From assembly GCA_947179485.1 (NCBI GenBank), contig OX359246.1:56895632-56959631 (forward strand): DNA of 64,000 bases. Direction: 5' to 3'. A program made the position numbers and the translations under genes. Below, one piece after another: positions 1-64,000 of this stretch. A model generated the notes under the pieces. That model was not told the DNA's origin. It did no database searches and saw only the letters and a program-made list of their open reading frames with translations. The DNA comes from Allacma fusca (taxonomy: Eukaryota > Arthropoda > Collembola > Symphypleona > Sminthuridae). How positions within the stretch are numbered: position 1 is the stretch's first letter; each line of letters opens with the position of its first letter.

Positions 1-430
1 TATTATCAAGTATCTATAGATATGCGAAAGTGCCAGAGGTAGATAAAATATATATGTAGATTATTTTATATATGCATTGTGATTCCTTCCCTGTGGATTT
101 CTTGAACTACTTCCTTCCTTGTCATTAATTTGGGCTTCTCTATTCCCTCTCCTACCTTGGACCAGCCGAAGCTCCACATATAACAATCTACCTATTGTTC
201 CTTTGAGATTATATGGGAGCAGCATCCTTCCCTATATAAAAATATAAGACTACACATTGTACTTTGTACTCTCTGTGACGGAGAGTATACTAATCAGAAG
301 GAGAATCTGTAGAGAGCAAGTTCAGGAGGTTGCTTCCGATCCCAACCCACAGAGAGTAATTGACACACTAATCATCAGAGCCCAATAATAAACTGGGTCT
401 ATGCCGTGTGTGTGTTTGTTTGTTTTTTGC

Positions 431-499
431 TGTTGTTGTTGTTGTTGAGTGTGTGTGTGTGTGTGTGTGTGTGACTGACTGACTGACTCTGTCTGTCTG
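431..499. repeat. Compound microsatellite (TGT)n-(GT)n-(GACT)n-(CTGT)n
   Basis: Four different short motifs follow one another without a gap: a TGT run (431-446), a GT run (449-472), four GACT units (472-487) and a CTGT run. The motifs share bases at their joins, which is typical of slippage building one repeat out of another. No gene is nearby. Confidence 0.9.
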
Positions 500-3400
500 C
501 AATGGAGGGTTGACTTCCTGATGCTATAAATTATTGGGGAAAAAAATGATATTATGTCCCAGCACTTCCTCCCTCTCCCACTCTGGAAGGAGAGAAAGTG
601 ACTTCAAGTTTATGGTCAAGCAGTCTATTAGTGTTCAATATGCAATCAAACCCGTCCTTAAGTTTTTATGAACTTCCAATTAATTCCCTATTACTTAATG
701 GCTTGTCTCTCGGGATGGATGCATTACTGCTAAATGTACACCTGTCATTATTTGATTAGTCAGAGGGGCCCAGCCTTTTTCCTATGTGTAGTTATGTTAA
801 GTACGTACACATAATTACATACATACACACACACACACCCTCCATTCCTAGTACTATAGTAGGACAGACTCCTTCCATGTTATTAGCAGCCCCTCAATGC
901 GGAAGGTAGTACAGTTTCCGTGGGACAAGATTTATTTATCTTTAGGGACAAATAAGGATCAGACACATTTGATTCAATGGAGCAAATTAGATTAGAATTT
1001 TTTCTTCTTCCTATATTTTATTTTTATCTATCTACTACCTCTTATACGTAATCACTGTCAGTAAATGGTTCCTTCCGAGACCTTCAGGGCTTCATTACCA
1101 CGGGTCTATAGTACTGTAGTAGAGGTGGAGAATTATCTTATGAGGACCTTATACACATGAAGCATATTACTTCATATTTATTATTTGGAAAGGGACAGAA
1201 AAACGTTTGGGGATTGGTATAATATGCTCCTGCTCATGCTGGGAATTTTCTGATGCAATGTTTTGTCATTTCCTTCAACACACACACACACAACAAACAC
1301 GTACACACACACACCTAGTAATGCTAATAGTGAAGCCTTTTTTTTTCGTACTGTCTATATTTACAAATAATTATTATTTACCAGGGATAATAGGACTATC
1401 AAAACAAGCCTGTCCTTTTGGGTAGCTCAATTGTTTCTAAGAATTTAATTTGGACTCAGTTCAGACTTGAGAGGCTTGACATCGACACTCTAACATTTAA
1501 TAATCCTAAATTCCAAGAACAATTTGAACCAATTATAAGAACTTTGGCTCACGTCTTATGGGCTCTGCTCTGGCTCTGGGATCTTCATACGGGACTATAT
1601 GGGACTGGCTGGAATGATTCTGACTGATTCTGAGTAAGTAATTATTAATTTATTATTATTGTTATTGTTGAGGGAATTAAAGCGGAAAACTTGTTTTTAT
1701 AAAAGCACCCCCCCCCCTAATTTGTAAATACACATTGGTATTTCAAAAGTACACCTTTGATTAATCAAACTTGAAATTAATGTGAGGTCCGTGCCAGAAG
1801 TGGCATGCATAATTCACCGGTGGAGGGATGTACATATGTATATATATTAGGTAGATACATATAAATACATAGATACATATGGAGCTAAGAACTAAATACA
1901 TGAACTTATACCATCCAAGTCCCATAACTATCTATCTACACGGAGACTTCCATTTATATGTACATACTTTCAATTCATACCATTCAAAAAAGAAAAAAAA
2001 GAAAAATTTAGATTGTAAATATTCCTCAGAGCCTTGGACTCATTCTAATGACATGAAGCCCAAGTTGTTTTAATTGTTTGTTTTAATTTCAATTCCTTCT
2101 AATTATTATTCTTCCAAAGGGTTATTTACTCCAATGGATTTTAAATGGTGTGCTTATTTCCCAATTTCATTACCATCCCATCAAGGGTGTCGCTTTTCAC
2201 ACTCGTACCTCTGTCGCGACTGTGTAAATAATTATTATTAAATATGGTAATCATTATTGGACTCTGCTTTAAAATATTTTTTTATAAAAATAATCCCTCC
2301 TATTTTTCAGGCTCATATTATTAATTACATAGGTACAAAAAATATAAGAATTTTTAGGTAGTAAAAGTATCTGAAGAAGCTCAAATGAGGGATCTCTGTC
2401 AGAGGCATATATGTATAGGGACCTTGTCAATTTGATTTATTATCCTTTACTTTGATAATAGGGTTAAATATACCTACATCAAGCTCGGACTTGATTGTCA
2501 AGATGGGAACTATTTCAGGGAAAATACTCAATGGAATGTTTATTTATTTTTACCCTCCATCGTGAATGTCTCTAGCTATGTATGTATATATGTGGGGCTC
2601 ATAACAGTAAAGATAAAAACTTGCATGATATTTTTTAACGGGGATATTTCGCAAGCTTCTGAAAATTCCATTGTGCTTGAACGTCCATCTCATTACACTC
2701 AGAGCAAATAATAGTTTACTTGTGTATAGTTTATTTGGTATTTCTTTAGATTTCTTATACATAGTAGCTGTTACCTTCAGAGGGAATAATTCCTTCTCGA
2801 CTCCACGTTCCTTCTCTCACATTCCCAAAGCAAGAGTTGGAGTCTAAGTGCTGACAATGAGTGATTTGCAACAGAGCAATTTTACATTGCACAACGGGAA
2901 ACCAGAGCGGTGTATTAGTACAAGGTAAGGGTAAATCGATGCAATTTTATAATTAACTCTGTAACGAGACGCTACGGACAAGAGTACATACAGAGGGTAT
3001 TTATGTACATACGTACAAGTAGATCCGATTGTAGAAGAGCCAAGTCCCAGAGATGAAGGTACATATGGAGATTTATATGACTCTGTATTGCATCCTTAGT
3101 AGATACATAATTATATCTAGTAGTAGTAAGTCATCAGTCGTAAATTTCAACGGAATATTGCATCAATATAGTCCACATTATCATAATTACTTTACTAATT
3201 ATAATTGCACGCTACAAATTACCAAAAAGTCGACGAAGCCTCCATTTACATTACAAACCAGGTCATCATCAATCATGAAAAAGAAGTTCATCAAATTACA
3301 CAGCTCCTGGAGGCTTCTATATGTTTTAGACAGAGAGTGAGAAAGAGCCTCACGTGAGATATACATACATAGTATACGGATTCCACCTGTCCTCACAATC

Positions 3401-4395
3401 TTTGACACAATTACGAGCCCAACACTATATACTACAATCTAAATTGCATAAAGTTTCTGTTGGTCTCGTATTGAGGGCTATAAAACAAATCACATGGGAG
3501 GGATCCCCTGGAAATACATATACAAATTAAAGGCAAAGGAGCATCTCACGTCTGGGATATTTTTAAAAGGCAATAAAAAAGCTAGTCTGAAGGGACGTTT
3601 TGAGACACAAAAATTACAGAAGACATTTTAGTAAAGTGTATAATTAATTATTAGTAAATACTTACTTGAGCTTTCTCAAAATTTTACATTCAAAAATCCT
3701 TTTTTAAGTAATTACAGTGGGCTCTCTTATCTAGAAGACTATACCTCCTTCTGAGGGTAATTCCTCCATGTAAAAATATTTGGGTACCTTCCTATTTCAA
3801 AGTAATATGTTAAATGTTTGGATTTTGCCAAGAGTCAAAATTTGTGAGGCTCAGGGAGGGGCTGTTATAGAGACATTGGACTGTATTTATACTTTCCTTT
3901 AAAAAATATTGAATCCTCCCTTGAGAGTATTAACGAACGGTATAGATATGTATAGGTAAGTATACATGAGACAGTAAATAATATAAAGACAATAATGTGT
4001 GTGTCTACCATGTCTGTTCTTACAGATTATTGCATAGTCGTGCAACTTAAATATTAAAAAAAAAAAGTTGACGTAAAAACTGTATGCACAGATGATTGCA
4101 TCATGTATCCTATCTACTACTTGGACATGAAATATACAGAGGTTTAGAACTTAACAGGATACACATTTTCGAGTCATAACCTCCTCCGCCCTCACAATCA
4201 TTGAACCACAAAATGACCATCACATTTGATTAGTTTTTTTCAGCTTCATTAAGAGCTCGCGTTGGAGAGTCTAATGCCCAGCGGGGCTCAGTGATAAGAA
4301 TCATGAACTCATCTACGTCACCCGTATGCTCATAAATAGGGAGTTTATGGGCCAGCTCAACATTAATGCAAGAATCCGGATCAGTTGATCATTCC

Positions 4396-4434
<39 letters not shown>

Positions 4435-4436
4435 AA
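4396..4436. repeat. (GA)n microsatellite
   Basis: Nearly pure GA repeats, longest uninterrupted run at 4404-4428, with imperfect flanks. A short open frame on the minus strand reads it as Ser-Leu repeats, which is a by-product of the repeat and not a gene. Confidence 0.85.
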
Positions 4437-5360
4437 CAGGTCTCGAAATAAATTGTAACAGTTCCGGGTATTTTTTTCCTTTTTTCTCTTCTCATCTTAT
4501 ATCATGCCATACCTAAGGATAATAAATACCTGCACATGTTTGCAATCACTATTTACATAATCCTTGAACTGTTGCTAGTTGCTATGCACTCTGACTAAGA
4601 GCTAACTAAAAGTTACAAAATTTGACTCGTACAATAATTTTATTATTGCTTGCTCTCACATGCATAAAAAAAAAATTAAATTATGGGTACATTTTTCCAG
4701 TGTCGAAAATATAGGAATAATTAGTGCTCATTGTATTCATGTGTAGATTTTTATTGCCTATACAGGAGTCCCGGACGGATTCCCAATACTAATTGGGGAG
4801 AGACTGAAGCTAGTCTGTTATAACTCAAAGGTAATTTGTAATTTTTTGGAAATTATATGATCCACTCAAAAGTTATGAGGGTTACATAACCAAGATTGGG
4901 AATGTCACAGGGGATACTTGAGACTCGGCAAAAACACATGGATCGTTCCTTCCTCATCCATTATTATGTAATAAAAGATGACAAGTGTATAGCGAGAGTG
5001 ATAGTGAGATTAATTATCACCAGCCCACACCCTACATCTTGAGCATCAGTGACAGGAACTCAACTCAGGCATGCTCTCACACACAACACACAACACAACA
5101 CAACACAGGTCTCACAATGGCTCCTGTATTTTGTAAACTCTCTGTTTTGTTATTATTTAAATTTACTGAATCAAATGGATGTAGCACATCGGGAGGACAG
5201 ATCTCACTCCACTCCCCATAAATGGTCCATTATGCGGAGTCACTCCTGATTGTGAATGAGGAAGAAGCTATTGTGAAGGAGGGAGTGAGATAGTAACGCG
5301 CTAGTTAATTAAATGTGCGTGTAGTATCAAGTTCAATTTGAACCAGCGTGTCTCTATGTT

Positions 5361-5392
5361 TGTGTGTGTGTGTGTGTGTGTTTGTGTGTGTG
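5361..5392. repeat. (TG)n microsatellite
   Basis: A TG run of about 32 bp interrupted once by a TTT. Confidence 0.85.
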
Positions 5393-8300
5393 GAGTTCTG
5401 AGACTTGGAAACGTGCCTCTGTCGCAATTTATTTCCCTGTAATCTCCACACGGATGCAGGCATTAATAATTATTACAGGTATTCCCAATCCCATAACATA
5501 AGGGGTACACATGTTGGGCTGTTGTTTTGCTTGTCGATTTTGAAATATGTTGACTCTTATTAACGGTAATTATTTCAATTTTAATTAGCCAAATTTACGG
5601 TAATGTTCTCCCTCGATTCAGCTCATAGCTAAGAGGTAAAGTATCCCTCTGTAGAATTATACATTAAAACTACAAAATATCATCCGACAAATTAAGTGCG
5701 AAAGATATTGAGCTTCTTAATTAACAGCTTTTGTATCGGACAACTTGTTTCCTGATTTACACTTTAGATACTTTATTTTTCTGCTTCTTATTCCACAGGA
5801 CCTCCATTGACTGATCATAAGATGCTTTGAGAATTTGAGCCCAAAGGACATATCTTAAATTCATCAAGTGATAGTATAATGTCAATTGACTCTTATTTAT
5901 ATTTTTTGTGCAAAATCTCATTTCCTTTCGCTTTCAACTACAGTAAAAACTTGAAGGATTTTAATTTTGCTTCTTATCCCTCTTCCCCCTATAAGCATAT
6001 CTATTTAATGTCTATCATAAATCAATCCCATATTAAATACAAGGAAAAGACATTCTTGGATTGTTATTAATTACTCCTTTGTTCAGTGAATATATAGTCA
6101 GGAGCATAAATATTTTTAATTCCTGGCAATTATTATATATGAGACTGCGTTATATGGTGAAACCGTCATGGAAGTATTTTTTTTATTACGGGAAATGAGT
6201 ATAAACAAAAAAAAAGTTGGCCTCTGCCCAACATGGAATCCTAAATACATTCATAATTCTAACACACACACACACACATACACACACGCACACTCTCCCA
6301 ATATAAAATTGAAACAATAGAGTCTCAAATTCCGCATACAAATTTATTTGAAACTAAAATCCTTTCAACTGTTTTTTTTTTTTATTAATTTTAATCAATC
6401 ATAAAAAATTATATTTAATATTTTGTTAAGAGGGAAACCTATGTATGTATGTAAAGCTATATAACTGAAGTCCTGTTGTGAGTAAGAGACACTTGAGCTC
6501 ATATAAAATAATAAAGATATGGTGCGGATATTAAATTCCTAGATCTGACAATGAGCCACATTTAGTAGATACTAGAGTGGAGTGTTAGAAAAACAAGTTC
6601 TAAATTAACAAAAACCCATACAAGCTGACTCCTATATATGACGGTCCTATGACTCTAGGGTGCAATGAAGTGCAGTGAGATATATGAGCCCCATAGAGAT
6701 AGATCAAGCTCCGGAATTGAGTGCATGCAATGCAGACAGGCACAAGAAACAGTAAACTCATTGTTAAATGGTCATAAAAGGATTAAAAATTACATATTTA
6801 CATTAAAAATAAGAGTAGAAAAAAAGCGATAAATGATTGCATATTATATATCTATATATATTGAGACATGACGGCACACAAACCATTGCACCACCAAAAT
6901 ACATATAGATCTGTATAGACAAGACATAAGACGCTAAAAAATAAAATCTCTACGCTTAAGACTTTTCCATGCTTTTTCAACTCGAACGTTTCTTTCCCCC
7001 CCCCCCCACTCTTTTTTTTCTTAAGCCTTTTTCTCGTCGTTCACTCATTCAATGATTGTAGTATAAACCCCATAAGTACACACGCTGTATAGTTAAGCCC
7101 CTATAACACTGGTCTGCACAGATAATTACATACATATCCCCTCCTCCATATCATATAAATTACAAGTTGATAGCCACACGGCATAGTTTTGAAGGAGCCT
7201 GTTAAACTGTTTTACATATCCACACCTCATCCCTTGGAGAAATAAAATGCGTGATCAGCAGAACGGAAAATCTGTTCTCAATTCCCTCCTCATGTATGCA
7301 ATTTGTCTCTCTCTCAGGGTCTACAATTTAGATGCATACACAATCTTTAGAGAGAGAGAGAGAAAAAAAAAAGGTAGGCTATCTTTGAGTTAGTGAAATA
7401 TAAGTAATTATATATGGAAAAGTTAAACCATTATAGACAGCATGACAGACAGGGATAAAGGATAAAATATTTATATAACCACGCGCGCTCCACCATCCCA
7501 ATCCAAATCCAAGGTATCCCTCCACACTGACTATGACATGATTAGTAAATCCGATCCTCAAGCCTCCATCCATGGATGGACTCAAAGCAGAACCCAATTT
7601 TCCAGCTCTTGCATAACACACCCTACTTTTAGATATAGATAGAGAAAACGTCTTATTTTTTTTTTTATAAATATTGCAAGCCGAAACCGAGTCAAAAAGG
7701 TAACAAAATCGTGCTCAATCATTTGACAGCAAAACCTTTTTCCTTGCCGTTTCAATTTTTAACCCAAAATCCTTGCATCAGATCCTATACAGTATAATAG
7801 TAATAGATAGGTTGTAGGACTGACAATTAGTGGGTCTGCGTGTCTACATACTTAGGTACATTTTATAGATAGAGGAATATTTCCTCCTGTTTTTTTTAAC
7901 GACCATATATCTATATATCTATATTCCTGTAATAATGAGCCCAGTCATACAAGACACCCGAAGCTTACATGTGCATATATTTTTTTTATAGGAAGGAACG
8001 ACTCACAAAAATTGACACCAATAAACCTCACCATTCTGGTGGATTTTTGGTAGGAAAAATAAAAAAAATCACAACAATCACTTTATGCTCCATTAATCCT
8101 TGAGAGCCCATAGTTTCCTTTACACGCTATGTATATGTAGTCAATTATGTGTGGATAATTATGTGTCTGCTCCGAGTGTGTGCACTGATTGTATGTAAAA
8201 AATAAATAAAGTAAACAAAACCTGCTGTATTGAAATATTATTGTGCAAAGTTGGGCGCACTGATGAAGGATCATCGAGAGATTTTTTTTTTTTTTGGAAA

Positions 8301-11289
8301 CGCTCCCTGTCCTGTTACATCAACGTTGTATATGTTATGTATTAGTAATTAGCATTGGAAAACATATGAGTAATGGCTAATTATGACACCTATAGGGTGA
8401 CATAATACCTGAACATATGGAAAGGGACTGATTGGAAAATTAATTGTTACTCGCTATAATAATTATTTCACCAGATATTATTACTCATAGGACTCGTTTC
8501 CTTCGACACTATCGACAGTCTATCGACACATTGAGAATTACAAATTGATTTACAACCTTTATGACAAGCCCGATCCTGCAATAATTGAGATGTATTTCAG
8601 TAACCGGTATGTTTCTTAAAATTAATTAATTACGGGTTGCCGTATCATTTCCAAGAATAATTTTTTAAAAGAACAATCTTTAAAAAAAAAAACATTTGGT
8701 ATATGGTGAAAAAAATACGGGCGTGTATATTTTCTTTCAAGTTGTAAACAAGCAGCAGCATTGACATAGGACAAGCTCTTACGTAGCTTCTGTTGTGAGT
8801 TTCTGTTATTTTTTTGAGTAATTATTTGGGATATATATATGAAGGGATGATAACTACAAATTAAATGTGGACATATATAATTATATATTTATACATACAT
8901 ACATATATAGGAGCTATAAATTATGAACCCATGGGCTCTTGATAGATTGGGCTGCAAATGAAGAGAATACCATGAGGAAATCAATTGTACACCTCTGAAA
9001 GGTCATCCCAGACTGAAGCACGTAGTATAAATACATTATAATCATCCATTGACCCTGACATAATTAAAGGGGGAACGCAGGGGATGAAATAGTAACGCAT
9101 GTAATTAACCCTTGGGCAGATCGGTGCGTCCGAGTTGACCTCGAATTCTGGGCTAAGTTCATGGGAAGACCCAATCGCATCCCCACAAAAAATACAAGTA
9201 GCTATAGTTACTAAAGGCTCACTTGTTTTTTTTTTCTTCCAGTTTTATACAAACCTATACAGTAGTCAAGTCATAGGTAATGTTTGTACTCAGAGAATTC
9301 TGGTAGCTGTAAAGTGTGGTCAATCCCATCAAAATTAATATTCATTATTTTTAATGTTTTACCTTAAGAATTAAATAGCTCCGCTATAGCTCTCCATCCC
9401 CATATGATTGTTGTACGAGACAGCCCTACTCTCTATATCTACAAATATATAGATATAGACAATCCCCCAAAAACAATATGATTTTCTAACCTTACAAATT
9501 TTTTTCTTCTTGACAATTGAACTAACCTCACTAAACTTTTCAATTGTTACGATGATATTCAAAAACTTGCTATGAATGAATCGTTTGTCTTGAACAATTC
9601 CCATCTCACAACTCAAGGTACATGCTTATATCTACTAGATATGTACTTGCTTATAATTATATGAATTCCCTCATCCTTCCCTGCGCAATATATTTGAAAT
9701 CCCTTGGAAAAACTTGAAATGTCCTACATTGTGTATGTATATCTATACGTGCTTGGGAGAGTCATTTTGACAGAGTAATTATATAGGGATACATATGTAT
9801 ATACAAGCCTACTATGTATTTACAGTCCCTGTCCAACCAATAACAAAAAATTAAAAAAATCAACAGCATTGTAATAATTATTATTACAGTATATGTGAGA
9901 GAATATGAGACATTCTATCTACGTCTGTGTGGGGCTACTATCTTTGGGATAATATAACGGTAAGTGTGTATTTTCTTCACCGTCAGGAATTAGCATAGAC
10001 AATTTGGAATAATATACTCATTACGACATATAACACTCCGTATCCATAATATACTCGGATTTGGGCCTGCCTACACCTTATATTTTAATGGAGCCTCACA
10101 CTTGGCTATTTGCTATCATTAAATGCTTCATTGACTTGAGAACGGTCGAAAACCCATGAAGGGATGAAGTAATGGATATTTTTGGGATTGTGGCTCCTTG
10201 TACATAATTACATACATATCTACTACATTTACTAAAATTGGCTAACTCTGACAAAATTCCTGTGGGGTCTGTCAGGGATGAGGTAAGGACTATCTATATA
10301 TGTTGTGGGTACAATGATTTCCATTTTTCCATGTATACACAATATATGCTCATAATTATTACAGCTCTTAAAAAATATACCTCCACAGAGAGGTAGTAGG
10401 CAGTTCTATGCATGCAATCCGTCAATGTATGGAGGGTTTCCGCAACTGTGACAAAATCTGTAAATTCAGCACCCCCATATCTGTAGAGCCTGACAGTAAA
10501 TTTAGCTTGTGAGATGTTCAACAGGGAGAGTTGACTACAATAATAATTACCACGTCTGACAAGTATTCAAAAAAAAAAAAAAAGAGGATGAAATGGAAAG
10601 GAGGATGTTGCTTTATATTTTCCTCCGCGTCAGTTCCGTATCGTTCACCCAACGCCACTATATCTACATCTTTCCAACTTCTTACAATTTCTTCCCTTTG
10701 GATTAAAATTAGTATTGAAATATGCAGGTGGAATTATGACTCCTGTGCCCTAGCGTTCCTTATTTTAGCAAATGTATATTTATATCTGTATTTTCCCTAA
10801 AATTGAAAACTCTCGTAGAGGGAAGGCTTCTCTTCGGAGCTCGTAACAAACAGCCCTGCCTTCTAAACTGTCATGAAGTAACGTGAGGATTTCAGTATAT
10901 CTATATGTCATTTGAATACGTTTGAATTGCAAATTCTCACATTAATGCATTAATAATATGCAATTTTCCACTGAAGCCTCTCGCAGCCATGCACGTCCCC
11001 AGGACGAGCTGTGTGAGAGTGCCTGAGAAAAAAGTCCATTTACATAAATACATCCAAGAAGGGAACCACTACTGGTGGGGAGCATTCTGTAGTACTGTAT
11101 TGTACTGTAGATATAGTTAGGGAAGGAAAAAAAAATTGATAAAGGCAATGAGCTAAAAGTTATAACAACAAAGTATTTAAACGCAAGACAAGCCATCCGT
11201 GGTAACATTGACCAACTTTTGACTACCCTGCTGCCTTGTTCTGTATATATATATATCTATATCCTGTCATATATCTATAGCATAGTTGG

Positions 11290-11317
11290 TCTCTCTCTCT
11301 CTCTCTCTCTCTCTCTC
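11290..11317. repeat. (TC)n microsatellite
   Basis: An uninterrupted TC run of 28 bp. A TATG tetranucleotide run follows some 260 bp to the right, around 11,577-11,600. Confidence 0.85.
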
Positions 11318-14300
11318 CCCACAAGACCCACAAAATCCAACCTGTAACAATCAAGCCTCAGGTTTTTATAGTAAAAGTGAGTCTTACACAGATTTTTGCC
11401 GCAATTGAATGCGTCTATGTGCTGTTGTGGACGTGAGTCTCCATTATACAATATATATATTACCTCACAATTTTAAGCTTATCTTGAAGTAAATGCGGGG
11501 ATTCAAGTCAAATAGTTTTTGTGGTCTCTCGCAGATCCACTCTACAGCCCTATAGCTTACTTCTATAGCTCCTATATATGTATGTATGTATGTATGTATG
11601 TGGAACGGAATACTGTATGAGCCCCAATGGATTATTTGTCTTTTGAAATTACATGATCATTGTTTTTCTATCTCTTTTTTTAACTGCCCCATATATGCTC
11701 AAATGTTAACAAATACACTTGAGCCTATGTTACACTATGAGCAGGGCTTTTACCCCGGTTGTGTCATCCCGGCTGTAGACAATTAGCTCCCTCAAGACAC
11801 ACACATAGACAGACACACATATCTACAGATTCTACTTTCATTGACATTACAAACAACCCAGAGGATTTCCATAGAATTACTTCACCTCAATTACAGTAAT
11901 CAAGAGACTTGAGAGCTCTGCATGTTTAAAAGCTAAGGATTTATTTAGGAAAGGTTTTTCCCCCCCCAAAAAAAGACTTCAAAATCAAACGAATCTGTGT
12001 AAGATTGGTTCGTGTGAATTTTGATTATGCTTTTTGAAAGACTGCCAGTCTAGTATCTATACATAGGTTCCGGATATAAAGGAAAGCCAATGAGTTGAGA
12101 AAGTTTCGGTAAGGAATTTTGTGGAGAGTAGTAATTATTGAAACAGATCTGAGAGAGTATATAATATGTAGATATAGACTTGAGAATTGGAAATTATCCG
12201 AGCTTAATCATTTTGTAAGTCCATATATATAATAACAAAGTGGTTCTTAATTAAAATACACTTGAGGGAAAAGGCTCGGCCAAAAAAAATTAAGATACTA
12301 GATACAATTAACAATAAGTCTGTGAACTAAAATAGCACCTCCGGCACTAATTTCATATTATTAATTGCTCCCATAGGCTCCTCAGGAAAAGGATATAAAT
12401 TAAGTCTTGCGTATGGAAATTCCTTCCCTTCCCCATACATACATATGCACATGCATGAAGCGTATGTATTTATATGACAAGGGCTATAATATTGCAAATA
12501 GGTGTTAATTTTACACAGACTGTAGGTGTGTCCATGTAATTATATGGAAGGTATGTAATATATATATCTAAATCAAGGAGCTACATATAATAGTGTAGTA
12601 CTAGTGTTGAGGCTAATAATCTGGATTGAAACTGACCCTATACAATGGTCTCAATGGTGCGTGGAATTTTAGATTATTAATTAGCCCTTTTTTCCCTCCC
12701 TATACTCAGAGACTATACATATAGTGTCGAGCTTTGAAAATTAATAGGTTTTTACACTATACGATACATTTTAAATGTTACATTTGACTTCTCATTTGTT
12801 ATGTAGAGGAGGAACTACAGATACATACTATACTGCTGGGGAATAATGAAAAAGTTAAGATTGGCTCCAAGTGCGTTGGTGTTTTGTTGTTGTCTGTGGA
12901 CAGGCCTGCTGAGACAGTGGGGATATACATATGGGGGGAAGTGTGTGATAGGATATAGAATGCAGAAAAAGGAGATTGAGTTTGATTGCACTTCTACATA
13001 GTAGATAGTAGAAGTGAAGTGGAGTTGTATCTGTACATCCATAAGACTGCCAGGCCAGGGAGTCCCCCCTCGCATGTACTTATAGACAGTTACTGAGGGA
13101 AGATGATGTGTATGTTAAAAACTCTCTCCTAATTAATTCCTCTTCCGCATTTTATTCTTCATAAAAAAAAGAGGTGCAAGATACGCCGCGCCTTCCCTTA
13201 TATCAACAACACTCACATATTACTACTACCAACGCATGAAGGCAGACTCATTTTTCTTGAGGGATGTATCTATGCATAACGCCTATAACGCTATTCCTAT
13301 GCTGAGGCTCTGTACAGCCATATGTAAGGCTGGAATTATTATTATTATTCTCTCCTATTGATATATATTTAACTGTTTCTCATGCAGACACAGACACCTC
13401 TCACTCTCATCGTCATAGGATATAAAAACTTAATCCTATATGAGATCCGAGTATGTATCTCCTGAGACACTTGTCTATGAGGAATATGATAAAACGCATT
13501 GTCTTCAGTATGCACTTACTGGGACAGAGCCCCAGTCCTGTCTGACATCACATCATCAATTTTTCTCACAGGGATATATGTATGTATCTATCCCCACCAT
13601 GTGTAATTATGTGTATGTGTGTGTGTGTGTGTGTAAATATTCAAAGGTAATAGGCTTTGGCTGGGATCCATACTTATGAATTTGTATGTAATTCTTGTGG
13701 ATATCGGACTGACGTGCACTTTACAACCTGCACCCTATACACAGCTGATTTCTTATATGCAATTGGATGGCCCAGCACTGGGATACAACAAGAATATTGT
13801 GCCCTACATAATATCAACTATTATGACATACATTGGTCTGCATTCTTCCAATCTCACAATATAATGATCCCCCCACACTCCTACGTACAGTACACAAGAC
13901 CTGCTTATGTATGTATGTATGGGCTACGAGGAGTGTAATCAAGGGAAGCCCGTTCGTAAAAACAATAACAACAACAACCATTGTTATTATGATTGTTTGG
14001 GATAAATAATTCAAGAGGATCACGATATGTCACCGCAGGAGGAGTATCCTTTCAATTGATCTCAGATATATAATTTTATGCCAGCTCATACCCATCATAT
14101 GCCACTTTGTGCATAGTTAGTATGCTGCTTGCAAATAATAAAATTATAATATCTCAATTTGAGAAATGACTCCAGCTTTGTGAATGGACTCCGTTATTTT
14201 TCTCTGAGCATCTTTCCTTGTCAGTGTGGGACTTGGGATTGGGGTTTCATTTGGAAGGATTTGACTCGGAGCTCAATTCGACCTAGTTTTGGTGGACAAA

Positions 14301-15603
14301 GTCAGTTCAGAAACTTTTCCGATCCCAATGCCCTTTGTACTATGAGGAGCGTGTGCGTTTAGAAATAATAAGTGAGGACAAGACAAACCTCACCCTTCCA
14401 TTTGGTCATTGGGGCAGACACAGCAGTGAAGATGTAACTGTATCATGTATAAAAGAAAGTCCAAATGTCCAAATGAATTCCCTGTCATTACACTGTATGT
14501 ATATGTATGTAAGTAGATATACACTCCTATATGTGACTATGTGAGGGACATGGAGACATAATACTAGAAATTATTTTTATTGCGAGGATCATCACACGGA
14601 AATTACACCCCCTTTTAGAGCAACAGATCTCCTTTTACTCAGCGGACCCAGATATGTATAGATTTGTATAGAGATGTATAGAGTTATGAGTGAAACACAC
14701 CTTTTGTATTGGCTCATCATCATTGAAAGGAAAAACCGGCATTTAGTAACGCTCTTAATTATTTAGACTTTGAGCCTGGTGACAATCCCCAAAAACAGAC
14801 ATAGTCATGAGCGAATTCCTCTGAGACTCTAATATGACTTCACAGCATGTTTAGGATTTAAATAGTTAATTCCATCTGAATCTAATTACACATATCTAAC
14901 TACAAACATTGTAAGCAATATTATGCTCTTGGATATTTATATACATATAATGTACTATGTGACTACAGTACAGTCACTATATAAGTAATTATTTATATAC
15001 ACACATTAGAATTTTAACCAACACCTTGAAACATGGTGACACGGATTGGAACCCAAAGGTTTTACCTTGCAGAAAAGCCGTACAACTCCATGAATACACA
15101 TAATTTTGTCTTCAGTTCATTCACACAAAACACAAACACAGACAACAAAACGCTGAGCGAGAATGACTGAGTGAACCCAAAAATGTATCAATAATTATTA
15201 TTATTATTAGGCATGCATTCATAAGGAGATGTGCATATGTATAGGGATACAAAATGCATCAAAACAAAAAGTTCACTAAAAGAAAGTCAACCGCAGCTCT
15301 CGCACTTCTTGATATATTCCCTTTTGGTGTGTGTGACGGGGTGCAGTGTAATCAGTAACATTAGCCTACATCACACATGTGACATGTCAAAAAAAAACAA
15401 TCACGAGTCACTTCACAATCATTTTACAAGATTTTGAAAAAAACCTGATGACCAGAATGGTTCCAAGGGAATTGTCTCAATCCCCAGAGTATTGTAGGAA
15501 TTTTCAACTGGAATTAACTATAAAAATTCACTCCCTGAATGTCGTCTACAAATCTAAGGACGACGATACCCTACAAGGTAAAATCCAATGTGTACAAAAC
15601 CGT

Positions 15604-15640
15604 ACACACGCACACACACACACACACACTCACACACGCA
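15604..15640. repeat. (CA)n microsatellite, imperfect
   Basis: CA repeats with a few G and T interruptions. Confidence 0.8.
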
Positions 15641-17032
15641 GACACAAACGTAAACAAATAAACGTAAACAAATTTGACGAGTCAATTTTTGAAACCTGGG
15701 ACTTGTAAATATAGAAACTTTTATGTACAATGAATGTTACATATATAATTTTATTAGAGAAATAATATCAAACAAACAATTTTAACAAATTGTTTCTCCA
15801 CTTCAAATCACAGAATTACAATATCACTTCATTGAAATCTCAGCCAGGGCTGAATAAAATGTCAATGCTAAAAATTATAACTGACTAATGGAGTAATTGT
15901 AAGGGCGCACATATCTCGTATGTACACACGTAAAGACTCCGTCTCCCTGAATAGTACTGGCAGATATAAGGAGGATAATAGGCTTAAAAAGACAGTCCCA
16001 CTGGAAAAATCTTGCTAGAGAAAACCAGACTTGAGAGTGTGAGTCAATAGAGGAGGAAAGAATTTTTGAATAAAAAAATTGAACGGTAAGAAAATTCAAA
16101 CGAAACTGAAAGTAAAAAGAGTAAAAAAAAAGTTGTGTGTGAGTGTCTCTATATAGTAAGTAGTGTTGTTTAGTTTATCGAAGTAACTGTTGTTCACATG
16201 CTGCACCGCGACCGCTCCGTCTGCAGTTAGCTATTACACGAACAATGCAATTTTTTGCCTCATTCTATTTTACATACATTACACATGTATGTACACTCTC
16301 CATCCAAGTTGAGTGAGGGAGTCCTGAGAAAAAGCAACATTCACAATACTGTATATAAGCAGAGCCCCATAGCTTAATAATATTACGCTCCTGCTCCAAG
16401 TGAGTTAAGTGAGTGAGGAGTGCGATAGTGACGGAGTTTGTCTATATATCTATAGAGAGATGGAGGAGAGTGTTATAGTAATATACCGTATAGGGCTCAA
16501 AAGGTGCAATAATCAAGTGTCTATCTCACAAGGATGAAAAGTATGTGAGTATATAGCTATTTCCCAGTTGGCGTTGTTGGAAGTTAAGTTAAAACCTTTC
16601 CACAGGTATATTTATATATGTAAGTACATATATAGGTAGAGGATCATGTTATAACTTTATACCTTAAAGGCTTTGCACATTTAAGCACTCTCAGAGGCAC
16701 TCAGACACACACAGGCACAGAGAGTACAGAGTTACAGAGGCAACACACACATATAGACAATTCATAGCCAAGGAACAGAGAGTCCCATTAAAAGACGTAA
16801 GACTGCATAGAAAAATCCTCGTGGATGTAAGTGTAGTTAGTACCTCTGAACTGTGTGTACTGTGTACATTGTTGTACTCTGGGCTATGTTGTAATAATAA
16901 AGGGGTCAGATGCTAACTTCACTTGAGCATATAGACAGTGGGATACTGTATAGATAGATACACACACACGTTATCCGTAGGAGAATTGCCATATAGTAAA
17001 GAGTTGGAGTGATTTTTGTACTTGTTGTTGTG

Positions 17033-17034
<2 letters not shown>

Positions 17035-17081
<47 letters not shown>
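17035..17081. repeat. (TC)n microsatellite, longest pure run in the window
   Basis: About 47 bp of uninterrupted TC. Read on the minus strand it produces an Arg-Glu repeat inside a short open frame, which I do not take as coding. Confidence 0.9.
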
Positions 17082-17083
<2 letters not shown>

Positions 17084-18944
17084 AGTGTATACGTAAAAGC
17101 CTGTCAGTATATCCCCAATGTTTTTTAACCACTCTCTACCTCCGTATGTAAGATTGCCTTCAAAAAACTTGGACAAAGAGAGTATACTATACTCAATGGA
17201 GTATATACCATTATCAGAGCTAACAACTAAATACCAACAATAAAATCCTACCTATGTTCTCAAGGAGTACCTTCGACGTGCATATCCACTCCTGTACTAA
17301 AAGAGACTATTAAGCAATATTTTGACTATGCATTCCCCATGCTCCGAAACCGTCGTCTCTTTCAGTGAGCCAAACACACTTGCATTTTAAACTACACACT
17401 AACAGCTCTCATACTGTATAGGTACTATGGAAAAACTATGCATAGGGTAGAGTCCACAAGAAAGAGCCTACAGGTCCACAGGTATGTATAGGCACCATAT
17501 GTATCTATGTATTCCTGGGCTAGGGAGATGTATCTTAGGTATATGTATTTACACATGTATATACATAGTAGGGACATGGAACAAGAATGATTTTTACTTT
17601 CGCTTTAGCATTCCCATTCCCATATCCTTCATGTACATGGCAAAGATTTTGTGACTCCACACAATAACAATACACCACCTCCATGGGACTCCCTCATCCT
17701 TCAGGAGACTCTCGAAGGTATGCGAAAAATTCATACATTTTCGAAATTCGGGGTGTTTTGCGGCAAGGTAACTTTTGAGATGAGAGACCCTGCCTTGGAC
17801 ACTTCCGTCCACCCTGACACCACACCAAGCAAGCCTTTAGTCAGACAGAGCCCATAGTCAAGAGACACTGATGTTCTTGGAGACATTGTCACTAGTATAC
17901 CCTCAGAGGATACTCCACTATAACCATACACTACATATATCACACCCCATACAATAACAATACATGTATCATCTCACACGTGCGAATTTCCCTACTGCTT
18001 GTATAATTATATGTATGCACACTATTTTTTACGGTCCTTTGCAGATTATATATGTCCCCTCGTATTTCTTTTTGAACAGAATTTGTAATTTGTTTATCAT
18101 GTCAAGGAGTAATTATTTCTTTTGCTAGGTGCTCAAATCTTAGGTCTTAATTCTTTCAAACTACTTTGCAAAAGTCGTACAGGACCCAAGTGTCCAAGAC
18201 CAGGGTGGGATCAGGACAGGGACTGAAAAACTTACTCGGAATGAAAAAGGCTCAGACTCACCACCACTACAACAAAGATGACAATAATCCGTCTTTTCTC
18301 CTCTTCCGCCGGAGCATGGTTCTTGAACGGAGTGGTTGGAAATTGTGGTTGGAGTTGTGTCAAACCATGATGAGACGGGTTGGGCTCCACTAAAGTTTGA
18401 ACTTGTGTTGGACTAACTTTGTAGTGACTAATTATTATAATTATTACTGTAAGATAGATAGATATCCTGGAACAATCTCACGGAGGGAAATGACTTTTTT
18501 TTTTGGGGGCAGAGTGAGAACCAGTAATAATTAGATGTAAGCCAAGAAGTATCAGAGGCTTAACTGTCTAATTGCACCAGAGAGAATCACCACCAAAGAC
18601 ACACTATAAACTTCACTTGACTCCTCTCCTGGAGAATCTGGCTATGGCTAGTGTGTACTGGGCTTGGATCGTATGTATGTAAGACAGTGAGGAGAGATTC
18701 TAGGAGTAAGTATAAGTATATACTTATATTTATAGGATAAAATAAAATTATTACAGCTATATCCCACGTTATACTGCACTAGTATCCCACCTCTCCAAGA
18801 AGAGACGAGCAGGCACGATGATGTACAGAGAACCAGAGAGTATACACACACAAGCAGGGAGGGTTAATCACATGAATTAGTAATTGGATATATGGTACTG
18901 TTAAAATATGACTACGGTGTTGTCCACACACACAGGTGAGGTGT

Positions 18945-18967
18945 ATGTGTGTGTGTGTGTGTGTGTG
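18945..18967. repeat. (GT)n microsatellite
   Basis: A GT run of about 23 bp. Another short GT or CA run is found at 19,349-19,367 and again at 19,590-19,605. Confidence 0.8.
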
Positions 18968-19471
18968 ATTTCTGTGTGAGTGTACGACCTGTGTTGGAAG
19001 AATGGGAATTCCTTATAAATAATCATTTCAGAGACTAAAAGTTTTGCTGTAATAGTGTAAAAATAAATGAATGCATGATTAAATTCAAGGGGGGTTTGTT
19101 TTTCCCATGGAAATTTCTGATATCTCTAGTAAATACATACGTACACTGTGGATGTGCTCACACAATATTTCTCTTAGCCTTTTAGTAAGGCTCTTTATCC
19201 TTACCAAGAAAAGTATGTGTGGAAACTTATATATACTACTAGGGAAGAGATACTATGTAATACAGACCTAGAGTCTACAATAAGCATGGCATGTGAGCAT
19301 TCCTCAAAAAAGCACATAGTTCACCCCCTTTAATTGTCACTTCTCCACACACACACACACACACATACATACACACATACATACATACATGCTCTCCGAA
19401 TAGGTATACACAGTGTTACATGTATCCCAGAGTTGGTATCAAGTTTATGTTACTTTACGTAACCTTGTGAG

Positions 19472-19503
19472 GCAGCAGCAGCAGTAGTAGTAGTAGTAGT
19501 AGT
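19472..19503. repeat. Trinucleotide repeat (CAG)4-(TAG)7
   Basis: Four CAG units pass directly into about seven TAG units, consistent with one C-to-T change spread by slippage. Not in a gene. Confidence 0.85.
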
Positions 19504-20091
19504 TATTGTAGATATATGTATATCCCATGTACCCTGGGATACTTCAAGTGATACAATGTTCATTTAGCAAACAGGGAATAACCCATATGTGTGTGTGTGT
19601 GTGTATGTGCTGAGTCCTGTATCGTACACCTATAATGTAACTCCCCAGTACATATATTTACATACTCACAAGAATGTACCGTACATATGTACGAACTTGG
19701 TGTGTTTGTGACAGGGGAAGATTTTTGCATCTCCTGACGCTCCACGGAATGAATGTCCATACATAATTACTATATAGATACTATTATATGGATATGTATA
19801 CACACTGAGCAAAAAGCTAGTCTCATAGTAATTATGTACATAGTGTGGGGCTTATGCTCACACTATAGAAATTAATAGAGAGAAACAAAGCGGTCAAGGA
19901 TGTAAACCAAGCATATATTAATGGATGATTATTGTAATGATGAGGCATGTTAAAAAGGAGAGACGGAGCATTGTTATCTCATACTTACGATCCTTCATCA
20001 ATAAAAGAACCTACAAACAACATACAAGTTTAAGCACACATAGTACAGTAGTGTGTCTCTCTATATATACATATGCATGTATCCAATAGCA

Positions 20092-20093
<2 letters not shown>

Positions 20094-20134
<41 letters not shown>
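20094..20134. repeat. (CA)n microsatellite
   Basis: An uninterrupted CA run of 41 bp. A (GT)n run at 20,545-20,566 follows in the opposite sense, so the two could pair as a weak inverted repeat. Confidence 0.9.
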
Positions 20135-20136
<2 letters not shown>

Positions 20137-22769
20137 AATCACATGTGTGATAACTATAGGGGGAAGCAAGACAAGGGAACTTGTGAAGAAGGGGTTCCGA
20201 TAGTTTCTTAATTTCACGAATAAATACACAGTATCATATTAACCACATATTTGAACACACATGCATTATATACGCTATGTTTTATATACGGGATAAAAGT
20301 TATGATGTGATATCCCAAAAAATACTATGTACCAAGTACGACTACATAGAATCTAATTTATATGGGTAGATACATATACATACAAATCGTATTACTATTG
20401 TAGTCTCCCTACCGGAGTACTACTATGATGTGTTCTCGTGCATAGTTAAAACTACTCAAAGGAATCATGAACAAAGATTAAGGTCTAAATTTTCTCATGC
20501 ATTATGATGATCAATAGTACGAGAGACGAGAGGGCAAGTGTGTAGTGTGTGTGTGTGTGTGTGTGTATTTGAAGGAGTTTCCACATATACAGCTTATATA
20601 TTTTGATAATGCCAAAAAAAAGTGCAGTCACACTATTACTAAAATCCATACGGTACTTTAACTTTTACTGTTGACTCGAGTCTGTGTGTACTACACTCTT
20701 ATTTTTTCCCCCTTTTCCATGCTCTTTGACTCAGCACAAGAGCATAATTGTTACATTGTGTTTTCTTCAGAGTCATTTTGACCATAAAGGTCTCCTCAAA
20801 CAGACCCACAAAATATTATGTAATTGTTCGAATTTCTGTTCTTATTTGACTTTGAAGTTGCTACAACAAATGGGATTTCATGTATATCCAAATATATATA
20901 TATATAATTATAGATATAGTGTCATTCTCTATAGCTATATAGATTCAAAGGAGATTCTTATACAGAGACAATATCTAATGTCATGACAAAACATGGAAAT
21001 ACTTATATAGTTACGAGACTCTAGTGTGTTAAGCATCTACTTGAAAAATGTAAATAGATTTTTGTGAGAGGCTCATATATATATAAGATATACGGACAGT
21101 TTTACCTTCTATGCTATCATTACCACTGTCATTACATATATTCACCGAGGCATTCACAATTGCATGAATACTCCATGCACACAAATGCGAGTCGTATGGG
21201 AGAATACTCCGTGTATGTGTATGTAAGTACATATGTATCTGCCCATTATTTTTTCCCCATTGATCTTATACATGACTCTCCTGGTTCATATAAAACTGTA
21301 TCGTAATAATTGAGAGTACACACACGGCACAAACACACACACACACACATCAGTGAAGAATGTTCTCTTTAAAAAAATCAGACTTCTCATCCACATATGA
21401 GCACGTTTTCAGCAACTGACGTCAAATTCGGCCTTGCAAGGTTAGACAATAAAACACCCCCACACTTAAGTAATGCAGCAAAGCGTCCTGTAGCACATAT
21501 ATCCATCATGTAGATAGATAAGTACTTACTTAGTGTATTCCTATATAGGATAGGAATATGTATACTGTCTCCTTCTTCTTATAAGTATATATGACCAGAA
21601 CCACTGATTGTATATGAGCATTTGACATGAACTGAATGGAAGCCTATTACCAGTTTCTGTATATAAGTATTCTATAGATATGCACAAGAGGAGTGAGGCT
21701 GTTTCTTTAAAATATAGGATTTCAATGGAATACTTTTCAAACCACACAGTGTAATAATAATTGTGAATGCACTTCTTTTTTTTTTACTTTTCTTGTTTTG
21801 TTCAACTCCACAAGTCTTGGCTTGAATAGTCAGTGTGATACAGATTTTTTCATATGTAAGTCTCATCCCTTGATAGTGGAGTTTTAAATTTCAATCCCAT
21901 TCCTTTTTTTTCTCCCTTAACTCACTCAATGCTGGCTAAGACAAAGTAATTATTCTCGGAGACCTGTCCCATGTGCATAAAACATAATTAGTTCCATTGC
22001 AGTTGTAGTAATTTAGGAGAACAGCTGTCGCATTGCAAATAATCTTGTAAACTGGCTCGGGATTCTTGTATGCATTTACATAGAATGTATGTACAATGTA
22101 TGTATGTATATGTAGATCCTATAAGTTTTGAGGGAGTCTCAATGTTAATTTTATGAAGTACACATGGGCTCTACGTGCATGCTCAATGGATGTAACTCAG
22201 GTGTGGAGACTCATAAATATGATGCATGGAGTAGTAGTATTTTACTGATTATAAAAAATGGTTTCATCAGCACCCCTTATATTGCCTTGACAGCCTGAAA
22301 AAATGTTACTCAAGCGGAAGAGGACTCATTGTACAGAGACTATAAGACATGGTTTGATATTAGATTAGTTTTTTTCCCCTTGATAAAAGATTTTTGATTA
22401 TTAATTGTGGAGGTAATCTATTATCTATATATTTGCCCTGAGGATTATTGGTCCCATCCCCGTCGTAATCCTCCTGCCCTATTAATAATAATATTCCTGG
22501 CAAAAATCCTACATCCTTGGTCCATAATAATTATTTTCTTGTTGTAGGAGAGAAAAAACAATGCTGTAATTATTTGCAGGTGAGAGATAAGTACTCAAGT
22601 TGAACTCAGGATAGATGAAGAGATAAAGTCACTTACTAGATTAGGAGTAATAGGGTGATGTGGTAATACTCGAAAAAAAAATTACATGTAAGGAGGCAAA
22701 ATGTGGTTTATCTAAATGAAAAATAATTCCAAGGGTAACTACTATAAAGGTATAGGTGCTTTTTGTCTT

Positions 22770-22773
<4 letters not shown>

Positions 22774-22803
<30 letters not shown>
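22774..22803. repeat. (CT)n microsatellite
   Basis: A pure CT run of 30 bp followed by an imperfect pyrimidine tract to about 22,825. Confidence 0.85.
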
Positions 22804-22806
<3 letters not shown>

Positions 22807-25103
22807 TTTTCGCTCTCACTCTCTTTCTGGATTTTATTTCTCCATAAATTGTCCATACACCGGCTCTACCAGGGAGGTACAGATCCGTATAATAATGATG
22901 GGGTGTAAAGGAGGAAAAACTAAAACCTCAAATATCCATATGAGTACAGAGGGAGAAACCATAATTATGTATTTTCTAGTGTAAGGATGTGCTAGGGTCA
23001 GCTTTTTGCAAAACTCTTCTCGAGCCTCAATCAGTGACAATTTTTTATATTTGAGACTTTTAAATTACATCCCTCTATCCAATGAAGTTGTTTTTTTTTC
23101 GGGAAGAGCGCCGTCCACAATGGAAATGAAGGAATGGACGAGGGGAAAAAATGAAACCAGTTCTCCTCCTTGAACAATAATATACACTGTGTTGCAAAGA
23201 CAATTAATAAATGGAGCCTGGGCTGATTGTATGTACATTCTGGAAAAATTGGAGCCAAAGCCTGCAAACAAGGAGCAGTTCCTTTTTGGAGAGCAATATT
23301 TAATGTAACCAAACCCTAATTTCCCTGTGGCATTGTTATAATATGCTTAAGCTTATACACGAGAGAATCCTGTTCAAAACTTTTTACAGTTTTTTTTAAG
23401 GGGCTGAGATATATGTAGCAGTGAGTGCGAGTATGAGTCAATCTACTAAATACTAAGTGAGACATGGAAGAAAAATGTGTGTGGAAAAAATTCAAAGAAA
23501 TTGGTATTTTTTGTTTGTGTGTGTATTAGTATTTGTACATCCTCATATACAAGAGTAGTTTTGCGTGTATGCCTGTATTAAAATACCTATAAATAAGTTA
23601 TTTTTATATATAGGTAAAGCACGATTGGAGTCGTGATTATCCTCGTGACATAGCAGGGATATAAAATTGGTCAGAACCTTGATCATGAATTGTAGGACCC
23701 GTACCAATGGATGATATCTCTTCGTTTTTCTTGAACTACATCAAACACATCATTGGGTTCTTTTGTGTGAGACTGGGGCTATTCGTACGAGTGACTAAAT
23801 ACTTGTGTCACACACAAGGATACAAAAGTCAATCTCCCTTTCATAAAAAATCTTAAATAATAATAAAAAAAAAGGCGACGGAGCAACTTTAAAAGCTTTT
23901 ACCAAGTTTGGTATCCCCCAAAGAAAGGTGCAAATGAGTTTGAGCTGGAATTGCGGAAAAGACACAAATAAATGATTTTTTCCCAACATGATGTGTTAGT
24001 TCACTCTCAAGGATAATACCCTCGTGCCATACTCCTTATCATATTTATGTATCTATAGCTCTCTGTGTGCCTGTATGTAGATATCTGTAGCTCTGTGGGG
24101 GATTTTTGTGGTGATGACGTCAAACGGTTAGTAATCTTGCAAAAATAATTGGAGCCGGATGTCACGATTTCACATTGCCATTTGGACCACGCTATGTCTG
24201 GTCCGTGCGGTTGGGAAATTTTGAGGACAAAAACTCTCTTGGTAATTGGAACCTCATACAGATGAGGATCCATTATATATATTTGTGGGTCCACACAAAA
24301 AAAAATGCAATTCATATCTCCAGACGGGCTTTTACCAATTGAAACATATACGAAGCATTTATTTTTGGTAAAAAATACAAATTAGCTTTTGCATTGAATA
24401 ACAATAAGTATAATAATAATAATAATTTTGCAATAATAGACTACAGTATTATTTGTTCACATCAACTCTCCGTAACTCATCCCTTGGACATCATTAACTT
24501 GTCTACAAACTATGTATACATATATGCGATCACACACAAAAAAAAATTTTTTAACTATAAATTAAACTAGTATGCAAACAATGGATAATAATTATTATAA
24601 TATATAGCCAGTAGCAAGACTAATTGTGTAGACTCAAGCTAACAGGGTATATATATATAGTTTTTTTTCCGGACGGATAAATAAGTTAATTTTTTCAATC
24701 CCTCTCCATACTCTCATCAATTCTCCTCCTCCTCCTTCTCCTGGTACATATGACATTTAATTATTATAGGTACTTTTAATGCATGTACTACACGATGGGA
24801 AAAAATTATTGAAACACATGTTCTTCATAAAAAACCGTTACGTACATTTTTCTCGAATAATTTAAAAACACACACAAAATTCGTTTCAACCTAAATTACA
24901 CATAATTATGTAACTATCACTAATACTTCTACCGATTTTCAACGCGTTCGTATAAAAAAAAAACACTGAGTTTTTAAAAAAAAACAGAATAGTTGGAAGA
25001 ACGATTCATAAAAATAACTATAAATAATGACGTAAATACCTCTAATAGTGCTATATAAGTGTAGTAATAAAAGTCTCAACTAAAAAAAAAAAAGGGTTGC
25101 AAA

Positions 25104-25109
25104 TTTATT
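25104..25109 (-). promoter_or_regulatory. Candidate polyadenylation signal of Duox
   Basis: AATAAA on the minus strand, about 160 nt past the Duox stop codon. A second AATAAA lies closer to the stop, at 25,223-25,228. Either could set the 3' end; transcript data would decide. Confidence 0.45.
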
Positions 25110-25265
25110 GAGAAGCACCTCACACTCTCCCTCTTCCTCTCCGGATCAAATTGTACATTCCCAGAACAAACATCCGTATAGAAATAGTACAGGACAAGAG
25201 AGTTTTGGGAGGGGAAGGAATTTTTATTATTGTAATAATTGAACCTGTCTATTTTTTTTTCACCA

Positions 25266-28200
25266 TTAACCAAAATTTTCGAAGTGATGGATGAAATATG
25301 GTAGTTTCCTGCCTTTGTTGACTTCCTCGCAGGAATTCATGATGGATTTGGTGAGTGGACGGGGACCACAGCTGAAGACACCAATCTTTGAGACGTAAGA
25401 GTGTTTTTTCTGAACGAACTTCAGGAAGGATGTCATGTCGGGCCGACCAAAGTGATTTATAGCTTTAAGTCCTGTGAACATGGACTTCTTGGAAAGACGT
25501 TGGAAGTGATTCTCACAGATGTACTATGTGATTGTCAAGATCAGAGGATAAAAATTTTTTTTAATTAATTGCTCAATAAACCTTGATGCGTCACGAACTC
25601 ACACTTCACGCTTTGTGACAATGACTAAAAATTTTATGAGTAACTTAATCATATCCTCACCAGCATGGTAGTTCTCAGATCAAATTTGTGGAAGAATTGA
25701 GTAATGAAAATGTGGATTTCCAAAACGTTTGTCACATCCTTCTTCTCCACGTCCCGAAGGACGTCAATGAACCACTCGAAATGTCGGTGACTTGGGCAAA
25801 TCCAAAGGAAGTACACCTTCTTACAGGCCACGCCAGAGTAACGATTCGTTGAGGTACCAAAGACCAAGTCATTTAAGATGGAGGCGTATGGAGTCACTCC
25901 AATACCGCCACCCACCATCACTGCCACCTCAAATTTGTACCAGTCCTGGTTACCACCGCCGAATGGTCCTTCGAGCCGGATCTGCAAATTAATTAATTAG
26001 CATTACAAATAAAGCTACTTAAAATCCTTGAAATTAATTTATAACATAATAATAAATTATAGTGTACACATTTAATTCAATTATTTAAGCTCAGCAAAAT
26101 TTTACTCTAAAACTACTCTATATTTAAAAAAAAACAACTAGTTAAATCAACTTGTAATAAATTATTAATTTGGTAAAAAGATTTTAAGATCTTCTAAAAG
26201 TAAATGTAGTTATTTGCAAGAATGATTCATCTACTTTTGTTTAATTTAATAATTTAGTTCCAATTAAACTTTCAAAATACCTTAGGGCTATCTTCCTCAG
26301 GATTGTAGTTGCAAGGATCAAAATAGTTCCTCAGCTTCCAAGTCCAAGGGCCCTGAGCCTTGATATGACAACTTAGGAAATTCTCATGGGGGGCGGAAGT
26401 TAAAGTAAAGGAATGGAACTCATGGGGTCTGAAAGCAGTGCAAGCCAACCTGACCCACTGACCACTGAGATACTTGAAATTGGGAGGTCGGTAGTACTTG
26501 ACCTTGATTACATCTGAAGGAAGGAGCTCCGTCTCCATAATGTCCAACTCCATGTACTTTGTCCTCAGACTCACCACCTTGTCCAATGTATAAATAATCC
26601 CGGGCCCAACGAAGAACATCCAAAATCTCGGAGCCCCGGTTAACCTTGCCAGACCGTGAATCAACGCCAGGATGTACAACAGGACGTACAATTTATGTGC
26701 ACTGAAGAAAAACTTGTAGGCATTCTTCCGAATGGTGGGGTGGGCGAAGACGAAAATAATGATCATGATGATGAAGAGAAGTATTCCAGTGATTCCAGTC
26801 ACGGTCCGGAAGAGCCAGTAAGCCACGGTGGGTTTGAAGTCCGAAGGAAAGAGGATTTCCTTGGTGAAACACCGGAGGTGATCCAAGGGCTGTGTGGAGA
26901 CATGGTAGAAATTGACAATGTGTCCCACTGTATGGAGTAAGCTGAAGAAGAGGGCCGTACAAGCCACGATTTTATGAAACTGAATGTGAGAGTCAAGGGG
27001 GATATATTGCTGGATGGGGTAGTCCTTGAGTTTTGTCAGGAGGTTCCGGGACATGGTGAGGAGCAGAAGACTGTAGCAAAATGAGAGGGATGCTGCAGAA
27101 CCTCGAGTGATGGCTATTCCCACACCCATAATATGACGCAAGTCTGTATGTTCCGTCATAAAGGAGTAGTCTGAAATTTTAAACAATGCAATCATATATA
27201 TAAAATTCATGCCTAATCCGTCATCATCCCAAAAAATATATCACAAAATAGCAGGTCGCTTTCTTTTTGGAAATCCGTTCCCAGTGTTAATCCGCTCAAG
27301 CAATTAAAAGGTCAAGTTCAGCTAATTAAGATCCATAAGTCAACTTCAATCAAATTATAATAAATCCAAAAATGTGTACAAGTAACAGGTAGCATAATTA
27401 TTTCATTGATCCGGGTCAAGAATTATTACAGTCACAATTTTCAAAAACGTGATGCAAAGCCGAGATTTTTTGAAAACTTTGACAAATTTTTTGCTCTTGG
27501 CCAAAATATATTTTTGCACTTATTCTTCGACCCACGTTTGTTTGAAATTTTCTAAAAACCTTCCAACAGGCCCCTGCTTTTAGAATTATGGGCATCATCC
27601 GTAAATGCAGAGAGCAAGTTTGTATAGTATGTGAGAAAACACTTTTACTGGAATCAAAAATTTGTCTAAATCTCTCAAAAAAATCACTACTTTCTTTCAA
27701 GTGTTTGACAATCGTGACGGCAATTCCAGACCTAGGTCAATGAAACAATTACTAAAATTCAGGAAAAGAATTTGATTGAAAATTGGGGGAATGGTATATT
27801 TTACACTATCATCCCTAATATGGGCTTCGAGGGAGTGGGGGGGGGGAGAAACAAAGGATATATTTTTCAAAAATTATTTTGAACGTTGAAACACAGCTTT
27901 TTTTAGCAGTGCCCAAAATAGGATTGTGTACATGATGCAACCATATCTTAACTGCCCTTGAAGAATTGCTGATTATATTAAGTATATTATTAAACATATA
28001 ATTAAGCTGAAATGTCATACACAAGAATCTCTCAACGAACAGTCCGATGGTAAGGCCATAGAAGATGAGAAGGTAAATGCAGTGCTGACGATTCTCTTCC
28101 ATAAAAGTAGTGAAGCAGTCCCACTTTTTCATTAACTTGCCTCGATATTTGTCATGAACGGTTTCAATATGGAAGGATGTCATTCTGTGAGATGAGAAGA

Positions 28201-31200
28201 TATAAATAGTAAATTAGTCAGGACAGGACTCCACTATCATCAAAGACATAGCAAGGCAGAGGCAGACGTATCGGCATTTAACTGCATTACTACAGCTTCG
28301 CCATTCACCACAATTACATAATTAAATCAACATTAGGTCAAATCAGAGAGGATATTTTAGATGCAAATTTAAATACATACCTTGCAACGTTTGTGGAAGT
28401 ATCCAAGAAATTCTGCCCCGCTCCCTTACAATCCAATCCGATAGCGACGAAATCCACTTTGTATTCCCTCATCATCAATTTGAAGTCATCGTAGTTGAGC
28501 CAGTCTTTGTCGAGTCCGGAATCCTTAAACATGCCATTGATGAGCTGCGTGACCTCATCATCATGTAAGCTATTCGTCTTGGCAATATCCACCAAGGACC
28601 GTAACATATCAAATAACTCGGTCTTGTCAATCACTCCATTCCGATCATTGTCACACATGTCAAAAATGATCCGGAGCTTGTCCTCAGTGGAGCCTTTACT
28701 AAACAGGACCACAGTGTCCAGAAACTCCTGGAAGGAAATCCGCCCATCCCCGTCTTTATCCACAATATTGAACATTCTCTTGACGAAAACAGCATCCTTC
28801 TTCATACCCAAGGCCCCTGCGAACTCAGCTTGACTTAAGCTGGTCCTCATGACCATGACCACATCCGAACTAACATTCATCTTCTTCTCGCCGGGTTTGA
28901 GTCCAAAGGTCAAAGCGTAAGCTTCCCGGAAGAAGTGTTCTAAACGCTTCTCACGCCTTTCCTTCGTCTCAGCATTGGACAACATAGGTTCCCGGTAGGT
29001 TGGGATACTTTCCATAGTTTTTCCGATGCTCCTCAAAAATGCATCCAATTTTGCCAAGAACTTGGACCGGGCATGAGGGGACTCAAATTCGAGGACCAAA
29101 TCATGATCCCGAGGGACTCGAATGAGGATCATGGGCTTCTTACGAACGTCCTGAGTCACTTCAACGACCAGAACGCCCGTGTTACCCACATCCACACTTC
29201 GGAGTTTCTCCCCTTTCCGATTCAAAGTGTGGAATGCCTCTTCTGGGCCAAACTTTATTTTAACAACGCGCTTGTAATTTTGGTGGAGCCATTCCTTCAC
29301 GACCATCTTATCCACGGATTTCCCATTCTGTGATTGTCGGATCTTCAGTTTTCGACGACGGGAGTTCTGGAGCTTGACCACACCATAACCTGCGCCGGCG
29401 CAGATAATTGGCACGAAGCAGAGAAAGACGCATGAGTAGATGAAGGCAACTTCGTTCCCTTCGAAGTAGTCGTAACCTTGGATGAAGTTACAGGGTTCCA
29501 GGAAACTGGCGTTGAGCTGCTCGGGCTGTGGACATGGATTGCCTGCATTCCAGATGAAAACCTCTCGTTGGATTTCGGCGGAAGTTATACTTGTTGAGTT
29601 AATGATAACGTCACTGAGCTTGATCTTCTTTATCTCTTCGATTTCCTCTTTGGTGAATTGTCTATTCATACAAATGAGCAAATGATTATAATCTATACGT
29701 GATCTCATTCAATTGTTTGGATTGAAATAAGTCGAATTTAATTGTTTTGAGTACAATATGGTTGTGAAATCTTACCCATTTTCTTCATTCTCAAACCAGA
29801 ATCGATCTGCATCCCGAATTCGCTGGAACTGTTCCATAATCACAGTTCTAAAAAGTTCACCAACCCCACCACGGGACTCCAACATGCCTCCAACGTAGGG
29901 ATCCACATTGTGCAAGCCATGATATAATTTTTCCAGCTTCTCTACCACTTCTGGTGTCAGATCCGGGTTGACGTTCTTCCAATCGTCGATCCTCTTAAGT
30001 TTGAAGGATTTCCGGACGGTATTGTAATCAGGAAGACCGTTATCCCTTCCCCGCATGATATTTAAAGCACCCAGATCTCTCCGACTGAAATCCATCGGCC
30101 CGAATAATTTGTCTCGGACATCCGAACACAAGATGACGTCTTCACGTTCCGCAATTTGGGAACTCATGCCCATGAGTATCTCTTCGACGGTAGTGGGCGC
30201 AGTGATTCCTTCCTGAAAACACATGAGATTACACACCACATATTTAAGAGATCAAGGAGAAAAATTTTGGCTATTAGCACCATTAGTACAAAATATGTAT
30301 CTACTAAAAATAATGCAGCAAACATTACTACTCACATCAGATTCCCACCAGCTGGCGCAAAGACGCAATGCTTTATTCGCTCCGTTGGCATCTTTAAATT
30401 GGCACTTCCCATCTCTTCTGTAAATCCCTGGTGGGATCATTGTATGGCCGAATCGGAAAGCAGCGGCTTGGAACACATGAGATATTCCAGGGTCAAGGTC
30501 GGGCTTGTACCCTGTATATGCTGGCATTGAAGCGTTTAATAGGGCTGGCAAATACTCATATACAATAATGTTCTGGAAAGTAAAAAAACAATTTCTTTGT
30601 AACCAAACAATAATGCAGTAGCAGTGTTTAACGGCGACAATCTATCATTAAACAGTTTTTCGGGTAAATGGTACCAGTATAAATAATTGATATATTACTA
30701 GCTGGCAAAAGGTGTCCGCGTTTTTTACATGCAGGCCTATTAGTAGCCTATCTGTAGAATGCAAGGATTTTTTCGAAGAGCCTTACTCGCAAAATAGGGT
30801 TAGCAAATATGGGCTTAAAACCAAGCCAACAAAGCCGTGGGACCAACCACCGTAGAATTGTGGCAATATGTAAGCAATTGAAGCCTGAACCATGTCATTT
30901 TAGTACGACGGCATAATAGGACGGGTAAAATTAAAATTAAGGCACAAACAGTGCCTGGTACTTGCAAATTGTGTGGTCATTCGTCCGCCATTCAGCTTAA
31001 GTTTACGTATGAACCAGTAAGTGGTTATTTTTATAAATTCGTTTTATTTCATACTAAAACACACCGAAGCAAGTCCCATTCATGGGTAAAATTTTCTAGG
31101 TCAATTCGAGAGACTGACTCCGGAGTGTAAATGTAGAAGCAATTATCTGCGAGGACAATATGCAGACAGATTATTTCCTCAAGGCTGGTGTTGTGCGTAA

Positions 31201-34200
31201 GATGTAAGCTCTTGCAAATTAATACAAGTTATACAAACTGCTCCGAACTGGATTTGGCGAATATTTGTGCGAGGGTTAATTCATATACGGTATGAAATAC
31301 GGTTCTTAAAGTGCGGAACATTGAGTAAGTTCACACAATAAGCATACTGTCGACTTGCAAAAATCGAATACCTTAATGGGATTTAACATTAGAAATTTCA
31401 AGGGAAACAAGTGCCTTCCACCTTTGGTACTGACGTGGACTTTGAAAGTATGGAACCTTGAGGGAACAAGGCAAAATGTGTACGAGTTATGTGCTTGATT
31501 TCTGAAACATGACAAAGGGAGTACTAAGACATTTACAAGGTGACTGTAATCATTTGCTACCCCATATAGTCTATATGAAGGATTGACTCATTGAGTATTT
31601 GATTTCTCTGTTTGTAGAAAATTTAGTTCCAGATTGATTTCGGTCATATCCGAAATTCTAAAAGTAGAGATCTAAATAGCTCACCTGAAAGTCTATTAAA
31701 TCTTCTACAATTCCATTTGTAATTGAAAATAACTATGTGCGAGAATAATACAATGAAGATATTGTCATTCTATTAAAAAAAAACCTGAATTTGCTTCACT
31801 TGTTTGAACCCTGTGACATCAAATCTTGGGTAACTCCCTTATGTGGGTTAGGTACGGATGAGAAATGCTAATGATTTTTTTTGTAGACGGGGTGTGATAA
31901 AACATCTGCCCTAGCTCATATAAAAAACAATGTTGAATATTGCAAAATATGTTACTCCCCCATTATTGCCCACCAAATTTGTTTCCATATTAGAAAAAAT
32001 TTGGTTTGTTGACATCAGTCAAGAAAAGCTGTCAATAAATTGTCAACATTTAGACATTACAATTTATTAGTTTCTTGACAGAGTGTTTCCCCAAATATTT
32101 TTCGTAGTAAGTTTTCTGGCCATACTAATGAGCTATGTCTCATGATTGAGAAATGTGGCCATGACCCGTTAAAACAGTGAGGAAGGTTGAGAAAATTCAG
32201 CCTCAGGCTTTGGCCTTGTAGAAAATTTAATGGGGATTCAACAGCGTTTTATTTCATTTCTAAAGTATGACAAATATTTTCCATGATCCAAAAACTGTGA
32301 GGCATGTTATGCATTTTTTTAACATTTGATATCAGAAACAATACGCAAGTACATACAACCAATAACTAAGAAGTTGGTTGAAAAATAAAATACGTAGCTT
32401 CAGATATTTGAAAATGCCACAATCAAAATGCCTGCCAAGCTGAAAATGCTCTGAAAGTGCCCACAATATCCAAAATTAAAGTGCAGGTGACTTTCATACC
32501 ATAAATCACAATACCATAGACGTTCGCGCTCTAAGTACTTCCACAAACTGAAGGAATAATTATGTCAATTAAAAGAATCCCTAATTTCAACCTGTATTCT
32601 CAGATGTCACATGTCATGCCAAATGAAGTAACATTATAAAGTAAAAAGCAATGTAACATTCTGGAATTGAGCCTATCGTAACTCCCCATCTTGATGATCT
32701 TATACAGTGGTTCAACTCTAACAGCACCTGTTAATGTCTGCGCTTAACCAAAATAGTACCATACCCATAAGGATCCTTCAAAAATTCAAAATGCTTCAAA
32801 AATGACCAAAATGCCTAAAATGCCACTAAAATTATCAAACTGTATACACTCCTCCCCAAAGTTCCCCAAATGCCTTGGCATATCTGTATTCAAATAGCCA
32901 ACAATAGTAGTTGCATGAAGACTCTCGAAATATGACTGGGATAACTGTCGGATTATCCTATCTTTAAGCATGTATGATCCAAACGGTAGGATATAGTTAA
33001 TCACATCATCCGACCCTACCAGAACTTAGGGTTTAGACAAGGTCCATTCGATCGATTTGTGTTCAAATCAGAAAAACAACATATCCGGACCGAAACTACT
33101 GATATCCAAAAAGATGGAAGTCATAACGAAGGCTGTACGCATAATATGCCATCTTTGTAACACCTTTGCTAGCCAACAATTAATCCTTCAAAAAAGGCTT
33201 CGAACTCCTTGATTTCCACATAAAAGTAATGACTTACTTGTAAAGTCGCAATCACCCAGCGACGAGCTTCTTGAAAAATAGTGGCGTCATTCCAGTCAGG
33301 ATTTCTCTCTTGGAACCTCTGTGCCAGGACGTTATGCCATCGGAAGAAAAGAATTCCGAAGCTCAGAAGTGCAGGGTTTTGATTCGTTCGAGGGTCTCCA
33401 AGTACTAGAATTTTAAAAATATAGTGAAATAGTATTAAATCCCTCATATCATTTATTACAACTTTTTCCCTTGCCAACACTCCATTTTATTAGAATCACA
33501 TTTTGCTCCTTCTATTTATCGCCCTGCTATTACAGCAAGAGTGTACTGTATTGCATGACGCTCCTTTTTGTATATGTACGCTATCTCTTTAAAAAAAATC
33601 ACTTCTCTGCATTTATTACTATTTATAAATTCAGCTCTTGCCTTAGATTTTAAAATGCTCAGGTAACAATAGATATTTAAAACTTTGAACTATGCAATGC
33701 ATAAATTTGTCCCCATTTAAAAGATGCTCTTTAAAGGAGATATCTTATTCTCAGCATATGCATACATACATAAATACAGATTAATAATAATGTATGCGTA
33801 ATAATAATATTTAATAGCAAATCCACTCACAATACATCCTCTCCAACCGCTGTGGTCTGAGCTGATGAGCGGATGGTAAGTTGCTCATGGGTGCCCGGAC
33901 AGTGTTTTTCGGAGGTAGTCGTCCACTACTGTCAGCTTTGAAGGTACCATTGGAGTAGCTCCGCATTGCTGAGACCCAGGGCTCGGCAGTGGAGTACACA
34001 AAGCTCCCGTCGATCCAGCTGGTCTGTCTATTGACCTATTTGAGCGAGAATGAGAGGTAATAATTAATATTAAAAAAATGAGAAAAAAAAACTGATGATG
34101 ATAATCATGACGCCCTGATGTTATCTCCCGAATAACAAATGAGTTTGCCGTAGTAAAAATTTAAAATTAATGCTACTGTATGCTGATAAGCAGGGACATA

Positions 34201-37200
34201 AATAACTGCCCACTGTCACTCAGTAACTCACCTGCTCTCTAGGTCGATTAGGCCCCTGACCAGTTTTTAAGTCATAGCCAGCTCGATGGAAGGGCATGTA
34301 CTTTCCGCCTTGACACTCCCGATCATACATCTCATCACATTTCTCAATATCAATCCGATGCATCTCAATGGGGCAGCCACTCTCACTTGCCATGAGGATC
34401 TCACTACTGACGACCTGCCCGAAAAATGCTAACATTGCCGTTCGATTTGCCAATGACCCCAGGCCGTCCGTCCCTTTCATTAGCTCCTGGCTCAACTTCC
34501 GAGGACTGGGTCGGTCCATACCAGCGAGCATGTAAACCCCATCGGAGTAAGAAGCTGGGGCTTTCCTCTTCAGCTGGGCATCTATTAGTAATTTTCAGAA
34601 ATAATTATTTCATAATAATTATTGATGACTAACCCAACAATAATAATTATTGCTCCTTGTAATTTTTCCATTCACATATCTATCTATAATAATTACTCAT
34701 CCCACTGTGACTGTAGTGTTATTTGGAGTCAAGAAAAAAAAGTCAGAGGTTATAGAATATTACAGGATTGGGAGTGGGAGTGTGAGATTTGGGGCAACGT
34801 GATAAATTTCTCTTATGCAAAGATGCAAACTCACCAACAGCACCCAAGTCCAGAACATCTCGATTATTGTACCATCCATCATAGCGCTGTTTCTCCTTTC
34901 TGACTTGGCTCTCTGCAAAGATAAACCACAAAAACATACATGGCTAGAGAGTATAATGTAATAATCATAAATCAGATATCGACAGACAAGAATCAAATCA
35001 AAGATGGCCATTAGGATTGTTTGGTCTCAAGCCGCACACTCGTAATTAATCGAATTGGTTCATACTAAACTGCACCCCTACGCAATATGTACTTACTTAC
35101 TGTATACTTACTTACAGTGTTCTGAATGAAGGTTTCCCCCCGTACTATATAATGATATTATTTATTTACGAGTGATAGCAGCCGCTCTTGTAGTGTAGTC
35201 CCTTCATTGATTGTTGAACGGGAGTGTTGTTAAATATTGTGCGGAGGTATTGTGTAAACTATTGAATGGTAATAATACTGTATGTGTATTGTATTGTATC
35301 CTGTAACCTGCAACCTCATAAACTAGTAAAAGATGGATGGAAAAAAAAATAATTACGAGCACCTACTTACTCTTATTAGTGGTGCATAAAAACCAATAAT
35401 AAATTACTATAAATCAAATATGCTTGTGTGCTTGTGGGCATCATGACTCATTTGAGAAGGTAAGAAGGCCTGCTGCTGACCGAGGCATGGACATGTGTAT
35501 CCAGAGCTTTCAACATAGTAAATTAATTGCTAATTGAATGCCCAGACACATACATACATACACTTACACTCTCAATAGGATCAATCGAAACCTTGCCCTA
35601 TGTAGATATGAATTGAGACCATAATAATAATAATAATAATAATACTGTGAGCCTGTATGTATGTATGTACGTTCAGTGGTGAGGGATGTGAGAGAGTAAG
35701 TACTACAATACAAGATGGCAAGGAGAGATGTAAAAAGAAAAGTAACAATAGTTTTGGGTGCGGTTTAAATATCTCCATCCCTCGCCTTCCAAGCCTCGCG
35801 TATAGTTAGTATGTAAAGTAAGGCATCAAGTGTAGAAATAATATGATGGTTAAACCAATAATTTATTACAAAGAGAGAAAAATAATTTTAAAATATTGTA
35901 CCAGGACCCATATGCTCGTACGTCTGTAATTACTGTATTGGACATGCTGAAAAAGATTATTTGTAATGGGCTAAGTCATAGGGCTTCTTGTGTGTGCATA
36001 CACCTTCATTCTGAGAGGGCTGGTGTACTTGTAATTACACTTTGGGTCAGACAGACAGCCAGTGAATCAGGTGGAACGATTATGTCTCAACGGCGTGGCA
36101 AGACACTAAATCCATTCCGTTAGGACTGATTATTACTCGTGAAGTTTTCAATGAGTAAATATATACAACTGCCACTTATACTGTATATAGTATAGATACC
36201 TACTGTAACTCCAATAAGTGGAGTGAAGTCAGCTAAAATCTTTGATTATGACGGCATATGTCCTAGCTTTCAGCGGGGCAACATGAGACAGGATACACCT
36301 ACAGACAGCTAAAGGTTGAGCATTTCTTTATCACAGTCACAAATCTCAGAGGTAACTTGGGATATTAGAGTTGGGAGTCAAAATGAGTAGCTGCACAAAT
36401 ATATGTTCCCCTGTTATGTACTACAGATGTTCCTCCAACCCAAGACAAAGTAACAACAAGCTCACAATATAAAAACAACATTTACATGGCACCATACATG
36501 TTTGTATACAAAAACAAATTACGGAGCCTCGATAAATGATTCAGGCTCAGGCAGAGCTCTATAATATGTGCCGCTCTATCCATAGAATCTTGTGGTAATT
36601 ATGTATCTATTGCATTTGGACACGTCATATGTAATCATGTATAGGGGTATGGTATACCCCTATATTAAGGTTTCCTCCATAATATTTTCTACAAGGCAGG
36701 AATAGTATCGTATCATACAGAGAAAAACATGTGTAGTCTGTATGCACGGCTAAGGGTCATATGTACACTGATGTAGGGAGACAAATGAAATATCACAGGT
36801 GCCCATGATTTGTTCACGTCAGTATAATTTAATATAAGCAAATAATTGATACTGTGGCCAATGCATAGATTTTCCAACCATTTGTCATTCAAGGTGACCA
36901 AACACACTATATGACTGCATGACTCGGCTATAGGTGTCTGAGGAGATTACTCAAACCACTAATCTTTATTGTCAATGTTTCACTTATGGATTTCAATTTC
37001 CTCTCCTCAATGTCAGCATACAATAATATAATCGTAGATTTTAGGGAAACTATTTTGGTCAGTCAATTTTGTCATCACTATATGGACCCTCGGCGTCTTC
37101 AGCCAAATTGTATGTGATGAGTATGAAGTGTAGTAGGCAAACAAGCTTTTGATAGGAATGTAATGCTGATTGTGACTGAGGGATATGTCAGAAATAATTT

Positions 37201-39110
37201 CAAAATATATATATGTATAAAGTGTGGACTGTAAATACAATATTCCACGGACTCTAATATAATAATAACCATGGGGGAAGGATACCCCAAAATAAATCGT
37301 CAAAAAATGATTCATTTTGTATTTAAATCCTTCAAAGCCCAAGAGATACCTTTGGATTCCTTGTAGTCTCTAGTCTCTACTCCAACACTGCGTCCCTATG
37401 GGTTTGTTCAGGAGGTACAGATTTTTGCATCATCACAAGAGAACCAACGTAACGTAACGTGACTAGCCTTTCCATTACCAAGGTTACTAATTGCAACTGC
37501 TGAGAAGGATACAGATCTCATACGTTTCTTAACACCTCTTGAACAGTCTATCAGTCAGTGCTCAAAATTCTTGGTAATTTACTCCCTTTTGGGTAAGCAA
37601 CAATAAGTACACGGCTTGGGCTCATAAATCAAAATGACTACCTTCATGACAAACTTCAAAGTACACTTTGCCTTAAATAGTTATTGTATAGCTACTGAAT
37701 TAGCCAAAAGGAACTCGCTTCCTCCCTCAATATCACCCTCGCTTTGAGACATTAAACAATGTAATTAGTGTTATTGCTGTAATAATGCGTTGTAATAATA
37801 ATTGTGTATTTTTAGAGTTAAAACTCTCTGTCTGGGAATATTTATGAAGCATGTCATGTTAGCTATACTTTACATGGGATGATGCTGTCTTAAATGGATT
37901 AATCGGGGTAACTTGTAACATCCTTGTTTGCAACCATCATCAACCATTCCCCCTGAAAACCTATTTTTAGAAGGTAAACGTAGTTTCAGGCTATTTCTCA
38001 CCAAAACCTTGAACCAATCCGTCCAGATTCCCGTGCCCTTTTTTCTGATAACAACTTAAATGCAGCCCTGCCAACCAGCGCTTGTTCCAGGTATGTTGGA
38101 AAAGCTGAAAAATCCGACAGCGAAGACCTTCGCTTACATTTCATGAAAAAAATGTGCTCGAGTATAGATATGTATAGAAACATACGAGTAGACAAAATTC
38201 TAATATTCCTGTCCTACCCCATTGAACTTACGTCGAGAGGCTTGGGCTTAACACATAATTATTACACATCTATGCTTGGCATATTATATGAATGTGCATC
38301 TAATAAATTAGAAATTTTAATTTCATTAACATTTTGAATAAACTGAGATCAGAATCCAAAACACGTTCCAGTGATGTCAAGGGACTGCTTTGCATCAAGG
38401 TACAGCTCCTCAGATGTTGAGATACTCAAATGTTTTGATTACACAGCAAGCGTAGATACTTGTTGTGGAGGATGCATGTACATACATGAGTACTTACGGC
38501 TAGATATGTATTTTGCATGTTGTACAAGCCAGCCCAGTAATTAGCGACAAAAAGTGAGCCTCACACAGTCACTCAAGCAATAACAGTTAGATACTAATTA
38601 TATACACGATATTACGCACGAACTAGCCCTTGATGAATCCACAGCATGTGAGTCGTCCGTCAGTACGACGACAGAATAATATATTTATGTAGGTAAGTAT
38701 AAGTATTTACGAGTGCAGAAAAAACAATTGGCACTCAGGCCTTGAATTTTCTGAGCAGAATTTTATGCAGAAATTAAGATCACTGACCTCCAGGACTTTT
38801 GAATATATATAATATATATATGGTAACTGTACATTGCAAATGAGAGTGAAAATCCTCCTGAAAGAAATGGGAAAAATTGGATGGGAAAACACCTTAATAA
38901 TTGCATGCTCAATGCAGTCATTGGGGTTGTAATGATTCCCTAAATAAATTTTATGACTGTGGGAGAACATGGAAGAACCGTTCCTGAAAAACAAACGTTG
39001 AGGCCCAATATTTTGAAATGTGTTGTAGTACCTGTCTGGCCAAAATCCAGGCTGAGGAGTAGGAGGCAGAAGAGTCCCCATAAAAAGTAACTTTGGTAGT
39101 GATTAGACAT
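25266..39110 (-). CDS. Duox: Dual oxidase (NADPH oxidase with peroxidase-like domain), 12 exons
   Basis: Makes H2O2 from NADPH at the plasma membrane; in arthropods Duox is known for cuticle tyrosine cross-linking and gut immunity. Coding exons, 5' to 3' on the minus strand: 39032-39110, 34835-34912, 34232-34581, 33831-34035, 33238-33404, 30336-30572, 29776-30212, 28381-29661, 28021-28184, 26281-27170, 25661-25981, 25266-25523. Every junction has GT/AG and phases join exactly: 4467 nt, 1488 aa, the usual family length. Domains: signal peptide 1-25; peroxidase-like domain about 30-550, with FRFGHT (His about 336, the proximal haem ligand position); first membrane segment about 589-613; EF-hands near 819-830 (DKDGDG) and 855-867 (DNDRNG); ferric-reductase membrane core about 985-1190 with haem-type His pairs near 1065/1079 and 1158/1171; FAD motif HSFTLTS near 1252; NADPH motif GGGIGVTP near 1319 and CGP near 1455; C-terminus ENFG. 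No break seen. Splice sites were inferred by eye. Confidence 0.97.
27430..27720. mobile_element. Fold-back (MITE-like) insertion in Duox intron 9
   Basis: The two ends form an imperfect inverted repeat of about 65-70 bp: from 27,431 (GTCACAATTTTCAAA) and, inverted, from 27,719 (GTCACGATTGTCAAA). Similarity resumes at a GATTTTTTGA and a GACAAATTTTTG block in both arms. The element is about 290 bp, has no transposase and lies inside the intron 27171-28020. I could not fix a target duplication. The minus-strand open frame across it (27,416-27,700) looks like chance. Confidence 0.6.
30573..33237 (-). other. Duox intron 5, 2.66 kb, no recognised content
   Basis: Second longest Duox intron, between conserved exons ending IATLQ and starting NIIVYEY. 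Unlike the left part of the window it has hardly any microsatellites. I saw no transposase, inverted repeat or coding stretch I could support. It may contain old, eroded insertions. Confidence 0.6.
34913..39031 (-). other. Duox intron 1, 4.1 kb
   Basis: This intron separates the signal-peptide exon from the peroxidase exons. It contains an (AAT)n tract at 35,622-35,643 and several ATAC/TATG runs, otherwise unremarkable A/T-rich sequence. Long first introns often carry enhancers, but no specific site can be named from the sequence. Confidence 0.6.
39032..39110 (-). CDS. Duox: Duox exon 1: start codon and signal peptide
   Basis: This 79-nt exon is too short to stand out, but it gives the gene its N-terminus. 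ATG at 39,108-39,110 opens 26 codons. A polar start is followed by a hydrophobic core rich in Leu and Phe and then a small-residue stretch ending DFGQT, which fits a cleaved signal peptide. The exon ends with one base, G, before a GT donor. It joins the AG that opens exon 2 as a Glu codon and leads into the conserved KQRYDGWYNN block. The 4.1 kb intron and the exon's small size make this start an inference, though signal, phase and donor all agree. Confidence 0.8.
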
Positions 39111-42100
39111 TATGAGCACACATCACAGATACTGGTACACACACACTGTATATACTTGATATACAAGAATATATAATTAATTATTTATACTTTCTTTAAA
39201 AAAAAAAATTAATACTGATTCCTCCGAAGTCTCGTGACACTGTGCAGGTACTTATTGAGGACTGATCACACTGATGAGATGACACTGGAGCACCTGTCCG
39301 ATGACATCCAGTTGTGGAACTGCTGAGGAGAATAATAAGGAGGATTTTATTGGAGAAATTTTTCAGCAGAAATAAATAATGTGAGAGAGAGACAAGAAGT
39401 GTAGTAAGTAAGGAGAGGTAGAAAAAGCCTGTCTGCAAAGAATGAGAACATAACTGTGAATGGGTTTAGAGTATATGAAGTAGCCTTGGGATTTTTTCTT
39501 CAACAATCTTATAGCATGCTTCAAGCACAAGGGGTTCCTTTAACACTTAAACTATAGTGAGTTACCAAGTCCGTATGTACATTAGTGGAACTTTAATGGG
39601 ATACCTGTCCGTATGTACCTTTGCAGTCTCGATGGGATATACCTCTGAAATATGTATGTAACTGCATTTGAAAAGGGATACCTGCATCTCCATATATTTC
39701 AAATGAGATACTTGTACCACTATCCCCATCATAAGAAGTGACACAGGTATAACTATATCCCACTACCTGTTGCCTTCTAGCAATGAACACTTTAATAAGT
39801 GGTGTATAGACTTGCAATAAGTTGCACTGCCAGAACTACTAGCAAATCTTTTACATACGTTGGAGTAAAAGATTGTGCATACAGTATTATGTACTGATTC
39901 AAATCTTGCTGGGCATACATACCAAAAAAAAAAAAACTCTCAGTTCTATGAAAGGTAGAGGTACCTGTGTGCCGTGTGCCAGTATAATGCACAGCCTCAA
40001 CAATTTGTATAGGTATGTGTTTGAGAGTAACACTAAAATATGTTCCTTGCTGCATGCTCAGCTACTCTGAGTATCCTTCTTATTTGGTCATGCTATAATA
40101 TAACATTGCTCTTTTTCTTATACTTATTCCTTGCTATTCTCTAAACGCTTCAGACTGAGACTTAAAGTTACAACTTGAAATATATACTTCCCTTATTATG
40201 TGAAATACATTTGGTTTACAATCCAATGCAGAGGATTTAACATGGGAAATAACATAGTATAATGTGAGTTTAGCTGAAATATAGTCAAACAATGCTATCT
40301 TAAATGCGATGGCAAACCTGCCATTTAGTAACCATCGCGGAGGTTTCCCCTCGGAATTGCTGAAGTGGGGATGGACGCAGATGCTCAACACAGGTACATA
40401 CATATAAATAATTATATTATATAGTGCTGACACTGTATGGACTACTGACTCAACCCCTGGTTTCCACTAACCCCCTGCAGTTATTTTTGCAAATCAATCT
40501 GATAAGGTTCTGTGTACATATGTCACTCCAAGCTAAATATAATGTGGGCAAATATAATGTGAACAAGCGTGACTAAACATGATGCCAGTAAACATAGCTA
40601 TGTCACGCGTGCATAGCAAGGAGGTACTCTCTAGTAAACATAGATAGGGTGTACTATAAATTTACAACAATCACGTAAGAATATAAAAATAGGCACAAGC
40701 CTAAACTTGAGCACGGAGAGTACATTTGTTCAATTGGTACATGTAGGTCTGTATTAAATGTTTGCATAAACTTATTTGCTTTGTATTGCAATATTTTTTT
40801 TTTGTGTCCGAGGGGATAATGTCAGTAGCAATAATAGCAACAGGCACGTCACATCGGTATTCATCCCCACACTTGATTCTTATTCACATGAGATCCTTCT
40901 TAGTTAGTAGTGTACTCTCTCTTTCTAAAGGCTACATCCTCAGCGAAGTTATAGATATAATAGTTGAAGATATTAAATCAAGGCTCATGCAAATCTCCAC
41001 ATGGATTCACTCCCCTGTCAACCACACTGACCTCTCCTAGTCATTCTTTTCTTGCTCGATTTTAGCAGGAACAAAGGTGAAACAATTAGAACTGTGATTT
41101 GTGAGCGTGATGTCAATGATACGGTTGAGGCTATTAATTGAAATGAAATAATTCTTGAGAGAAGATTTTACTCTTACTAGTTCGAATTGTGTAGATTTTG
41201 GTTCCAATATTTCGATTCTTGTTTTCAATTTGGAAATCCATTGTCCATTTGACAGCTGGCATTGTCAATTGAAAGAGCTGTGACATTGCCAATTGGGAAG
41301 ATGTGACATTGCCAAATTAAAAGTGGTAACACCGTCAATTAACAAGAGTAGACATTGTCACTCATTCAGCTCATTGCTGAATTTAACCTTGAAGGATATA
41401 TTTCAGTGAGTAGACATTGAGAAGTTACAACGTGAGAAAATAACAGAGAATATTTCTTTACATATTGCCCCGCTACAACGTTCAATACTAAAACTAAAAC
41501 AAAAAACTATTTTCAAAAGAATCAAGTATCTATATATATAAATAGAAATGCAAGTCTTGGGGTGTACAGTAGTACAGTTACAGAATTCATTACAATTTCA
41601 GCCATAAGATATGGGGCACATCGTTCAATTATTTTTTTGTATTTATTTTGTCAAAATACGTTAGCTTTGAGCTTATGTCTCATCGGTGCTCTCTATATCA
41701 TCTTGTTAATTACTATGAAAATTACGCATACAAGTTGAGCGACAACAGCACATTTTAAGTATACGACTGGATTCTTGAGCAAATTACTTACATGTCACTA
41801 ACTGAATTGTTAAATGTTAAATGTCATCTTACATTATAAGCTACCAGTTATTATTTAGAAAATAAACATTATTTTACTACATTCATTATTAGCATAAGTA
41901 ACTATCGAATATCATCTATCAAATGTACCAAGTCATATATAAAGCAACACAATTGAAAAATATATCGTTTTTGTAAACAGCTCATATCACTGTATTGTAT
42001 TTGTAAAACTATATCTAATAATTACTATCACTACTTCATTACAGAGGAACCATTTTTGCAAAAACAATTAAAGACATGTACACCGGTGTACTGAGAAAAA

Positions 42101-42143
42101 TTGGTGTAAAGCTTTGTGTAGATATAGTATTCACTTATTATTT
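39111..42143. other. Spacer between Duox 5' end and SCAP 3' end
   Basis: About 3 kb that should include the Duox promoter and 5' UTR as well as the SCAP 3' UTR. I see no clear TATA box or exon. A short hydrophobic minus-strand frame starts at 39,438 and resembles a secretion signal, but it has no supported splice partner. A degenerate 23-bp tandem repeat lies at 41,258-41,360. Confidence 0.5.
41258..41360. repeat. Degenerate 23-bp tandem repeat, about 4.5 units
   Basis: Units of 23-24 bp start at 41,258, 41,282, 41,305, 41,328 and 41,351. Each begins with a form of GACATTGYCAATT followed by an A/G-rich half. Copies differ at several positions, so the array is old. It lies in the Duox-SCAP spacer, about 2.1 kb upstream of the Duox start. 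Confidence 0.65.
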
Positions 42144-42149
42144 TTTAAT
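42144..42149 (-). promoter_or_regulatory. Candidate polyadenylation signal of SCAP
   Basis: ATTAAA on the minus strand about 85 nt past the SCAP stop codon. No AATAAA is closer. This is the commonest variant of the signal; assignment is by position only. Confidence 0.35.
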
Positions 42150-42232
42150 AAGGTTGTCAACGGTGAACTTTCTATTCACTGTGAGATTTCCGTGGGTTTA
42201 CCCAATAAAACTAATTAATTATGTCATGAGTT

Positions 42233-45200
42233 TTACTCGAATTTGTTGACTATGGAAGGGAACCGCACCAGTCTGAGCTGAGCACCGTAGTCACAAAGGA
42301 CTGCTCCACCGCAGTTGATGATCTGACGTACAAAAATTGTATTATCACGATGTCCGAGTCGAACTGACCGGACAGGATTGCCACTCTGGACATCCCAAAC
42401 AATTAGAGAACCCTACAAAAATCAATCAAGCAATGTTAGTTTTCAATGAGCTGTAAAACTGTTGTTGCACAGGCCGCTGAAACAAAAAAAACATGCCCAG
42501 GTTACTGCTGATTACTAACTATAACTCGTACCTGTTTGCTAGTAATGAGTAAATTATGAGTGAGCATCACAAGGCTAGAGGAATAAGCGTGGTCCTGTAA
42601 AGAATCCAAAACAATAGTGACAATCAATTCCTAAGTGGTGTTATACAGCTAGTTAAAAAAACACTTTAAAATTGAAATTCAAGTACCAATTGAATCGTGT
42701 TAAGTAAATGCCCTTGAAACCGTTCCCAAACACAGATTTTGTCATCCCCACCCACACTTATAATGTAACTAGCTGAGTATGTTAAGCCTGTGGTGGGACC
42801 GTCGTGCGCCTGAATTGAGTACATGCAAGCACCTGTTATCATTTGTAAACAAGAGCAAATTAATATGACTTTGCAACACAGATGCGGCAGTTTGATTCAA
42901 TGAAACGCTTTCAAAACATTTAAATTTCAAAATTTGTTCATATAAATACGAGCTAACCAGTTTGTAAATCCCAAACACACAGCATTCCATCCTGGCTCCC
43001 ACTCCCTGCAGCCATGGGGGAATACTTATCAATGAATAAACTTGTAATTGGTCCATAGTGACCATGGAGTGTGTACAAGTGAGACGTATCTTGAAGCCGA
43101 AAAACCTGCAGGGTAGATGCACAATCAGAATCATAATATTAAATGATTGAAGTTGTAATGGACACATAAAAATTAAAAGTAAGTATCAAAAATAGAATCA
43201 AATCTGATACTTTTAGAGTATGATCTTGACTCCCGCTGACAATCTGTCCTCCATCTGCATCTAAACAAGTTATAGGCTGCTGATGTGCTCGAAGAGTTGT
43301 CAACCAGTTGCAGCGAAATTCATTTCCACTCAGTAAACCTGAATTCGCATGATTGCTCTGAGCCATGTCTTCTGGGGCACTCCCTACAATAAAAAAATAT
43401 TTCCCATATAAATAATCCCTGCAAACTTGCAAACCATGCTGCGTCACAGTTTTAGCTTCGATCCACTCTAGTAGACTGCATAACACTTTCAGCATCACTA
43501 GCTCTCACTGATTTGTAAGACTCATCCATATGCATGACTTTAATTTTGTTGGAATGTTGTTGGTTTAATTTAAATGGATTTCAGCCTTAAAGCAATACCA
43601 AAAAATCTTGCTGCTCTGACAGAGCGCACACCTAATTTCTAAAGCTAACCAAACAGGAATCTTGACGCTGTCGTTTACAATTATAGTGCATAAAATATGT
43701 TATCACAAATAACAATTTGCTCACAGCGGTGGTACGGATTGGATTTTTGATTATGGTTTGATAGTCCATCGTTGGCTTCATCAACGGAATCCAGTTGGAT
43801 AAAATCCAACGAGCCATTAAGACGCGCAATGACGATTCGAGCTCCAATTATTTTTGTGCAAGTTATTCCAGATCTTATTCCTTGGTCAAATGTGGCCTAA
43901 AATTAAACAATCCGCAATCTGTAAGTTTTCGTTACGGTGGATCAAGTAGGTAATGTCAAACTAATTCTGAGTTAAATTAAAATAATGTAACTAAACTATC
44001 CACTGAAATGTAATCCACCTTCAAAGCTCCTGTGAAACTATCCCAAATTTCCAGTCTACCAGTTCCTGTGCCCAAAGCAATTATTCGATTGTCAATATCC
44101 AAACACCAAACAGGTTGTTTACTCATCTTAGCTTTACTACGGACATACTCATCCGTGTGTTTGGACCTCTGGGGTTCATCGTTTGAATCCGACTCTTCGT
44201 TGTCAGTCCCTTCAAAATATCTATAACCACAAGTTGTTCGTCATGATTGTTTATTATTGATACCAAAATATAAATAATTTAATTGTTATTTCATAAAAAA
44301 TTCAAATAATAACGTTTAAATAATTTTGAACACCCTGTTTTACTAACAAAACAATGTACTGTTTCACTTCACCTCTTTCGATCAACGCTAGCGATATTTT
44401 CGGCATTAGTGTTCCAAATTTTGAGGACACCATTGAGACAAACACTGGCAATTGTGTTACCATCAGAGCCAATGCACTCTACTTCTTGAATATGCCCAGT
44501 CATGACCAAAGGTACAGCCTCGAATATAACCTATAAAAATCATTGCGTAGATACGAAATAAATTAATAATGTTTTGTTATCGAATTCTGAAAAAAATATT
44601 TGATTTTGATAGAGCAAATGACTTTAATATTGTATTACGAATATTTCCTTAAAATATTCCCATTAGGTTTACACGCATAATAACTCACTTGAGTATAACT
44701 ATCTTCATCCTTATCATTTGAATTCCAACTAGATCTCCACTCTGCATAATTTCTTGAACAGACACAACGGTAAAACACAACCAGACCATAGCATATGAAA
44801 ACCAAGCTTGGGATCGCCAGAAGGAGCGTTAGCATGACCTCAATCGGTGACGATGGAATGTAGGGGTCTTCGAAAGGGTAAATACTTTTTTTGGTCACTG
44901 AATTTTGATTCTCGTCATCTAAATATAAAACACTGGGAATTTAAATTTACATTTAAATACTATCACATAACTTGTATAATTATTACAAGTTCAAATGCAT
45001 AACTCTCGATGTAATTAACATAAACCCCATACCAAAAAACTCAATGTTGCTCTTAGGCTTTTGTCGACCTTTTGAAATGAAGTCCCAGTCAAACTTATTG
45101 TTGACATTGAATAACGTCCGTGAATTAATGTACACAGTGATGGAAGGGAGGATTTGTAAGTATTTGTCAGTAACGGACACATTATAAATTGACACCAAAG

Positions 45201-48200
45201 TTTGCCAGCAATTAGATCTCTTGACAACATTGTTAGAGTGATCAAAAAACTCAAAATTATTCGGGTTGGATAAACTACTTCCAAAGGAAGTGATATTGTT
45301 TAGGATACTACCGCTACCACTACTGCTAACACCACTGCTAGAAACACTGATATTTCTTAGGAAGGTACTCCTGGGTAAGACGATGTCCACTTCCGATTCC
45401 ATCATAAGAAAGTTATGGCTAATTACTTCATACATGATTATACTGATCCAGCCGATCATAATTATCATGAAGGTTCGTTGGAAAAAGCGGGTTTTCGCCC
45501 AAAAGTACACCAAACGAAGCCGCTTAGGAATTTTAACCATGTACGGGGACACAGCTGGAGCAATTATTTCCCGAGAATTCAAAGTGGTGGCTGATAAATT
45601 TGGATGTACGGGAGTTCGCAACGGCTGGGTATACCGAGTGGTGGAACTCTGTTCGGATTTCCTTATATCTAATGAAAGGATGGTGCCGTAGAAAAATATC
45701 TGGAGGAAGAAATCCGAGAGAATCCCAACAATAGCCAAGATACAAAATTCTTGAATTCGAGGGAAGAAAGTAAAAAATCCTATGGTTAGAATCGTTACTT
45801 CGAAAAGCACATTTTTTGTTATGCTCAGTCCATCTTTGCTTAATGCCTAAAAAAGTAACACAATTCTCAATTACATTTCCAAATCAAACTCGAAAAATCG
45901 GTAAGGTAAATAACAATAAAATAGACAACTCTTAAAAAAAATTACTTGTGCGAATCGAATCTTCACATCTAAATTCACATTGGTTGACACCACAGAGCGT
46001 GTCATGACCAGAACGTTCTCCAGCCCCACAATTCCAATCAAATAAGGAAAAATTCGACTATTAATGTTGACATTCATAACGGAACTAAAATACGTGCAAA
46101 GCCCTATGGACACACAAAGGCTAGCGATGATAGTCAGGAGAGCACTACAAGACACTCCCACTTTTGAATGAATAATCTCAATTTTTTTAACAGAAAAATA
46201 AATGTACACAAAAAGTATGATGTAAGTAGAGGCCAAAGGGATAAACTCTATATAACTCTTGCTGGGTGGATAGTAAATGTAGGAAGTCTTGTTCGAAAGT
46301 TTGAAACTGAAGTTTTTTTCATTCAGCTTGGAAACCAGCGAAGTTGTAAAACTATAAAAATCAGGTTATCAATTAGAATAATTACTTTATCCAACCATCT
46401 TCAATGATGTACCTCAAGAGTTACTGCCATAAAAACCGTTACTAGATCAGAACTTACTCGTTGTCTTGATTATTTAACGCAATGGTAATTGCATATGTCA
46501 AAGTCCTACTTCCAGAATTTCTTGTAAAGGGATGCAACTTAAGCCCGGTTTCCCGAACATTCATTCCTAACAAAATTTCTGCCAGTCCACTCCTTCCCTG
46601 CTCATAACTTTGGTAGTTAAGGATAGTTCTGACGATGTTTTCATCGCTTTCAAACTTCACCTGACTCTCCTGCCAAAAATTCGCTGGAGAAACTATCAAG
46701 CACTTGTTCTCAGGTAGCATACTCTTCTCTTTCAGTAACTTGGATTTGATTTCCTTCACGAGGAAGCAGGACTTTGATAAACTTCCGCTACAAACCAAAA
46801 AATAAAACACAATTAGATACTCAAAATAAACTCCTTCCGTTAATAAGAAGCATAAATATTACACCGATTCATTTAAACACATTACTATGGACGACTCCAC
46901 CAAACATTCTTCTCCCTACCTTAAACAACTCAGCATTCTTATCTTATACCTCTTTGAAAATTAAACATAACCAGGGACAGCTGTTAATAATAATTTCTGC
47001 AGCAGCACAAGAGTAATAATAAACAATACAAATACAAAAACTATAGCCACTAAACGCAAGTAACTGACTAATAATAATTTTTAAGTAGAAGATACACTAA
47101 GATTCAATCACAAGTAAAATTTGTCCTATAAGAACACAAAAAAACGATGAAAATTAAATAACTAATTCAGTACGAAAGGAGTTAGAGCGAAATACTCTGA
47201 CAGGTTGTGAAAGTTGTTTTATGGCAGGCCGCACACCACCCCGAAAATCGGATTTTCAGTTTAAAGGGAATATCGGAGGAACTGTTTACTCCATTTTGGA
47301 ATAATTTGTCTCAAACCGAAACTAAAGGAAGCGGGTACAACTATCTTCAAACTTTTTACAGGCAAAATCACAATATTTCCCCCCCCCCCCAGTTAGCTAC
47401 ACATTTTGAGATTTTGACTTTAAAATTGAATTCAGCAGCAATTCCGAAAAACAGCTGTAAACACCTTTGCTAATTTCTAGCAGAATGATTACAAAATTGT
47501 GCCTGAAAATTCCGCGACACTCGCAAAACCCGATTTTCGGGGTGGTCAGTTGTGCGTTGTCTACCTTGCAACAACCTTCACAATCCATCAACGCACTTCT
47601 TTAGTCCCTATTTCCATACGCAAAATCACGTTTTTAAATTCCATCCCTTTAATGACATCATGCTAATGTAAATATCGAAAAGATGTCTAAAATCATGAAT
47701 ATATATATATATATAAATAAACCAGACTGAATGCATACGCGGTCTGAACAGCATCCAAAATCTGAAAAACAGGTCTGAAGGCTTGACGGAATTCATTATT
47801 GCTTTGATTGGCATTCCAATTGACAGAAGATTTGATGATGACTTGTTGAATGTATATAACCGGCCCGGATGTTTTTTGCTGTAACCATCGAGGCCATTCT
47901 TCCCTGTCCGAGTCCAAACTAATACCAGACTGAAAATTAGTTGTAAAGTCCTGCGGCTTAGCACCCGGCAGGGGCATATGTAATAAGGGATAGCTAAAAG
48001 AGAAAAATGAAACATCTAGTATTAGTACACAAAATCAAAATCACAGTAGTCCAAAAAACAATGCTAACCGTGAACTTGTGTACATCATCAAATTAGTTCA
48101 ATATAAATGTATAAATTGAATTCTTTAACAACAATCAATCCCATTCTATAAATACAAGAACTTAAAATTGTATTGTTAACAAATAGTTACAAATTAAGAT

Positions 48201-48341
48201 GTGTCATTACCAGCATAGTAGAACTACAGCCGAGCTAATTACTAGGATCAAGTACGGATAAGACGAGCATGAGAGCCCGATCTTATAATAGAATTGTTTC
48301 ACTCTCTCCGGAACCCTCCGGAAACTTTCCCTATTTCTCAT
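42233..48341 (-). CDS. SCAP: SREBP cleavage-activating protein (SCAP), 14 exons
   Basis: ER membrane escort that binds SREBP and carries it to the Golgi for cleavage when lipid is low. Coding exons, 5' to 3': 48211-48341, 47739-47993, 46458-46787, 45946-46351, 45033-45846, 44689-44918, 44373-44530, 44019-44220, 43725-43896, 43211-43383, 42958-43105, 42687-42832, 42532-42594, 42233-42412. All have GT/AG borders and phases join exactly: 3408 nt, 1135 aa, shorter than the roughly 1280 aa of mammals. N-terminus matches SCAP (SCSSYP, then CCYPLL); luminal loop 1 has NFWQ; the sterol-sensing domain spans about 277-440 (YIYFS, GLENVLV, SVVST, RIQEFC, GILSDFFLQ). A second membrane block about 660-690 is followed by a CSRNY motif. 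The C-terminal half is WD40 repeats, including GSQDHTLKVFRLQD and GGDDKICVW. The stretch after SLDIRK reads SEQSST where mammals have MELADL. No frameshift or stop seen. Splice sites were chosen by eye. Confidence 0.96.
47202..47587. mobile_element. Fold-back (MITE-like) insertion in SCAP intron 2
   Basis: Ends form an inverted repeat of roughly 55-60 bp: left 47,203-47,256 and right 47,525-47,586. Shared blocks are TTGTGAAAGTTGTT (left) against TTGTGAAGGTTGTT (right arm, inverted), and an identical CCACCCCGAAAATCGG. Total about 386 bp, with a poly-C run inside and no coding capacity. It sits wholly within intron 46788-47738. Target duplication not resolved. Confidence 0.65.
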
Positions 48342-49664
48342 TTCCGAGTCAATATCTCACCAAATAATTGCAAATGAATGTTCTTCCTTATCATAGTTTC
48401 AAGTCTTGGCAAATGGCTCGGGAAACATTTCAATCATATGCACATATTCCTTCACATTTTCACCATTTAAAAAAAAAACAATGGTCCATTATTGTTCATT
48501 GTTGACACTAGAATTTTTAAATGAACACATTGATGTTCGGATTGAAGCTGGGCTGTGCAGCATGAAATTCGTCATTGGGTATTAAGTTTTGAACGCTGAA
48601 ATCATTTACAAATTCCATATAATAATAATTATTACACATAAAAATATTGGGTTCAAAAAACTTGGAATACTCCTATTAGTGGAGTAACTGACGATAGACA
48701 CCCCGTACCGAGAAACAACTTTCGTTAAACTTGTAAATTACGATGACATCAACTTTAATACTTATCATGTAAATACACGTTCAATATTCTGGTGATAAAT
48801 TACACTACCAATAATAAAAGTTGAATAAAAATTCCAGTGACTACAATTTTTTCACAGAATTCATTTCCTTATTGTGGTTTCACCATATATATGTAATAAT
48901 TATTTGAATTCATTTCTTTTGTATAAACTTATTCAAGAGCACACTCACTCTCTCACTCACACGTTTTAATTAAACTACGGTTGTTCCAGTCCAGTGGAAT
49001 AATTGAATTAAACTTCCACTCACTATCGGATCAGTCCTCGTGGAAAAACTTCAAGCCATTGTGGAATTGTACGGAGAAATAATTCATAATTCTACCTATT
49101 AAATTCAAGTTTTCCTCTATAGCCTTGATATTATGACACGTTATAGTACACACACTTAAATTAAGTACTCCTTAACTACTTACACAGCTCCTGGTAATTA
49201 TTACGTTCAATCATTAATCAACTACTTGGAACGTTGGAACACGTTCAATTTATCTATATCTTCGTCTAGCTGCAGGTCCACATAAAAAGTTAGCTCCTAT
49301 ATATTTCACTACCAAAATATTATCCACCAACACCAACACACTGCTTAATCTTCCTACGTCTTGTCTTGATTTGTTATTTCCAGAAAGCATGCTTTCCAAT
49401 ACCGCCAAATATGAAGTGCACTGGGAGACTGCGGCAGTGTGTACTGCTCCTGGAGTGGTGTGGGAACTTAACTGGGGTAATGAGAGAATACCAGCCGTTA
49501 CGTACTTTGTACTTACTTATAGCGAAACAGGGAATTAGGGGTAAAGTGCCATTTATTAGCCTAGTGCTTGAGCACCTGCGCTGCAAAGAATAGTGGGATT
49601 TCCTGTCTGGTATTTTAAATACACCCAGGATCATGAACAGGCATGTGTAACATCGTGTAGGGTT
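48342..49664. other. Sequence upstream of SCAP
   Basis: About 1.3 kb that must hold the SCAP promoter and 5' UTR. It is A/T-rich and I see no clear TATA box, initiator or coding exon. Short frames here (for example 49,374-49,811) overlap the start of the fold-back element and do not resemble proteins. Confidence 0.5.
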
Positions 49665-50182
49665 CCCATAAGTAGTGCTGTAATATTGTACTCGTTTAGT
49701 TTGTACTTTTGTATTGTTTTTGTCTTTTGGTACAAAACTAAACAAACAATATCCATTTTCGAGATACAAAGCTAAAACAAAAACAAAACATGAATTGAAA
49801 AAACAATACAATCCGAATTGTATTGTTTCAAGGTTCTAGAAGACGCTATAAATTTACTAAAGTGGTTGTTGTAATAGATTTCTAGAGCACATAGGAATTG
49901 ATTTGTGTAATTGGAATAGTGAAAAAACACGTCAAAGCACAAAAACTGGGCATTAAATAATTATCGGTAGATTCGCCTACTATCGCCCATATAAAATATA
50001 TACTTACATTGAGTCTGTCATTCTAGTGTCATGTGACCATTAATGCGCCAATAAAGTCAATCATAGGTGAATTACTGTTAGTTACTCACCAAGTTTCATT
50101 ATAGTTTCATGCGCCCCTTAAAACCGTAATCTGTCATGAGACTATTGGTGACCCAATAAGGTCAATTTGAGGTCACATGACC

Positions 50183-50290
50183 TTACTGTGTCACTAATAG
50201 TCACATGATCTAAGATTGGCCTTACCGTGCCACTAATAGTCACATGACCTCAGAGTGATATTACTGTGTCACTAATAGTCACATGACTTT
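50183..50290. repeat. 39-bp tandem repeat, nearly 3 copies, inside the fold-back element
   Basis: Copies begin at 50,183, 50,222 and 50,261, each opening TTACYGTGYCACTAATAGTC and continuing ACATGA. The last third of the unit varies more. A diverged related sequence (GTCATGAGACTATTGGTG) lies just to the left near 50,130-50,150, partly inverted. Confidence 0.8.
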
Positions 50291-50356
50291 GACTGTCACC
50301 ATATTGATTATTAAAGGTTGTAACGGCTGAGGCCACTATATCGAGCAATAAAACCC

Positions 50357-50381
50357 TATTATTATTATTATTATTATTATT
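50357..50381. repeat. (TTA)n microsatellite inside the fold-back element
   Basis: About eight ATT/TTA units directly after the words AATAAAACCC, which resembles a tail left by an RNA-derived insert, but too little remains to say. Confidence 0.7.
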
Positions 50382-51002
50382 TTACTTTGAAAGACCTAGT
50401 CTAACAAACGAACTATGCGATTTGTAAATGTAGTCCACTCATAGGGGACATTTCTACATTGTACATCGATGAAATAGGTGGTAAAAGCCAACAGCTGAGC
50501 CAATTGAAAATATATAGAGAGCCCACTCGTCTACTCTATCAATTCTAATTTTAAGCAATGGTAGTGAATATTGTTTATGAAATTATGTTGTTCTGGAAAT
50601 TAAAATGTGGTTATTACAGGGATTATGCACAAATAGGTTGGTGCCACAGAATTGCACCCTTCAAAATTCGACCGTCAACAGATTCAATGCATCTTATATG
50701 GGAGATTAGTCAATGACTGGTTTTTTGATCTTTCACGTAATTTGTAAACAACTAAAGTTGCACAAATCAATTCCTATGTGCTCTTGAACTCAGATACAAC
50801 TATCACTTTAGCAAATTTCTAGCGTCTTCTAGAACCTTAGAACAATACAATTCAGATTGTACAAAAACAAAAACAATCTGATAGAAGTACAAAACAAAAC
50901 AAAACTCGGAGTGCAAAACAATAACTTAGTTGTACTACTTTTGTACTTTTCGCCAAAGTACAATACAATACTAAAAGGACAAATTACAGCACTACCCAGA
51001 AG

Positions 51003-54000
51003 TGACGTACCGTGATGGGGTCAAAAGTATCCCCTCAGGCTATTTCCAAAATACTGTGTTTAAGGCAAAACCGATGACGCAAATGTGTTCCACACCATGC
51101 CAGGAGCTTAAATAAATTATTTGAGCCCATTCGGGTAACAGGATACCAGGCTTAGATTGGCATGATTACATCATGATAACTGCCGTTTGTGTTGTCCAAT
51201 TAATTCCCGTTACACGGTGCTCGGATGTGATAGGTTTCTACTTTCAGAATTGTGGGCAAAACAAAGACACCGGAAAAGACAACCAACATGGGAGAAGAAT
51301 GTGATCAACCACAAAACTGACGACGCCCACCAAGCCAGGACCCCAGGAGCGGACAAGATCGATCAAACGAGAAACAAAACTGATTAAGCCGATCAATTCA
51401 GTAAAAACACTGACCACAACCCAATCGGACCTAAAATTTATTATATAGCAAATAAATCGGGCCTCAAGCCTGACCAGACCGACCAAACCATGCCCCAAAC
51501 CAGATGAACAATGAAGATAGACGGCAAATATTTGAGATGCTCAACATATTGAAGGGATTATGGAATCCGTGAGTGTATGCAATTCCAATTCTGGAGATAT
51601 TTGCCCTCCATAAACCAGCATAATGGCCGAACTTGTAAGATTCCGTCTACTCAAATAGAAATTCCCCCGGCCAGAACTCCCAGTCATTGCATTCACAGTG
51701 CGAATTAGCCGCAATATGCGTGAAGTACGAAACAAAAATGTGTAATACTTATAGCTACAAACTTCATTAAAACAATTGATATGAACAATTTCTTAATTCC
51801 CAGTAGCCCAATGCAATTAAACCTCATGTAATTAATATTCGAATAATATTATATATATATATTCGAATAAATTCGAATAGAATTCAATAAAATATTGTCT
51901 CAAAATTAAGATTCTCTACAGACTGGATTTTGTCTTCGCTATACAACTAAATTTATGTAGGAACGTATCGGAATTCAACAATTATGAGTGCAAAGAACCC
52001 AGGTACTCTGAGACATTCTTATAAAGGAATTACCGTTTAATCTACACATGTACCATAACCGCACATAACTTGTTTATTCACCTTCTGTGTCTTTAAGGGT
52101 TACACTAGCACTCAAAATACCTACATAATTATTAGAGAAGTGATGTACATGCTGTTTCCTCTGAAGATATCAGACCCACTCGATCTCACATAAGAAAATT
52201 ACTACCAAATAAATTGATTATCTAGATTGTAGTGATAATTCGAGATTTAAAATGAGTATCCTTGTCCTGCGTCATTTAGTGGAGGTACAAATGTAATGAC
52301 TTTAATATTCCAATCGATTTCAATGAGTAGTTTTTTAAAGTTTGTTATGTTATAGCTGGGATGAAAACTCGTTTTATATTTAATTTAAGGGCTGAACTTC
52401 AATGTGTTACGGATTTTTCCAATATCTAAGCATTGGATACAAATTCAGATGTATTTTGAATGCTAACTCGAATACCGTTATTTTTTCCGAGTCAGTATGA
52501 TTTAAATACTTGATAAAATGCATTAAAGAATATCTACTTGGATAAAAATTCGAATGAAATACCGATTCCAGTACTAATTCCGATTCGAATGACCAGACCT
52601 GACATTTGCTCCACATATTTGATGATTCTATGGTTCCCACGATAGATTTACATTTGCCTGCAACGCAATTAACAAATATGTTGAACTGATTGTGAGTGCA
52701 AAACTGGACAATCTTCTATGATATACGTACATCCTCCCTCGATTATCCGTTTTGTCATTGTTTTAATACTCATTACTTCGCGTACGAGCGCAAGTATCTT
52801 TGGTTTAGTTTGAACGAAATCAAACAAAAAGTGTGTTTTCACAAAATGAAATTTACTGTTATTTTTGGGTTTCGTAATTTCAGTATTTACTTTTATCTAC
52901 CGGCCTGAAGTACTGATATACGTCCAGTGGTCCAGTTGGGCTTTGCTACAAAACTGATTAAGCAAACGTATTTGATGTTAATGTTATGGATGTTTATGTT
53001 CTGGAAAATTCGTACCCTGGAAACCTGCATTCAGTTTATTCTTAGTTACAGCAAAACATCCCTGTTTTTGGTAGAGGGATAAGCACTTCGACAGTTTGGA
53101 GAAGTCCCAATAATGCACCAAATACATCAAAAATTCATCAGAAATTGTTGTTTAATGTTGTTGATTTAAGTTTTTATCAAGGAATTGGAACGTTTTTGAT
53201 TAAATACTGTAACTCTATTGTAGTCTTTATGATAAAAATTTTAAGACGCATTTAAAAACATACTATTTCAAGACTGATGAAGAGAAAGATGCCTCACAAC
53301 TTTAATGCAAGAGATGTATACTTCAAATTAAATTTGAGAATATTTTCAATAAGTATTTCGCATTTCCAAAACGATATTCTCGTTTTATATTTTCAGTTTT
53401 TTTGCTGGATGCAAAGTATTTTATTTTGTTTCTCGCCAAAGTTACCCCGGAAATGTGTATTTTATTTTGTATCTCAAAGTTACTCTTGGCGTTTATATTC
53501 TACATGAGTATTGTAATGTTAATGGAAATGTTTTTGTATATTAGTAATAAATTTCATGTATTTTCCACATCCTCGAAGCGAAATAAATTCAGCGATACAG
53601 ATTGATTACAAGGATGCTCAATGTATGCAGCCGTACTGAAGTGATTCAGCTTGCAGATTTGTTTTAGCGTTGTTAATGGTTACAGAATAACTGGAATGAA
53701 TATGACTAAAATGATTCAGCGATGCAGTTTAGCTTAAGCGGTGCAGATCTATAGTATTTTAATTCAAATTAGCAACGATAAATGATAAATCTTGCTGAAT
53801 AAAACTAAATTTAGAATTTTTCAGCACTGGTGAAAGTTCTCAAAAGAAGCACAGTACAAACCCACTCTCAAATGTAGATGGGGCCGTGGTAAATATTTCC
53901 ACCCGGTTTGGCCTGCTTCCGGTTTAGAGATGTGAAACTTTACACTGCTCGGTCGTGCCCCAGAGAATTACCTGTTGTTTTAACCTGCCCGACCAGCTAC

Positions 54001-54818
54001 TGATAAATCGGAGAAACGTATTGCCCGCACCCGCCTAGACGCCTATCCCAAATAAATAAAACCGGTTCTTTTACAGATGAATTACATAATTGTCATTTTT
54101 CTAAGTCAGAAATTCCATTCTCAGTAACTAAAAATGAATTCTAACTTTCATTTCTGTCAAACAGTGCCGCGCTCAATTGAAGTAAATTCCATGATAGTGA
54201 ATGTTTTCTCGGACAGTCTGGAATAGGCTGTCCATATTTTTTGAACCCCAAATCAGGACTTTTACTTAAAATAATTCATATACATATAAAATGAAAATTG
54301 TATGTATCTAACAGATGCAGATAGTTTACAAGAATACCGGAGATCGTATTTTTGGTCTAAAGCTTGACAGCGTTGTGGAGTCTTTGAACTACGAACCAGC
54401 GTCGAATTTACTTGCCATTAAAGGGGTGACTTCTTCTATTCCTTTGGCAGCTCCTTTCTGAAAACCAAGATATTGTTATTCAGATGACTTCCAGAACCTA
54501 TTTGATGTAAAGTAAATTACAACAGGGAAAAGTAACACTACTTTTGAAGTTCTTTTTAACTGCACAACTAATTATGCATTGTAAAAGAAACACAGGTGTA
54601 CTAACGTAAATTTTAAATCAACGTTTTTCTTACTTCCGAAAATTTGGAAATTTTGACTTTTGGGTTGTAGGATTGTGCAGCTCAAAAGTCTCAATATCGG
54701 TCACATTTTCACAAATTGTATTATCCTAAAGATACCATACAAATGAAACAACTATCCTCATCTCATAATTATATTTTTTGTCCTCAATTGTTACCCATAT
54801 GTTGGCAGACATACATAC
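51003..54818. other. Intergenic sequence between two transposable elements
   Basis: A/T-rich sequence without a gene I can support. Open frames at 53,277-53,605 and 51,244-51,498 are low-complexity and unlike known proteins. A short palindrome with ATTCGAAT arms around a TA run lies at 51,836-51,870. Confidence 0.55.
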
Positions 54819-55123
54819 TGTAATAGTTGAAAGTAGCTTAGCTCAGACTAGTTAGGCACACTAGTATAAGATAGTACAATAGGTGATAGAATAGAGATCG
54901 GGTCCAACGCGTCTAATCTGGTCCAAGGTCAGAATTAGATTGACCAAATTTATTTGATCATCCATTGTAAAGTTATAGTAGCCATAAGTTAGCATAGCAG
55001 TAGGAAATGAGCGATATTAATATAAATTTAAAGTAATGATTCGATTCTAGAATATTGTGAATAATGACAAATAATGTTTGGTAATTCTAGTCATCCTTAG
55101 TCGTAACTATGTCGATTGTAACA
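54819..55123 (-). repeat. 3' LTR of the retrotransposon
   Basis: 305 bp, matches the other LTR over its whole length. By eye about 18 substitutions and one 3-nt indel separate the two copies, so roughly 94 percent identity. The insertion is therefore not recent. Confidence 0.9.
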
Positions 55124-55280
55124 CTTCCCTATCTTAAGGACTATACCATGGTGTTATTTGGTTGCAACTTTAGTAACTTCCTCATTTAACGTTCCCATAT
55201 TTTCTTTGAAGGGCATTCTCGTTTCTTTTGATTTATCATGGACAAATCGGTTGTGTCAATGAATGAATTTACTTCCACTT

Positions 55281-56078
55281 CTATGAATTGTGTTTGGAGT
55301 CATGAGATTGGGATGTTGTGTTTTCCGTATCAAGGAATAATTTGCGGACGTATTTAGGTTTTGAGACGTTGTTGTTACAGTCAGTACTTAATGTGATGGT
55401 AGAATCCGTGGATATCTTAGTGTTTGTTACCTTTTGATTTTTCCAGTAATTATTGTAGTACGTGGCCTTTTTAATCCAGTCTCCCGTTGTGATTTTGGGG
55501 TTTGCATGTGGTAAAGAAAGGAGTGGGTTTAGGTTCAGTGGTGCAGGTGGAAGTGGTGCATAAATTGAAGTGATCTTCGACTCTGGCGGTAAATCGATGG
55601 GTTGTGTTGACGCTGGAACTGACGAAGTAGATTTTAATGGTTTGGTTGTTTTGGGTAGAGTTTTTGATAACCTTTGGAGGATGAGATGAGAGTGAGGATA
55701 CCAGGTTCTGTTATGCCAAATACCGTGATCAGCGGATGGTGTAGATTTGGACTTGACGATCGGAGGAGTGGGTGTTTTTGCCTCCAAAGTTTTCGGGAGA
55801 TTTTCGGGCAGCTTTTTGAGAGTGAGTTTAGGGTGGGGGTACCAGATGTTGCCATACCATATACCATGTTTGTTCCCCATGTTAGTGATGTACGGGGGGT
55901 TCGAATTTGGAGGAGAAGTTCCAATGAACCAAGAGAGTTTTGGTGATGAAGTAGTTGAGCATGTCGATGTACTTTCAGTGTCAGTTATAGCCATATTAGA
56001 ATTCTGATCTATGAGATGAGTTGTCTGGAGAGATTTTCCAGGTGTTGATGGAAGTGCTATGGGTAGATTCTTTTGCAT
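55281..56078 (-). CDS. Extra 3' open frame of the retrotransposon, internal repeat, unknown function
   Basis: 265 codons from ATG at 56,078, and the frame stays open upstream to about 56,200, so it may instead be a tail of pol. It lies between integrase and the 3' LTR, where some elements carry an env-like or accessory gene. It has no signal peptide or membrane segment, so it is not env-like. The protein is rich in Pro, Thr, Ser and Asn. Residues about 71-98 and 118-145 are two copies of one motif, HGIW-x4-WYPH followed by a leucine-spaced helix-like stretch ending LPKT. A weak third copy may start near residue 205 (GDW...YYNNYW). It is the longest uninterrupted frame of the element apart from the RT block. 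I do not recognise the family. Confidence 0.6.
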   Translation of the reverse strand: MQKNLPIALPSTPGKSLQTTHLIDQNSNMAITDTESTSTCSTTSSPKLSWFIGTSPPNSNPPYITNMGNKHGIWYGNIWYPHPKLTLKKLPENLPKTLEAKTPTPPIVKSKSTPSADHGIWHNRTWYPHSHLILQRLSKTLPKTTKPLKSTSSVPASTQPIDLPPESKITSIYAPLPPAPLNLNPLLSLPHANPKITTGDWIKKATYYNNYWKNQKVTNTKISTDSTITLSTDCNNNVSKPKYVRKLFLDTENTTSQSHDSKHNS

Positions 56079-56483
56079 TTCGAGTACAAAATCTGGAAAA
56101 CATGAGACTGTGAGACATGGAGGCGATGGGGCAGTGTAGATTTGCCTAGGAGTCGGTGAAAATGGTGATTTGAAAACAAAATCGTTAACGGAGGTGGTGA
56201 GAACCTATGGGTTTGCTGGAGCTAGGTAGGTGTATTGAGGAAGAGGTAGGTCGGGATAATCTTCAACGTTTAGTAGATCGTCCTCCGAGGGATCAATTTC
56301 CATAAACTCCACTATGATCTGGATGAGAGATAGTAAGTTATCAATTATTTTGGAATCAAATATCGGTGTCTGTTGTGCATGGTTGGTAATGTTTCGAGTG
56401 TTGGGTGTTCATGGAGATGATTTTATTACTTTTTCCTGCTCTTCTATCAATTAATTTGAAACTACGGTGATTGATTTGTTCGA

Positions 56484-59400
56484 TTATTTCAAATGGGCCG
56501 TTCCATCGTGGCATAAATGTTTGTACAAAACCAGGTTTTCTGGTAAACTCCGCAATGAGTACAATATCTTTAGCACGGAAAGGTATGATAAGGCATCGTA
56601 CTTTTGTTTTTCTTTTCTTCTAAATATCTCAGTTATTTGTTTTGCAACATCTCTTGAAAACGTTACACGTTTTTCGTTGTAGATTGGGTTAAAATTTGCT
56701 AAACATTCTTTTAATGGAGGGATAATTTTATCACATGGTAGAAATGGTTCACGGCCCCATACTAAGAAACACTGGGAGCATTTTGTAATTGAGTGATAAG
56801 TCACATTATGAGCATAAACAGCACAGGGGAGTTGTATGTCCCATTCATTGTGGTCTTTCGATACAAATTTGGCCATAGTTCTTTTTAGTGTGTCGTTATT
56901 CTTTTCTGATAGACCATTAGCTTCGTGACAGTTCGGCGGAGTATTAATTAATTCAATTTTAAAATAGTTGCAAAACTATGTAAAGTCCTTTAAAGTAAAA
57001 ACTGTTCCAGGATCTGTTTTTATTTTGGCCGCCGTGACGTTGTAGGATTAAATTTGTGATTGATTTGATAGCGTTGAAAGAATCTTGAGAGGGAACTGGT
57101 GTAGCTTCTAGCGTGTTAGGTGGTCGTTGATGATGAGTGCAAATTTGTTTCCATTACGTGATTCCGGGTAGGGTCCTTGAAAGTCAATTCTTAAGTATGA
57201 AACGGAGTATCTGGTACTTCTAAAGGTCACATTGGTCCGGATTCTGGAAAATTGCGACGATTATATTTCTGGCATATGTCACATCCATTAATGAATTTTA
57301 TAACGAGTTTTCCCATTAATATCGATTTTGCAAGGTGTGAAGTGTTTTGATGATTCCAAGATGACCTCCGGTGAGACTATTGTGGACTGATTTTATAATT
57401 TCTAACTGAAGGGATTTTGGAATGTAGATTTTGAAAATATTTGTACTATAATTCAATTTTGATTTGTGTAATACGACTATGATTAAAAAATAGATGCGGA
57501 AGGAATTCAGGTTGATTACGGTTATATGTTTTATGATGGGTTTTATTTGTGGGCCCAGTCTTTGATGTTCGATGAGTCTTCGTGTTTCTGGTATATTAGG
57601 AGGTATGGTGATTGATAGCAATTGATCTTCAGGGAAGTCTTATTCACTTGATGTTGATTCTGATACCGGGTTCCTGGAGAGTGCGTCTACATGTGCGTGC
57701 TTCTTCCCCGAATTAGAGATTACTTCGAAATCGTATTCTTGTAATCTTAAAGCCCATTTTGAAAGTCTGTCTGATTTTAATTTATTTGTTCTCATTAAAT
57801 AGCATAATGAGCAATGATCTGTAACTACTTTAAAATGTTTTCCAAAGATGTAAGATCTTGCTTTTTCGATTCCATAGATCACTGCTAGACATTCGATGTG
57901 TGTAATATCCCAATTCTTTTTATTTTTGTTTAAACTTCTGGACAAAAAAGTGCTCCATTTTAAATTCCCAAGTACTCTATCGATTAGTCGTTGGCAAGAA
58001 TATGGGCTGTCTACTAATCCAAAAGGCATTCTATTCCAAACGTAGTTTCCATACGGTGTTGTGAAAGCTGATTTATGTTTCGTTTCAGGGTCCATTGATA
58101 TTTGGTGAAAAGCTGAAAAGTGGTCTAGTGTACTGCAGTATGTGAATCCATGTAATCTGTCAAGTGCGTCATCAATTCTTGGTAAAGGATGACTTGTCTT
58201 ATTTGTTTTCTTGTTTAGTAGTCTGAAATCACAGCAGAATCGGTGTTTGGATCCGTCAGGCGAAGACTTTTTACAAAGTACAACAGGTGGTGCATACGGA
58301 GAATCTGTTGATTCGATTATAATAGTTTCTAGCATTTCGTTTATTTGTTTATTAATTTCTTTGCGTTCTAATTGGGATACTCGATAAGGTCTACATCTGA
58401 TAGGAATATCATCCGTGGTTTCAATTCTGTGTTGGACTAAGTTGGTTTTACCAAGTTCATTAGTGTTAAATGCAAACACGTTTCTGTATTTTGTAAGTAG
58501 TCGTATTAAGGTGAGGGTCTGTTTATCTGTTAGATTATTTGAGTAGTTGAGGTTGTTGATATCTGAATCTATCGGGATCTTATTGGAATTTGTTGTAGGA
58601 TTGGTATGATTTAATTCTTCGGGGGAAGTTATTGTGTCAATATTGCATAGTACGTCTGCAGTTGAGAATTGTTGAATGACTCCGATAGTTGTTTTTGATG
58701 GTAAAATTATTTCTGAATTAGTTGGGTTTGTAAATGGTGCTGCGGTGGTTTTCACTATAAGTTAGAGCTGCTGGTGTCATCAGTGCAACCTTTGATTGAA
58801 ATTTTGTTGAAGGTTCGAAAAGAGAAGGTCCTAATTGGTTGTTGGTTGTAATTTCGATTTGTTGTGTTGTATGGGCAGGAATGATGGTTGATTCTGTGAT
58901 TTTAACTGTGCTGATTCTGGATTGATTAGGGGAGGTTGTTTATTTGCGTGATTTCTTTGTTGATGACTCGGATTGATTGAGGCCGTGTGGTTGTTCCAAT
59001 CGAATTGTACATTGAAAGGCTACATTCAAGTAATATGTAAAATGACCATTGTAGTTGATGGTTTTGGAGTTCACTTGGAAGTGTGACTTTCTTCTTGATT
59101 AATGGCATGTTTGTAGATTTAGTTGCTAGTGATAATCTTCTAGGTGATTGTAAGTTGATGATATTAAGTCGTACATTAAAAGGAAGGGAATTAAAAGTTG
59201 ATTCATTGATGTCTGAAATTGTTGCTCCGGTGTCTGCTAATGCTTGAAATGTTGAATTGGAGATTTTGATTTGTACTTTTATGAGCTTTGTGTTTTCAGG
59301 GTTATTAGAAATATCCGTATCTTCTTCTAATAGTTCTTGAGGGCATTTTGTTTTTGTGATGTTGTTGATTTTAGCATCGTGGTGAATAGTTTCAAGTATG

Positions 59401-59534
59401 GTAGTTTGTATTGAAAGGTCTTCAGTCCGGATTTGTTTAAGTTGTATAATTTCAGTTTGGGTACTTGTGGATTTCATCTGACGGTGGGAGGAAGCCGTGT
59501 TGAATTTGTGTGCCTGATGATCTCCCTTCTTCAC
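56484..59534 (-). pseudogene. Broken pol: protease, reverse transcriptase, RNase H, integrase
   Basis: Fragments in several frames. Protease frame 58,926-59,534 has the active-site DTGA near residue 101. The RT/RNase H frame 57,640-58,755 runs for 371 codons. It has the RT fingers and first catalytic Asp (STLD), then MPFGLVDSP, and then jumps from DRVLGNLKW straight to SRSLNKNKKNW of RNase H. The second RT catalytic block (YxDD) and the linker are therefore missing, an in-frame deletion of roughly 170-180 residues near 57,945-57,962. The RNase H part keeps VTDH and a terminal HVDALSR. Integrase is split: His-His finger in 57,316-57,621, then a frameshift before the Cys-Cys half. The core retains recognisable Asp, Asp and Glu neighbourhoods but is interrupted by stops and shifts, and its C-terminal part is the frame 56,484-56,876. 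Not functional as it stands. Confidence 0.9.
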
Positions 59535-59686
59535 CAGGCTAGTTAGTTTCCCGATCGTCAGTTTTGATCCTTGCTTTAGGGATAATGTTCGGTGGGATTG
59601 GTCTTGTAAGTCGTTTGTAGGTGATTTACTTGAATGTTGGAAGTATTGGTGTTGTTGTAGCGTGGTAGTTTTAAATGGTTGTTGTT

Positions 59687-60904
59687 TTATGAATAACTGT
59701 TACTTCGCTTTGAATTAAATTGGTTTTGTTGATTATTAGAATTCCAAGTATGTTGAGTTGAAGGTGTACTGTTTCGTTGTTGAAAATAGTCGGTTGAATT
59801 AGAAGTAGAGTTGTTTGTATCGTTTAACCATCGTTTGAAAGATCGACAATCTCGTAGCTTCTGGGTGTTTGTATTGCAGAATAAACAAGTATGGGCTGTG
59901 GTTGCTTGAAAAGTTGTAGTTGGAATTTGATTTGACGTATTCGGTGTTGGTAGCAGAGGTTGGTTGACATTTTTCATTGGGTAATTATAAAGTTTCGTTA
60001 TGGGTATTGAAGATTGTTGTTGTAGGGGTTGAGTGTTGAGATTGTAATTTGGAAGTATAGTACTGCAGCTGTTTTTGGAACTGATCGATGGTACCATCAG
60101 CTCCAAGTTTCAGTTGGATATTCCAGGTTAGTTCCTGAGGTAGTCCTTGGTATAGGTAATCAAGTTTACAAGGGTCAGACACTGCAGGGTACATACGTTT
60201 CAAGATGATTAACTTCTTATAAATATAATCACGGGCATTGTCTGTTTGGGCTGTGAATGTGGTGGTAAGATTTACAGATGTTGCGATGGCTTTATCGTTC
60301 TTTTCTGAAAATGCCTTATGAATGAATTTGTTCCTTATTAATTGAAATCCTTGAAACGCTGTAGGGAGTTGGCGATGTTTAAATTATCTAGAAAATTGTC
60401 GTTGGAAAAATTCCACCAATGTAGAGCTGTTCCTTGGAGCAGGGAATCCATATTTTCGAATTTCCATTTGTCAGTCAGCTCTAAGTGAGTACATTTATAG
60501 TTCAAGGATTTCAGCCAAGCTTTAGATGAGGATTGTCCATCGTAGGTGGGAATATTGGAGAATATTTCGTTCGGCAAAAATGAAGTCATGTTTAGTATCT
60601 ATGCATCCACTCCTGTCCGTCTGGATCAGTCAAATCAATTGCCAGTATAGGGTTATTGACGAAGCCTTCAAGGGTGCGTAGTTAGTAGATAACTGAGATG
60701 TTTGATAATTGTAGGTGTAGGATGTGATCGGATGGTGACTATTTCGTCTTCATATTTTGAATAGAAAATTGTGTTGGTAGTGGGAATGTGAATGTTGGTT
60801 TCCAAAGATTGATCGGTTGGTAAGGTGTATTGCTTTAATAAGATAAAGTCTGGAGAGTGGTAATCGTCAGATGAAACGTAAGCAAAGATGTTGATGAGGA
60901 CCAT
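59687..60904 (-). pseudogene. Broken gag
   Basis: An ATG at 60,904 in a strong start context (ACCATGG) opens a frame that is shifted near 60,660 and stops. A second frame starts at 60,589 (MTSFLPNEIF), shifts near 60,350, and continues through KRMYPAVSDPCKLDYLYQGL to a further shift near 60,050. The last part, to 59,687, has a zinc-knuckle-like motif CLFC...C at 59,846-59,887, with Gln where the usual His would be. The middle frames resemble retroelement capsid in spacing of Trp and Leu but this is inference. Whether the 60,904 frame is the start of gag or a separate small frame is unclear. Confidence 0.75.
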
Positions 60905-61036
60905 GGTGTTGGCAGTGAGAGATATTCCCGGTCGCGGTGACTTCCACACTATTTCTATAAGTGTTTATGAATTTTGAAAAAATTGGGCAGGGGTTTATTC
61001 TAAATTTGCACTTATTCTTTCGTTTTTTCTCTTTTT

Positions 61037-61398
61037 TTAACCCGGAATAATCCGATGATTCGCCGTAGGTTAATAATAATATCCCGGAAAGTCAGATGAC
61101 AAACCGTAGGATATTCACTGTAGAAAATAACCCGGAAAGTCCAAAGACCTACCGCAGGTTATAAAAGAAATGTGCAGGAGTAGTTTCCCGGTAAAGGTTA
61201 GTAAACTCAACCGTAGAAAAACACAGAAATAAAAACTTCAATAATCCGGAAAGTCGTTATGACCTACCGTAGATTATGGATAAATATCACTTTACGATAT
61301 TCCGGTAAAGGTTGTTAAACCCAACCGTAGAATATCAGACTATATAACACTAAATAATTTTCACAACCCGGAAAGTCGTACTGACCTACCGTAGGTTG
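61037..61398. repeat. Array of seven covarying hairpins in the retrotransposon leader
   Basis: Units at 61037-61073, 61078-61115, 61127-61162, 61183-61222, 61241-61277, 61296-61336 and 61364-61398. On the plus strand each reads: outer stem, CGG, unpaired AAA or similar, apical stem, 4-5 nt loop, apical stem, unpaired CTA/CAA/AAA, CCG, TA, outer stem. Outer arms differ but pair: TTAACC/GGTTAA, AATATCC/GGATATT, ATAACC/GGTTAT, (unit 4 imperfect), ATAATC/GATTAT, GATATTC/GAATATC, CAACC/GGTTG. Apical arms also differ but pair: AATC/GATT, GTC/GAC (four units), GGTT/AACC and GGTT/AACT. It lies between the 5' LTR and gag. No hammerhead core is present. Function unknown; packaging, dimerisation, translation control or protein binding are possible. 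Confidence 0.85.
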
Positions 61399-61584
61399 AG
61401 GGGAAATGATAGCACACGGGGAGGTAAACGTGCTGTTTTTTTGTGAAAAAAATGTGTGTAAAATCGAAAGATGTGTGAATAATGTGATTTGTCACTGTGT
61501 AAGGTGAGGAAAATGGCACTTGGTGTCAGTGAAAGAAAAATTACCGTGAAATTCGAGAGGATATGTCACTAAAAACCGGCGCCT

Positions 61585-61892
61585 TGTAATAGTTGAAGGT
61601 AGCTTAGCTCAGACTAGTTAGGCACACTAGTATAAGATAGTGCAATAGAAGGTGATAAAATAGAGATCGGGCCCAACGCGTTTAATCTGGTCCAAGGTCA
61701 GAATTAGAATGACAAGATTTATTTGATCATCCATTGTAAAGTTATAGTAGCGATAAGTTAAAATAGCAGTAAAAAATGAGCGATATTAATATAAATTTGA
61801 AGTAATGATTAGATTCTAGAATATTGTGAATAATGACAGATAATGTTTTGTAATTCTAGTCATCCTTAGTCGTAACTATGTCAATTGTAACA
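61585..61892 (-). repeat. 5' LTR of the retrotransposon
   Basis: 308 bp with TG...CA ends. Carries a 3-nt insertion relative to the other LTR. It is the 5' LTR because gag and pol read away from it on the minus strand. Confidence 0.9.
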
Positions 61893-62400
61893 ATACAGTT
61901 GTGTCACTATTGACAACGAAGATTAACTTAGGAAAAACATTTATTTAATAAAACATTTTAATCAATTTCAGGAATAATAGATTTAATGAATGCATTCAGG
62001 ACTTCACAATGGAAATGTATTCAAGCATAGGCTTAATGACTGAGGAGGTAACTACTCCAAAATAAAGTTAATCACTCTTGTTTTGTCAACCGACCTGCCC
62101 GGAAGTACTCATTTATACTCTTGGTCACAGTACCCTTTCTGAGTTACACTCACCATACCTCTACCTCTTTTCCTCCTCTTACAATAAAAATCTTTTAATC
62201 ATGAATATTAACTGCTCAAAACTTACGACATTATTTACTCGTCCAAAAATCGTGTTTTTATGGTTTTTACAACTGCTAGTAATTCCTTGTGAGCTGAAAA
62301 GTTTCTGTACATTTTAGAACAACTTTGGTTCTGATAATTTACAAGAATCTGAAGTTCGGCTTTTACACTCAATGCTTAGCACGTTTCGCTGGGTGGTCTA
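61893..62400. other. Short spacer right of the retrotransposon
   Basis: About 500 bp of A/T-rich sequence, starting with the ATAC target duplication. No supported feature; the plus-strand frame at 62,078-62,317 has no recognisable domain. Confidence 0.5.
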
Positions 62401-62411
62401 TATTTGTTGCA

Positions 62412-63965
62412 TTAGTGAAAACTTCTCCCCAATTCGCCGTTGCTGCATTTGATACTGAGTATAAATGACACCAACTTCAGAAGTTGTGGACTCTTGCCGT
62501 TAACATTTGTGAAATATTTTACATATTTTCCCACGACATTCAACGACTGTTTTTCTGAATCCGTTAATGAATTTTCAAATTTAGATAGCATAACATATTC
62601 ATCGGACAATGCATCTGTTTCGCTGCTAACAGCTTTAAATGCTGCTTCCAACTAACTAAAATTGAACTCATTTTGCAAACTCAGACACTTTTAATGTTTG
62701 TGAAAGTTAGCTTCAGAAAAATCACTTTTTTACATACTCAAAACACGTGATGTAAAACATCAAGATTTGTTTTAATTGAAACAGAATCTTCGGCGCATAT
62801 ATTCCGCAGCAAACGATTCATTTTAGCACCGTATAAATCTTGCACAACTGGTTTTACAAAGTTTGGAACGATCTCCTCCTTTAGGGGAAACACGGTAATC
62901 ACCGTAGGATTATTGGATTTGAGATTCGGGATAGCTTCGTGGACGAGACATAAAATCCATATAATTCTTCGGCAAAATTTGATGTCGCCAACTTCAATTC
63001 CGAAGCAATCCTTTATAACACTCGGTATAGTTCCTTCATCCGGTCATCCCAGTAGAGCAAAGTTATATCAGTGGCTGAAAGCAGTGATTAAAATCGGGTA
63101 GAAGCATGCCTAAAAAGGGTACTTACTTTGCATCGACAAACTCAAAAAAGTGCTTAATTCACTTGTTGACATCGGATTGACTAACATACAAATACACTTT
63201 TATTACAAAACCTTTAACATCAATTTTTAACACATTAACAACATTGTTCAATACATGTGCCAAGCAATTGGTCTTTTTGATACTGATTTATAGACAGCAA
63301 GCGGGTATAAACACCTCTGTGAACATTAAAGTGGAAACTGCAGTTATCTGCTGAATCTGACGACGCTTTCTGTAAATTCAGTCCAGTATATTAGTTTTTT
63401 CATAAACCGCTCGGCTACATTTTCACTAGACTCATTCAGATCTTCATAAAAGTCAAGTAAATATAATTTTAAACCAGTTTCATGATCAACATATTTTAAA
63501 ATTAAGGGAAAGAACTTCATGGACTTCTTTTTACTTGCATCGGACCCTCTTGAAAGGGAGCATTTCTACGAAATTATTTTCTGTGTTAAGGTTTCAAGTG
63601 CGAGAGGTGTTAGCACGTTTTAAACCAAAGCTGCTACTATTGTGTGACCTAGCGTAAGCGAAGTAACAATCTTCGTATCTGCGAAAATTTATCGCACTAA
63701 TCTAGAAGTACAAAAAATTGCTGATGTTTTACACCGTGATAAGCCAAAATCTGTTCTGCGGCAGTTGCTTTGACTGGTTTCTAAAGGATTCGAAAACAAA
63801 AACATTCGCCTGAGTAATTGATTTTGCATTCTTTTTATGATTGGCCATAGAAACGTGCTTCATTAATTCCGTGATTCCACCATTTGCACAACTTCCATCC
63901 AATTTGCAGATACGGCACCAAAAATGCTTTGACCCCCTTGATTTAATAAAACTACTCTTTTTTCT
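62412..63965 (-). pseudogene. Decayed hAT/ZBED-like transposase
   Basis: The left end (frame 62,412-62,651) ends in LVSFILSIKCSNGELGRSF, which resembles the C-terminal dimerisation motif of hAT transposases (LSI-x-CSN-x5-R-x-F). The right end, about 63,790-63,960, encodes a BED-type zinc finger: W-C-R-I-C, then a glycine-rich turn, then H-x5-H with NHKKN after it. Between them the frame is broken by many stops and shifts, so no protein is made. The order (finger first, dimerisation last) on the minus strand is the normal one. The gene may begin beyond the window edge. Class is inferred from two motifs only. Confidence 0.6.
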
Positions 63966-64000
63966 ACAGCAAACTGTAAAAAGTAATTCATCACCATTAT

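Follow-up and report, generated by a model that had tools for sequence, protein, structure and literature searches.

A tandem array of covarying RNA hairpins in the leader of a Ty3/gypsy-type retrotransposon of Allacma fusca and its possible role in genome packaging

Introduction

The packaging leaders of retroviruses and of Ty1 are single folds with distinct parts. The leader of the Drosophila gypsy element carries the Su(Hw) array, a series of DNA sites for a zinc-finger protein with no known covarying hairpins, and the TAR-type bulged hairpin occurs in a single copy, with a loop sequence that matters. How animal Ty3/gypsy elements choose the RNA that they package is, to our knowledge, little known. 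Structures of the 5' leader with roles in packaging or dimerisation are described for MMTV (PMC8096270) and for Ty1 TIPIRT (PMC5454406). For the Sireviruses, a further report describes palindromic motifs that recur and bear a CGG-CCG signature (PMC2829016).

Here we examine a window of 64 kb from the genome of Allacma fusca, in which an initial annotation had noted seven tandem hairpins on one plan in the leader of a retrotransposon. A search of the literature on such arrays and on gypsy/Ty3 leaders, with a coverage from which subscription papers were mostly absent, yielded no description of one in the text that was accessible.

Results

The carrier element

The window sits on a 75.6-Mb contig of the 392.7-Mb A. 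fusca assembly, which was the genome searched. Its minus strand contains a broken Ty3/gypsy-type LTR element that runs from 61892 to 54819, with the following features in the order of transcription.

61585..61892, minus strand: 5' LTR, from LTR comparison
61567..61584, minus strand: presumed primer-binding site (PBS), beginning AGGCGCCGG directly after the 5' LTR
60587..60589, minus strand: probable gag start codon, in a start context common to related copies
59687..60383, minus strand: gag pieces in broken frames, with a zinc-knuckle remnant that has lost one ligand
58926..59699, minus strand: protease-like frame (PF13975, E 0.00047, below the gathering score)
57640..58761, minus strand: reverse transcriptase (RT)/RNase H frame (PF00078, E 1.1e-17; PF17917, E 3.6e-22)
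54819..55123, minus strand: 3' LTR, from comparison with the 5' LTR

The two LTRs differ by 18 mismatches and 4 gap columns over 305 aligned positions, and ATAC at both ends of the element (54815-54818 and 61893-61896), read by eye, represents a 4-bp target duplication. The two LTRs, the PBS after the 5' LTR and the order gag, protease, RT, RNase H identify the carrier as a Ty3/gypsy-type element. Among the best 120 of 236 matches, the named relatives of its RT/RNase H frame were arthropod gypsy-type elements, one of them from A. fusca. The integrase frame found no match in a Pfam search and matched a frame in the related locus L031, and the zinc knuckle that lacks one ligand here is intact in relatives. 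The array starts about 185 nt past the end of the LTR and ends about 450 nt ahead of the probable gag start, which confirms that the hairpins lie in a retrotransposon leader, between PBS and gag on the minus strand.

Elsewhere in the window, host genes occupy 26272-34594 and 43139-46858 on the minus strand (dual oxidase exons and a SCAP-like gene with a sterol-sensing domain), and a tandem repeat of 39 bp is present at 50178-50287 in 2.8 copies with 84% matches.

Architecture of the hairpin units

All seven hairpins were found at 61037-61398, on one plan. Because the element runs on the minus strand, the hairpins of the transcript are the reverse complements of those quoted in the initial annotation.

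61364..61398, minus strand: hairpin unit 7, the first past the PBS in the RNA
61296..61336, minus strand: hairpin unit 6
61241..61277, minus strand: hairpin unit 5
61184..61220, minus strand: hairpin unit 4, whose outer stem pairs on the sense strand via U-G
61127..61162, minus strand: hairpin unit 3
61078..61115, minus strand: hairpin unit 2
61037..61073, minus strand: hairpin unit 1, with the cap C-UUCG-G in many other copies

Each unit, read on the sense strand, has an outer stem, then a 2-nt 5' bulge and a CGG/CCG clamp, and, beyond a small internal loop rich in U, an apical stem with its cap. The clamp is 3-4 bp long and of the GGU/ACC type, and the caps are mostly 4-5 nt. Of the 75 anchored distinct units, 65 have TA as the bulge. 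In six of the seven window units the outer stem comprises 5-7 Watson-Crick pairs; in unit 4, pairing past the first pair exists on the sense strand only, through a single U-G. A profile built from the seven units and run on the 64-kb window recovered those seven, all on the minus strand, and two further weak mirror matches (E 0.015 and 0.032).

Rfam gave no match to the whole window on either strand. A search of 60900-61500 at E<=10 returned two matches only, both far under their gathering scores, and no ribozyme. The array is outside every RNA family described in Rfam. As far as Rfam goes, the earlier statement that the plan fits no named leader element therefore holds, as does the statement that the hammerhead does not fit; neither the hammerhead nor any other small-ribozyme family matched.

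Covariation among the seven units

We re-paired the 5' arms of the seven units with their 3' arms in each of the 5040 possible orders. The true order gave 38 outer pairs and was the sole order to reach this number, with a mean of 16.6 over all orders. The outer stems thus vary yet pair, as had been proposed. The same proposal for the apical stems received weaker support, with 48 of the 5040 orders equally good. The three apical pairs were formed in only 76% of alignment cells, because units of differing length fall out of register. The covariation score of the seven units was 0.418 compared with 0.197 for shuffled alignments (none of 500 shuffles was as high) and did not exceed 0.147 when the structure was slid along the alignment. 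The number of further pair types, a weaker measure, was equalled in 44 of 500 shuffles. In our own implementation of an R-scape-like test, no individual pair was significant in the seven units alone (best E about 0.45), and the covariation summed over the structure was 45, greater than in all 200 nulls (maximum -10).

Covariation and strand across genome copies

Leader-matching places numbered 28 in the genome, the window included, two of them identical duplicates in the leader. At E<=0.001 the hairpin profile found 149 units in 26 non-identical loci, of which 92 were distinct and 75 were distinct in anchored columns. The covariation test across copies used 1000 tree-preserving nulls and 378 pairs. 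The top two pairs both belong to the outer stem (E 0.014 and 0.085), and the best non-structural pair had an E of 3.3. Summed over the seven outer pairs, covariation was 152.9, compared with a null maximum of 99.3. Five of the seven outer pairs and the nearly invariant clamp showed no individual signal with these nulls. Single-pair significance is modest across copies, with one pair under E 0.05, and is reached only when the other copies are added to the seven units.

Across the 92 distinct units, the five innermost pairs of the outer stem (460 pairs) comprised 406 Watson-Crick, 31 G-U, 4 A-C and 19 other combinations. Because many of the G-U pairs represent one inherited pair of unit 4, we also counted events by parsimony, as means of 50 reconstructions. 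In the outer pairs there were 18.1 G-U steps (10.5 from Watson-Crick and 7.6 back) and 4.5 A-C steps (3.5 from Watson-Crick and 1.0 back); 10.2 changes from Watson-Crick to non-pairs other than A-C count against the maintenance of pairing. In the clamp we counted 2.7 changes to G-U, 2.0 to A-C and 5.0 to other combinations, nearly all on terminal branches. A cause at the DNA level predicts equal numbers of G-U and A-C, and the excess of G-U on the sense strand indicates that RNA rather than DNA is conserved. Such strand-specific pairing, with G-U tolerated on one strand, is what is expected of an RNA element.

Folding calculations gave a consistent picture. The sense version gives the better fold in all seven window units and in 81 of 91 distinct genome units (2 ties and 8 opposite). 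When pairs are limited to a span of 60 nt, the sense leader retains the hairpins (in unit 4, only the clamp at the counted positions), and the antisense forms them too. In free folds, units 1, 3 and 4 compete with other pairings in the sense strand, and about five units do so in the antisense.

Orthologous stems were compared in pairs of copies. Between L003 and L023, six positions were taken in each of units 2-5, and one of the 24 was left aside where L003 is unpaired. Fifteen pairs were the same, 4 had changed on both sides and were paired, 3 had changed on one side and were paired via G-U, and 1 was broken. Hence 7 of the 8 altered pairs remain paired, and the broken one lies at a stem end. 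The corresponding counts (same, both-side paired, one-side paired, broken) were 13, 3, 4 and 3 for L003 and L028; 18, 2, 2 and 1 for L003 and L019; 12, 3, 1 and 1 for L003 and L021 (three units); and 7, 2, 2 and 1 for L003 and L027 (two units). Across the 15 full-length leaders of 26, mean pairwise identity was 0.945 in cores, 0.964 in outer arms, 0.887 in linkers, and 0.806 and 0.711 outside the array, with gap fractions of 0.013, 0.010, 0.042, and 0.069 and 0.202, respectively.

Two of these copies have peculiarities of their own. L027 (C8:56961092-56961331) is a diverged second array about 1.5 kb past the end of the window, on the strand opposite to the window's copy, and L028 has in the apical part of unit 3 (L028:1605-1667) a G-rich insertion that looks like a telomere repeat.

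A scan of the genome with the core pattern gave 81 matches compared with 7 for a mirror control. Known copies account for 62 of these and a fragment (C10:40720182) for one, and the remaining 18 are at other places and form no cluster; the pattern is blind to the hairpin versions of L071 and L075 described below. A second leader query returned the same places and the fragment C10:40720182. Searches of viral contigs with the hairpin pattern, the RT and an RT alignment confirmed nothing, and a DNA search of plasmids gave no match. The core pattern was also met by two other repeats. The first, CTACGGTTTCTGTCCCGGAGGATTTTCCGG, stands at 7 places, counting a variant that differs by one letter (for example C8:34975451 and C12:56744245). 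The second, CTACGGTTAAAATAAATTGTTTTCCGG, occurs in two pairs, C10:10080208/10088453 (8.2 kb apart) and C10:44493741/44502442 (8.7 kb apart), which are perhaps LTRs.

Versions of the array in RT-bearing relatives

A search of the genome with the RT gave at least 112 matches (110 of 2642 first-look candidates were scored). Two lie about 2.3-2.4 kb downstream of the L003 and L013 arrays, and the L018 array locus also has an RT piece. About 30 further RT places, of 70-88% identity and some of them fragments, were absent from the array searches. The place expected for the leader was retrieved for five of the RT relatives: L071 (81%), L072 (80%), L073 (80%), L074 (76%) and L075 (71%). Four of the five have the hairpin plan there, in other versions; in L072 the expected place had no match to the element and no leader was seen.

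A strict scan found seven units in L071, seven in L074 and four in L073. Their version has a 1x2 loop and a CGGU/ACCG clamp, the latter damaged in unit one of L071. Its apical stems include UGCUA/UAGCA, and its outer arms include CAAGA/UCUUG and UAUAGC/GCUAUA. The best outer arms summed to 73, compared with a shuffled mean of 48, and none of 500 shuffles did as well; several outer stems in arrays of the L071 type are just 2-3 bp, and the units are in part recent duplicates of one another. The profile of the window units recovers just a single unit in each of L071 and L073. L075 (301 bases, with no PBS seen) has three units with a UGGU/ACCA clamp, the best of which consists of an outer stem GACU/AGUC, a 5' bulge AA, the clamp, one U per side and an apical stem. 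None of 300 shuffles equalled the L075 scan, which serves as a guide only, since its pattern was picked after the sequence was seen. The CGG/CCG clamp, nearly invariant among the units found by the profile, is not fixed throughout the group, as L075 shows.

Overall, these comparisons show the predicted hairpins to be a real RNA structure with a plan that is conserved across a group of elements. The other copies and subfamilies support the view that the fold was selected while the element was active.

Relatives without pol

In each of four relatives, L037-L040, pieces of Gag and protease-like pieces are present, and neither the RT frame nor the integrase frame of the window has a match at E<=1e-4. 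Two identical repeats of 244 bp stand 3.0 kb apart in L039 (copy L006); the repeats of L040 (L002) are 98.0% identical over 298 bp and those of L037 (L019) 97.4% identical over 272 bp; and L038 (L004/L005) repeats in tandem every 3185 bp. Their LTRs match the LTR of the window over its last few dozen nucleotides only, with L040 also matching weakly (61%) over most of it. The gag-like frames of L039 and L037 contain a CCHC knuckle. For the three frames compared with Pfam, two from L039 and one from L037, no family reached E<=1, and none of 239 candidates for the L039 Gag in the protein collection reached E<=0.001.

All four elements retain the array, at 77-92% identity to that of the window. 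Its retention despite the loss of pol points to a role in cis in replication and not in pol expression. The array thus lies in the leader of the genomic RNA and is kept in non-autonomous copies, as would be expected of a packaging signal.

Two of these elements have further features. In L038 (C9:8169300-8176300), short elements stand in exact tandem, with 100% identity over 3415 bp. L039 has no RT, and its gag-only layout is unusual; a second basic P/S-rich frame (L039:2691-3467, plus strand, 17% K+R) overlaps the end of gag and closes in an extra CCHC knuckle.

AUG avoidance in the leader

ATG triplets were counted from the PBS-like GGCGCC to gag in the 13 of 28 loci that were countable, with one of them a duplicate and L011 set aside. 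ATG is absent from L006 and L023, compared with 6.7 and 6.5 expected, and in each case none of 200 shuffles was as low. Ten other countable leaders have 1-3 ATG each, and so low a number came up in 0 or 1 of 200 shuffles. L071 and L073 are free of ATG from GGCGCC to beyond the array. In L006, L023, L071 and L073 the ATG-free stretch from GGCGCC measures about 640-830 nt. This avoidance of AUG fits a leader that ribosomes would scan.

Discussion

The comparisons across copies show stems and caps that appear free to change provided that they mostly pair, and a fold that is kept on the sense strand. We propose, with a probability of about 0.5, that the array is a multivalent protein-docking module for packaging of the genomic RNA, probably bound by Gag. 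The array would act in cis within the genomic RNA of the element. The bulge, the clamp and the U-rich loop would together form a recognition site, and about seven repeats of the site could give binding of high avidity. The likeliest partner would be the element's own Gag, which has a CCHC knuckle in relatives, a guess from the position of the array and the presence of the knuckle. Loading with Gag would mark the full-length RNA for packaging and could also halt its translation, because ribosomes must scan through the hairpins. Among the roles offered in the initial annotation, packaging by protein docking would fit best. Kissing of the loops is not indicated, as the caps vary and a 4-nt palindrome is present in just 13 of 91.

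A host RNA-binding protein, acting for example in nuclear export of unspliced RNA or in translational control, might dock on the array instead of Gag. The structural evidence fits this explanation equally, since the traces of a host protein would look no different, and the plan is kept even though the Gag pieces of relatives are, piece by piece, about 35-88% identical to those of the window. On the other hand, 63 of the 81 core matches belong to this element group, no array of this version was seen in a host gene, and the core differs between subfamilies (L075), which suggests a partner that changes together with it. We consider a host protein unlikely, if still a serious competitor.

An internal ribosome entry site (IRES) or ribosome-landing structure for the translation of gag would account for a structured leader upstream of this gene. 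AUG is avoided in the leaders, as cap-dependent scanning would need, so that an IRES is not required and this role, also offered in the initial annotation, is improbable.

The conserved core letters, and the tandem sites in the gypsy leader, would also suit an array of DNA sites with an insulator or enhancer function like that of the Su(Hw) sites. Such an array leaves both the covariation of the stems and the excess of G-U over A-C on the sense strand unexplained, and we regard it as very unlikely. Equally hard to credit is a mutational artefact, in which template switching fixes the hairpin arms without selection. Quasipalindrome correction yields paired changes in a single step, and reverse transcription favours template switching. 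However, this process would not explain why the bulge (TA in 65 of 75) and the mismatches of the U-rich loop persist, why G-U intermediates exceed A-C, or why the linkers change more than the hairpins. Finally, a new self-cleaving ribozyme, suggested by the conserved unpaired letters, can be dismissed almost entirely: no Rfam ribozyme matched at E<=10, outside the bulge and the U-rich loop no unpaired core is invariant, and cuts between PBS and gag would sever the genomic RNA, parting the primer end from the genes.

The docking of Gag could be taken a step further. It is possible, and we put it forward tentatively, that the docking array is an RNA code that coevolves between the genome and the Gag of each subfamily. 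The architecture would be kept as the letters of apical stems, outer stems and clamp turn over, and the relatives without pol would keep the module in order to be packaged and copied by the enzymes of the long copies. The recurrence of one hairpin across several subfamilies and dozens of copies constitutes a natural series for testing a recognition code between RNA and Gag, and the series also bears on how elements without pol are mobilised.

Comparison with known systems

The Su(Hw) array resembles the hairpin array in its tandem reiterated sites within the leader of a gypsy-type element. A TAR-type hairpin shares with the units a lower stem, a small bulge and an upper stem as a docking geometry for protein; in contrast to TAR, the units form a tandem array and have free caps. 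Like the units of the array, the Sirevirus motifs are short dyads with CGG...CCG that recur in the non-coding DNA of an LTR element, but they belong to plant Ty1/copia elements and lie in the 3' LTR, with some at the 5' side of ENV (PMC2829016). In the accessible part of that report, these palindromes are likened to transcriptional activators and no bulge or internal loop is described (PMC2829016). We rejected the array as a Sirevirus palindromic repeat, as it lies between LTR and gag in a Ty3/gypsy-type element and has bulges. The leaders of MMTV and Ty1 are like the array in being structured sense RNA in the 5' leader region of an element that replicates by reverse transcription. The array differs from them in that about seven homologous hairpins, all built on a common core, follow one another, and we infer that it would work like a packaging leader.
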